The notes below the pieces were generated by a model. It was given only the letters and a program-made list of their open reading frames with translations. It was not told the DNA's origin and did not search any database. From positions 1 to 46,037 of the forward strand of contig CACJEE010000001.1 in NCBI GenBank assembly GCA_902592345.1: 46,037 nt of DNA, written 5' to 3'. Each line of letters starts with the position of its first letter. The stretch's first letter is position 1. Origin of the DNA: an uncultured Alphaproteobacteria bacterium. GTDB lineage: Bacteria; Pseudomonadota; Alphaproteobacteria; HIMB59; GCA-002718135. Of the stretch, positions 1 to 46,037 are shown one piece after another. The position numbers and the translations under genes are program-made.

Positions 1-522
1 ACAATTATTAAAAATATTTCTTCTAATTATAATTTAGTTCATAGGTTAGACAGAGAAACATCTGGACTATTATTAATTGCTAAAAATTTAAAATATACCA
101 AAATTTTTGGCAAACTTTTTAGATTACAAAAAATAAAAAAAATTTATTTGGCTTTATGTGAGGGTAAACCTAAATTGAAAGAGTCGTATGTTGATTTGGC
201 AATAAAAGATAAGGACATGAATAATAGCATTCAAACAAAAACTTATTATAAAGTACTATCATATAATAAAAAAACATCACTTATACAATTTGAGCCAAAA
301 ACAGGCAAAAAACATCAATTACGAATTGTTGCTAAAAATCTTGGCTGCCCAATTGTTGGTGATCAAAAATATAATCTTAATCAATCAAACAAACAAGAGA
401 ACTTAAAACTCAATGCTCATAAATTAGAATTTGATATAGAAAATATTGTTTTTAATTATAAATCAAAACTACCAAAAGATTTTACCGATTATGTTAAAAA
501 TAAACAAATCAGTTATTTTTGA
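1..522 (+). CDS. RluA-family 23S rRNA pseudouridine synthase, 3' part (5' end outside window)
   Basis: The frame is open from base 1, so the gene begins upstream of the window; 173 codons plus the stop are visible. The translation carries HRLDRETSGLLLIAKN, the RluA-family active-site block with the catalytic Asp, and later KTGKKHQLRI, matching the family's C-terminal RxHQIR motif. The family isomerises uridine to pseudouridine in 23S rRNA (RluC/RluD) or in 23S rRNA and tRNA (RluA). An in-frame TTG at 148 is not a credible start because the catalytic block lies upstream of it. The missing N-terminus, possibly with an S4 domain, prevents choosing between RluC and RluD; RluC is the likelier guess. 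The gene converges on lipB with only 5 bases between the two stops. Confidence 0.9.
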   Translation, partial: TIIKNISSNYNLVHRLDRETSGLLLIAKNLKYTKIFGKLFRLQKIKKIYLALCEGKPKLKESYVDLAIKDKDMNNSIQTKTYYKVLSYNKKTSLIQFEPKTGKKHQLRIVAKNLGCPIVGDQKYNLNQSNKQENLKLNAHKLEFDIENIVFNYKSKLPKDFTDYVKNKQISYF

Positions 523-527
523 TATTT

Positions 528-1175
528 TTATTTAAGATTTCTTAAGTTATTTAAAAATATTAGTGAAAATTCTTTATCAAAATTTTCTTCAGTTACATTA
601 ATATCTAATTCATGTAATGATGTATTTCTAAAATTTTTAAGACCACATGCATTTATGAATTTATAATTCTCCATTTTAGGTTTTATATTAAAACTTAATC
701 CATGGTAAGTTATCCAATTTTTCAATCTTAATCCAATAGCACCAATTTTTTCTTCATGATTAAATTTTTTTCCATTTTTACCAGTAACCCAAATTCCTAC
801 TCTTTCTTTATAAGTGGTAGAGTCTATTTGATAGTTTTTTAAAAAATCCATAAGTGATTTTTCAATAATTGTAATAAACTTTCTTATATCCTTTTTTTTA
901 TTGTTAAGATCTATCATAAAATAAACTATTCTTTGTCCTGGTCCATGATAAGTTGTTTTTCCTCCTCTATTTGTTTTAACTATTCTTATTTTGTTTTTTT
1001 TTAAAATTTCATTTTCTACTGCACTAGTTCCTTGTGTATAAATGTGATCATGATTTAAAAACCAGATAAGCTCATTTTTAGATTTATTAAGTATTTGATT
1101 AACTCTAAGTTGCATAAATTCTACTGAAGTTTCGTAGTCTACTAAATCATACTGCTTTTTTATTTCTATAGTCAT
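528..1175 (-). CDS. lipB: Octanoyl-[acyl-carrier-protein]:protein octanoyltransferase LipB
   Basis: LipB moves an octanoyl group from acyl carrier protein to the lipoyl domains of 2-oxoacid dehydrogenases and GcvH, the first step of lipoate synthesis. The 215-residue product has the usual family length. It shows the RGGKTTYHGPGQ substrate motif, the catalytic Lys in EKIGAIGLR and the catalytic Cys in NACGL (C177). I chose the ATG at 1175; a TTG codon directly before it (1178) is open but less likely. GcvH and lipoylated dehydrogenases use this cofactor, which suits a cell oxidising sarcosine and glycine, although LipB is housekeeping. It is transcribed towards the RluA-family gene and away from the tRNA. 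Confidence 0.93.
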   Translation of the reverse strand: MTIEIKKQYDLVDYETSVEFMQLRVNQILNKSKNELIWFLNHDHIYTQGTSAVENEILKKNKIRIVKTNRGGKTTYHGPGQRIVYFMIDLNNKKKDIRKFITIIEKSLMDFLKNYQIDSTTYKERVGIWVTGKNGKKFNHEEKIGAIGLRLKNWITYHGLSFNIKPKMENYKFINACGLKNFRNTSLHELDINVTEENFDKEFSLIFLNNLRNLK

Positions 1176-1188
1176 CAATTTAACTTTA

Positions 1189-1218
1189 TTGATATTATTA
1201 ACTTATCTGTTATTTAAT
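1189..1218 (+). promoter_or_regulatory. Candidate sigma-70 promoter for tRNA-Leu (and perhaps gshAB)
   Basis: TTGATA at 1189-1194 (5 of 6 to the -35 consensus) is followed after 18 bases by TTTAAT at 1213-1218 (5 of 6 to the -10 consensus). This would start transcription about six bases before the tRNA at 1231. The region is AT-rich, so chance matches are common. No terminator lies between the tRNA and gshA 34 bases further on, so gshAB may be read from here. Confidence 0.35.
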
Positions 1219-1230
1219 TCTAGTAAATAT

Positions 1231-1317
1231 GCGGCTGTGGCGGAATTGGTATACGCGCAGCGTTGAGGTCGCTGTGGGATTTATCCTGTGGAAGTTCAAG
1301 TCTTCTCAGCCGCACCA
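1231..1317 (+). tRNA. tRNA-Leu (anticodon GAG)
   Basis: The 87-base sequence folds as a class II tRNA. The acceptor stem GCGGCTG pairs with CAGCCGC and is followed by an encoded ACCA end (1314-1317). The anticodon stem CAGCG/CGCTG closes the loop TTGAGGT, giving anticodon GAG, which reads CUC and CUU leucine codons. The long variable arm (GGGAT/ATCCT stem) is typical of tRNA-Leu, and the T loop TTCAAGT is standard. It lies between divergent lipB and co-directional gshA. Confidence 0.95.
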
Positions 1318-1351
1318 TCTACTTATTTAAAACTCATGCTATAAGGTAATA

Positions 1352-2689
1352 ATGATTAATAAAAACCAACTAATTGAGTATTTTTATCAAGGCACTAAAT
1401 CAAAAAATAAAATAAAAATTGGTGTTGAGCATGAAAAATTTATCTTAAATAAAGATACACTTCTCCCAGTTTCTTATGAGGAAAAAAATGGTATTAAAAA
1501 TATTTTAGAAAAACTCACTTTAACAGGATGGAAACCTATTTATGATGATAATCAACAAACTATTATTGCTCTTAAAAAAGGGAGAGAATCAATTACATTA
1601 GAGCCAGGAGGACAAATTGAATTATCAGGTGCTCCTTTAGACAATATTCATGAAACTTGTGAAGAAACTACCAATCACCTTAGAGAGTTAAAGGAGCTTG
1701 GTAATGAATTAAATTTTATTTTATTAGGAATGGGTGTTGAGCCTAATTCAGGATTAGATGATTTTTCATGGATGCCAAAGCAACGTTATGGAATAATGAA
1801 AAAATACATGAAAAAAGTTGGCACGCTAGGTCACCATATGATGAAACGTACATGCACTAATCAAGTTAACATAGACTATTCTTCTGAGGAAGATATGATT
1901 GAAAAGTTCAGAATTATGTTAAATCTTGAGGCAATTGCAACAGCAATGTTTTCTAATTCTCCTTTTGATCAAGGTAAAATTTCTAAATATAAAAGTTTAC
2001 GTTCGCATTTTTGGCATAATACAGATGCTGACAGAACAGGATTGTTACCTTTTGTGTTTGAAAAAGATTTTAATTTTGAAAATTATGCAAATTATGCTTT
2101 AAATGTACCAATGTACTTCATAAATAGAGATAATAAATACATAGATATGACACAATATACTTTTAAGGACTACCTTGAAGGTAAATCAATTAATATTAAG
2201 CATGAAGCTACCTTGAAAGATTGGGAAGATCATTTAACAACCTTATTTCCTCAAGCTAGATTAAAACAGTATTTGGAAATACGATCAATGGATGCATGCA
2301 ATTGGGATTTGATTTGCTCTCAACCAGCCTTTTGGATTGGAATTTTATATGATGATGAAATATCTAATAAAATATCTGAAATTTCAGAAGGTTGGTCTGA
2401 AGAAGATAGAGAATATTTAAATAAAAGAGTTCCTGAGGAAGGGTTACAAACTGAATTTAAAGGAAAAAAATTAATTTCTTACGCAAAAGAATTTTTTAAC
2501 CTATCTAAAAAGGGTTTAGTCAAAAGAAATTACTTATCCAAGAATGGTGAGTTTGATGAGTCTATACATATGAAAGATCTAGAGAAAAATTTAGAAAATG
2601 GTTTTTCTCCAGCTGATTGTCTAATTAACAAATTTAATTCGAGTTGGAGTAACTCTTTAATACCCATTTATAAAGAATTGATTTTCTAA
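1352..2689 (+). CDS. gshA: Glutamate-cysteine ligase, plant/alphaproteobacterial GCS2 type
   Basis: The enzyme joins glutamate and cysteine with ATP, the first and limiting step of glutathione synthesis. The 445-residue product shows GVEHEKFIL near the N-terminus, the LGHHMMKRTCTNQVNIDY block and EIRSMDACNWD, all hallmarks of the GCS2 (plant-type) family used by alphaproteobacteria rather than the E. coli GshA family. The ATG at 1352 has AAGG upstream (in ATAAGGTAAT). Its stop overlaps the gshB start by one base (TAATG), so the two are translationally coupled, which is not the commonest arrangement in this group. The GSH made here protects against oxidants such as the H2O2 expected from sarcosine oxidase. 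Confidence 0.93.
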   Translation: MINKNQLIEYFYQGTKSKNKIKIGVEHEKFILNKDTLLPVSYEEKNGIKNILEKLTLTGWKPIYDDNQQTIIALKKGRESITLEPGGQIELSGAPLDNIHETCEETTNHLRELKELGNELNFILLGMGVEPNSGLDDFSWMPKQRYGIMKKYMKKVGTLGHHMMKRTCTNQVNIDYSSEEDMIEKFRIMLNLEAIATAMFSNSPFDQGKISKYKSLRSHFWHNTDADRTGLLPFVFEKDFNFENYANYALNVPMYFINRDNKYIDMTQYTFKDYLEGKSINIKHEATLKDWEDHLTTLFPQARLKQYLEIRSMDACNWDLICSQPAFWIGILYDDEISNKISEISEGWSEEDREYLNKRVPEEGLQTEFKGKKLISYAKEFFNLSKKGLVKRNYLSKNGEFDESIHMKDLEKNLENGFSPADCLINKFNSSWSNSLIPIYKELIF

Positions 2690-3630
2690 TGAGACATAAA
2701 ATTGCAATTCAAATGGATGACATAAAAACTATCGACTATGATTATGATTCTTCTTTTATGATTGGCTTAGAAGGTCAAAAAAGAAATTATGAATTATTCG
2801 TTTATCACCCAGATGATTTATTTTTAGATTCAGGAATTGTAAAGGCTAATGGATTTTATATAGAGCTAATTGATCAAGATAAAGATTATTTTAAATTCAT
2901 ATCAGATAAAATTGAAATAGAATTAGCGGAATTTAGTTTTATATTTTTAAGGCAAGATCCTCCATTTAACATGCATTATATTACCTCTACTTATTTGTTG
3001 GATTGTTTACCGAAAAATACAATCGTTATAAATAATCCAACAAGCGTTAGAAATTGTGCTGAAAAAATTCTTCCATTTAAATTTAAAGAATTTATGCCAC
3101 CAACTTTAATTTCGCAAAAAGTTGATGATATTAATATTTTTTTAAATATTCATAAAGACATCATAACAAAACCTTTGTATGGTAATGGTGGTGAAGGAAT
3201 ACTCAGAAGTAAAGAGGGGCATTTAGAAGGACTTGATAAAGATAGACAATATTTTGAAATGCCAATTATGGCTCAAAAATATATTCCTGAAATAATTGAT
3301 GGTGATAGAAGAATAATTTTTATTGATGGAGAATATGTTGGCTCTGTTGCAAGAATTCCACCCAAGGGAAGTATTAAAGCAAATTTTCATGCAGGTGGTT
3401 TAGCTAAAAAGACTGAACTAGTTTATCGCGATAAGGAAATAGTTGAAGCAATTGGAAAAGACTTAAAAGAGTTAGATCTTTTTTTTGTAGGAATTGATAT
3501 TATTGGTAATTATCTTACTGAAATTAATGTAACTTCACCAACTGGCATTAAGCAAATCAACAAGTTAAATAACGTTAAATTAGAGCAAGTTTTCTGGGAT
3601 AAACTTGAAGCAAAATATAAAATAGTTTAA
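2689..3630 (+). CDS. gshB: Glutathione synthase (ATP-grasp)
   Basis: GshB adds glycine to gamma-glutamylcysteine using ATP. The 313-residue length equals the bacterial family norm. Visible ATP-grasp landmarks are KPLYGNGGEGI (nucleotide-binding glycine loop), the GDRRIIFIDGEYVGSVAR strand with the following IPPKGSIKANFHAGG block, and GIDIIGNYLTEINVTSPTG near the C-terminus with the metal-binding Glu/Asn. It starts within the gshA stop codon and is followed after 24 bases by bioY, so all may share a transcript. Confidence 0.94.
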   Translation: MRHKIAIQMDDIKTIDYDYDSSFMIGLEGQKRNYELFVYHPDDLFLDSGIVKANGFYIELIDQDKDYFKFISDKIEIELAEFSFIFLRQDPPFNMHYITSTYLLDCLPKNTIVINNPTSVRNCAEKILPFKFKEFMPPTLISQKVDDINIFLNIHKDIITKPLYGNGGEGILRSKEGHLEGLDKDRQYFEMPIMAQKYIPEIIDGDRRIIFIDGEYVGSVARIPPKGSIKANFHAGGLAKKTELVYRDKEIVEAIGKDLKELDLFFVGIDIIGNYLTEINVTSPTGIKQINKLNNVKLEQVFWDKLEAKYKIV

Positions 3631-3654
3631 AGAGTATTTAATAAAGGAACTTAT

Positions 3655-4218
3655 ATGAATAACAGTAGAATATTAATTAATAATTTAAAAATCTTTCAAG
3701 GCATTAATCAAAATGTAATTAATGTACTACTAATTCTTTTTGGGACAATTTTATTAACTATTTCAGCAAAAGCGCAAGTTCCTTTCTGGCCAGTACCAAT
3801 GACTATGCAAACATTTGTAGTATTTTTAATTGGCTCAACATATGGTGTTCGCTTATCTTTTTTAACTTTAGTTGCCTACTTGATTGAAGGCGCTATGGGA
3901 TTGCCAGTATTTGCTGCTGGAGGAGGTATTTTGTATCTTACTGGTCCAACTGCAGGATACTTATATGGCATGACTATAGCGGTAGTTGTTATAAGTTACT
4001 TTGCTAATCAAGGTTATAGCACATCCTACTTAAAATCTTTTATAAGCATTATAATTGGATCTGCTATAATTTTTGCTTTAGGAGTTTTGTATCTAGGCTC
4101 AATAATTGGATATAATAAAGCTATACAAGCTGGGCTATTACCATTTATTCCAAGTGAATTATTTAAAATAGCTCTAGCTGTTTTATTAATACCTACTCTG
4201 AATAAATTTATAAAATAA
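3655..4218 (+). CDS. bioY: Biotin transporter BioY (ECF S-component)
   Basis: This 187-residue, mostly hydrophobic protein has the BioY signature PVPMTMQTFVVFLIG and the GGGILYLTGPTAGYLYG stretch, with about six predicted membrane helices. BioY captures extracellular biotin. No ECF ATPase (BioM) or T-component (BioN) lies nearby; solitary BioY proteins are known and may work alone or with a shared module elsewhere. AAAGGAAC lies before the ATG. Uptake fits the biotin auxotrophy common in streamlined marine bacteria, although biotin synthesis genes outside the window cannot be excluded. The ROK kinase follows after 7 bases. Confidence 0.93.
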   Translation: MNNSRILINNLKIFQGINQNVINVLLILFGTILLTISAKAQVPFWPVPMTMQTFVVFLIGSTYGVRLSFLTLVAYLIEGAMGLPVFAAGGGILYLTGPTAGYLYGMTIAVVVISYFANQGYSTSYLKSFISIIIGSAIIFALGVLYLGSIIGYNKAIQAGLLPFIPSELFKIALAVLLIPTLNKFIK

Positions 4219-4225
4219 ATTTTAC

Positions 4226-5116
4226 ATGAAAATAGGAATTGATCTCGGTGGGACGAAGACCGAAGGTATTTTAATTGATGACTCAGGAAAAGAGCTATCA
4301 AGAACTAGAATTAAAACTGAAAAAAATTATGATGGAACAATAAAGGGCATAATTTCAATAGTTAAAAAATTTGAAAATGATTTTGGCAATTCTAAATCTG
4401 TTGGCATTGGAATGCCAGGAGCAGTATCTACAGACTCAGCTTTAGTAAAAAATGCTAATTCAATATGGTTAAATGGCAAACCATTTAAAACAGATTTAGA
4501 AAAAGAACTTAATAAAAATATAAACTTAGAAAATGATGCTAACTGTTTTACTTTATCAGAAGCAGTTGATGGGGCCGGGAAAGGTCATGCAGTTGTATTT
4601 GGAGTAATAATAGGCACTGGCACTGGTGGTGGAATTTCTATAAACCAAAAAGTTCTTACTGGTAAAAATAATATTGCCGGAGAGTGGGGTCATATAAGTT
4701 TACCTAATAGGTCTGACGATGAAAAAAAGTTTGTAAAACAATGCTATTGTGAAAAAAGTGGTTGTATGGAAACATATGTTTCTGGTCCTGGTTTTGCAAG
4801 CTGTTTCAATCTTAAACATAAAACGAATTATGACTCCCACGCCATTTTAGAAGAATTTAGGAGTAATGATCAAAGAGCAATTGAAGCATTAGACATCTAT
4901 GTTGATCATCTAGCAAGAGGATTATCTTTAGTTTGCAATATTTTAGATCCAGACATTATTGTTTTGGGTGGTGGAATGTCTAATATCTCTTACATTTACG
5001 AACATATAGATACTTTATTAAAAAAATATATTTTTAGTGACACATTTAATACAAAAGTTGTTAAAAATATACACGGCGACTCTGGAGGTGTAAGAGGAGC
5101 TGCTTGGCTCTCTTAA
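4226..5116 (+). CDS. ROK-family sugar kinase (fructokinase/N-acetylhexosamine kinase-like)
   Basis: ROK proteins here are ATP-dependent hexose or N-acetylhexosamine kinases. The 296-residue product begins IGIDLGGTKTEGI (phosphate-1 motif), has GIGMPGAVS, LENDANCF with the catalytic Asp, GTGTGGGI, and the ROK zinc site AGEWGHISL followed by CYCEKSGCMETY (His plus Cys ligands). No helix-turn-helix domain is present, so it is a kinase and not a ROK repressor. The EWGH form resembles Mak/NagK-type kinases, but the sugar cannot be fixed from sequence. It shares its terminal TTAA with the opposing succinate-semialdehyde dehydrogenase gene. Confidence 0.85.
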   Translation: MKIGIDLGGTKTEGILIDDSGKELSRTRIKTEKNYDGTIKGIISIVKKFENDFGNSKSVGIGMPGAVSTDSALVKNANSIWLNGKPFKTDLEKELNKNINLENDANCFTLSEAVDGAGKGHAVVFGVIIGTGTGGGISINQKVLTGKNNIAGEWGHISLPNRSDDEKKFVKQCYCEKSGCMETYVSGPGFASCFNLKHKTNYDSHAILEEFRSNDQRAIEALDIYVDHLARGLSLVCNILDPDIIVLGGGMSNISYIYEHIDTLLKKYIFSDTFNTKVVKNIHGDSGGVRGAAWLS

Positions 5117-6564
5117 ATACCAGCCATAGAAATGTATTTAATGTTTAAATAATCATCTAAGCCATATCGAGAACCTTCTCTTCCAAGTCCAGATTCTTTA
5201 ACGCCTCCAAAAGGGATTTCCGCTTTTGTTGTTAAGCCAGTATTTACACCTACCATTCCATATTCTAAAGCTTCAGCTACTCTCCATATTCTTCCAATAT
5301 CTCTTGAATAAAAATATGAAGCAAGACCATAAGGAGTGTCATTCGCGAGCTTAATTACTTCTTCATCTGTTCTAAACTTATACAATGGTGCTACTGGGCC
5401 AAAAGTTTCTTCATAAGTAATTTTTGCTTCAGTTGTTACATTAGAGAGAACAGTTGGTTGAAAGAAGTTGCCACCAAGTGGATGTATATCTCCTCCTACG
5501 GCAACTTTTGCCCCTTGATTGACCGCATCTTTAACTTGATCAAGAACTTTCATTAAAGAGGGTTGATCAATAAGTGGGCCAGATACTATTCCTTCTTCTA
5601 ACCCATTTCCAACTTTTAACTTATTTACTTCTTGAGTGAATTTATCTAAAAATTCATCATATACTTTTTCATGAACGAAAATTCTATTTGCGCATATGCA
5701 AGTTTGACCAGAATTTCTAAATTTACTCTGCATCGCCCCAGTTACTGCCTCATCTATATTAGCATCTTCAAAAACTACAAACGGTGCATGCCCACCTAAT
5801 TCCATTGATACTTTTTTAACAGTAGATGCACTTTGTTGTAAAAGAACCTTTCCAACTTCTGTAGAGCCAGTAAATGATATTTTTTTAACTATTGGATTTT
5901 CAGTTAATTCTTTACCAATTGCTGCTGCAGATCCAGTGATAATATTAATCACCCCATCAGGGAATCCTGCTTCTTTAGCTAAAACACCAAGAGCAAGTGC
6001 TGAATAAGGAGTTTGACTAGCCGGCTTAATAACAACAGTACATCCAACGGCAAGTGCAGGAGCACATTTTCTAGTAATCATTGTACTTGGAAAATTCCAT
6101 GGAGTAATTGCACCTACTACCCCAACAGGTTGTTTAATAATTACAATTCTTCTATCTGGCATTGGATCAGGGATGATATCGCCATAAACTCTTTTTCCTT
6201 CTTCTGCATAAAAATCAATATATGTAACGCCCATCAAGATCTCACCTTTTGCTTCAGCTAGAGGCTTACCTTGCTCTAAAGTCATAATTCTAGCCAAGTC
6301 ATCGACATTTTGCTCAATTAATCTTGCCCATTTTTGCAGTATAATAGACCTTTCTTTTGCAGTTTTATCTCTCCAATTAGGAAATGCATCTTGTGCTTCT
6401 ATTATTGCTTTAGTAGTTTCAGATGTTGAACATTTAGGAACTTCGCCAATTATTTCATTGTTAGCAGGATTGTCGACTTTAATCTTTTCACCAGAATCAC
6501 TATCTATCCATTTACCACCAACAAAACAACTGTCTTTAAAAAGTGCTTTATTTTTTAGTTCCAT
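5113..6564 (-). CDS. gabD: NAD(P)-dependent succinate-semialdehyde dehydrogenase-like aldehyde dehydrogenase
   Basis: The 483-residue ALDH closely follows the GabD pattern: VGGKWIDSDSG start, PWNFPSTMITRK, VSMELGGHAPFVVFEDA with the general-base Glu, NSGQTCICANR with nucleophile Cys289, and the terminal ESGLGREGSRYGLDDYL. GabD oxidises succinate semialdehyde to succinate. An 'ssd' gene of this kind sits in the Ruegeria ectoine cluster, and DoeC oxidises aspartate semialdehyde in Halomonas. Since this gene diverges from the eut-ehu operon across only 66 bases, aspartate semialdehyde is a plausible alternative substrate. A strong AGAGGAG ribosome site precedes its ATG. Its stop overlaps the ROK gene stop (shared TTAA). 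Confidence 0.88.
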   Translation of the reverse strand: MELKNKALFKDSCFVGGKWIDSDSGEKIKVDNPANNEIIGEVPKCSTSETTKAIIEAQDAFPNWRDKTAKERSIILQKWARLIEQNVDDLARIMTLEQGKPLAEAKGEILMGVTYIDFYAEEGKRVYGDIIPDPMPDRRIVIIKQPVGVVGAITPWNFPSTMITRKCAPALAVGCTVVIKPASQTPYSALALGVLAKEAGFPDGVINIITGSAAAIGKELTENPIVKKISFTGSTEVGKVLLQQSASTVKKVSMELGGHAPFVVFEDANIDEAVTGAMQSKFRNSGQTCICANRIFVHEKVYDEFLDKFTQEVNKLKVGNGLEEGIVSGPLIDQPSLMKVLDQVKDAVNQGAKVAVGGDIHPLGGNFFQPTVLSNVTTEAKITYEETFGPVAPLYKFRTDEEVIKLANDTPYGLASYFYSRDIGRIWRVAEALEYGMVGVNTGLTTKAEIPFGGVKESGLGREGSRYGLDDYLNIKYISMAGI

Positions 6565-6630
6565 ATTTACTCCTCTTATTTATGCATTTACTAGATTACA
6601 CTTTTTAACTTTTAATTTATAGAGGTAAAT
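6565..6630. promoter_or_regulatory. Divergent control region between gabD-like gene and amidinotransferase-eut operon
   Basis: These 66 bases must hold both promoters and both ribosome sites. The two Shine-Dalgarno regions (ACTCCTCT read on minus for gabD; AGAGGT at about 6616-6621 for the amidinotransferase) form mirror-image ends. No convincing separate operator is visible. Shared control of the two directions is an inference from geometry. Confidence 0.5.
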
Positions 6631-7734
6631 ATGACAATTGTTAACTCTTGGAATGAATGGGATACCTTGAAGCATGTTATTGTAGGTACAGTAGAAAATT
6701 CAAATGTACCACCAATGGAACCCGCATTGGAACCAAAAATAAGTAAAGATAGTGGCATGGTTGGTTCACACGGTCCAAGAAACCCAGAGTCTATTGATAA
6801 AGCAAACATTCAACTTGATAATTTTGTAAAAATTTTAGAGTCTCATGAAGTGCAAGTAGATCGCCCAACTCCTATAGATTTTACAAAAGAAATCTCTACA
6901 CCTGACTGGAAAAACGATGGCCAATTTGGATCAATGCCACCTAGAGATGTGATCTTAACAGTTGGTAATGAAATGTTAGAAGCGCCAATGTCTTATCGGT
7001 GTAGGTGGTTTGAATATCTTGCTTACAGACCATTACTTGAAAAATACTATGATGAAGATCCAAATATGAGATGGGAGGCAGCTCCTAAGCCACGTCTAAC
7101 ATCTAAAACTTATAAATCAAATTATTTACCTGAAGGTATAACTGAAGAAGACAGATATAAAAAAATTGAAGATAGAAATATGATTTTAACTGAACAAGAA
7201 CCTCTTTTTGATGCAGCCGAAATTCTACGCTTTGGAAAAGATTTATTTTATCATAATAATTTTACTTCAAATATAAAGGGTTTGAATTGGTTAAGAAGAC
7301 ATTTTCCTAATCATCGAGTTCATCAAATAAATTTACCAGGAGAATTAATCCCTACCCATATTGATGCATGTTTTACACCGATTAAACCTGGCGTAATAAT
7401 TATCAATCCAAATAGAAAAATATCTCAAGAGCAAAGAAAAATATTTGATGACAATAAATGGGAAATTCATGCTGCGGCACCTTCTGTACATAATACCCCT
7501 CCACCAATGTGCTATTCAACAATTTGGTTGTCCATGAATGTATTAATTTTAAATCCTACAACTATTTGTGTAGAAGCAAGTGAAGAAAAAATGATTAAAC
7601 AAATGGAAAGCTTTGGTATGAATGTTATCCCGGTTCCTTTTCGTGATGTGTATGCTTTTGGAGGTAGTCTTCATTGTGCAACTACAGATGTTTACAGAGA
7701 AGGTGATTGTGAAGATTACTTTCCAAATCAATAA
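6631..7734 (+). CDS. Glycine amidinotransferase-like enzyme (AGAT family)
   Basis: AGAT moves the amidino group of arginine to glycine, giving guanidinoacetate and ornithine; relatives use other amines. The 367-residue protein aligns by eye with vertebrate AGAT: FDAAEILRFGKDLF with the catalytic Asp, WLRRHFPNHRVHQI, THIDACF with catalytic His243, KWLSMNVL-like WLSMNVLIL, and the C-terminal GGSLHCATTDVYR with nucleophile Cys349. It lacks the mitochondrial leader. A good AGAGGT site precedes the ATG. The stop overlaps the eutA start (TAATG), so it is translationally tied to the hydroxyectoine-type genes. The acceptor or donor may therefore be a diamino acid or solute of that pathway and not glycine. 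Family membership is firm, the substrate is not. Confidence 0.85.
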   Translation: MTIVNSWNEWDTLKHVIVGTVENSNVPPMEPALEPKISKDSGMVGSHGPRNPESIDKANIQLDNFVKILESHEVQVDRPTPIDFTKEISTPDWKNDGQFGSMPPRDVILTVGNEMLEAPMSYRCRWFEYLAYRPLLEKYYDEDPNMRWEAAPKPRLTSKTYKSNYLPEGITEEDRYKKIEDRNMILTEQEPLFDAAEILRFGKDLFYHNNFTSNIKGLNWLRRHFPNHRVHQINLPGELIPTHIDACFTPIKPGVIIINPNRKISQEQRKIFDDNKWEIHAAAPSVHNTPPPMCYSTIWLSMNVLILNPTTICVEASEEKMIKQMESFGMNVIPVPFRDVYAFGGSLHCATTDVYREGDCEDYFPNQ

Positions 7735-8486
7735 TGAATAATTTTAAACAAAACGATTTAAAGCCGATTATCCAAAATACAACCAACCCAAGAGTTGGTG
7801 TTATTACTCTTTCTACTGATTTTACAATAGAGCAAGATTTTAGAAAAATATGTCATTCTCTTCCTATAGATATATTTTTTAACAGAATACCTTTTATCAA
7901 TCCCTTAAATTATGAAAATTATTTAAAAATGGCAGAACATATACCTGAGGTATCTCAACAAATTTTACCTGGAGAAAAAATTGATGTTATTGCATATGGT
8001 TGTACTTCAGGGACTATTGCAATAGGAGAAGAACATATATCTATGCAGGTTCAGAGATCAAAACCTGAAGCAAAAGTTACAACACCTATAACAGCGTCAT
8101 TAAAGGCATTTAAAAAATTAAATTTAAAAAATATAGCAGTGCTAACGCCATATCCTAAAGATGTTAATGTAACAGTTTTTGAATATTTAAGTAAAAGCAA
8201 CTTAACAATAGATTCTTTTAATTCTTTTAATTTAAATTATGACTCTGAGATTGCCCAAGTAAGTTTAGAAAGTTTAAAAGAAAGCATAGCAAAAATAAAT
8301 TTAGATAATGTTGACGGTTTATTTGTTTCTTGTACGGCTCTTAAAATTGTTGATATCCTTGATGAAGTTGAAAAAAAATTTAATACAACTGTAATTTCTA
8401 GTAATCAGGCAATAATATGGGATTGCTTACAATTGTTAGATATGAAAGTTAAAATCCCAGGTTATGGAAAATTATTTAACAGTTAG
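7734..8486 (+). CDS. eutA: EutA-like Asp/Glu racemase superfamily protein (hydroxyectoine utilisation)
   Basis: This 250-residue protein belongs to the Asp/Glu racemase - maleate isomerase - arylmalonate decarboxylase superfamily. It has the two expected Cys acid/base positions, YGCTSGT (C90) and VSCTAL (C200). In ehu-eut clusters the EutA member acts with EutB and EutC to turn hydroxyectoine towards ectoine; the exact step is still poorly defined. Assignment to EutA rests on the fold motifs plus the adjacent eutB and eutC in the same order as in Sinorhizobium. It starts inside the amidinotransferase stop codon and its own stop touches the eutB ATG. A maleate isomerase-like role is the main alternative. 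Confidence 0.8.
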   Translation: MNNFKQNDLKPIIQNTTNPRVGVITLSTDFTIEQDFRKICHSLPIDIFFNRIPFINPLNYENYLKMAEHIPEVSQQILPGEKIDVIAYGCTSGTIAIGEEHISMQVQRSKPEAKVTTPITASLKAFKKLNLKNIAVLTPYPKDVNVTVFEYLSKSNLTIDSFNSFNLNYDSEIAQVSLESLKESIAKINLDNVDGLFVSCTALKIVDILDEVEKKFNTTVISSNQAIIWDCLQLLDMKVKIPGYGKLFNS

Positions 8487-9437
8487 ATGATTTCTTTAGA
8501 TCAAATTAAAGAGGCACATCAAAAAATATCACCTCATATTAATTATACACCGTTAATTTACTCAGATTTTTTATCTAAAAATAGAACTGTAAAATTAAAA
8601 TTAGAATCACTGCAAAAAACTGGATCATTTAAATTAAGAGGGGCACTTAATAAATTACTATCACTTTCTGACCATGAAAAAAGCAAAGGAGTGATAGCTG
8701 TTTCGACAGGTAACCATGGCAAGGGAGTAGCTTATGCTGCAAGTTTATTAGGTGTCAAATCAACTATTTATATGTCTTCTATGGTTCCAGAATACAGAAA
8801 ATTAGCAATAGAAGCTTTAGGAGCTAATGTAGAAATAGTAGGTCAAAATAGTGATGAAGCAGATTTATATGCAAGAAACATTTCAGAAAAAGAAAATATA
8901 ACTCTTATACATCCATTCGATGATGAGGATATAATCATAGGTCAGGGAACTACGGGTCTAGAAATGATAAATGATTTTCCTGAAGTTGATACAGTAATTA
9001 TTCCAACCTCAGGTGGAGGTTTGATTGGTGGAATTGCACTTGCATTAAAATTACAAAAACCTAGAATTAAAGTAATTGCTGTTTCAATGGAAAGAGGACC
9101 CTCAATGTATGAAAGTCTTAAACAAGGGAAGCCAGTAGATGTAGAGGAATTAGAAACACTTGCTGATTGTTTGGGAGGAAGCATAGGATTGAATAATAAA
9201 TTTACGTTTGATATAGCTAAGGAAACAATAGATGATTTTGTACTAGTTAATGAAGATAAGATAGCTGAAGGTATAAAATTAAATTTTACTGAACATAGAA
9301 TAGTATCTGAAGGCGCAGCAGCAACTAGTGTTATGGTCGCAAAAGATAATTTATCATCTCATCTTGGCAAAAATATTATATGCTTAATTTGTGGCGGCAA
9401 TATTGAGAAAAATTTATTTAAAAAAATAATTTCATGA
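8487..9437 (+). CDS. eutB: EutB-like threonine dehydratase family PLP enzyme
   Basis: The 316-residue catalytic domain of serine/threonine dehydratases is seen without the C-terminal ACT regulatory domain of IlvA. PLP-binding Lys49 lies in KTGSFKLRGA, the substrate Asn loop is STGNHGKGV, and the glycine-rich phosphate loop is TSGGGLIGG. Such enzymes eliminate water and ammonia from beta-hydroxy amino acids, or racemise them. In eutABC operons this member is EutB, needed for hydroxyectoine but not ectoine breakdown. It begins directly after eutA and overlaps eutC by four bases (ATGA). A catabolic threonine or hydroxyaspartate dehydratase would look similar; the neighbours favour EutB. Confidence 0.82.
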   Translation: MISLDQIKEAHQKISPHINYTPLIYSDFLSKNRTVKLKLESLQKTGSFKLRGALNKLLSLSDHEKSKGVIAVSTGNHGKGVAYAASLLGVKSTIYMSSMVPEYRKLAIEALGANVEIVGQNSDEADLYARNISEKENITLIHPFDDEDIIIGQGTTGLEMINDFPEVDTVIIPTSGGGLIGGIALALKLQKPRIKVIAVSMERGPSMYESLKQGKPVDVEELETLADCLGGSIGLNNKFTFDIAKETIDDFVLVNEDKIAEGIKLNFTEHRIVSEGAAATSVMVAKDNLSSHLGKNIICLICGGNIEKNLFKKIIS

Positions 9438-10417
9438 CATTAGTATTAACTTCTAATGAAATCAAAAAATGTGTTCAGTTAAATGGACAACTTATTCCTA
9501 TAATTGAAGACGCTTTTAAAAGTTTAGCTTTGGGAAAAACGACGATGCCTCCAATCCTTCGTCTTGATATCGAAAAATATCATGGAGAATCTGATGTTAA
9601 GGCCGCTTATATAGATGGACTAGATAGTTATGCTATTAAGGTTGCATCAGGTTTTTTTAATAATCCAAATCTAGGTCTTCCATCTAGTAATGGTTTAATG
9701 ATTTTATTAGATTCAAAAACTGGTATGTTAAAATCTGTTTTGTTGGATAAAGGATATTTAACGGATGTACGCACAGCTATAGCAGGTGCAATCGCAGCAA
9801 AACATTTATCAAATCCAGAATCATCAAATGTAGGAATTATTGGAGCAGGTGTTCAGGCAAAGATGCAGCTAGAGGCTTTATTATTAGTTAGAAATATTAA
9901 GACAGCTTATATTTGGTCGAGAGATTCTAAAAAAACAAATACATTTGTTCAAAATATTAAAGATAAAATAAATATAAAAATTATTGAATGCGAATCTCCT
10001 GAACAAACTGTTAATTTATCTGAAATTCTCATAACTTGTACGCCTAGTAAATCGCCTATTATTAAATCAGAATGGTTGAAGAAAGGTTTGCATATTACTG
10101 CAATGGGATCAGATGCTGAGATGAAAAATGAATTGGATCCCAAAATTATTAAAGATTGTGATTATTATATTCCTGATAGCCAATCTCAAACTTCTATTTT
10201 AGGAGAATTAAATCATGCAATTAAAGCAGGTTTAGTAAGTGCAGAAAAAAAATATAATGAACTTGGGTCAGTAATTATTAATTCAAATTTAGGCAGAAGA
10301 AATATTAATGATGTTACAGTTGCTGACTTAACTGGAACTGGAGTTCAGGATACAGCAATAGCAAGACATACATATAAGATATCAGCAGATAAAGGTTTTG
10401 GAATAATGATAGAGTAA
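9434..10417 (+). CDS. eutC: EutC-like ornithine cyclodeaminase/mu-crystallin family protein
   Basis: The 327-residue protein shows the family's DVRTAIAGAIAAKHL block and the NAD(P)-binding Rossmann motif VGIIGAGVQAKMQLEAL, then ITAMGSDAEMKNELD and the C-terminal DLTGTGVQDTAIA. Members include ornithine cyclodeaminase, alanine dehydrogenases and imine reductases. In hydroxyectoine gene sets the equivalent is EutC. Its ATG overlaps the eutB stop, and the molybdoenzyme gene starts two bases after its own stop. Ornithine produced by an amidinotransferase could also be a substrate, an alternative reading that would link the first and fourth genes of the operon. Confidence 0.82.
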   Translation: MTLVLTSNEIKKCVQLNGQLIPIIEDAFKSLALGKTTMPPILRLDIEKYHGESDVKAAYIDGLDSYAIKVASGFFNNPNLGLPSSNGLMILLDSKTGMLKSVLLDKGYLTDVRTAIAGAIAAKHLSNPESSNVGIIGAGVQAKMQLEALLLVRNIKTAYIWSRDSKKTNTFVQNIKDKINIKIIECESPEQTVNLSEILITCTPSKSPIIKSEWLKKGLHITAMGSDAEMKNELDPKIIKDCDYYIPDSQSQTSILGELNHAIKAGLVSAEKKYNELGSVIINSNLGRRNINDVTVADLTGTGVQDTAIARHTYKISADKGFGIMIE

Positions 10418-10419
10418 TA

Positions 10420-12714
10420 ATGTCAAAGTATATTAGTACACATTGGGGAACATATAAAGTTAATCAAGATAAAGAAAATAATATCTCATTAGATTATTGG
10501 GAAAAAGACTATTATCCAACAAGATTTGGATTAAGTTTAACTGAAGCAGCAACTGATCATTTAAGAATAAAACAACCATATATTAGAAAAGGTTGGTTAA
10601 AGAATAAAGGTAAGAGTGATATTGACAGAGGAAAAGATACCTTTATCCCTATGTCTTGGGATGAAAGCTTGGATATTGCTGCTAATGAACTTTTAAAAAC
10701 AAAAAATAATTTTGGCAATTCTTCAATTTATGCAGGTTCTTATGGTTGGGCTAGTGCCGGAAGATTCCATCATGCAAAAAGTCAAGTTAACCGTTTTTTT
10801 AATCATTTTGGGGGCTTTAGTTCTTCATATCAAAGTTATTCTTATGCTGCAGCTCAAACAATCCTACCTCATATTATTGGTTTAGATCTTTATTCAACTC
10901 TAGACGAACATAATTCATGGAATGCTTTATCAGACAATTGTGAACTTATGGTTATGTTTGGAGGCATGCCTCTAAAAAATTCCAAAGTTTCATCAGGAGG
11001 AGTTGGAAAACACTCAACACAAGAAGGTATGAAAAAATGTGTATTAGGTGGAACAAAATTTATAAACATTAGTCCTTTAAAAAATGACTCTCCAGAATTT
11101 TTAAATTCTGAACATATTGCTATAAGACCAAATACAGATACAGCGCTGATGTTAAGTCTTGCTTACATTCTGATTACAAATAATTCATATGATAAAGATT
11201 TTATAAATAAATATACAGTAGGTTTTGATAGTTTTGCATCATATGTATTGGGTAAAAAAAATAATGCTCCTTGTACACCAGAATGGGCATCAAATATTAC
11301 TAACATACCGATTAAAAAAATTAAAAACTTAGCTGAAAAATTAATCACAAAAAAAACTATGATTTCTATGTCTTGGAGTTTGCAAAGAGCATCAAGAGGA
11401 GAGCAACCATTATGGATGGGTATTACTCTTGCATGTATGATTGGTCAGATTGGAACAGCAGGTGGAGGATTTGGTTTTGGTTACTCTGCCGTAAATAGTA
11501 CAGGTGATTCATTTACTAAAATACCATGGAAAAGTCTTCCACAAGGTAAAAATAATATTAAAGATTTCATTCCTGTTGCAAGAATAACGGACATGCTTGA
11601 AAAGCCTGGCGAAACTTTTGATTATGATGGTCAGAAATTGAAATATCCAGATATAAAATTAGTTTATTGGGCTGGAGGTAATCCATTCCATCATCATCAA
11701 GACTTAAATAGATTAGTAAAAGCATGGCAACATCCTAATACTATAATTGTTAATGAAATATGGTGGAATGCTCAAGCAAGACATGCTGATATTATTTTTC
11801 CAGCTAATACTGCTTTAGAAAGAAATGATTTAATGCTTAATCCAAGAGATCCAACAATAGTTGCTAATAAAAAATCCATAGACTCTTTTGCTAATTCTAA
11901 AAGTGATTATGAAATTTTTTCAGGACTTGCAAATAGATTGGGATTTGAATCGACTTTTACTGACAATAAAAATGAAATGGAATGGATTGAATTTCTTTGG
12001 GAAGAAAGTAAAAAAATTGCTAAAGATTTTAAAATAAAATTACCTGATTTTAAGAAATTTTGGGCAAATGGATTTTATGAAGTTCCCTGTCCAGATAAAA
12101 AGAAAATTATGTTTGAAAATTTTAGAAATGATCCAGAAAACTTTCCATTAAAGACCCCTTCTGGAAAAATTGAAATTTCTTCCAATACTATTGAAAGCTT
12201 TCAATTAAAAGATTGCTTATCTCATCCAAGTTGGTTTGAGCCGTATGAGTGGTTAGGAAAAATAAATAAGTATACTCTACATCTGATATCAAACCAACCA
12301 ACTCATCGTTTACATGGTCAACTTGATAATGCTTCAGATAGTAGAAAAAGTAAAATCAAAGATAGGGAGCCGGTATTAATTAATTCATTGGATGCAAATA
12401 AACGATCAATTAAAGATGATGATATAGTTATGCTTTATAATGATAGAGGAAAAGTTTTGGCAGGAGCTATTCTGTCTGAAGATGTTATGCCAGGGGTAGT
12501 AGTTTTGTCTACTGGGGCTTGGTTTGACCCTAATTACACTTTGAATACAGAAGTACACGGAAATCCCAATGTTCTAACAAATGATGTTGGAACTTCATCT
12601 CTTGGTCAAGGTCCTACCTCTCATACAACTTTAATAGAAATTAAAAAAGCAAGTAAAGAAGAAATTGCTGATGTTATGATTTTTAATAGTTTAAGTTTTA
12701 AAGAAAATACTTGA
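10420..12714 (+). CDS. DMSO reductase-family molybdopterin oxidoreductase (BisC/TorA-like), cytoplasmic
   Basis: The 764-residue protein follows the BisC/TorA branch: RFGLSLTEAATDHLRIKQP near the start, SYGWASAGRFHHAKSQ (region of the serine Mo ligand and dithiolene contacts), YWAGGNPFHHHQDLNR, and a C-terminal molydopterin-binding barrel ending VGTSSLGQGPTSHT. The N-terminus has no Tat leader and no CxxC iron-sulfur motif, so it should be a cytoplasmic single-subunit enzyme like biotin sulfoxide reductase. This class reduces S- or N-oxides or carries out oxo transfer. It is two bases downstream of eutC and 33 upstream of ehuA, clearly inside the solute operon, where molybdoenzymes are not a standard member. 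The substrate is unknown. Confidence 0.85.
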   Translation: MSKYISTHWGTYKVNQDKENNISLDYWEKDYYPTRFGLSLTEAATDHLRIKQPYIRKGWLKNKGKSDIDRGKDTFIPMSWDESLDIAANELLKTKNNFGNSSIYAGSYGWASAGRFHHAKSQVNRFFNHFGGFSSSYQSYSYAAAQTILPHIIGLDLYSTLDEHNSWNALSDNCELMVMFGGMPLKNSKVSSGGVGKHSTQEGMKKCVLGGTKFINISPLKNDSPEFLNSEHIAIRPNTDTALMLSLAYILITNNSYDKDFINKYTVGFDSFASYVLGKKNNAPCTPEWASNITNIPIKKIKNLAEKLITKKTMISMSWSLQRASRGEQPLWMGITLACMIGQIGTAGGGFGFGYSAVNSTGDSFTKIPWKSLPQGKNNIKDFIPVARITDMLEKPGETFDYDGQKLKYPDIKLVYWAGGNPFHHHQDLNRLVKAWQHPNTIIVNEIWWNAQARHADIIFPANTALERNDLMLNPRDPTIVANKKSIDSFANSKSDYEIFSGLANRLGFESTFTDNKNEMEWIEFLWEESKKIAKDFKIKLPDFKKFWANGFYEVPCPDKKKIMFENFRNDPENFPLKTPSGKIEISSNTIESFQLKDCLSHPSWFEPYEWLGKINKYTLHLISNQPTHRLHGQLDNASDSRKSKIKDREPVLINSLDANKRSIKDDDIVMLYNDRGKVLAGAILSEDVMPGVVVLSTGAWFDPNYTLNTEVHGNPNVLTNDVGTSSLGQGPTSHTTLIEIKKASKEEIADVMIFNSLSFKENT

Positions 12715-12747
12715 TCTTAGTCTATTATTACTTACAAAACTTATTTT

Positions 12748-13512
12748 ATGAATAATATTATTACATTTGATAAGGTTTCCAAATCTTTTGGTGAGCTGAA
12801 AGTACTAGACCAATTAAATTTAGAAGTAAAAGATGGTGAAAAATTAGCTCTGATTGGTCCAAGTGGTTCTGGCAAAACGACAATCTTAAGAATTTTAATG
12901 ACATTGGAGACAATAGATAGTGGTTTTGTATCTGTTAATAATGAGTATTTATGGCATGAAAAAATTAATGATAAAGTACTTCCCGCAACTGATAAACATC
13001 TACAAAAAATGCGTGATCAGATTGGGATGGTTTTTCAACAATTCAATTTATTTCCTCACTTAACAGCTATAGAAAATGTTAAGCAACCTCAAATTTTAGT
13101 TAAAAAGAAAAATGAAAGTGAAGCAAAAGAAAAAGCAGAAGATCTATTTAACATGATTGGATTAAGTGATAAAATAGATCATTATCCTCATCAGTTATCG
13201 GGTGGTCAGCAACAAAGAGTTGCAATTGCAAGGGCTTTAGCTATGGATCCTAAAATAATGTTATTTGATGAAGTAACATCTGCATTAGATCCTGAGCTAG
13301 TGGATGAAGTGTTGGCAGTTTTAAGAAAATTAGCTGCAGACTCGGATACAACTATGTTAACAGTCACACATGAGATGAATTTTGCTCAAGATTTTGCTGA
13401 TAGAGTCCTATTTTTTGATGCTGGTCAGATTGTAGAGTCAGGGTCTCCTAAAGAGTTATTTTCAAATCCAAGAGAAGAGAGAACTAAGTCTTTCTTACGT
13501 AAATTTATATAG
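12748..13512 (+). CDS. ehuA: Ectoine/hydroxyectoine ABC transporter ATPase EhuA
   Basis: The 254-residue ATPase of the polar amino-acid (PAAT) type has Walker A GPSGSGKTT, Q-loop MVFQQFNLF, signature LSGGQQQRVAIARAL and Walker B with switch IMLFDEVTSALDPE plus the H-loop THEM. The substrate call comes from its position between eutABC and ehuBCD, as in Sinorhizobium meliloti. No strong ribosome site is visible before the ATG. The 90 bases downstream separate it from ehuB and contain inverted repeats. Confidence 0.88.
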   Translation: MNNIITFDKVSKSFGELKVLDQLNLEVKDGEKLALIGPSGSGKTTILRILMTLETIDSGFVSVNNEYLWHEKINDKVLPATDKHLQKMRDQIGMVFQQFNLFPHLTAIENVKQPQILVKKKNESEAKEKAEDLFNMIGLSDKIDHYPHQLSGGQQQRVAIARALAMDPKIMLFDEVTSALDPELVDEVLAVLRKLAADSDTTMLTVTHEMNFAQDFADRVLFFDAGQIVESGSPKELFSNPREERTKSFLRKFI

Positions 13513-13602
13513 TTTACCAATCCTTTTGCTCTTTAAAGGTTGTATTTATTATCAATGTCTGATTAAGTTTTTTTATATTTAATCAAATACAAGGAGGATA
13601 AA
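13513..13602 (+). promoter_or_regulatory. ehuA-ehuB intergenic region with two inverted repeats and a strong ribosome site
   Basis: A weak hairpin (CCTTT 13522-13526 with AAAGG 13535-13539, extended by CAA/TTG around one bulge) follows ehuA. A second inverted repeat TGATTAA (13560-13566) and TTAATCA (13579-13585) ends eight bases before the AGGAGG ribosome site (about 13592-13597). The arrangement suggests either an extra promoter/operator or a stabilising mRNA structure for ehuB. There is no experimental support. Confidence 0.4.
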
Positions 13603-14445
13603 ATGAAAAAACTAGCTTTATTTTTAATTAGTTTTGCAATTTTACTTGGTTCAGCAAAAACTTCATTTGCTGAATCTGATACTTTAAAAAGACTAAAAAA
13701 ACAAGGATATGCAACTGTAGCTGTTGCAAATGAACCGCCATATAGTGATATCAAAACTGATGGTTATGTAACAGGTGCTGCTCCAGATGTAGCTCGTGCT
13801 GTTTTAAACATGTTAGGTGTACCTGATTTAAAAGCTGAAGTTATTATGTATGGTGCTATGATACCTGCGCTTCAAGCACGAAGAGTGGATATGGCTACAT
13901 CAGGACTTTATATTAAACCTGATAGATGTGAGTCTATTATTTATTCTGAGCCTGATTTATGTGGTGCTGAAGCATTTGCAGTTCCTGTTGGCAATCCAAA
14001 TAACCTGCTAACATATGAGGACATAGCTGCACAACCTGATTTAAAAATGGTTACTTGTGCTGGATGTGCTGAAGAAAAATATGCTTTAGAAAGAGGCGTT
14101 TCGGCTGATCAGATAGTTTATTTTGATACACCTCCAAGTGGAATTAAGATGCTTCAACAAGGTAGAGTAGATGTATTTGCTCTTTCTGGCTTAGGAACTC
14201 AAGATTTGTTAAATAAAACAAATGATCCTAACCTAGAATTAGTTATGCCTATTACTGGAGTTCCAATTGGATGTGCTGGTGCAGCATTCAACATGGATGA
14301 TAAAGAGTTCAGAGCAGAATATAATATGGCATTAGCAAAACTTAAAGCTACTGGAGAGTTTGCGGCTATTATTGAACCATATGGTTTTTCAGCAGAAGCT
14401 ACTGCTGGTGAGTCATATCTGACAAGATGTCCAGACGGAAAATAA
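13603..14445 (+). CDS. ehuB: Ectoine/hydroxyectoine-binding protein EhuB-like (periplasmic)
   Basis: The 280-residue protein has a 23-residue Sec signal peptide ending SFA. Counting from E24 as mature residue 1, residues E21, Y24, Y60, Y80 and R85 fall exactly where S. meliloti EhuB, as I recall its structure, uses E21, F24, Y60, F80 and R85 to hold ectoine. The sequence runs VANEPPYSDI, MYGAMIPALQ and SGLYIKPDRC. The family is SBP_bac_3 (polar amino acid type). The aromatic cage is kept, with Tyr in place of two Phe. AGGAGG six to eight bases before the ATG suggests high translation, as expected for a binding protein. A perfect terminator-like hairpin follows the gene. Confidence 0.87.
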   Translation: MKKLALFLISFAILLGSAKTSFAESDTLKRLKKQGYATVAVANEPPYSDIKTDGYVTGAAPDVARAVLNMLGVPDLKAEVIMYGAMIPALQARRVDMATSGLYIKPDRCESIIYSEPDLCGAEAFAVPVGNPNNLLTYEDIAAQPDLKMVTCAGCAEEKYALERGVSADQIVYFDTPPSGIKMLQQGRVDVFALSGLGTQDLLNKTNDPNLELVMPITGVPIGCAGAAFNMDDKEFRAEYNMALAKLKATGEFAAIIEPYGFSAEATAGESYLTRCPDGK

Positions 14446-14462
14446 ATTAAACTTTAAATTAT

Positions 14463-14496
14463 TTTGCCCTGTATTATTACAGGGCAAATTTTTTTT
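14463..14496 (+). terminator. Rho-independent terminator/attenuator between ehuB and ehuC
   Basis: A perfect 9-bp stem, TTTGCCCTG (14463-14471) with CAGGGCAAA (14480-14488), an 8-base loop and eight consecutive T (14489-14496). The T tract runs straight into the ehuC ATG at 14497. The only Shine-Dalgarno-like bases for ehuC (AGGG, 14481-14484) lie in the 3' arm, so the hairpin could both cut transcription and mask translation. Confidence 0.85.
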
Positions 14497-15165
14497 ATGA
14501 AAGAAGTTATAGCATTTTATCCAATTCTAATTGACGGCACAATTACGACAATTATTTTAACAGTTTTAAGCGCTATACTAGCGCTCGCGATTTCTTTTGT
14601 TGTGGGCCTATCTAGAATCTCAAAATTTAAAATTGTCAGAGTTTTAGCAATAATTTATTTAGAATTTTTTCGAGGTAGCTCTGCCCTTGTTCAAATGTTT
14701 TTTATTTATTTTGTCTTACCGATGTGGGGAATTTATTTTGATGCTTTAACAGCTGGCGTTATTGCAATTGGTTGCAATCTTGGAGCATATGGATCAGAGG
14801 TAGTAAGAGGTGGTGTATTAGCTGTTGGAAAAGAACAACATGAGGCTTCTTTGGCACTAAATTATTCTCCTTACAAAAGGTATAGGCACGTAATTATACC
14901 TCAGGCAATTCCTGTTATGATTCCTACTTTTGGAAATTTATTAATTGAACTTTTAAAATTAACTGCAGTAGCATCTCTTATAACTATTTCAGACTTAACA
15001 TTTATGGCACACATAATTAGAGTTCAAACTGCTTTAACCTTAGAGCCCTTCTTAGTAATATTAGTTATTTATTTTATCATCGCTTCGATTTTAGTAAAAA
15101 TTGTCGATATAATTGCTAAAAAATTTTCTAGGGGAAGAAATATTATGATTGCTGGAGAAAATTAG
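14497..15165 (+). CDS. ehuC: Ectoine/hydroxyectoine ABC transporter permease EhuC-like
   Basis: This is a PAAT-family permease (HisM/GlnP type) of 222 residues with several membrane helices. The EAA loop is recognisable in EQHEASLALNYSPYKRYRHVIIPQAIPVMIP. I start it at the ATG at 14497. The frame is open further upstream to a TTG (14464), but that stretch is the terminator stem. It is separated from ehuD by two bases. With EhuA and EhuB it should form an importer; specificity follows EhuB. Confidence 0.88.
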   Translation: MKEVIAFYPILIDGTITTIILTVLSAILALAISFVVGLSRISKFKIVRVLAIIYLEFFRGSSALVQMFFIYFVLPMWGIYFDALTAGVIAIGCNLGAYGSEVVRGGVLAVGKEQHEASLALNYSPYKRYRHVIIPQAIPVMIPTFGNLLIELLKLTAVASLITISDLTFMAHIIRVQTALTLEPFLVILVIYFIIASILVKIVDIIAKKFSRGRNIMIAGEN

Positions 15166-15167
15166 AG

Positions 15168-15827
15168 ATGTATTGGAGTTGGGAAGTAGCTTTTGATGTA
15201 TTACCACAATTAGCAAAAGGAGTTGTAGTAACTGTTCAAGCAACAATAGTTGCGTCTTTATTAGCTTATGTTTTAGGACTTGGAATAGCTATTTTAAAAA
15301 TGTCCAAAAGTAAGCTGTTGAGAATTGTTTTGTACTGGACTACAGAATTTATTAGAAGAACTCCAATATTAGTTCAGCTATATATTGTATTTTATGTTTT
15401 ACCTGATTATGGTATTTTTTTTGAAGCTTTTACATGTGGAGTTTTGGTTCTCGGAATTCATTTTAGTACCTATACAGCAGAAGTTTTTAGAGCTGGAATT
15501 GACAATGTTCCCAAAGGTCAATGGGAGGCTGCAAAATCATTAAACTATAATCAATATGAGACTTGGAAAAATGTAATTTTACCACAGGCTATACCACCTA
15601 TGATTCCACCTCTTGCAAACTATCTTATAACAATGTTTAAAGAAACACCTTTATTAGCTGCAATAACAGTTGTGGAATTATTTAGAGCTGCAGACCAATA
15701 TAGTAATAGTCATTACAAATATTTAGAACCAATGACTTTAGTTGGAGTATTTTTCTTAATAGTATCTATTCCTTCAGCAATTTTAGCAATGAAGTTAGAA
15801 AAACGCTTTAAGCAAAGAAAGATATAA
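15168..15827 (+). CDS. ehuD: Ectoine/hydroxyectoine ABC transporter permease EhuD-like
   Basis: This is the second PAAT permease, 219 residues, with the EAA motif in KGQWEAAKSLNYNQYETWKNVILPQAIPPMIPP and about five hydrophobic segments. EhuC and EhuD form the membrane heterodimer. The ATG follows the ehuC stop by two bases, and the PLP enzyme gene starts one base after its stop, so the catabolic genes downstream are on the same message as the transporter. Confidence 0.88.
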   Translation: MYWSWEVAFDVLPQLAKGVVVTVQATIVASLLAYVLGLGIAILKMSKSKLLRIVLYWTTEFIRRTPILVQLYIVFYVLPDYGIFFEAFTCGVLVLGIHFSTYTAEVFRAGIDNVPKGQWEAAKSLNYNQYETWKNVILPQAIPPMIPPLANYLITMFKETPLLAAITVVELFRAADQYSNSHYKYLEPMTLVGVFFLIVSIPSAILAMKLEKRFKQRKI

Positions 15828-15828
15828 A

Positions 15829-17271
15829 ATGCAAAGTAATATTGTTGAAAAAACTGCAAAATATTTCAAGGAAAAAGGCGTTGTTCTTCCAACAATATCT
15901 GAATTGCAAAACCCACATTTAATAAGTGAGGCAATAAAGAATAAAGTTTTAAAATTAGATAAAGATGCAATGGATCCAGCAAATTTATTTAGGGTACACT
16001 GGTTTAACAAAAGAGATCATAGTCAATTTTTAGATGTGCCAGAGCATATTGTATTGCCAAGTGAGTTTACAGGAGTTGAAGCAAAAATTATTGTTAATCT
16101 TGGTCGTTATTTTCCACTGATTACTGCTCATAAAGTTTTAGCTGCGTATGGTTGCCTGCTTCCTAGAATTTTAAATGGTACTTTCGATTATACAAAGCAT
16201 AAAGCTGTTTGGCCATCAACCGGAAATTATTGTAGAGGAGGTGTTGCTATTTCTAAAATATTAGGTTTCAAAAGTGTTGCCATTCTACCTGAAGGTATGA
16301 GTAAGGAAAGATTTAATTGGCTTGAAAAATGGGTAGAAGATAAAAATGATATTATTAAAACTACTGGCACAGAAAGTAACGTAAAAGAAATATATGATGC
16401 TTGTAATGAATTAGAAAAGGATAAGAATAATGATATTATTAATCAATTTGATGAATATTATAATTATGCAACTCATAGAGCCATTACAGGATCATCTTTT
16501 GAAAAATCTTTTTTAAAAGTTAAGGCTGACTCTAATCTTAAAGCCAGATTTTATGTTTCAGCTTCTGGTTCCAGTGGAACATTAGCTGCAGGAGATTATT
16601 TAAAGGATAATCTTAATGCACAAATTGCAGTTGTTGAAGCAACTGAATGTCCAACTCTTTTGTATAATGGTTATGGTGAACATAATATCCAAGGTATTGG
16701 AGATAAACACGTACCATTGATTCATAATGTAATGAATTCAGATTATGTAGTAGGCGTATCAGATGAGGCGACAAATAATCTTAATTTATTATTTAATTCA
16801 GATGAAGGAAGAGAATACTTAACTAATAGAAGAGGATTAAATTCAGAGTTTGTTGGGAGACTTCCAGAATTTGGATTTTCTTCTATAGCAAATATTATTG
16901 CTTCTATTAAACTTGCCAAAAAAATGAAACTAACAAAGGACGATGCAATCATCACTGTAGCAACAGATGGAGCTGATTTATATGAAACAGAATTAGCAAA
17001 AACAAAAAAACAGTTTAGTAAAATTTATGATCAAATAACTTGTGCTGAAATATTTGCCAAAAATTTTGATGCTATTACTGTTGATCATACTTTAGAGTTG
17101 AGTCAAATTGATAAAGAAAGAATTTTTAACTTAGGCTATTATACATGGGTTGAACAACAAGGAACTAGCTTAGAAGAATTTGAAGATAGAAGAAATCAGT
17201 CTTTCTGGGATAAGCACTACAAAGATATGATTTCACTTGATGAAAAAATTAAAGAGTTTAATTTTCTTTAA
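15829..17271 (+). CDS. PLP-dependent fold-type-II enzyme (cysteine synthase/dehydratase superfamily), substrate unknown
   Basis: The 480-residue protein is longer than simple threonine dehydratases. It shows fold-type-II features: a likely Schiff-base Lys102 in TAHKVLAAYG, the Asn-loop STGNYCRGGVAISKILGFK (compare SSGNTG in cysteine synthases) and a phosphate-binding loop SASGSSGTLAAG. It has about 100 extra residues at the N-terminus and an acidic C-terminal tail after an ALxE-type region. I recognise it as a cysteine synthase-like conserved family but cannot name a reaction. Position directly after ehuD and before an amidohydrolase suggests an elimination or replacement on the imported solute or its product. 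D-serine dehydratase is a weaker alternative. Confidence 0.72.
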   Translation: MQSNIVEKTAKYFKEKGVVLPTISELQNPHLISEAIKNKVLKLDKDAMDPANLFRVHWFNKRDHSQFLDVPEHIVLPSEFTGVEAKIIVNLGRYFPLITAHKVLAAYGCLLPRILNGTFDYTKHKAVWPSTGNYCRGGVAISKILGFKSVAILPEGMSKERFNWLEKWVEDKNDIIKTTGTESNVKEIYDACNELEKDKNNDIINQFDEYYNYATHRAITGSSFEKSFLKVKADSNLKARFYVSASGSSGTLAAGDYLKDNLNAQIAVVEATECPTLLYNGYGEHNIQGIGDKHVPLIHNVMNSDYVVGVSDEATNNLNLLFNSDEGREYLTNRRGLNSEFVGRLPEFGFSSIANIIASIKLAKKMKLTKDDAIITVATDGADLYETELAKTKKQFSKIYDQITCAEIFAKNFDAITVDHTLELSQIDKERIFNLGYYTWVEQQGTSLEEFEDRRNQSFWDKHYKDMISLDEKIKEFNFL

Positions 17272-17275
17272 TTAA

Positions 17276-18433
17276 ATGAAAACTAAAGGACTACACAATC
17301 AATTAGTTGAATGGAGACATGATTTACACATGAATCCTCAAACAAGTTTTGAAGAAGAATATGCCTCAAATAAAGTAGCTAATTTGTTGAAAGATTTTGG
17401 AATAGATGTTCATCAAGGGATTGCTAAAACTGGTGTAGTGGGAGTTTTAAAAAAAGGAAGCAGTAATAAAAGTATTGGTATCAGAGCAGATATGGATGCT
17501 TTACCAATTAAAGAGATAAATACTTTTTCTTATAAATCGACAATAGATAATAGAATGCACGCTTGTGGCCATGATGGACATATGACAATGCTATTAGGTG
17601 CAGCAAAATATTTAGCAGAATATGGTAACTTTGATGGTACTATATATTTTATCTTTCAACCTGATGAAGAAAATACTTTTGGTGCAAAAACTATGATTGA
17701 AGAAGGTTTATTTACAAAATTTTCAATTGATGAAGTTTACGGCATGCATAACATTCCTGGTATGGAAACTGGAACATTTGGTACTAGAAAAGGAGGTATT
17801 ACCACTAGTGAAAATTTATTTGAAATTTCAATTGAGGGTAAGGGAGGTCATGCAGCTTTACCCCATATGAGCAAAGATACAATAACGATTGGCAGTCAAA
17901 TAATTATAGCTTTACAAACTATAGTTTCTCGTAAATTAGATCCTGTAGAAGCAGGTGTTGTATCTGTTACTGAATTTATTACTGATGGAAAAAAAAATGT
18001 ACTCCCTGGCAATGGTTTAATAAAAGGAGATGCAAGGGCATTTTCTGAAAAAACTAATACAATGATTGAGCAAAGCATGCGCCAACTAGTAAAAGGAATT
18101 TGTGATGCACATGGTGTTTCCTATGAAGTTAAATATGAAACTACTTGTCCCATGACTTTTAATCAACCCGAACAAGCTAAATCAGCAACAAAAGCTGCAA
18201 TCTCTTTATTAGGACCGGATAAATGCAATAGTGATATTGAGCCTAGGTCTTTCTCAGAAGATTTTTCTATTATGTCAAAATCAACACCTGGATGTTTTGT
18301 ATTGATGGGTAATGGCATTTCTGGATCACATGGGAGACCTTTACATTCAGCTGACTATGATTTTAACGATGAATTATTAGTTAAAGGTTCTTCATATTGG
18401 GTTGAGTTAGCAGAACAGCAATTAAAATCATAA
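17276..18433 (+). CDS. M20D-family amidohydrolase (hippurate hydrolase/N-acyl amino acid deacylase-like)
   Basis: The 385-residue metallo-amidohydrolase has its di-metal ligands present: HACGHDGH, QPDEENTFGA (usual QPAEE), GMHNIPG and the C-terminal LHSADYDFND, plus the lid-domain GKGGHAALPH. Family members remove acyl groups from amino acids. The usual ectoine gene set carries DoeB/EutE, an aspartoacylase-type N-acetyl-diaminobutyrate deacetylase, which is absent here. This enzyme is the best candidate to replace it, releasing acetate and 2,4-diaminobutyrate. That substitution is an inference. It begins four bases after the PLP enzyme gene. Confidence 0.85.
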   Translation: MKTKGLHNQLVEWRHDLHMNPQTSFEEEYASNKVANLLKDFGIDVHQGIAKTGVVGVLKKGSSNKSIGIRADMDALPIKEINTFSYKSTIDNRMHACGHDGHMTMLLGAAKYLAEYGNFDGTIYFIFQPDEENTFGAKTMIEEGLFTKFSIDEVYGMHNIPGMETGTFGTRKGGITTSENLFEISIEGKGGHAALPHMSKDTITIGSQIIIALQTIVSRKLDPVEAGVVSVTEFITDGKKNVLPGNGLIKGDARAFSEKTNTMIEQSMRQLVKGICDAHGVSYEVKYETTCPMTFNQPEQAKSATKAAISLLGPDKCNSDIEPRSFSEDFSIMSKSTPGCFVLMGNGISGSHGRPLHSADYDFNDELLVKGSSYWVELAEQQLKS

Positions 18434-18456
18434 AATTTTGAAAGGGAAATATTAAG

Positions 18457-19611
18457 ATGTTTAAAAATAATTTAAATAAATTAGTAGAAAGAATGAAAGA
18501 GAGCAACATTGATTTGGCTGTTATTACAGATGACGACAGCTTATATTACTTTACCGGATACCATGACTTTCTTCATATGGATTTTAATCGCCCAACAATC
18601 CTTCTAGTTTCAAAAGATGGTGAAAGTACCTTGATTACCCCTTTATTAGATGTTCTTTTAGTTCCAGACGATACGCCTGTTAATAAAATAGAAACATGGA
18701 ATGATGGCATTGGTGATGAGTGGAGAGAATTTTTACCAAAAATTATAAATAAACATAATAAAATATTTTGTGAAAAATATAAAATAAATGCAACTGTAAA
18801 TAATTATTTAAACGAATTAATGAATGGCAAACCTCTTGAAAATATTACACCGATTGTTAGTGAAATTCGTATGATTAAATCAGATGAAGAATTAAAAATA
18901 GCTAGACATACTGGTGAAGTAGCAATGGCAATGATGGAAGGTGCAAAATCTGTTATTGGTCATAATGTACCAGAGTATGAAATTGCTATTGCACAATCTC
19001 AAGCAGGAACAAGAAAAGCAGCACAGTTATTGCAAGACCATTACCCTAAAAGCATTAACATGTCTCCAAACATTCATTTTTTATCAGCTATTTCCTCAGG
19101 AAAGGATTTGCCTAAAACACATCACCGTGCTTCAACAAAATTAGTAAAGAAGGGGGATCCTATATTTGTTTGTTATTGCGGATCAGCAAATTTTCATCGA
19201 TTTAAATTAGGCTTTGATCGTATTTTTTGGGTTGAAGAAGTAAAAGATAAAAATCAAATAAAAGCTTTTGAAGTCGCAGTAAAATCACAACAAGCTGCTT
19301 TAGAAGTTCTTCGTCCTGGGGTCACTGCTGAAGAGGTTCATGCAGCTTATGCAGAAACTATACAATCTGAAGGTTACCCTTATCCTACTTTTAGATGCGG
19401 AAGAGGAACGGGTTTTAGTTTTTTAGAAGAACCTCAACTTGTAGTAGGAAATAAAACAGTTCTAAAACCAGGTATGGTTTTTGCAGTCGATGGTGGTAGT
19501 AGTGCAAAAGATTTTAGAGGTCAAGTAGGTGACAGTTTTATTATTACAGAAGATGGATATGAGCAAATTACACATCACTCGAAAGCTATTGAAGATTTAA
19601 TAATTAACTAA
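18457..19611 (+). CDS. M24-family (creatinase/aminopeptidase P fold) protein lacking canonical metal ligands
   Basis: The 384-residue protein has an N-terminal creatinase domain (about residues 5-145) and a pita-bread M24 domain with VPEYEIAIAQSQA, close to creatinase's VPEYE segment. Metal-binding Asp residues of true M24 aminopeptidases are not found: the first strand reads FVCYCGSANFHRFKLGFDRIF, and later positions show CGRGTG instead of the HGxG block and VGDS instead of an RxED-type Glu. Such losses occur in metal-independent creatinase and ectoine hydrolase. It probably opens an amidine or amide bond in the solute pathway. AAAGGGAAA lies before the ATG. The stop overlaps the next start (TAATG). 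Confidence 0.78.
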   Translation: MFKNNLNKLVERMKESNIDLAVITDDDSLYYFTGYHDFLHMDFNRPTILLVSKDGESTLITPLLDVLLVPDDTPVNKIETWNDGIGDEWREFLPKIINKHNKIFCEKYKINATVNNYLNELMNGKPLENITPIVSEIRMIKSDEELKIARHTGEVAMAMMEGAKSVIGHNVPEYEIAIAQSQAGTRKAAQLLQDHYPKSINMSPNIHFLSAISSGKDLPKTHHRASTKLVKKGDPIFVCYCGSANFHRFKLGFDRIFWVEEVKDKNQIKAFEVAVKSQQAALEVLRPGVTAEEVHAAYAETIQSEGYPYPTFRCGRGTGFSFLEEPQLVVGNKTVLKPGMVFAVDGGSSAKDFRGQVGDSFIITEDGYEQITHHSKAIEDLIIN

Positions 19612-20633
19612 TGAAAAAAATTAAACTCTACAACACACATTGTTGTGGTGAAATAGGTGATGTGATTGTATCTGGAAAAATAAATTTAAAAGGCAATACT
19701 ATATTAGAACAATCAAAATATTTATTTGATGACAAAAAACTAAGAAAATTTTTACTTCATGAGCCTAGAGGAGGGGTATTTAAGCATTATAATTTATTAG
19801 TTCCACCAAAAAATGAAAAAGCAAAAGCAGCTTTTATAATAATGGAGCCTGAAGATAATCCTCCAATGAGTGGTTCAAATAGTATTTGTGTAGCTACTGT
19901 TCTGCTTGAAAAAGGTATTATAGATATAAAAGAGCCAACAACAGAATTCTTACTTGAAGCACCAGGTGGTATTATTCCAATAAAAGCATTTGTTGAAAAT
20001 AAAAAAGTAACCTTTGTTGAAATTCACAACCTACCATCATTTGTTGATAAAGTTGATGTGAAACTTCAAACATCCTCATTTGGGGAAATAATTGTTAGCA
20101 CAGTTTTTGGTGGTGATAGTTTTATTATCTGTAATGCACAAGATTTTGATTTAAGCATTAAACCTGAGAATGCTAAAAAATTTGTTGAAATTTCTAAAGA
20201 AATTTTAAAGGAAGCAAATTATCACTTGGGATTTCAACATCCAAACTTACCTGATTTAAATTTCATTTCTTTTTGTCAATTTATTGAACCTATAAAAATA
20301 AATAATCTAAGACAAAAAGAAGGTTTGAATACTGTTTGTATTAGACCCGGAAAATTGGACAGATCTCCATGTGGTACAGGTACCTCTGCTAGGTTGGCCC
20401 TCATGCATGAAAAAAATCAAATTCATATAAATGAAAAATTTATCTCAAGATCTATTATTGGTTCTACTTTTGAATCATATATTGCAAAAGAGTATATGGA
20501 GGAAAATAAAAAAATGATTATTCCTTCAATTAAAGGATCGGCTTTTATAACTGGTGAACAAGAAATGTATATTAATGATGATGACCCTTTCCCTGAAGGC
20601 TATCAACTAAATGATACGTGGCCAACAAATTAG
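19611..20633 (+). CDS. Proline racemase/hydroxyproline epimerase family protein with Ser-Cys active site
   Basis: The 340-residue member of the PrpA/4-hydroxyproline epimerase/trans-3-hydroxyproline dehydratase family begins KLYNTHCCGEIGDVIVSG and contains the two catalytic blocks. The first, MSGSNSIC, carries Ser87 where racemases have Cys. The second, DRSPCGTGTSA, keeps Cys254. Cys-Cys pairs are usual for proline racemase and 4-hydroxyproline epimerase, and Cys-Thr for trans-3-hydroxyproline dehydratase; Ser-Cys members are known but less studied. It is the last gene of the eut-ehu operon. The neighbouring Ldh2-family reductase (minus) would suit reduction of a cyclic imine made here. Confidence 0.83.
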   Translation: MKKIKLYNTHCCGEIGDVIVSGKINLKGNTILEQSKYLFDDKKLRKFLLHEPRGGVFKHYNLLVPPKNEKAKAAFIIMEPEDNPPMSGSNSICVATVLLEKGIIDIKEPTTEFLLEAPGGIIPIKAFVENKKVTFVEIHNLPSFVDKVDVKLQTSSFGEIIVSTVFGGDSFIICNAQDFDLSIKPENAKKFVEISKEILKEANYHLGFQHPNLPDLNFISFCQFIEPIKINNLRQKEGLNTVCIRPGKLDRSPCGTGTSARLALMHEKNQIHINEKFISRSIIGSTFESYIAKEYMEENKKMIIPSIKGSAFITGEQEMYINDDDPFPEGYQLNDTWPTN

Positions 20634-20654
20634 AAAGTTAAATTGTTTAAATTT

Positions 20655-21656
20655 TTAATCTGATAAAGATTTTATCTTATCAACGAGTTCTTTATTTATA
20701 TTTCGCGGACCACTATCTAATCTATTTTTGTGCCTTCTTTCTCCTGGTAGTCTAACACCTTCAAGTGATTTCATTTGATCAAAAAATTTTTCAGCATGTT
20801 CATTCCAGTTATCACCAGCAATTAATTGAGGAGATAAAGCCATAATAAATTCTCCACCTCTTGCTGGTCCACCATCATTATTATCTTCATCTTTTGCTTC
20901 AAAACTGAATAAGTCACCAACTAATCCTGCAGCTAATAACTCTATCATCATAGCAATAGCTGACCCTTTATAATCACCAAAAGTTAATAAAACACCACCA
21001 TTAGCAATTTCAGATGGGTTATCTGTTTTTTCACCATCTTTATTTAGCCCTGTTCCATAAGGAACTTTATGACCATCTCTAGCTGCTACTTGTACTTCAC
21101 CCATTGCCATTGTTGAAGTTGCCATGTCATAAACTACAGGAGTATTATTCTTTCTTGGCCATGCAAATGAAATTGGATTAGTTCCAAACAAAGGTTTTTT
21201 TGCTCCAGCAGGAGCAACACTTGGTTTGTAGGCTGTGCATGCTATTCCAATTAATTCATTTTCTGCTAAAGCTTCAGTTTCATGCCACAATGCAGCAAAG
21301 TGATGCGTGTTGGTAATAGTTAGAACACCCACACCATGTTGTTTTGTTACTTCTATTAATGAAGGGATACCTACTCCAATTGCTGTAGGAGCAAACCCAT
21401 AATCACCCTCAACTCTTATTGCGTTTTGCGTTAAAAATTTATTCTTTGGTCTAGCATCACCTTTAACTTTTTTACTTTTTAATGCTGCAATATAACCAGG
21501 AATTCTAAAAAGGCCATGTGATATGCTTCCATCTCTCTCAGCATTCGTTACGGTATGAGCAACAGCTGTTGCATTGAGTTCATCACAACCATTAAATTTA
21601 AGTGTTTTTAAGGCTAGGTTATATATTTCTTCAAGAGATAGATTTGTAGTTGTCAT
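20655..21656 (-). CDS. Ldh2-family NAD(P)-dependent oxidoreductase (delta1-pyrroline/piperideine-2-carboxylate reductase or malate/lactate dehydrogenase-like)
   Basis: The 333-residue Ldh2/MDH2 family enzyme has the typical DGSISHGLFRIPGY block with the catalytic His, NTHHFAALWHETEAL, FGTNPISFAWP, DMATSTMAMGEV and the late FGDYKGSAIAMMIELL segment. Substrates in this family include malate, ureidoglycolate, 2,3-diketogulonate and the cyclic imines of proline and pipecolate. I start it at the ATG at 21656, preceded by AAAGGA; an upstream in-frame ATG at 21701 adds 15 residues with no ribosome site. Facing the proline racemase-family gene and diverging from soxB, it may reduce a pyrroline-type imine. 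Confidence 0.8.
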   Translation of the reverse strand: MTTTNLSLEEIYNLALKTLKFNGCDELNATAVAHTVTNAERDGSISHGLFRIPGYIAALKSKKVKGDARPKNKFLTQNAIRVEGDYGFAPTAIGVGIPSLIEVTKQHGVGVLTITNTHHFAALWHETEALAENELIGIACTAYKPSVAPAGAKKPLFGTNPISFAWPRKNNTPVVYDMATSTMAMGEVQVAARDGHKVPYGTGLNKDGEKTDNPSEIANGGVLLTFGDYKGSAIAMMIELLAAGLVGDLFSFEAKDEDNNDGGPARGGEFIMALSPQLIAGDNWNEHAEKFFDQMKSLEGVRLPGERRHKNRLDSGPRNINKELVDKIKSLSD

Positions 21657-21775
21657 AATTTTCCTTTTATAAGTAGGGGCTAATCTATCTATATAGCGCA
21701 TTTACAATTAGGATTAAATGGCTAAAGATATAAGTTTATTTTAAATTGTTTCAAAATCAGAAACTTTTTATTTTG

Positions 21776-21790
21776 CTCAAAATATTTGAG
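21776..21790. promoter_or_regulatory. Perfect inverted repeat upstream of soxB
   Basis: CTCAAA-ATA-TTTGAG is a perfect 6-bp dyad with a 3-base spacer, in the 148-base divergent region between the Ldh2-family gene and soxB and 14 bases before the soxB ATG. Its right arm overlaps GAGG of a possible ribosome site. A second short dyad, GTTTC (21748-21752) with GAAAC (21760-21764), lies just upstream. It could be an operator. The AT-rich context makes chance occurrence possible. Confidence 0.35.
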
Positions 21791-21804
21791 GATATAGGAA
21801 TTTT

Positions 21805-23070
21805 ATGACTCGTTTTAATGCATGGAATGTATTTAAAAATGGTTTTACTGGTCAAAAAAACTGGGACCGACAATGGCGTGATCCAGTGCCAAAAAAAGAA
21901 TATGACATAATAATAATAGGGGGAGGCCTGCACGGTTTAGCTACTGCTTATTATTTAGCAAAAAATCACAATAAAAAAAATATAGCAGTTTTAGAAAAAG
22001 GATGGATAGGTGGTGGAAACGCTGGACGGAATACAACTATAGTACGTTCAAATTATATGTTGCCTGGTAATCATGAATTTTATGAACATTCATTAAAACT
22101 ATGGGAGAATTTGAGTCACGATTTAAATTATAATGTTATGTTTAGTCAAAGAGCGCATGTCTCGCTTTATCATAGCCCTGGAGCAAAAGATGGGGCAGCC
22201 AGAAGATATAATATTATGCGTTTACATGGCACTGATGCTGAATTGTGGGACTTAGATACTCTAAAAAAAAATATTCCTCATTTAAATTATAATGATGCAA
22301 GATTTCCAATTATGGGCGCTGCTGTTCAGAGGAGGGCGGGTAATGCCAGACATGATTCAGCAGTATGGGGATATGCAAGAGCTGCTGATAGTTTAGGAGT
22401 AGATATATTACAAAATTGTGAAGTAAGTGGTGTTAAGAGATCGCAAAATAATATTGAAAGTTTAGAAACATCAAGAGGAACCATTAAAGCTAAAAAAGTG
22501 GGTTTTGCTGTTGCAGGACATACTTCTGTTTTGTGGCAAATGGCTGGACTTGGAAATTTGCCTATAGAATCTCACAAGCTTCAAGCATTCGTAACGGAAG
22601 CCGTTAAACCTCTTTTAGATCATGTAGTTGTGTATGGTGTTGGAGGAGCTCATTTTTATATTTCTCAATCTGATAAAGGTAGTATGGTTTTTGGTGGAGA
22701 TTTAGATTGGTATAAGTCATATGCTCAAAGAGGAAATTTACCAATGGTTCAAGATACTGCGGAAGCGGCTATGGCCATAATGCCTTGCTTAGGTAGAATT
22801 CGGCTTTTACGTCACTGGGCTGGCGTTATGGATATGTCTATGGACGGCTCTTTTTTTATATGTAAAACCCCTCTATCAAATTTATATCTAAATGCAGGAT
22901 GGAATTATGGAGGTTTCAAAGCAAGCCCTGCTTCAGGTTGGTATTTTGCTGATTTAATTGCCAATGAACGACCTCATAAACATGTTCAAAATCATAACTT
23001 AGAGAGATTTGAAAAAGGAATTAACATTGATGAACGGGGCGCTGGTCCCGATCCAAAATTGCACGGTTGA
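21805..23070 (+). CDS. soxB: Sarcosine oxidase beta subunit
   Basis: The 421-residue FAD/FMN flavoprotein of heterotetrameric sarcosine oxidase has the FAD motif IIIIGGGLHGLATAYYLA near residue 32, then EKGWIGGGNAGRNTTIVRSNY and RHDSAVWGYARAAD with His183 at the covalent FMN attachment site. The terminal part has MDMSMDGSFFICKTPLSNLYLNAGWNYGGFKA. The enzyme oxidatively demethylates sarcosine to glycine, making H2O2 and, with tetrahydrofolate, 5,10-methylene-THF. The order soxB-soxD-soxA-soxG is the classical one. The sarcosine may come from dimethylglycine or creatine; no gene for those steps is certain here. Confidence 0.95.
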   Translation: MTRFNAWNVFKNGFTGQKNWDRQWRDPVPKKEYDIIIIGGGLHGLATAYYLAKNHNKKNIAVLEKGWIGGGNAGRNTTIVRSNYMLPGNHEFYEHSLKLWENLSHDLNYNVMFSQRAHVSLYHSPGAKDGAARRYNIMRLHGTDAELWDLDTLKKNIPHLNYNDARFPIMGAAVQRRAGNARHDSAVWGYARAADSLGVDILQNCEVSGVKRSQNNIESLETSRGTIKAKKVGFAVAGHTSVLWQMAGLGNLPIESHKLQAFVTEAVKPLLDHVVVYGVGGAHFYISQSDKGSMVFGGDLDWYKSYAQRGNLPMVQDTAEAAMAIMPCLGRIRLLRHWAGVMDMSMDGSFFICKTPLSNLYLNAGWNYGGFKASPASGWYFADLIANERPHKHVQNHNLERFEKGINIDERGAGPDPKLHG

Positions 23071-23071
23071 T

Positions 23072-23353
23072 ATGATAAGAATTAAATGTCCATATTGTGG
23101 TGAGAGAGATCATAGTGAGTTTACTTATGGAGGTGATGCATCTATTAAATATCCAGCGCTTGATGCATCTGAGTCAGAATGGACAAAAGCTATTTTTTTT
23201 CGTGAAAATATAAGAGGAATGCAAAAAGAAACTTGGCATCACACAAATGGTTGTAGACTTTGGTTAGAGGTAGAGAGATCTACAATTACGCATGAAATTA
23301 AAAGTGTTAAAGCATGTCACCCACAAATTGAAAAAATTACAAAACATAAGTGA
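23072..23353 (+). CDS. soxD: Sarcosine oxidase delta subunit
   Basis: The 93-residue zinc-binding subunit begins IRIKCPYCGERDHSEFTYGG and continues with WTKAIFFRENIRG and WHHTNGCRLWLEVERST, the conserved SoxD pattern with Cys/His zinc ligands. I start it at the ATG at 23072, one base after the soxB stop; the frame is open further upstream within soxB but the family begins here. The stop overlaps the soxA ATG (TGATG). Confidence 0.94.
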   Translation: MIRIKCPYCGERDHSEFTYGGDASIKYPALDASESEWTKAIFFRENIRGMQKETWHHTNGCRLWLEVERSTITHEIKSVKACHPQIEKITKHK

Positions 23354-26310
23354 TGACATCAGTAAGAAAAGAAAAGTACGGCAAAATAAATAGAGATAAA
23401 GTTCTTGGGTTTACTTGGGATAATAAAGAGTATTTTGGTTATGAAGGAGACTCTCTAGCTTCCGCACTTTTAGCAAATAATATTAAGATAGTTGGTAGAA
23501 GTTTTAAATATCATCGTCCACGGGGTGTTATGTCTTGCGGAGTTGAAGAATCAGGTGCTCTTGTAACTATTGGATCTGGAAGTAAGGCAGATCCCAACGT
23601 TCGTGCGACAACTCAGGAGCTATATTCTGGATTAATTGCAAAAGGACAAAATGCTTTTCCAAATGTAAATTATGATTTTGGAGGTATTAATAATTACCTC
23701 AGTCGTTTTTTCGCAGCTGGTTTTTATTATAAAACATTTATGGGTTTACCTCCTTTTGAGTGGGGAAAGGGCACTGGTATCTGGATGATTTTTGAAAAAA
23801 TTATTCGAAAAGCTGCTGGTATGGGTAAAGCTTCAAGAGAGCCTGATCCAGATAATTATGAACATGCTAATGATTTCTGTGATTTACTTGTTGTTGGATC
23901 AGGTCCTGCAGGTATTGCAGCTGCTCAAGAAGCAGTGAATAAGAAATTGGATGTTATCTTGATTGAACAAGATTCATTGCTAGGAGGCAATAACTTATCT
24001 GAAGCAGAATTTGATGCGAGCCTTTTACAAAATCAATTAGAAAGTAGTGGTATAAGAGTGATGTCTAGAACAACCGCATTTGGCGTGTATGACAACACTG
24101 TAGTTGGAGCTTTAGAAAGAGTTACAGATCATATACCTAATCCAAATAGTAAATTACCACGTCAACGTTTCTGGACGATTAGAGCAAAGCACATAATTCT
24201 GGCAAGTGGAGCTTTAGAGCGTCATGTAGCTTTTAATAACAATGATATACCTGGCGTTATGACAGTAAATGCTTCCAGGCATTACTTAAATAGATATGGT
24301 ATTCTGACTGGTAATAATATTGTTATTACAACAAATAATGACTCTGTTTATCAAACAGCGCTGGAACTTCAAGAAGCTGGATCAAAAGTTACTATTTTGG
24401 ACTCAAGAAAAAATATTAATCTTGATTTACCTAAAGAAATAGATGTTCATTTAAATACTTTACCTTTTAGCATTAATGGAAGAAAAAAAATTGAAGGTTT
24501 GGATGTTTGTAAAGCGACAGATAAAAATAATAAAAATACAATTATTTGTGATCAGGTTCTAATTTCTGGAGGTTGGTCACCAATCGTAAACTTAGTCTCT
24601 CATCGAGGAATAAAACCTATATGGAATCAAGAAAATCTATGCTTCGTTCCGGGTGATATTAAAGAAAATATTACAGTGGTAGGTTCAGCAAAAGGTATTT
24701 GGAATAAAAATGATTGTGTTAAATCTGGTCTAGTTGGAGCTAATGAAGCAATGAATACTCTTGGCATTCACAAAAAAGAAATTTCTTTTCCTTCAGTTGG
24801 TGGCTGGTTAAATCCTATAGATACTCTTTTTGAAGTTAAATCAAATAAATTTCCATCAAAAAGTTTTGTTGATTTTCAACATGATGTAACTGCTGAAGAT
24901 GTGAGATTAGCGCATAGAGAAGGTTTTATTTCTGTTGAGCACCTAAAACGATATACAACTTTAGGGATGGCGAATGATCAAGGAAAGATGGGTAATATAA
25001 TTGGTCTTTCATTAATGGCAGAACAATTAGACAAAACTATACCAGAGGTTGGAACGACAGTTTTTAGACCCCCTTACACTCCAGTACCAATAGGTGCTTT
25101 GACTGGAAGAAATGTTGGAAAACATTTTAGACCTTTAAGAGTAACACCGATGCATCAATGGAATATTGACCACGGCGCAAAAATGATCGAAGTTGGTTTA
25201 TACCAAAGACCTTGGTACTATCCTAAAAAAAATGAAACATTAAGTGACTCATATATTAGAGAAACAACAATTGTTAGAAAAACGGTTGGTATTTGTGACG
25301 TAACATCGCTTGGTAAAATTGCTATTCAAGGACCTGATGCAACTGAATTGGTAAATCGTATATACACAAACCCTTTTGCTAAACTTCCTATAGGAAAGGC
25401 ACGTTATGGAATTATGTTACGCGATGATGGAATGGTAATGGATGATGGAACCTCATGGAGACTTGGAGAGAATGAATATTTTATGACAACATCAACTGCT
25501 GCGGCAGCAAAAGTAATGTCATGGCTTGAGGAGCTACTTCAAACAAGATGGACTGATTTAAAAGTGAATGTAACAAGTGTTTCGGAACAATGGGCAGGTA
25601 CATCAATTGCTGGTCCTAAATCAAGAGATGTATTGAATGAATGTGTTTTGGATTCAAATGAAATTTCTAACCAAAATTTACCTTTCATGGGAGTCTTACA
25701 AACTAAACTTAAGGATGGCACTCCTTGCAGAGTTGTGAGAATAAGCTTTTCTGGTGAACTTGCTTATGAAATGTATATTGAGTCAGATTATGCTCATGGA
25801 ATGATGGATATATTATGGGAAAGTGCCAAAAAATATGATGGTTGTTTATATGGTCTAGAAGCACTAGGAGCATTAAGAGTTGAAAAAGGTCATGTAACTG
25901 CAGCTGAGCTTGATGGAAGAGTAACGATTGATGATGCTGGATTAGGGAAAATGGCATCAACAAAAAAATCTTATATTGGAAGTGCTATGCGTAAAAGGGG
26001 GGTTCTTAATGCAGATGATAGAGAAATGCTAGTTGGGTTTTTTCCTATTAATGAAAAAGAAACTTTTAATGCCGGAACAATTGTTTGTGAAAAAAATAAT
26101 ATTCAAGGTCAAGGTATAGGTCGTATCACATCAGTTACTCATTCTCCAGAACTAGGACATTGGATTGGTATTGGGTATGTCAATGGGGGTCTTGATAGTT
26201 GGAAAGATGTAACATTAGTTGGGGCTGATCCTGTGCGAAATAAACAAATGGAAATCAAGGTTGTATCACCCCATATGATAGATCCTGAAGGCAAAAGAAT
26301 GTATGCTTAA
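23353..26310 (+). CDS. soxA: Sarcosine oxidase alpha subunit
   Basis: The 985-residue large subunit carries, in order, an N-terminal Fer2-like domain (RSFKYHRPRGVMSCGVEE), an NAD-binding oxidoreductase domain (LLVVGSGPAGIAAAQEA, then ASGALERHVAFNNND), and a C-terminal GcvT aminomethyltransferase-like domain (GICDVTSLGKIAIQGPDA, FSGELAYEMYIE, GLEALGALRVEKGH) that binds tetrahydrofolate. It forms the sarcosine oxidase tetramer and the channel that passes the methylene group to THF. ATG 23353 overlaps the soxD stop; a GTG one codon earlier is also open. The gene overlaps soxG by eight bases. Confidence 0.95.
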   Translation: MTSVRKEKYGKINRDKVLGFTWDNKEYFGYEGDSLASALLANNIKIVGRSFKYHRPRGVMSCGVEESGALVTIGSGSKADPNVRATTQELYSGLIAKGQNAFPNVNYDFGGINNYLSRFFAAGFYYKTFMGLPPFEWGKGTGIWMIFEKIIRKAAGMGKASREPDPDNYEHANDFCDLLVVGSGPAGIAAAQEAVNKKLDVILIEQDSLLGGNNLSEAEFDASLLQNQLESSGIRVMSRTTAFGVYDNTVVGALERVTDHIPNPNSKLPRQRFWTIRAKHIILASGALERHVAFNNNDIPGVMTVNASRHYLNRYGILTGNNIVITTNNDSVYQTALELQEAGSKVTILDSRKNINLDLPKEIDVHLNTLPFSINGRKKIEGLDVCKATDKNNKNTIICDQVLISGGWSPIVNLVSHRGIKPIWNQENLCFVPGDIKENITVVGSAKGIWNKNDCVKSGLVGANEAMNTLGIHKKEISFPSVGGWLNPIDTLFEVKSNKFPSKSFVDFQHDVTAEDVRLAHREGFISVEHLKRYTTLGMANDQGKMGNIIGLSLMAEQLDKTIPEVGTTVFRPPYTPVPIGALTGRNVGKHFRPLRVTPMHQWNIDHGAKMIEVGLYQRPWYYPKKNETLSDSYIRETTIVRKTVGICDVTSLGKIAIQGPDATELVNRIYTNPFAKLPIGKARYGIMLRDDGMVMDDGTSWRLGENEYFMTTSTAAAAKVMSWLEELLQTRWTDLKVNVTSVSEQWAGTSIAGPKSRDVLNECVLDSNEISNQNLPFMGVLQTKLKDGTPCRVVRISFSGELAYEMYIESDYAHGMMDILWESAKKYDGCLYGLEALGALRVEKGHVTAAELDGRVTIDDAGLGKMASTKKSYIGSAMRKRGVLNADDREMLVGFFPINEKETFNAGTIVCEKNNIQGQGIGRITSVTHSPELGHWIGIGYVNGGLDSWKDVTLVGADPVRNKQMEIKVVSPHMIDPEGKRMYA

Positions 26311-26869
26311 TAGAAACTCAGCAATAAAAGAAAATTACAAAATTGGAAAATATCCATTTGAAGATAAAATTGAAATTGTATTTTCTGAAAATCATAATCT
26401 TGTAATTCAGCAAATTGCGGCCTGGCCTGATGAAATATCTAATGTAGAAAAATTATTTTCTGATGAGTTAGGTGTTAAACAAAATATCGATTTTAATCGA
26501 GGAGAAATTTTTAAAAAAAATTCACTATGGAGAATGGAGCCCTTAAAATGGTGGTTAATAGGTAGCACCATTAACTTGCCTGAAAATATAGGAACATCAC
26601 TTGAGCTATCTCACGCCTTTACATCAATTATGATAAATGGTGAAAAAAGTGAAATTTTACTAAACCGACATTTACCACTTGATCTGCGTTTAGATAATTT
26701 TCCAATTAATTCATCAGCAAGTTCCGCAATTCATCATGTTAGTGTAAAATTATTTAGGCATAATAAAAATGAATTTAAACTTTTTATACCTAGGGGCTTT
26801 GCTTTGTCTATTTGGGAAATTCTCCTTGAGTCAGCATCTCAATTTGGATACGAAATAAAAGATAATTAA
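26303..26869 (+). CDS. soxG: Sarcosine oxidase gamma subunit
   Basis: The 188-residue subunit is the least conserved of the four. The segments VFSENHNLVIQQIAAWPDE, MEPLKWWLIG, LELSHAFTSIMINGEKSEILLNRHLPLDL and ASSAIHHVSVKLFRH match the SoxG pattern, which resembles a partial GcvT fold. Start ATG 26303 lies inside the soxA end (8-base overlap), giving coupled translation. The doeA-like gene begins 42 bases later, probably on the same message. Confidence 0.9.
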   Translation: MLNRNSAIKENYKIGKYPFEDKIEIVFSENHNLVIQQIAAWPDEISNVEKLFSDELGVKQNIDFNRGEIFKKNSLWRMEPLKWWLIGSTINLPENIGTSLELSHAFTSIMINGEKSEILLNRHLPLDLRLDNFPINSSASSAIHHVSVKLFRHNKNEFKLFIPRGFALSIWEILLESASQFGYEIKDN

Positions 26870-26911
26870 ACCTAATAGACATTATTCTTTTTCCATATTA
26901 AACCAGTAGAT

Positions 26912-28087
26912 ATGATTTTTTCTAAAACAGAATACTTATCAAGATTATCAAAAGTTAAACATGTAATGGATGAAAAAAATATGGATATAATTATCCTAAC
27001 TGATCCATCTAATATGAATTATTTAACAGGTTATGATGGCTGGTCTTTTTATGTTCCTCAAGGTGTGATCGTTTCTCTTGATAAAGATGAACCCATTTGG
27101 TTTGGCAGAAAGCAAGACTCAAAAGGTGCGATGATAACAACTTATCTTAATCATGATAATATACTTGGTTACCCTGAACATTTAATTCAGGCCCCTCCAA
27201 AACATCCCTATGATTTTGTTGCTGATTTTATTAAAAAAAATAATTGGAGTAATAAAAATATTGGTGTCGAAATGGATAGTTATTATTACACAGCTGAAAT
27301 TCATAATCGTTTGTTAACACAATGTTCTAATGCAAAATTTAAAAATGCTCATTTATTAGTAAATTGGATAAGGTATGTAAAATCAGATACAGAAATTGCA
27401 TATATGAAAGAAGGCGCAAAATTAGTTGAAGCTGGTATGCAAACAGCCTTTGATGAAATAAAGCCAGGTGTTAGACAAAGTACTGTTGCAGGTAAAATTC
27501 AAAATACACTTTTAGGTGGTAACCAAGATATTGGTATAGGCGGTGAGTATGGAGGCTTAAATATAATTTTAGCAAGTGGCAAGTCTGCTTCTGCATCTCA
27601 TTTGACACCAACAGATAAAAAATTCAATAATAATGAAGGTACTATTATAGAATTGGGAGGAGTAAAACATAGATATCACTGTGCTTTATCAAGAACAGTA
27701 TACATAGGTGAGCCTGATAAAAAACTTGCAGATACTTTGAAAATTACCAATGAGGGAATTGAAAGAGCTATAGAAGCTACTAAACCAGGTAATACATGTC
27801 ATGATGTTGCCATTGCATTTTGGGAAGTTTTGGAAAGGCATGGCGTTGAAAAAGAATCAAGAGCTGGTTATTCAATTGGTCTTGGTTATCCACCAGACTG
27901 GGGAGAGCATACATTAAGTATTCGAAAAAACGAAATGACAGTTTTAGAGACTAATGTAACTTATCATCTAATGTGCGGAATGTGGATGGATACTTGGGGG
28001 TTAGAACTAAGCGAGAGTATCAGAGTTACACAAGATGGGTGTGAATTATTTTGTAATTTTCCAAGAGATTTGCACATAGTAAAATAA
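26912..28087 (+). CDS. doeA: Ectoine hydrolase DoeA/EutD-like (M24 family)
   Basis: DoeA/EutD opens the pyrimidine ring of ectoine to N-acetyl-2,4-diaminobutyrate. The 391-residue product closely follows DoeA: DPSNMNYLTGYDGWSFYVPQ near the N-terminus, ENVDSYYY-like GVEMDSYYYTAE, NWIRYVKSDTEIAYMKEGA, ELGGVKHRYHCALSRTVYIG where true M24 peptidases have metal Asp residues, and YSIGLGYPPDWGEHTL with MWMDTWGLELSESI. It lies after soxG and not in the eut operon, where it would be expected. An ectoine ring opener is the best call, although this family also occurs in gene sets for other cyclic or N-methylated solutes. It converges on the DUF3726-like gene with one base between. Confidence 0.85.
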   Translation: MIFSKTEYLSRLSKVKHVMDEKNMDIIILTDPSNMNYLTGYDGWSFYVPQGVIVSLDKDEPIWFGRKQDSKGAMITTYLNHDNILGYPEHLIQAPPKHPYDFVADFIKKNNWSNKNIGVEMDSYYYTAEIHNRLLTQCSNAKFKNAHLLVNWIRYVKSDTEIAYMKEGAKLVEAGMQTAFDEIKPGVRQSTVAGKIQNTLLGGNQDIGIGGEYGGLNIILASGKSASASHLTPTDKKFNNNEGTIIELGGVKHRYHCALSRTVYIGEPDKKLADTLKITNEGIERAIEATKPGNTCHDVAIAFWEVLERHGVEKESRAGYSIGLGYPPDWGEHTLSIRKNEMTVLETNVTYHLMCGMWMDTWGLELSESIRVTQDGCELFCNFPRDLHIVK

Positions 28088-28088
28088 A

Positions 28089-28769
28089 TTAATCATTAGC
28101 ATCTCCACCACCAGCACCTTTAGATCTTGATTCCTCAGATTCAGGTACATAAGATTTAAAAGCAAGTTCTGACATTTTATCCCAATTATTTTGATTTGGA
28201 CTTAATCCCAAAGATAAATATTTTTTAGAGTCTATTAAATTAATATCTATATCTAATTTTTTATTTTTGTTGGGTGTATTCGATAAAATAATTTTAATAG
28301 AATTATTTATTTTTTTTTGAAATAATATTTTATTTATTGAAATATTTTCTTTATTTACCAAACAAAGAATTTCATTATCATTTATTATTTTTCCATAAAT
28401 ATTTTTTTTTATATATCTACTAAGTAGTGGAATGAGAAATATTGGATCATAACAGTTGATTAAACTAAATTCATTTACATTGTTTGTATTAAATTTAGAT
28501 ACAATATAATCAATAACTCCAGGACCTGTAATTAAATTAGATTTATTATTTAAATCAATAATTCTATCATTTTTAAATAAATCTATTTTATAGTTATATT
28601 CCTTATCATTTGTTGCAATGAATGAACCAAATAAATCTATGCCTTTAAGATTATATAATTCAAACCATGTTATTATATACGCAGCATCTTCATCAGCACC
28701 ATATGGAAAACCTAGACTGGAAAATGCTCTTTGAGCATTTGTATATACTTCATAGTAAGAGTAACTCAC
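28089..28769 (-). CDS. DUF3726-like conserved protein of unknown function
   Basis: The 226-residue protein has an N-terminal YYEVYTNAQRAFSSLGFPYGADEDAAY helix region and the terminal AFKSYVPESEESRSKGAGG, then DAND. These ends resemble DUF3726 proteins of alphaproteobacteria, which as I recall finish in a GAGAGLTDND-like tail; the match is from memory. The Lys/Asn/Ile-rich middle is poorly conserved. No signal or membrane segment is seen. Start is GTG at 28769, since a stop codon lies just upstream in frame. It follows its partner gene after three bases on the same message and converges on doeA. No function is known to me. Confidence 0.7.
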   Translation of the reverse strand: MSYSYYEVYTNAQRAFSSLGFPYGADEDAAYIITWFELYNLKGIDLFGSFIATNDKEYNYKIDLFKNDRIIDLNNKSNLITGPGVIDYIVSKFNTNNVNEFSLINCYDPIFLIPLLSRYIKKNIYGKIINDNEILCLVNKENISINKILFQKKINNSIKIILSNTPNKNKKLDIDINLIDSKKYLSLGLSPNQNNWDKMSELAFKSYVPESEESRSKGAGGGDAND

Positions 28770-28772
28770 AAA

Positions 28773-30413
28773 TTAATTATATGAATTCATCGTAGCAAAA
28801 CCCCAACTATCAACGTTTTCATTATTTAAATCTGATAGAAAAGGCGCTCCTGAAAAAAAACTCACACGCAGCCATCTATCTGATTTTGGATCATACCTAT
28901 TAGCCCCAAAAAAAGATAATTTAAATCTTAGCATGTTTATTGGCATAGTATTTTTTCCAAGAATATTGTCTTGAACTTCTGCAAAAGGATATTTTATAAG
29001 AGATTGAATTCTTCTTATAATTCCTCTGAATTTTGGATTGAATAATAAATATTCTGCAACAGACAAATCAAGATTTTCTTTTTGTAATTTTGAATATAAA
29101 TTATTAACCATTTTTGCAACACCAAGATTTTGCTCCAACTCACTGCCATCTTCATTATATCTTTCACCTAATCTTGGCTCAAGTTTTGCAGCAGAAATAT
29201 ACCAAAACAAAAAATTATTATCTTTTTTTGCAAAATCAACTTTTAAGGCCCAACTATAATTATTTTCAATCTCACTTTTTAATTCTTTTAATGTTTGTGT
29301 CTCATTAATTTCCATTAATTCAGTATCTGACATGTCTTCAGCAAAAACTTCAGAATCTTCAGGATATAATTCTAAAAGCTGAACTCTAGCAATCTCCTGA
29401 GTATCATAATTTAGATTTTTACTTGTATAATTTATTAAATCTATCCAATGTACATAATTATATTTTTTATTTTTGAAATTTTTAATATGATTGATAAATT
29501 TTTTTAAATCTTCAAGAGTTTTTGCATTTTTTTTAATTTGATATTCATCAAATGTTGTTACTTCTTTTAAATAAAGAAGAGCTTTTTCAAGTAATTTTGA
29601 ATAATTAGAAAGTTTTATGGGATCTATATTTTTATTTACTACTTGACTCAAAGATTTAGTATATTGATTCATCCATTTGTTGATTAATTTTGGATGTTTA
29701 ATAATAAAAGGTGCCATTCCTAAGCCAGTTGAATTGCCAATACCAAGATGTTGCTTGATTGTATTTTGAAGTTTTACTGCTTTATTAGGATTTTTTTTTC
29801 TTGCTACATGCTCAACTAAATCAACGCTAAATTCTCTAATGATGTATACTGCAAGCATTTCTGCTCTAAAAGGTTGATTAAAATCAGTCATCTCTTTTGT
29901 GTTGGTAAAATCTGATAAGCCAAATTTTCCACTTCCATACACAGCTGTGGTTCGCAAAAGATAACCAACTTTATTGATTTCATTTATGTCAGGTTGTGTA
30001 CCTTTAGATAAACAACTTACGACATATTCAAATAAACGAACACTTTTATTTGCTCTGCTTAAAATTAATTCTTTTGACGAATTACGACCTGATTCTTGTA
30101 AGGGTACATTTTTTCTTAATCTACTCACTTCATTATTGTTCAATTTTCCACTGATCAATGAGTAAGCGGTATCCCATTTTTCTGCGATCACTCTATCACT
30201 TCTATCTGAATTATCTAGATGTTGTGAAAAACAAACTAAGGAGTAGGTATTATTATTTATTACAATTTCATAAATTACTGTTCCATAACCGTCGTCATCT
30301 AGATCAAACTTTGATTTTGAAATTTTCCAATTATCAAATAATAACCTTCTAAGCATACTTCTAGAAAAGCTTAATCTTGAAGGATATCTGGACCCCATTT
30401 TATCTAGAGTCAT
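28773..30413 (-). CDS. Uncharacterised conserved protein paired with DUF3726-like gene
   Basis: This is a soluble protein of about 546 residues with no signal peptide or membrane helix. The conserved-looking start is GSRYPSRLSFSRSMLRRLL, followed by EIVINNNTYSLVCFSQHLD and DRVIAEKWDTAYSLISG, later GKFGLSDF and FRAEMLAVYIIREFSVDLVEHVA, and a C-terminal RWLRVSFFSGAPFLSDL. I do not recognise an enzyme family. The start is uncertain: ATG at 30413 is used; a GTG at 30482 and ATGs at 30446 and 30398 are alternatives, and none has a clear ribosome site. It diverges from the M19-family gene, and if the GTG were used only 21 bases would separate them. Confidence 0.75.
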   Translation of the reverse strand: MTLDKMGSRYPSRLSFSRSMLRRLLFDNWKISKSKFDLDDDGYGTVIYEIVINNNTYSLVCFSQHLDNSDRSDRVIAEKWDTAYSLISGKLNNNEVSRLRKNVPLQESGRNSSKELILSRANKSVRLFEYVVSCLSKGTQPDINEINKVGYLLRTTAVYGSGKFGLSDFTNTKEMTDFNQPFRAEMLAVYIIREFSVDLVEHVARKKNPNKAVKLQNTIKQHLGIGNSTGLGMAPFIIKHPKLINKWMNQYTKSLSQVVNKNIDPIKLSNYSKLLEKALLYLKEVTTFDEYQIKKNAKTLEDLKKFINHIKNFKNKKYNYVHWIDLINYTSKNLNYDTQEIARVQLLELYPEDSEVFAEDMSDTELMEINETQTLKELKSEIENNYSWALKVDFAKKDNNFLFWYISAAKLEPRLGERYNEDGSELEQNLGVAKMVNNLYSKLQKENLDLSVAEYLLFNPKFRGIIRRIQSLIKYPFAEVQDNILGKNTMPINMLRFKLSFFGANRYDPKSDRWLRVSFFSGAPFLSDLNNENVDSWGFATMNSYN

Positions 30414-30503
30414 AATATCTGATGAAATTATGTTTTGTTGTAACATATAGGGATATATATAGTGGATTATTATCTTTTTCACTATTAGAAGTTAATTAAA
30501 AAT

Positions 30504-31481
30504 ATGGATATTGATAATATACTCATAGATGGTCTTGAATATGTAAACTGGAATAGAGACTTGTTTGAAAAGGCTCACGCTGGAGGCTTAACAGCAATTC
30601 ATGCAACTCTAGTATATTGGGAGGATACCAAAGAGTCTTTTGAAAAAATAGATTATTGGGATAATCTTATACAAACGAATAGTGATATCTTAACCCATGT
30701 TAGAAAATCTGAAGATATTTTTGAAGCTAAAAAATCAAATAAAATTGGAATAATTTATGGTTTTCAAAATTCAGCGCCAATAGCAAATGATATATTTTTT
30801 GTTGAAAAATTTTTTTCACGAGGCCTTCGTTTTATGCAACTGACATACAACAATCAGACCTCTTTAGCTTCTGGATGCTTTGAAAAAAATGACTCTGGCG
30901 TATCACGTTTTGGAGAAATGGTGATTGAAGAGATGAATCGTCTTGGAATGATTGTGGACTTAAGTCATGCAGGAAAAAAAACATGTTTAGACGCAATAAA
31001 TTTTTCAAAAAAACCTGTAGCAATATCTCATGCTAATCCAGCATTTTTTCATAAATCAATTAGAAACATAGATGATGAAGTTTTGAAAAAATTATCAAAT
31101 AAAAATGGATTTATAGGCTTAAGCTTATATCCATATCATTTAAAAAATCATGGAGATTGCAAACTAGAAGAATTTTGTGAAATGATTAAACAGTTAGTAA
31201 ATATGATTGGAGAAGATAATATTGGAATAGGATCTGATCTATGTGTCAATTGGCCAGATAATGTAGTAATGTGGATGCGAAATGGAAAATGGACAAAAAA
31301 AATTGATTATGGAGAGTCTAAAGATAAAAAAGTTAGTTGGCCTAAACCAGTATCGTGGTATTCAAAACCTGAAGACTTATCAAGTTTTCTATCAGGAATG
31401 ATTTCAAATGGTATTAGCGAAAAAATAGCATACAAAATAGCTGGAAAAAACTGGCTTAACTTTATGATCAATCATTTTTAA
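30504..31481 (+). CDS. M19 (renal dipeptidase) family protein with incomplete metal site
   Basis: The 325-residue TIM-barrel protein keeps the M19 histidines in VDLSHAG and VAISHANP and the late IGIGSDLC with the Asp. The family's N-terminal HxD ligand pair is absent (LIDGLEYVNWNRD), and the bridging Glu region reads YGFQNSAP with Gln in place of Glu. This variant set resembles M19 relatives found, as I recall, beside dimethylglycine, stachydrine and carnitine catabolism genes in pseudomonads and rhizobia (PA5396-like). A hydrolytic or demethylation-linked role is likely, classical dipeptidase activity is doubtful. Its stop shares TTAA with the opposing EamA gene. Confidence 0.8.
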   Translation: MDIDNILIDGLEYVNWNRDLFEKAHAGGLTAIHATLVYWEDTKESFEKIDYWDNLIQTNSDILTHVRKSEDIFEAKKSNKIGIIYGFQNSAPIANDIFFVEKFFSRGLRFMQLTYNNQTSLASGCFEKNDSGVSRFGEMVIEEMNRLGMIVDLSHAGKKTCLDAINFSKKPVAISHANPAFFHKSIRNIDDEVLKKLSNKNGFIGLSLYPYHLKNHGDCKLEEFCEMIKQLVNMIGEDNIGIGSDLCVNWPDNVVMWMRNGKWTKKIDYGESKDKKVSWPKPVSWYSKPEDLSSFLSGMISNGISEKIAYKIAGKNWLNFMINHF

Positions 31482-32341
31482 TTTTTTCTTGTTACAAAAG
31501 TTGAAGCTGCAAGGCTGATTAAAACAATAGCAGTTCCTAATAATTGGATAGAAGTTAATTTTTCATTGAGAATCAAAACTGCTCCAAATATTCCAGTGAT
31601 TGGTTCTAAATACAAGAATAATGCAGTATTCGTTTGCCCTATTCTAGGTATTGCTAATAACTGAAGAAAGAGTGCAATTGCATAAGAGCAAGATGGAATT
31701 AACAAAATTAAAAAGGCATTAAGACTTACATCAGTGTCTATCTTATAAAATAAACTTAATATTATAAAAAAGAAAATTGTATTAAAAAAATTAATAAAAA
31801 TATTGATTTGTATAGGTGAAATATTTTTTTTTGACATAGTTTGATTGGTGACAATCATTATCGATGCTCCTAATGATGCAATCAAAGCAAAAATTATACC
31901 TTGAATTTTTAAATCCTCAGTCGACGGACTTAGGGCTAAAAATAAACCAATAAAAGTAGTTAAGAATAAAAATTTAATAATATTTTTTATTTTTTCTTTT
32001 GTTATAAATATAGAAATTGCTAAAACTATAATAGGGTAGGTGCAAAATATAATTATAGTTAAGCTTACGTTAATGTAAGTAACAGATGTTAGTAAGCCTG
32101 TTGTGAGCATTATAGAAGCAATGGTAATTAAAAAAAAATAGCCAAAATTTTTTTTATATGTAGATATTAAATTTTGCTGTCTTGGAATAAGTGGCGATAC
32201 AATAAATAAAGCTACAATATATCGTAAGAAAATCGCAAGACCAACGCCAGCACCAAGATTATAGGCAGTTTTAGTTACTGGGCCAATAATTCCAAAAAAT
32301 ACTCCTGCTGCTAAAGCAAATATTATTCCTAAAATATTCAT
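31478..32341 (-). CDS. EamA/DMT-superfamily permease
   Basis: The 287-residue integral membrane protein has about ten hydrophobic helices in two repeats, the DMT/EamA layout (GVFFGIIGPVTKTAYNLG start and FLYLEPITGIFGAVLILNEKL near the end). Family members export metabolites or import small solutes; the substrate cannot be read from sequence. It diverges from potA by 76 bases and its stop overlaps the M19-family gene stop. Export of an amino-acid by-product would fit the neighbourhood, but this is a guess. Confidence 0.85.
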   Translation of the reverse strand: MNILGIIFALAAGVFFGIIGPVTKTAYNLGAGVGLAIFLRYIVALFIVSPLIPRQQNLISTYKKNFGYFFLITIASIMLTTGLLTSVTYINVSLTIIIFCTYPIIVLAISIFITKEKIKNIIKFLFLTTFIGLFLALSPSTEDLKIQGIIFALIASLGASIMIVTNQTMSKKNISPIQINIFINFFNTIFFFIILSLFYKIDTDVSLNAFLILLIPSCSYAIALFLQLLAIPRIGQTNTALFLYLEPITGIFGAVLILNEKLTSIQLLGTAIVLISLAASTFVTRKN

Positions 32342-32417
32342 ATTATATTAATTTTTTTTTGACTATTGCTCTTATGACAGGTATTCACTCTACAACAACT
32401 AAAAAGTAATCAAATAA

Positions 32418-33515
32418 ATGAATTCAGCAACAGAAAAAACCTTTGTAAAATTTGAGAAAATTGACAAAAGTTATGATGGTGAAGTTCTAGTAGTTAAAAA
32501 CTTAAATTTAGATATTGCTAAAGGTGAATTTGTAACAATGCTTGGCCCTTCAGGTTCAGGTAAAACGACAACACTTATGATGCTTGCGGGTTTTGAAACC
32601 CCTACAAATGGAGAAATCTATCTTGATGGAATGCCGATTAGCAAAATTCCTCCTTATGAAAGAGAGATAGGTATGGTTTTTCAAAATTATGCTCTCTTTC
32701 CGCATATGACAGTTCAAGAAAATTTAGCATTTCCGCTTGAAGTTAGAAAAATGTCGAAAGCAGAAACAAAAGAAAAAGTTCAAAAAGCTCTTGATATGGT
32801 TGAGCTTGGTGAATTTGGAACGCGTTTTCCTGCACAACTATCAGGAGGGCAACAACAAAGAGTTGCACTTGCAAGAGCACTAGTATTTGAGCCAAGACTT
32901 GTCTTAATGGATGAACCTCTTGGGGCATTAGATAAAAATCTTAGAGAACAAATGCAATATGAGATTAAACATATCCATGACAGAATAGGTATTACTGTTG
33001 TTTATGTAACTCATGATCAAAGTGAAGCTCTAACAATGTCAAATAGAATAGCTGTTTTCAATGATGGTGTAGTGCAGCAATTGTCAACACCAGATATATT
33101 ATATGAAAAACCTGAAAACTCTTTTGTTGCACAGTTTATTGGTGAGAATAATAGAATGACTGGAACAATAAAAAGTGTGGAAAATAATTATTGTTCTGTC
33201 GAACTCGAAAATGGTGCTGGTACTGTAAAGGCTTTAAAAGTTAATGTAGGCGAAATTGGAGAAAAAACTCAACTATCCGTAAGACCAGAAAGGGTATCTT
33301 TAGGGTCTGACGGAAATGGAGAAAATGTTTTCACTGGTAAGGTTGAAGAACTTATTTATTTAGGTGATCATATCAGAGTTAGACTTGATGTTTGCGGTAA
33401 TAATGAATTTATTGTTAAGGTTCCTAATGAGGGTTCTTTTGATTATAATGAGGGTGACTCAATTAAATTAAATTGGAATCCCAATGATATCAGAGCTTTA
33501 GATCTTCCAAATTAG
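32418..33515 (+). CDS. potA: Spermidine/putrescine-type ABC transporter ATPase (PotA-like)
   Basis: The 365-residue ATPase has Walker A GPSGSGKTT, Q-loop MVFQNYALF, signature LSGGQQQRVALARAL, Walker B LVLMDEPLGALD, H-loop YVTHD and a C-terminal TOBE domain (LSVRPERVSLG to IRALDLPN). It matches the PotA/CysA-like group importing polyamines and related cations. Separated by 120 bases from potD, it probably has its own and potD's separate promoter. The substrate is inferred only at the polyamine/betaine class level. Confidence 0.88.
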   Translation: MNSATEKTFVKFEKIDKSYDGEVLVVKNLNLDIAKGEFVTMLGPSGSGKTTTLMMLAGFETPTNGEIYLDGMPISKIPPYEREIGMVFQNYALFPHMTVQENLAFPLEVRKMSKAETKEKVQKALDMVELGEFGTRFPAQLSGGQQQRVALARALVFEPRLVLMDEPLGALDKNLREQMQYEIKHIHDRIGITVVYVTHDQSEALTMSNRIAVFNDGVVQQLSTPDILYEKPENSFVAQFIGENNRMTGTIKSVENNYCSVELENGAGTVKALKVNVGEIGEKTQLSVRPERVSLGSDGNGENVFTGKVEELIYLGDHIRVRLDVCGNNEFIVKVPNEGSFDYNEGDSIKLNWNPNDIRALDLPN

Positions 33516-33570
33516 AAAAATCCACCATTTTCTGCGGTATTTTTGCCCTTTTTTTTAGTTTTTCTACATG

Positions 33571-33610
33571 TTAATAGAAGTTTATATATCGACATATAAT
33601 CTTAAGATTA
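33571..33610 (+). promoter_or_regulatory. Candidate potD promoter overlapping a perfect 14-bp palindrome
   Basis: TATAAT at 33595-33600 is a perfect -10 hexamer. TTAATA at 33571-33576 is a weak -35 at 18-base spacing. The perfect palindrome TAATCTTAAGATTA (33597-33610) overlaps the -10 and start-site region, where a repressor would act. AGGAGG, the potD ribosome site, follows near 33625-33630. Confidence 0.45.
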
Positions 33611-33635
33611 ATTAATTTAAAACAGGAGGAAACGT

Positions 33636-34739
33636 ATGTCAAAATTACTTAAAGTTTTCTTAATAGCGTCTTTCGCTGTTGCATCTTTTTCTGCAAAAGC
33701 AGTTACAGTTGCATCATGGGGTGGTGCTTATACAGAAAGTCAACAAAAAGCATATGCTGATACTTATACTGATCCCAGCTCAATTCAGTTTGAGAACTAT
33801 AACGGTGGTCTTGGTGAAGTAAGAGCACAAGTTGAAAGTGGAAGTGTTACTTGGGACCTAGTAGACGCACTACCAGGTGATGCAATCACTGGTTGTGATG
33901 AAGGTTTGTTTGAAGACATAACTACTGAAATTGCAGAATTATCAACTCCAGGACCTGACGGTGAGTCAATGTTAGAAGATATGGAAAACAATGGTCTTGA
34001 ATACCACTCTGGTTGGGATTGTTGTGTTCCACAAATTTTCTGGACTTATGTTGTATTTTACGATCCTGATGCTTTCCCTGGTGATAAACCATCTAGCATG
34101 GCTGATTTCTTTGACGTGGAAAAATTTCCAGGTAAAAGAGGAATTCACACATGGGCAACAGGTATTGTTGAAAAAGCTATGGTTGCAGATGGCGTAAAGC
34201 CAAGTGCGGTTCCAACGGTTTTAAGAGACCAAACTGGAGCACTTGATAGAGCATTTGCAAAATTAGACACAATTAAAGATCATATTGTATTTTGGTCTTC
34301 AGGAGCTAAACCACTTGAATTAGTTAAAAGTGGAGAGGTTGTTATGTCTATTGCTTATAATGGTCGAGTAGGTGCAGCTAATCTTGCAGAAGGTGAAAAT
34401 TTTGAATATATTTGGGAAGGTCAAGTATTAGACCAAGAATATTTATGTTTAGTAGCTGGCGCTCCTAATAGAGATGCAGCTATTGATTTCATGATGCATG
34501 CTTCAACTCCTGAAGCACAAGCTGAACAAGCTAAATATATTACTTATGGACCTATGAGAGCTTCTGGTATTCCAATCATCCAAGCGGGTGAGCCTTGGGG
34601 ACCAGGTGGTGTAGATATTATGCCTCATATGCCTAACACGCCTGAGCGTTTAAAAGTTTCTATCGTTAGTGATCCACAATGGTGGTCTGATAACGGAGCA
34701 GAAATTAATGAGCGTTATTCAGCGTGGATGGGTAACTAA
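33636..34739 (+). CDS. potD: Periplasmic solute-binding protein of Pot-type ABC transporter
   Basis: The 367-residue protein has a 22-residue Sec signal peptide ending SAKA and a mature start VTVASWGGAYTESQQKAYA typical of the SBP_bac_8/PotD-like polyamine group. The rest follows the periplasmic type II two-lobed pattern. AGGAGG gives a strong ribosome site. Members of this alphaproteobacterial group have varied or unknown ligands, so 'spermidine/putrescine' is only a family label. A hairpin after the stop separates it from the permease genes. Confidence 0.86.
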   Translation: MSKLLKVFLIASFAVASFSAKAVTVASWGGAYTESQQKAYADTYTDPSSIQFENYNGGLGEVRAQVESGSVTWDLVDALPGDAITGCDEGLFEDITTEIAELSTPGPDGESMLEDMENNGLEYHSGWDCCVPQIFWTYVVFYDPDAFPGDKPSSMADFFDVEKFPGKRGIHTWATGIVEKAMVADGVKPSAVPTVLRDQTGALDRAFAKLDTIKDHIVFWSSGAKPLELVKSGEVVMSIAYNGRVGAANLAEGENFEYIWEGQVLDQEYLCLVAGAPNRDAAIDFMMHASTPEAQAEQAKYITYGPMRASGIPIIQAGEPWGPGGVDIMPHMPNTPERLKVSIVSDPQWWSDNGAEINERYSAWMGN

Positions 34740-34770
34740 GCTTGATAAAGTAACTAAATTAATTTAATTT

Positions 34771-34801
34771 AAAGGCGAGATTTATCTCGCCTTTTTATTT
34801 T
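34771..34801 (+). terminator. Rho-independent terminator/attenuator after potD
   Basis: A perfect 10-bp stem, AAAGGCGAGA (34771-34780) with TCTCGCCTTT (34785-34794), a 4-base loop TTTA, then TTATTTTT. It is GC-rich relative to its surroundings and followed within a few bases by the potB ribosome site GGAGGT (34803-34808), so readthrough must supply potBC. Confidence 0.88.
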
Positions 34802-36078
34802 TGGAGGTTCCTATTTCTACTGCAGAATTATTGACAACTGACGGCGTACCTTTAAAGCAAAGTCTAAAGAAAGCAGAGCGTAAAAACAAAATAAGAGCTT
34901 TCCTTTTAGTTTTTCCTCTATTGCTATTTATCATTGTTACTTTTGTAATGCCAATTGGTGATATGTTATTAAGAAGTGTTGATGATACTCAAATTAATAC
35001 TGTTTTTCCGAATACATTTTCAGAGTTCAAAAAATGGGATAAAGAAAAAGACGAACTTCCTCCTGAAGAAGTCTATAAAGCTTTATTTGAAGAATTAGCA
35101 TATGGAGATAAAATTCAAGTTGGAAGAGCCTTAACGAGAATGAATTATTCTAAATCTGGATGGAAAAGTTTGATAAAAAATACATCCAGAGCAATTAAAA
35201 AAGCAGTAAAAAAAAATGAGTTTCCTGATTCGTACAAAGATTTTTTAATCACTGCTAATGATAAGTGGGCAGACCCAACTTTTTGGTATGCTATGGGTCA
35301 AATGGTAAACAATCAGACTCCTATTTATTACTATAATGCAATCGATATGACATATGATCAGGATCAAAATGTCATTAGGCAAGAGGAAAATAGAAGGGTG
35401 TATGTTCAAACTTGGATTAAAACACTAAAGGTTAGTGTGTATGTAACTTTTTTCTGTTTAGTTTTAGGTTTCCCAGTCGCTCATCTTTTAGCAAATTTAC
35501 CTCTTCGTTATAGTAATCTTCTAATGATTTTCGTGTTACTTCCTTTTTGGACATCATTACTTGTGAGAACAACTGCATGGATTGTAATGCTTCAACAACA
35601 AGGTGTAATTAATGGAATATTAGTATGGCTTGGTATTCTGAATGATGATGGAAGACTTTCAATGGTATATAATGAAACTGGAACGCTCATTGCTATGACT
35701 CAAATATTATTACCTTTTATGATACTTCCTTTATATAGCGTGATGAGAGTAATACCAAAAAGTCATATGAGAGCAGCACAAAACTTAGGTGCTAAACCAG
35801 CAACTGCATTTTGGAAAGTATATCTGCCACAAACTATACCTGGAATGAGTGCTGGTGGATTGTTAGTTTTCGTATTAGCAATTGGATATTTTATAACACC
35901 TGAATTGGTGGGTGGAAAAGATGGTAAATTGATAGGTAGTTGGATAGCCTATCATCTTAAAACAACTTTAAATTGGGGTCTATGTGCAGCTCTTGGAGCT
36001 ATACTCCTTGGAGTAATGCTTATTTTTTATTGGCTTTACAATAAAATTGTTGGCATAGATAATATTAAACTAGGATAG
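34801..36078 (+). CDS. potB: Pot-type ABC transporter permease 1 (PotB-like)
   Basis: The 425-residue inner-membrane permease has TM1 near residues 31-52 and then a polar segment of about 140 residues (roughly 60-200) before the remaining helices. The EAA loop is RAAQNLGAKPATAFWKVYLPQTIPGMSAG. Typical PotB is about 285 residues, so the extra periplasmic segment is notable, though such long versions occur in alphaproteobacteria. The start is unresolved: the open frame begins at TTG 34801 but the clear GGAGGT ribosome site lies inside that extension, and the codon at proper spacing is ATT (34813). potC follows after two bases. Confidence 0.86.
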   Translation: MEVPISTAELLTTDGVPLKQSLKKAERKNKIRAFLLVFPLLLFIIVTFVMPIGDMLLRSVDDTQINTVFPNTFSEFKKWDKEKDELPPEEVYKALFEELAYGDKIQVGRALTRMNYSKSGWKSLIKNTSRAIKKAVKKNEFPDSYKDFLITANDKWADPTFWYAMGQMVNNQTPIYYYNAIDMTYDQDQNVIRQEENRRVYVQTWIKTLKVSVYVTFFCLVLGFPVAHLLANLPLRYSNLLMIFVLLPFWTSLLVRTTAWIVMLQQQGVINGILVWLGILNDDGRLSMVYNETGTLIAMTQILLPFMILPLYSVMRVIPKSHMRAAQNLGAKPATAFWKVYLPQTIPGMSAGGLLVFVLAIGYFITPELVGGKDGKLIGSWIAYHLKTTLNWGLCAALGAILLGVMLIFYWLYNKIVGIDNIKLG

Positions 36079-36080
36079 AT

Positions 36081-36977
36081 ATGGCATTACCAAGTTACGC
36101 AACACCTGTACAAAGAACTTATTACTACGCATATTTATTTTTTTGTAGTGTTGTATTCTTTTTTCTAGTTGCACCTTTAATTGCAATTGTTCCTATTTCA
36201 TTCAGTGTTTCTCCATTTATGGTCTTTACTGATGGTATGCTTTCATGGCCTCCAGATCCAGACGCATGGTCATTAAGATGGTACCAAAATATGATTGGTA
36301 ACTGTAGTGCTGATGTAGTTTCTTCTACAGTACCATGTTCACATAAATGGATGACAGGAACAGTAAATAGTTTCTTCATAGGATTAACAGCAACATTTAT
36401 CGCTACAACTCTAGGTACTATAGCTGCTCTTGGCCTTAGTAGACCACACATGCCATATAAAGGTTTAATAATGGCTATACTTATTTCTCCAATGATAGTT
36501 CCTTTGATTATCACTGCTGCTGGGATGTTCTTTTTTTATGCTAGAATAAATCTTGTTTACACATTTACTGGTGTTATCCTTGCCCATGTAGCATTAGCAA
36601 CTCCTTTTGTAGTAATTACTGTTACTGCAACTTTAGTTGGCTTTGATATGAATATGGTTAAGGCATCACAAAGTTTAGGAGCAAGACCTGTGAGAACTTT
36701 TTTTAAAGTAATAATGCCTTTGATTTTACCTGGCATTATATCAGGCGCTTTATTTGCATTCATTACTTCGTTTGATGAAGTTGTAATAGTTATGTTTATG
36801 GCAAGCTTAGATCAACTTACAATCCCAAAACAAATGTGGGCGGGAATTCGTCAAGAAATAAGCCCAGTAATTTTATGTATGGCGACTTGCTTAGTAGCAC
36901 TATCTATTTTTTTATTAACTACAGTCGAATTATTAAGAAGGCGATCAGAGCGATTACGCGGCATTAAATCAAGGTAA
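36081..36977 (+). CDS. potC: Pot-type ABC transporter permease 2 (PotC-like)
   Basis: The 298-residue permease has six predicted helices and an EAA motif in KASQSLGARPVRTFFKVIMPLILPGIISG. It pairs with PotB as the membrane part. Start ATG 36081 follows the potB stop by two bases. The flavin oxidase gene begins six bases after its stop, so the imported compound probably goes directly to that enzyme. Confidence 0.9.
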   Translation: MALPSYATPVQRTYYYAYLFFCSVVFFFLVAPLIAIVPISFSVSPFMVFTDGMLSWPPDPDAWSLRWYQNMIGNCSADVVSSTVPCSHKWMTGTVNSFFIGLTATFIATTLGTIAALGLSRPHMPYKGLIMAILISPMIVPLIITAAGMFFFYARINLVYTFTGVILAHVALATPFVVITVTATLVGFDMNMVKASQSLGARPVRTFFKVIMPLILPGIISGALFAFITSFDEVVIVMFMASLDQLTIPKQMWAGIRQEISPVILCMATCLVALSIFLLTTVELLRRRSERLRGIKSR

Positions 36978-36983
36978 ATTAAA

Positions 36984-38219
36984 ATGACTAAACCGCATAT
37001 TGCTGTGGTAGGTGCTGGGATAATTGGTATTTGTTCAGCATATTTTTTAAATAAATCTGGTTTTAAAGTAACATTAATTGATAAAAATGAACCAGGTTCT
37101 ATGACAAGCTACGGTCATGCTTGTACATTTGCTGATTATGCATGTATCCCTGTTAACTCACCAGATTTATTTAGAGATATTCCATCAATGTTATTAAGAA
37201 GTGATGGGCCTTTAGCAGTTGATTTTTTATATACAATTAGAAACTTAAGTTGGGTTATGAAGTTTTTACAAAATTGTACAACCAAAAAGGTTAAATATAT
37301 ATCTAATTCTTTAGGCAATTTACTTAATAACGCAAGCACAAGCTATGATGAAATATTTTCAGATGTAGATGTTTCTCAATATATTAAAAATGAAGAAGCT
37401 TTGTATTTGTTTGAAAATGAAAATGAATTTTTAAAAGCATCAATAACAAATAAAATAAGAGAAAAAAATGGTGTAAAGATAAAAAATCTCTCTAAAAATG
37501 AGATACTGGAACTTGAACCTAATCTTGCGCCAGTTTTTTTTAATGGTCAACTTTTTATAGGTTCACGACATACTACTGATCCATTAGCTGTAAGTAAAAA
37601 AATTTTTGAGTCATTTATAAATAACGGAGGTAAATTTGTAAAAAATAATGTTGAAAACATTATTCCTAATGAATCTAAGGTTTGTGTTAGTTTTAAAAAT
37701 GAAAATTGTATTTTTGATAAAGTTGTTATATCTGCTGGTTCATGGTCAAAAAAATTAACAAGAAAATTTGGAGATGATTTTCCACTAGATACTGAAAGAG
37801 GTTATCATGTTTTGTTTAATAATTATGAATTGATAAACAGGCCATTAGGATGGTCTCAAAGTGGTTTTTATCTTGTCCAGTTGGATGAAGGTTTAAGAGC
37901 TGCTGGAACTGTAGAAATAGCAGGTTTGTCAAAACCAGAAAATAAAAAAAGAACAAAAATGATAGAAAATCAGGCTAGAAAATTATTACCTCAACTTAAT
38001 GACGTTAAAAGTACTTGGTTGGGATTTAGACCTACTATGCCAGACTCTTTACCAGTTATTGGGCAATCGCAAAAAAATAAAAATGTCATTTATGGATTTG
38101 GTCATCAGCATATAGGTTGGACGCTTGGTGCAGTAACTGGAAAAGTTATTAATTCAATATGCAATGATAGAATACCAAATATTAATATTAAACCTTTTAG
38201 TCCAAGTCGCTTTAATTAA
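36984..38219 (+). CDS. FAD-dependent D-amino-acid dehydrogenase/oxidase-like (DadA family)
   Basis: The 411-residue DAO-fold flavoprotein begins HIAVVGAGIIGICSAYFLNK (FAD dinucleotide motif) and has DKNEPGSMTSYGHACTFA, VVISAGSWSKKL and the C-terminal WLGFRPTMPDSLPVIG plus GFGHQHIGWTLGAVTG, the DadA pattern. Members oxidise D-amino acids or secondary amines such as N-methylated glycine or hydroxyproline. It sits at the end of potBC, so its substrate is likely the imported ligand. AAGGTAAATTAAA precedes the start. The stop shares TTAA with the opposing aldehyde dehydrogenase gene. Confidence 0.82.
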   Translation: MTKPHIAVVGAGIIGICSAYFLNKSGFKVTLIDKNEPGSMTSYGHACTFADYACIPVNSPDLFRDIPSMLLRSDGPLAVDFLYTIRNLSWVMKFLQNCTTKKVKYISNSLGNLLNNASTSYDEIFSDVDVSQYIKNEEALYLFENENEFLKASITNKIREKNGVKIKNLSKNEILELEPNLAPVFFNGQLFIGSRHTTDPLAVSKKIFESFINNGGKFVKNNVENIIPNESKVCVSFKNENCIFDKVVISAGSWSKKLTRKFGDDFPLDTERGYHVLFNNYELINRPLGWSQSGFYLVQLDEGLRAAGTVEIAGLSKPENKKRTKMIENQARKLLPQLNDVKSTWLGFRPTMPDSLPVIGQSQKNKNVIYGFGHQHIGWTLGAVTGKVINSICNDRIPNINIKPFSPSRFN

Positions 38220-39649
38220 TCTAAGCTTATTCCTACGTTTTTAACTTGTAGATAAGATTTCAATGCATCTACTCCTTTTTCCCTGCTGTACCCAGATTGT
38301 TTGTAGCCTCCAAATGGAGTTGCATGATTACCAGCAAACCATTTATTAACATATACTTGGCCTGACTCTAATTTACTTGCAGTCCATGATGCTTTTTTCA
38401 AATCTTTGGTAAAGACTCCTGCACCTAATCCAAAATCAGTATCATTAGCAATATGAATTGCCTCATCTTGATCTTCATATTCAAGAACAGATAAAACAGG
38501 ACCAAATATTTCTTCCCGTGCTACAGACATATTTTGATTTGCATTATTTAAAACAGTAGCTTCCATGAAATAGCCTTCACGGTCAGCTCTTTTACCACCA
38601 TGAACAGCCTCTGCTCCCTGTTGAATTCCTGACCTCGCATAACCTTCTACTTTTTCAAGTTGTTTTTCAGAAATAATTGGTGTTAATCCAGTTCCTTCTT
38701 CATAACCAGGACCAACTTTAAGAGATTTACTCAAATCTACAAGCTTATCAATTAATTCATTCTTTACTGATTTATGAACAACTAGTCGCGACATAGCCGT
38801 ACAAATTTGACCAGCAACTCCAAATATACCGTGACGTGCACTTTCTATAACTTGATCAAGATCTGCATCTTCATAAACTATACCAGCTGACTTTCCACCA
38901 AGTTCAATAACTGCGGGAATTGCTTTATCAGCACAAGAATGCAATATTTTTTTCCCTGTAGCAACAGAACCGGTAAAGACCACATGATTTACATCAGGGT
39001 GTGATACTAAATAAGAACCTGCTTCATTTCCATAACCACAAATTATATTAACTATACCATTTGGGACACCTGCTTTTTCTATAGCTTTAGCAAAAAAAGT
39101 AGCAGATAGAGGAGTTAGTTCTGCTGTTTTTACAATTGTAGAATTTCCTGTTGCGAAAGAACATGCAAGAGATCTACCAACCATTGATATAGGAAAGTTC
39201 CATGGAACTATATGCGCAGAAACACCAAAAGGTTCTAAAACAGTATAATCAAAAACTGTTGGTGAAACAGGAATTGTTTTTCCCTCTAGTTTATCTGTAA
39301 GGCCAGCATAGTAATCAAACATGTCAGCAACATCATTGAATTCCTTAATAGCTGAACCAAGCATTTTACCATTTTCATAGCAAAGTATCTTACCACCTTC
39401 ATCAGCTATCTTTCTTGTTTCATCTGCAATGCGGTGCATCAGTTTAGCTCTTTCAAGTAATGGCATATCAACAAGAACTCTTGAGTTAAAGGCTGCTTTT
39501 GCAGCAGATACCGCAAGGTCTACTTCGTTCTTTTTAGCACATGAAATTTCCCCTATAATTTTACCTGTAGCTGGATCATCAACTTGAATAATATCTTTGG
39601 ATTCACTTTCTAGCCATTTGCCGTCAATATAATTTTTATAAAGTTTCAT
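38216..39649 (-). CDS. NAD(P)-dependent aldehyde dehydrogenase (betaine/aminobutyraldehyde dehydrogenase-like)
   Basis: The 477-residue ALDH has PWNFPISMVGRSLA, VIELGGKSAGIVYEDA with the general base, GVAGQICTAMSR with nucleophile Cys283 and the C-terminal GYKQSGYSREKGVDALKSYLQVKNV. It oxidises aldehydes such as those from amine oxidation; betaine-aldehyde or aminobutyraldehyde are the most similar family members, but the substrate is not certain. It diverges from the TRAP transporter across 52 bases and converges on the DadA-like gene, matching an amine to aldehyde to acid sequence. Confidence 0.85.
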   Translation of the reverse strand: MKLYKNYIDGKWLESESKDIIQVDDPATGKIIGEISCAKKNEVDLAVSAAKAAFNSRVLVDMPLLERAKLMHRIADETRKIADEGGKILCYENGKMLGSAIKEFNDVADMFDYYAGLTDKLEGKTIPVSPTVFDYTVLEPFGVSAHIVPWNFPISMVGRSLACSFATGNSTIVKTAELTPLSATFFAKAIEKAGVPNGIVNIICGYGNEAGSYLVSHPDVNHVVFTGSVATGKKILHSCADKAIPAVIELGGKSAGIVYEDADLDQVIESARHGIFGVAGQICTAMSRLVVHKSVKNELIDKLVDLSKSLKVGPGYEEGTGLTPIISEKQLEKVEGYARSGIQQGAEAVHGGKRADREGYFMEATVLNNANQNMSVAREEIFGPVLSVLEYEDQDEAIHIANDTDFGLGAGVFTKDLKKASWTASKLESGQVYVNKWFAGNHATPFGGYKQSGYSREKGVDALKSYLQVKNVGISLD

Positions 39650-39701
39650 AATTCTTTGTTTGAAAATGTTTTGTTAATCTGTATTCTTTATCACAAAAAA
39701 C

Positions 39702-40214
39702 ATGCCAAATATAATTAAAAGTTACATAAAATTTATAGATTATATCAGCCTTAAGACTGGAAGAGCTACAATGTACCTTGTATTTGTAATGATGTTTATT
39801 TTAATTTTATCATTCGTAACGCGTAATATTATTAACATACCTCTTATATGGATAATTGAAATGGCACAGTTTGTAATGACTGGATATTATCTTTTAGGAG
39901 GAGGCTATTCTCTTTTGTCAGATGATCATGTTAGAATGGATTTAATTTATAGTAGATTAAAAGATAGAACTAAAGCTTTACTAGATACTTTAACTAGTGT
40001 TTTTTTAATTACTTATCTTGTCATTCTATTAATTGGAGCTTACTCAAGTTTAGAATATACTATTCAAACTAACCAAAGACTTTTTACAGCATGGGCCCCT
40101 TATGTTTGGCCAATAAAATCGGTTATGTTGTTTGGTATTTTATTAATGTTGTTACAATCTATTTCAATATTTTTTAAAGATTTAGCAAAAACTTTCAATC
40201 TGGAAATTAAATGA
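39702..40214 (+). CDS. dctQ: TRAP transporter small permease subunit (DctQ-type)
   Basis: The 170-residue membrane protein has four hydrophobic helices and the family segments RNIINIPLIWIIEMAQFVM, GGGYSLLSDDHVRMDLIY and FTAWAPYVWPIKSVMLFG. DctQ assists DctM in Na+- or H+-driven uptake. Its stop overlaps the dctM ATG (ATGA). It diverges from the aldehyde dehydrogenase gene. Confidence 0.9.
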   Translation: MPNIIKSYIKFIDYISLKTGRATMYLVFVMMFILILSFVTRNIINIPLIWIIEMAQFVMTGYYLLGGGYSLLSDDHVRMDLIYSRLKDRTKALLDTLTSVFLITYLVILLIGAYSSLEYTIQTNQRLFTAWAPYVWPIKSVMLFGILLMLLQSISIFFKDLAKTFNLEIK

Positions 40215-41548
40215 TCGCAGATTTAGTAAGCTATGAAATGATTGCAATTACAATGTTTGCAACAATGTTGTTAATGCTCTTAACAGGTCAAAGAGTATTT
40301 GGAGCAATCGGTTTTGTAGCAGCCATGGCAGCTTTATTATTATGGGGTGATGGAGCTGTTGAAATGCCATACACAGCTTCATGGAAGTTATTTAAATGGT
40401 ATCCAATGCTAACTTTGCCTTTATTTATTTACATGGGTTATATGATATCTGAGTCTGGTATTGCAGATGACTTATATAAAATGTTCCATGTTTATTTTGG
40501 TGGCATAAAAGGTGGTTTAGCAATTGGCACAATGGGAATGATGGTCGCAATTTCTGCAATGAATGGGTTGAGTGTTGCAGGTATGGCAATCGGAGCAACC
40601 ATTGCCTTACCAGCAATGTTAAAGCTAGGCTACGATAAACGAATGATCACAGGTGTAGTTCAAGCTGGAAGTTCTCTTGGAATTTTAGTACCTCCCAGTG
40701 TTGTTCTAGTACTTTATGGAATGATTGCAAGACAACCAGTAAGTAAATTATGGTTGGCTGGTATTTTTCCTGGGATAATGATGGCAACATTATTTATCTT
40801 GTACATATATATTAGATGTAAACTTCAACCTGAATTAGGCCCCGCGCTCCCAAAAGAAGAAAGACAAATTACAAGATCAGAAAAATTTAAATTACTTCAA
40901 GCAGGATTAATACCTTTTGCAATTTTCTTTTCTATGACTGGTTTATTTTTAATGGGCATAGCAAGCTTAGTTGAGTGTTCAGCTGTAGGTGCTTTTGGTG
41001 CAACATTAGCTGCTCTATTAAAAGGAAAACTTACTTGGAATGTTATTGAAAGCACTCTGAAAAAAACCTTAGGTGTATCATGTATGTTTATGTGGATTAT
41101 TTTAGCAGCTTTAAGTTTTGGTGCTGTCTTTGATGGTATTGGTGCTGTCAGAGCAATTGAAACTTTATTTATAGAAAGATGGAATCTTAGTCCTTGGGGT
41201 GTTTTAATAATGATGCAACTATCATATATTTTAATGGGAATGTTTTTAGATGATACAGCTATGCTTGTAATTGTAGCACCTTTATATGTTCCACTGATTA
41301 TAGCATTAGGTTTTGATCCTATTTGGTATGGTGTCTTATATACAATCACATGTCAAATTGCATATATGACACCTCCATTTGGTTATAATTTATTTTTAAT
41401 GCGAGCAATGGCTCCAAAAGAAATTAATTTGATGGATATTTATAGATCTATTATTCCTTTTGTACTTGTAATGTGTCTGGGGTTAGCAATAGTAATGATT
41501 TTCCCTGAGATAGCTACTTGGCTCCCAGAATATGTATCAAGAAAATAA
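40211..41548 (+). CDS. dctM: TRAP transporter large permease subunit (DctM-type)
   Basis: The 445-residue, strongly hydrophobic protein has about 12 helices, the family length. Segments such as GVVQAGSSLGILVPPSVVLVLYG and DDTAMLVIVAPLYVPLIIALGFDPIWYGVLY, and the PFGYNLFLMRAMAPK end, match the DctM family. With DctQ it forms the secondary transporter. A 13-bp inverted repeat begins in its last codons. Confidence 0.93.
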   Translation: MIADLVSYEMIAITMFATMLLMLLTGQRVFGAIGFVAAMAALLLWGDGAVEMPYTASWKLFKWYPMLTLPLFIYMGYMISESGIADDLYKMFHVYFGGIKGGLAIGTMGMMVAISAMNGLSVAGMAIGATIALPAMLKLGYDKRMITGVVQAGSSLGILVPPSVVLVLYGMIARQPVSKLWLAGIFPGIMMATLFILYIYIRCKLQPELGPALPKEERQITRSEKFKLLQAGLIPFAIFFSMTGLFLMGIASLVECSAVGAFGATLAALLKGKLTWNVIESTLKKTLGVSCMFMWIILAALSFGAVFDGIGAVRAIETLFIERWNLSPWGVLIMMQLSYILMGMFLDDTAMLVIVAPLYVPLIIALGFDPIWYGVLYTITCQIAYMTPPFGYNLFLMRAMAPKEINLMDIYRSIIPFVLVMCLGLAIVMIFPEIATWLPEYVSRK

Positions 41549-41598
41549 TTTTTTAAATTAGTTTATTTTCTTGATTTATGGCTTTTTACATATCAAGA
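41536..41598 (+). promoter_or_regulatory. Inverted repeats between dctM and dctP with overlapping alternatives
   Basis: ATCAAGAAAATAA (41536-41548, including the dctM stop) is perfectly complementary to TTATTTTCTTGAT (41563-41575), a 13-bp stem with 14-base loop. TCTTGAT in the second arm (41569-41575) can also pair with ATCAAGA (41592-41598). The two structures are mutually exclusive. An AGGAGGT ribosome site for dctP follows at 41628-41634. Confidence 0.55.
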
Positions 41599-41640
41599 TA
41601 TTGAAATTATTTATTATTTAAAACTTTAGGAGGTAATTAA

Positions 41641-42711
41641 ATGAAAAATAAAAAAAATATCACTAAAAGACGTGAATTTTTAAAAAAAGCGGGTTTAGTA
41701 TCTGCAGGTGCTATAGGTGCTTCAACATTAGCAGCGCCATATGCATATGCGGCAACTAATCCAATAAAGTGGCGACTTCAGACGTACTCAGGTGCTCCTT
41801 TAGGTGCGCATGTTGTGCTTCCACAAATTGAAGCATTTAACAAAGCAGCTCATGGCGAGATGGAAATCGAACTATATTATGCTGATCAATTAGTTCCAAC
41901 TGATGAATTATTTAGAGCGATGCAAGCTGGAACTATTGATGCTGTGCAAAGTGATGATGCAACAATGGGATCTCCAGTTGATATATCTGTATTTGGTGGA
42001 TATTTTCCATTTGCAACTCGTTACAGTTTAGATGTTCCTGCAATGTTTAAGTATTATGGATTAGATAATATTTGGGCTGAAGCTTATGGTGAAGTAGATA
42101 ATGTTACATGGCTTAGTACTAGTGCTTGGGATCCTTGTCATTTATTTACAGTTAACAAACCAGTTAGATCTTTAGCAGATATGAAAGGTCTTAGAGTTTT
42201 TGGTGTTCCAACAGCTGGACGTTTTATGGCTAAGTATGGTTTAATCCCGGTTATTGTTCCTTGGGATGATGTTGAAGTAGCAATGCAAACTGGTGAGCTA
42301 GATGGAGTATGTTGGTGTGGATTCACAGAGGCATATGAAGTTGGATGGGCTGATATATGCAACTATGCTCTAACAAACTCAGTTACAGGCGCTTGGTTTG
42401 GTTCATATTTTGCTAATTCAAAGAGTTGGGGTAAGCTTTCTCCAAAACTTCAAGAATTATTTAAAATGTCAATCGATCAATCACATTATTACAGACAAGT
42501 ATGGTATTGGGGTGGAGAGGCAGATCTTCGTGTTAACGGTAAGAAGATGGAGCTTACAAGTATACCTGCTAATGAGTGGAGCCAGGTTGTTAAGGATGCT
42601 TCAGGTTTCTGGGATGAAGTTGCAAGTCAAAGTCCAAGAAGTGGAAAAGTTGTTGAGGCATTTAAATTATATGCTTCTACAATGGATGCAGCTGGATATC
42701 CTTACAGATAA
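41641..42711 (+). CDS. dctP: TRAP transporter substrate-binding protein (DctP-type, Tat-exported)
   Basis: The 356-residue protein has a twin-arginine leader, TKRREFLKKAG, then a hydrophobic stretch and AYAA cleavage region near residue 37. The mature part shows DctP elements: IKWRLQTYSGAPLG, ELFRAMQAGTIDAVQ, LADMKGLRVFGVPTAGRFM and a tryptophan-rich C-terminal half. Export through Tat suggests folding before secretion or a cofactor/tight ligand. The AGGAGGT site and separate 92-base leader imply higher expression than dctQM. The ligand is unknown; the adjacent aldehyde dehydrogenases and alcohol dehydrogenase suggest an alcohol, amine or carboxylate. Confidence 0.88.
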   Translation: MKNKKNITKRREFLKKAGLVSAGAIGASTLAAPYAYAATNPIKWRLQTYSGAPLGAHVVLPQIEAFNKAAHGEMEIELYYADQLVPTDELFRAMQAGTIDAVQSDDATMGSPVDISVFGGYFPFATRYSLDVPAMFKYYGLDNIWAEAYGEVDNVTWLSTSAWDPCHLFTVNKPVRSLADMKGLRVFGVPTAGRFMAKYGLIPVIVPWDDVEVAMQTGELDGVCWCGFTEAYEVGWADICNYALTNSVTGAWFGSYFANSKSWGKLSPKLQELFKMSIDQSHYYRQVWYWGGEADLRVNGKKMELTSIPANEWSQVVKDASGFWDEVASQSPRSGKVVEAFKLYASTMDAAGYPYR

Positions 42712-42730
42712 TTGATTTAAATTTTAATTT

Positions 42731-42755
42731 AAGCATCTCGTTTAACGAGATGCTT
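42731..42755. terminator. Bidirectional terminator between dctP and the SDR gene
   Basis: A perfect 10-bp stem, AAGCATCTCG (42731-42740) with CGAGATGCTT (42746-42755), and a 5-base loop. A/T-rich flanks on both sides allow termination in both directions; the right end touches the stop codon of the opposing SDR gene. Confidence 0.8.
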
Positions 42756-43501
42756 TAAGGTCTTGCTTTTAAACCACCATCTACAATTATTTCTGTTCCT
42801 GTAATAAAACAACTTTGCTCACTTAATAAGAATAATACTGTATCAGCAATGTTTTCAGGTTTTCCAACTCTTTGAAGAGGGATAATTTTAGTTAAATTTT
42901 TCTTTGCATTTGGATTTTTTCCCCACCTTTTTTGCATTGGAGTATCAACTGGTCCTGGCAATATACTATTGGAGCGAATATTTTTATTAGCATATTGAAT
43001 AGCTATAGATTTTGATAATCTAATCATAGCTGCTTTTGAAGCTCCATATGCTTCTTGAGGCTTATCATCTCCACTTAATGCATCAATTGAAGATATGTTT
43101 ACAATTGAACCAAATTTATTTTTTTTCATTTTAGGTAGTATTTTTTTTAATACTATCAGCATAGATTTTAGATTTATTGAAAAAACTTTATCCCAAATAT
43201 CATTTTTAATTTTTTCTAAACCTAAGTCTTTATCAAACCATAAAACACCTGCGGCATTAACGATATAATCAATTCTTTTTTCTTTTTTTATAAATTTATT
43301 GATTGCTTGATTAATTTCGTTTTCATTACTTAAGTCAACTTTTTCGAAATAAATGAATTTATTTTTACTAATATTAGGTTTGTTAATATCAAGTATTAGA
43401 ACCTTAATTTTTAATTTTGCTAGTTTTTTTGATACATCTAGACCAATTCCTCCTGATCCACCTGTAACTACAGCTACTTTCCCTTTAAAAATAAGTTTCA
43501 T
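42755..43501 (-). CDS. Short-chain dehydrogenase/reductase
   Basis: The 248-residue SDR has the NAD(P) motif TGGSGGIG at residues 14-21, NAAG, the catalytic Ser in NISSIDALSG, YGASK with Tyr and Lys, and PGPVDTPM. The C-terminal FITGTEIIVDGGLKARP is typical of classical SDRs. Family members are alcohol or 3-oxoacyl reductases; the substrate is unknown. It diverges from the second ALDH gene across 59 bases and ends at the bidirectional terminator. Confidence 0.88.
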   Translation of the reverse strand: MKLIFKGKVAVVTGGSGGIGLDVSKKLAKLKIKVLILDINKPNISKNKFIYFEKVDLSNENEINQAINKFIKKEKRIDYIVNAAGVLWFDKDLGLEKIKNDIWDKVFSINLKSMLIVLKKILPKMKKNKFGSIVNISSIDALSGDDKPQEAYGASKAAMIRLSKSIAIQYANKNIRSNSILPGPVDTPMQKRWGKNPNAKKNLTKIIPLQRVGKPENIADTVLFLLSEQSCFITGTEIIVDGGLKARP

Positions 43502-43560
43502 TGTTTTAAATTATAAAAAAATTAATTGATTTACTATCTTAAAATCACTAAATCGTAAAC

Positions 43561-44940
43561 ATGCTTAAAACTATTTCACCTATTGATAATTCAGTTTATT
43601 TAGAGAGACCATACGCTAGCTCAAGTGAAATTGAAAATGTGCTTAAACAATCAAATCAATCAAAAATAGTATGGAAAAATACAAGTTTAGTGGAAAGAAA
43701 AGAATTAGTCTCTAGATTTGTTGATAGCTTTTTATCTAATAATAAAGAAATTGAAGAAGAGTTATGCAGGCAAATGGGAAGACCAATATCTCAATGTTCA
43801 GGCGAAATGCGTGGTTTTGAAGAAAGAGCTAAATACATGATTGAAAATGCAGATAGAGCATTACAGAAAGTTATTTCAAAAAATGATAGTGAGTTTGATA
43901 ATTATGTGATGAAAGATCCATTAGGAACAATATTTGTAATAGCTCCCTGGAATTATCCTTACAATACATCTGTAAATTCTATCGTTCCCAGCTTACTTGC
44001 TGGTAATTGTGTAATTTTAAAACATTCATCACAAACACCTCTTTGTGCTGAGCAATTATTAAAGGCTTCAGAAAAAGCTGGTATACCAAAAAATGTTTTT
44101 CAAATTTTACATTTAGATCATACTTCTACTTCACAAGTAATCTCTGATAGTCGTATTGACCATGTGCTGTTTACCGGTTCTGTTTCAGGAGGTATAGAAG
44201 TTAAAAAAGCAATTGGAACAAGGTTTATTGGTGCTGGATTAGAACTAGGTGGAAAAGACCCAGCCTATGTTAGAGCTGATTGTAATTTTAAGCATGCAGT
44301 TGAAAATTTAGTAGATGGTTCTTATTATAATTCAGGTCAATCTTGTTGCGGAATAGAAAGAATATATGTTGATGAAAGTATTTTTGATAATTTTATTGAA
44401 TCTTTTAAAGAGCAAACTGAAAAATATAATTTAAATAACCCACTTGAAGAGTCAACAAACTTGGGCCCTGTTGTAAAATTAAGTGCTGCGAATACTATAC
44501 GAGAACAAATTTCTAATGCAATTAGTAATGGTGCTAAAAATATTATTGATGAAACTAAATTTAAAATTGATAATTCTGATAATTGTTATGTATCTCCATC
44601 AGCTCTTGTAAATGTTAATCATAGTATGGAATTTATGATGGAAGAAACTTTTGGTCCAACTGTTGGTATAATGAAAGTCAAAAATGAAAAGGAAGCAGAA
44701 ACTTTAATGAATGATAGTGCTTATGGTTTAACAGCAAGTATTTGGACATCTGACAAAGAATTTGCATATAGTTTTGGAAGTAAAATACAAACTGGAACTT
44801 TTTTTATGAATAGATGTGACTATCTTGATCCTGGTCTAGCTTGGACAGGTGTAAAAGATACTGGTATGGGTGTAACATTATCAGTATTGGGGTTTGATCA
44901 TTTAACAAGAGCTAAAAGTTATCATTTAAGGAAAGTATAA
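43561..44940 (+). CDS. Aldehyde dehydrogenase
   Basis: The 459-residue ALDH shows APWNYPYNTSVNSIVPSLLAGN, GAGLELGGKDPAYVRAD and NSGQSCCGIERIYVDE with nucleophile Cys262. The terminal region ends LGFDHLTRAKSYHLRKV. It differs from the other two ALDHs in the window (the short N-terminus and CCGIER loop), so it is a different subfamily. The iron-dependent alcohol dehydrogenase gene begins 5 bases downstream, so an alcohol to aldehyde to acid pathway is likely. Confidence 0.88.
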   Translation: MLKTISPIDNSVYLERPYASSSEIENVLKQSNQSKIVWKNTSLVERKELVSRFVDSFLSNNKEIEEELCRQMGRPISQCSGEMRGFEERAKYMIENADRALQKVISKNDSEFDNYVMKDPLGTIFVIAPWNYPYNTSVNSIVPSLLAGNCVILKHSSQTPLCAEQLLKASEKAGIPKNVFQILHLDHTSTSQVISDSRIDHVLFTGSVSGGIEVKKAIGTRFIGAGLELGGKDPAYVRADCNFKHAVENLVDGSYYNSGQSCCGIERIYVDESIFDNFIESFKEQTEKYNLNNPLEESTNLGPVVKLSAANTIREQISNAISNGAKNIIDETKFKIDNSDNCYVSPSALVNVNHSMEFMMEETFGPTVGIMKVKNEKEAETLMNDSAYGLTASIWTSDKEFAYSFGSKIQTGTFFMNRCDYLDPGLAWTGVKDTGMGVTLSVLGFDHLTRAKSYHLRKV

Positions 44941-44945
44941 TTTAT

Positions 44946-46037
44946 ATGATGTCAATGAACTGGAATTATCCTACAAGTATTTGGTTCGGTGAAAAAAGAA
45001 TTAATGAAATACAAAAAGCTTGTGAGAGTTTAAATATAAAAAAACCACTAATTGTTACAGATCCAGGTATTTTAAAAACAAATATAGTTGAAAAAATAAA
45101 TCAGTCTCTTAATTCTAAAGCTAATATTTTTAGTGATGTTCAATCAAATCCAACTGGAAATAATGTCGAGCAAGGAGTTTTGTATTTTAATGCAAATTCA
45201 AACGATGGAGTAATTGCTGTAGGTGGTGGATCTGGCATGGATGTTGGAAAAGGTATAGCGTTCATGGCTGGACAAAACAGACCATTGTGGGATTTTGAAG
45301 ATATTGGTGATTATTGGACTAGAGCAAATAGTGAAGTAATTAAACCAATAATTGCTGTGCCTACTACCGCTGGAACAGGTTCTGAAACTGGAAGAGCAGG
45401 AGTTTATACAAACGAGAAGACGCATGAAAAAAAAATTATTTTTCATCCAAAAATGCTCCCATCTGTTGTTATTCTTGATCCTGAATTAACCGTTCCTTTA
45501 CCTAAATCTTTAACAGCATTTACAGGAATGGATGCTTTAGCTCATTGTTTAGAAGCATATAGTTCAAATTATTTTCATCCATTATCTCAGGGAATAGCTC
45601 TTGAAGGTATGTATATGATAAAACAAAACTTAATTAAAGCGTATGAAGACGGAACAAACTTAGAAGCAAGGGGTAATATGCTAGCTGCTTCTTCTATGGG
45701 ATCGATTGCTTTTCAAAAAGGTCTTGGAGCTATACATTCTCTAAGTCATCCAGTTGGAGCAATGTATAATACACATCATGGTCTTACCAATGCGGTTTTT
45801 ATGCCATATGTTTTAAAAAAAAACAGAAAAGCAATAGAAGAAAAAATAATTGCTCTTTCTAAATATTTAAATTTAAAGGAAACATCTTTTGATGGTTTTA
45901 TGAAATGGATACTTGATCTGAGAGAAAAATTATCAATCCCGCATACTTTAAAAGAATTAATAAATGATAATTCAAAGTTTGAACAAATGAGTGTAATGGC
46001 AAAAGATGACCCTTCTACTGGAGGCAATCCTATTAAA
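44946..46037 (+). CDS. Iron-containing alcohol dehydrogenase, 5' part (continues past the window)
   Basis: The frame is open from ATG 44946 (alternatives at 44949 and 44955) to the last base, 364 codons without a stop. It shows the group III ADH features: VGGGSGMDVGKGIA nucleotide site, VPTTAGTGSETGRAG, the metal block MDALAHCLEAYSS and the downstream HSLSHPVGAMYNTHHG with His ligands. The usual length is about 380 residues, so nearly all is present. An AAGGAAAG sequence overlaps the end of the ALDH gene. It probably oxidises an alcohol supplying the upstream ALDH. Confidence 0.9.
   Translation, partial: MMSMNWNYPTSIWFGEKRINEIQKACESLNIKKPLIVTDPGILKTNIVEKINQSLNSKANIFSDVQSNPTGNNVEQGVLYFNANSNDGVIAVGGGSGMDVGKGIAFMAGQNRPLWDFEDIGDYWTRANSEVIKPIIAVPTTAGTGSETGRAGVYTNEKTHEKKIIFHPKMLPSVVILDPELTVPLPKSLTAFTGMDALAHCLEAYSSNYFHPLSQGIALEGMYMIKQNLIKAYEDGTNLEARGNMLAASSMGSIAFQKGLGAIHSLSHPVGAMYNTHHGLTNAVFMPYVLKKNRKAIEEKIIALSKYLNLKETSFDGFMKWILDLREKLSIPHTLKELINDNSKFEQMSVMAKDDPSTGGNPIK

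Follow-up and report, generated by a model that had tools for sequence, protein, structure and literature searches.

Three genes in the 46,037-nucleotide stretch of DNA analysed here (the window), which encode a protein without a known family (X), a DUF3726 protein (Y) and a non-canonical M19 protein, form a conserved module that reaches far outside the HIMB59-like lineage of the window. X and Y form an obligate pair and in some cases a single fused gene, with M19 as their nearly constant companion. In a sample of the class, X is present in 53/385 genomes, and all 42 genomes above the DUF3726 cut-off carry X with Y directly behind it; in a sample of the phylum, X is present in 29/398 genomes, some of which lie outside the class. 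In a set of 71 neighbourhoods with some redundancy, Y directly follows X in every one and an M19 gene lies within 5 kb of X in 65. The three genes are present or absent together across 61 relatives, where the few mismatches correspond, as far as visible, to contig ends or broken genomes. The Fisher values of these comparisons are indicative only; they count related genomes as if these were independent. The sequence-only reading of this DNA had staked the module on co-occurrence of the three families beyond this lineage, and the trio is indeed found widely in both samples. In relatives, the M19, X and Y genes overlap or nearly overlap, and X and Y are fused into one gene in Mesorhizobium sp. 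131-2-1 (locus L080). A divergent X homologue of 868 aa (locus L127, 8550-11156) has an extra C-terminal part that is Y-like by eye, possibly a second, independent fusion.

In the window, the open reading frames place Y (28089-28769, 226 aa, GTG start) and X three bases apart on the minus strand, diverging from M19 (30504-31481, plus strand, 325 aa, ATG start), as had been described. The X frame as listed spans 28773-30482 (minus strand, 569 aa counted from GTG), and the M19-X spacing is 21, 57 or 90 bases depending on which of three possible X starts is used, in agreement with the range given earlier. An in-frame TAA falls within the first 12 codons of this frame in a 98%-identical locus (L033), and in-frame stops are also found in other relatives, so GTG 30482 is not the start used. 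Judged by conservation and by these stops, X is a predicted protein of 557 aa (28773-30446, from ATG 30446) or 546 aa (from ATG 30413). X, Y and M19 are genuine genes, as their frames stay intact and recognisably similar in relatives that range from 98% to ∼25% identity. The divergent intergenic DNA between X and M19 (30447-30503) is strongly conserved in close relatives; visual inspection suggests a promoter-like sequence (TTAACTTCTAATAGTGAAAAA...CCACTATATATAT), and the region is a putative promoter.

X was described earlier as uncharacterised, which agrees with our searches of Pfam, NCBIfam and the PDB, where X gave chance-level matches only, both as a single sequence and as a profile; it was likewise absent from the phage records searched, and viral contigs yielded no relatives. 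Structure prediction, suggested as a check on this protein, used 16 close relatives and returned a model with a pLDDT of 54 and no confident fold. X has numerous Arg, Asp and His residues that are invariant. An 81%-identical piece of X (locus L048, 547-1173) sits on a contig titled as a Flammeovirgaceae MAG, probably a mis-binned contig.

Y matches DUF3726 (PF12525) at 26 bits against a gathering cut-off of 22.1 and has the conserved N-terminal region in common with this family. Pfam models 73 N-terminal positions of DUF3726 with no fold or function, whereas here the whole Y chain is predicted (pLDDT 82.9, pTM 0.82). Superposition of this model on 15 Ldh2 structures gives Z-scores of 11.7-15.2 over 171-204 aligned residues (rmsd 3.2-3.9), the next match having a Z-score of 5.5; in Foldseek, the Ldh2 E-values are weak (2.6e-3 at best) at a probability of 1.00. 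Profile-profile comparison with Ldh2 yields a P of 1.2e-5 (probability 60), whereas none of six other families does better than 0.4. The best Y members reach 15.5 and 14.1 bits with the Ldh2 model PF02615, below its cut-off of 38.8, and Y of the window gives no match. By prediction, Y is thus a shortened Ldh2 (type 2 malate/lactate dehydrogenase) fold that spans nearly the whole ordered chain, with a conserved C-terminal GAGxGxxDND-type tail. A literature search for DUF3726 found no paper, and its recognition as a shortened Ldh2-fold protein, on the strength of a confident model, is new here. Y shares fold and remote sequence similarity with Ldh2 proteins such as YiaK, sulfolactate dehydrogenase and delta1-piperideine-2-carboxylate reductase, but is ∼130 residues shorter, lacks their SHG and GGxKG motifs and always lies directly behind X. 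SHG or SHA is present in 2/43 Y sequences (possibly by chance) compared with 15/17 Ldh2 neighbours, and GGxKG is present in 0/43 Y sequences. Because the catalytic SHG motif of Ldh2 is missing, Y is probably a non-catalytic partner of X, and probably also lacks the NAD(P) part.

The M19 protein matches PF01244 at 240 bits (cut-off 26) and is a relative of 2i5g (E 2.6e-62), with which it shares a non-canonical N-terminus. Its earlier description as non-canonical is borne out, as DGLEY stands where DGHxD is expected and Q88 takes the place of the bridging Glu, a replacement seen in 65/65 trio M19 proteins of our alignment. By pattern match alone, a crude HxD pattern occurs somewhere within the first 60 residues in 10/65 of these proteins. 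H155, H176, R187 and D245 are retained, in common with the 2i5g subgroup of the M19 membrane dipeptidases; the positions of the HxD and of the bridging Glu are assigned by alignment and from the known ligands of renal dipeptidase. The M19 protein here differs from the M19 membrane dipeptidases in carrying neither the HxD nor the bridging Glu, and in its linkage to X and Y instead of peptide genes. The change of the bridging Glu to Gln, together with the non-canonical N-terminus, makes canonical dipeptidase activity unlikely.

Elsewhere, the usual gene order is LysR-ALDH-M19-(BCCT)-X-Y-(Ldh), as in records of Phaeobacter, Sulfitobacter, Aminobacter, Vibrio and Caballeronia, and the X operon is rearranged in Pseudomonas. 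Some X operons are also accompanied by glycine-betaine ABC genes, RidA, DMGDH-like or Rieske genes, and in Phaeobacter the operon is adjoined by a Sox/Mgd-like complex that groups in a tree with Mgd from an mgs-gmaS cluster. Divergent trios of ∼25% identity in Sinorhizobium and Bosea occur with IclR and a polyamine-type ABC transporter. The nearest named families to the operon aldehyde dehydrogenase (ALDH) are the 2,5-dioxovalerate and alpha-ketoglutaric semialdehyde dehydrogenases, at 478 bits and hence well under the cut-offs of 750 and 770. In the window, the trio is followed by an EamA-type transporter gene (31478-32341, minus strand), the genes of a spermidine/putrescine-type ABC transporter (ATPase, substrate-binding protein and two permeases; 32418-36977, plus strand), a FAD-dependent amine/amino-acid oxidoreductase gene (36984-38219, plus strand) and an ALDH gene (38216-39649, minus strand), the transporters being assigned by family match. 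This flank is retained across the clade wherever the contig reaches, including the ABC transporter, and similar ABC genes lie by the divergent Sinorhizobium and Bosea trios; the transporter is a candidate for substrate uptake by the module. Neither LysR nor BCCT nor the operon-type ALDH adjoins the trio in the window, and in this HIMB59-like lineage only the core and the polyamine-type ABC transporter are kept together. The ALDH of the window (38216) is 46% identical to an ALDH encoded next to the Rieske oxygenase genes that occur in the vicinity of X in Pseudomonas and Phaeobacter; as a candidate for the operon ALDH it was rejected, since it groups with a different ALDH. The incomplete genome of the window yielded nothing close to the operon ALDH (best 35%).

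As the recurrent transporters and neighbouring genes point to a betaine-type substrate, we lean slightly towards a general model in which X, Y and M19 together make up the core of a pathway that breaks down an N-methylated compound of the betaine type. The sequence-only reading had proposed the trio as a module for N-methylated amine use, and this survives in part: the module is conserved and fits the BCCT and glycine-betaine-type transporters and the DMGDH-, Sox/Mgd- and Rieske-type neighbours, and what is not supported is its tie to sarcosine oxidase and ectoine hydrolase. In the general model, the betaine would be imported and then opened or rearranged by X-Y, where Y would bind or shield the substrate and X would carry the reaction; X is cast as the reacting subunit because so many of its Arg, Asp and His residues are invariant and because Y is without the Ldh2 catalytic motif. 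M19 would hydrolyse what X-Y has opened, and the result would be oxidised, by an aldehyde dehydrogenase akin to 2-oxoglutarate-semialdehyde dehydrogenase, to a C5 acid, which may be 2-oxoglutarate, glutamate or N-methylglutamate; a C5 product is suggested by the proximity of the operon ALDH to the 2-oxoglutarate-semialdehyde dehydrogenases. A more speculative extension, to which we give a low probability, is that X is the first example of a separate enzyme class: two subunits would make up the enzyme, X for the chemistry and Y, a dehydrogenase fold that has shed its catalytic parts, for holding a ring-shaped betaine (e.g. homarine) during ring opening. Points that weigh against the general model are the low pLDDT of X, which gives no confident structure, the scores of the operon ALDH well below the family cut-offs, the separation of the trio of the window from LysR, BCCT and the operon-type ALDH, and the IclR and polyamine-type transporters of the divergent trios, so that substrates may differ between subfamilies.

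The best guess at the substrate is homarine (N-methylpicolinate), an algal osmolyte, although we hold homarine itself to be possible rather than probable. Some Ldh2 enzymes (delta1-piperideine-2-carboxylate reductase) act on cyclic 2-carboxy imines, and a ring of the homarine type would suit the Ldh2 fold predicted for Y. The published homarine catabolism operon is reportedly named homABCDER, a gene count that presumably fits LysR plus ALDH, M19, BCCT, X and Y. In a search of the literature for the operon and for homarine, the only find was a paper that cites work on this pathway (PMC13390433). This paper states that N-methylglutamate dehydrogenase (Mgd) takes part in homarine catabolism and refers to a 2026 pathway paper by Ferrer-Gonzalez et al. 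(doi 10.1038/s41564-026-02313-7). Both operons belong to environmental bacteria, and the Mgd-like complex that adjoins the X operon in Phaeobacter may be a further point of likeness. The 2026 homarine pathway work may already cover the operon described here.

The same module could also serve another betaine or N-methylated amino acid, such as carnitine, stachydrine, hydroxyproline betaine or trigonelline, or have substrates that vary with the lineage, a reading that we consider possible but short of probable. Regulators and transporters do vary, LysR occurring with BCCT or glycine-betaine ABC genes and IclR with polyamine-type ABC genes; the DMGDH-like, Rieske and Mgd/Sox neighbours are recurrent but not constant, and the type of ALDH also fits 2-oxoglutarate semialdehyde derived from hydroxyproline. 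Against this, no single betaine pathway is known to need X and Y, and the known stachydrine and carnitine routes run without them. A different division of labour, with Y as a working NAD(P)H-dependent reductase that X assists, could draw on the Ldh2-like fold over 195-204 residues, and is nonetheless very unlikely given the rarity of SHG/SHA, the lack of GGxKG in any Y, the ∼130 missing residues and the separate Ldh2 gene that is often kept adjoining Y. We also regard it as improbable that X-Y-M19 acts on a peptide-like or N-acyl amide compound, with M19 a true amidase/dipeptidase and X-Y accessory to it: membership of the M19 family and the retained His pair, Arg and Asp are consistent with such a role, but the bridging Glu is Gln in 65/65 proteins, the HxD site is replaced both in the protein of the window and in 2i5g, and the neighbouring genes encode betaine transporters and ALDH rather than peptide transporters.

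The opposite flank of the trio bears on a further reading, in which the trio works with the adjoining sarcosine oxidase and ectoine-hydrolase-like genes. The neighbours of the trio do include, as had been noted, a DoeA-like M24 gene and genes resembling those of sarcosine oxidase; DoeA is the nearest PDB relative of this M24 gene (26912-28087), which scores 468 bits against an NCBIfam equivalog cut-off of 613. Several relatives, with X identities as low as ∼68%, preserve this arrangement, but some close relatives have the trio with no M24-Sox flank next to X, and most trios elsewhere are without Sox/M24 genes. In a tree, SoxA of the window groups with Roseovarius and Shinella copies that are set among transporter and M24 genes without X next door. 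Joint action with this flank is thus an outside chance in our estimation, and the special tie drawn earlier between the trio and these genes is not supported, as the latter have a conserved context of their own in other bacteria; the sarcosine oxidase and ectoine-hydrolase-like genes of the window seem to belong to another module. The Sox complex of the window was also considered as an Mgd, which the tree does not support (it falls in a different clade from the Phaeobacter Sox/Mgd, although the root is weak). The region 13603-28087 as a whole encodes an SBP_bac_3 transporter, M20, two M24 proteins, a trans-3-hydroxyproline dehydratase-like protein, Ldh2 and SoxBDAG, apparently a separate catabolic set, and similar transporter-M24-Sox sets are found on plasmids of Roseovarius pelagicus (L172) and Shinella (L174). 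Farther away, a TorA/BisC-type molybdopterin S/N-oxide reductase gene (10420-12714) lies near an arylmalonate-decarboxylase-like gene (7734-8486), and glutamate-cysteine ligase and glutathione synthetase genes adjoin each other at 1352-3630.

Should these genes already be assigned in the 2026 homarine paper, the operon would lose much of its interest. X is without a described family though widespread in marine and soil Proteobacteria, including HIMB59-like, roseobacter, rhizobial, Pseudomonas and Vibrio genomes, and the predicted Ldh2 fold of Y provides a first structural handle on the DUF3726 family. Finally, the module would provide a gene marker for the flux of carbon and nitrogen through homarine or another abundant algal betaine, should it prove to degrade one of these.
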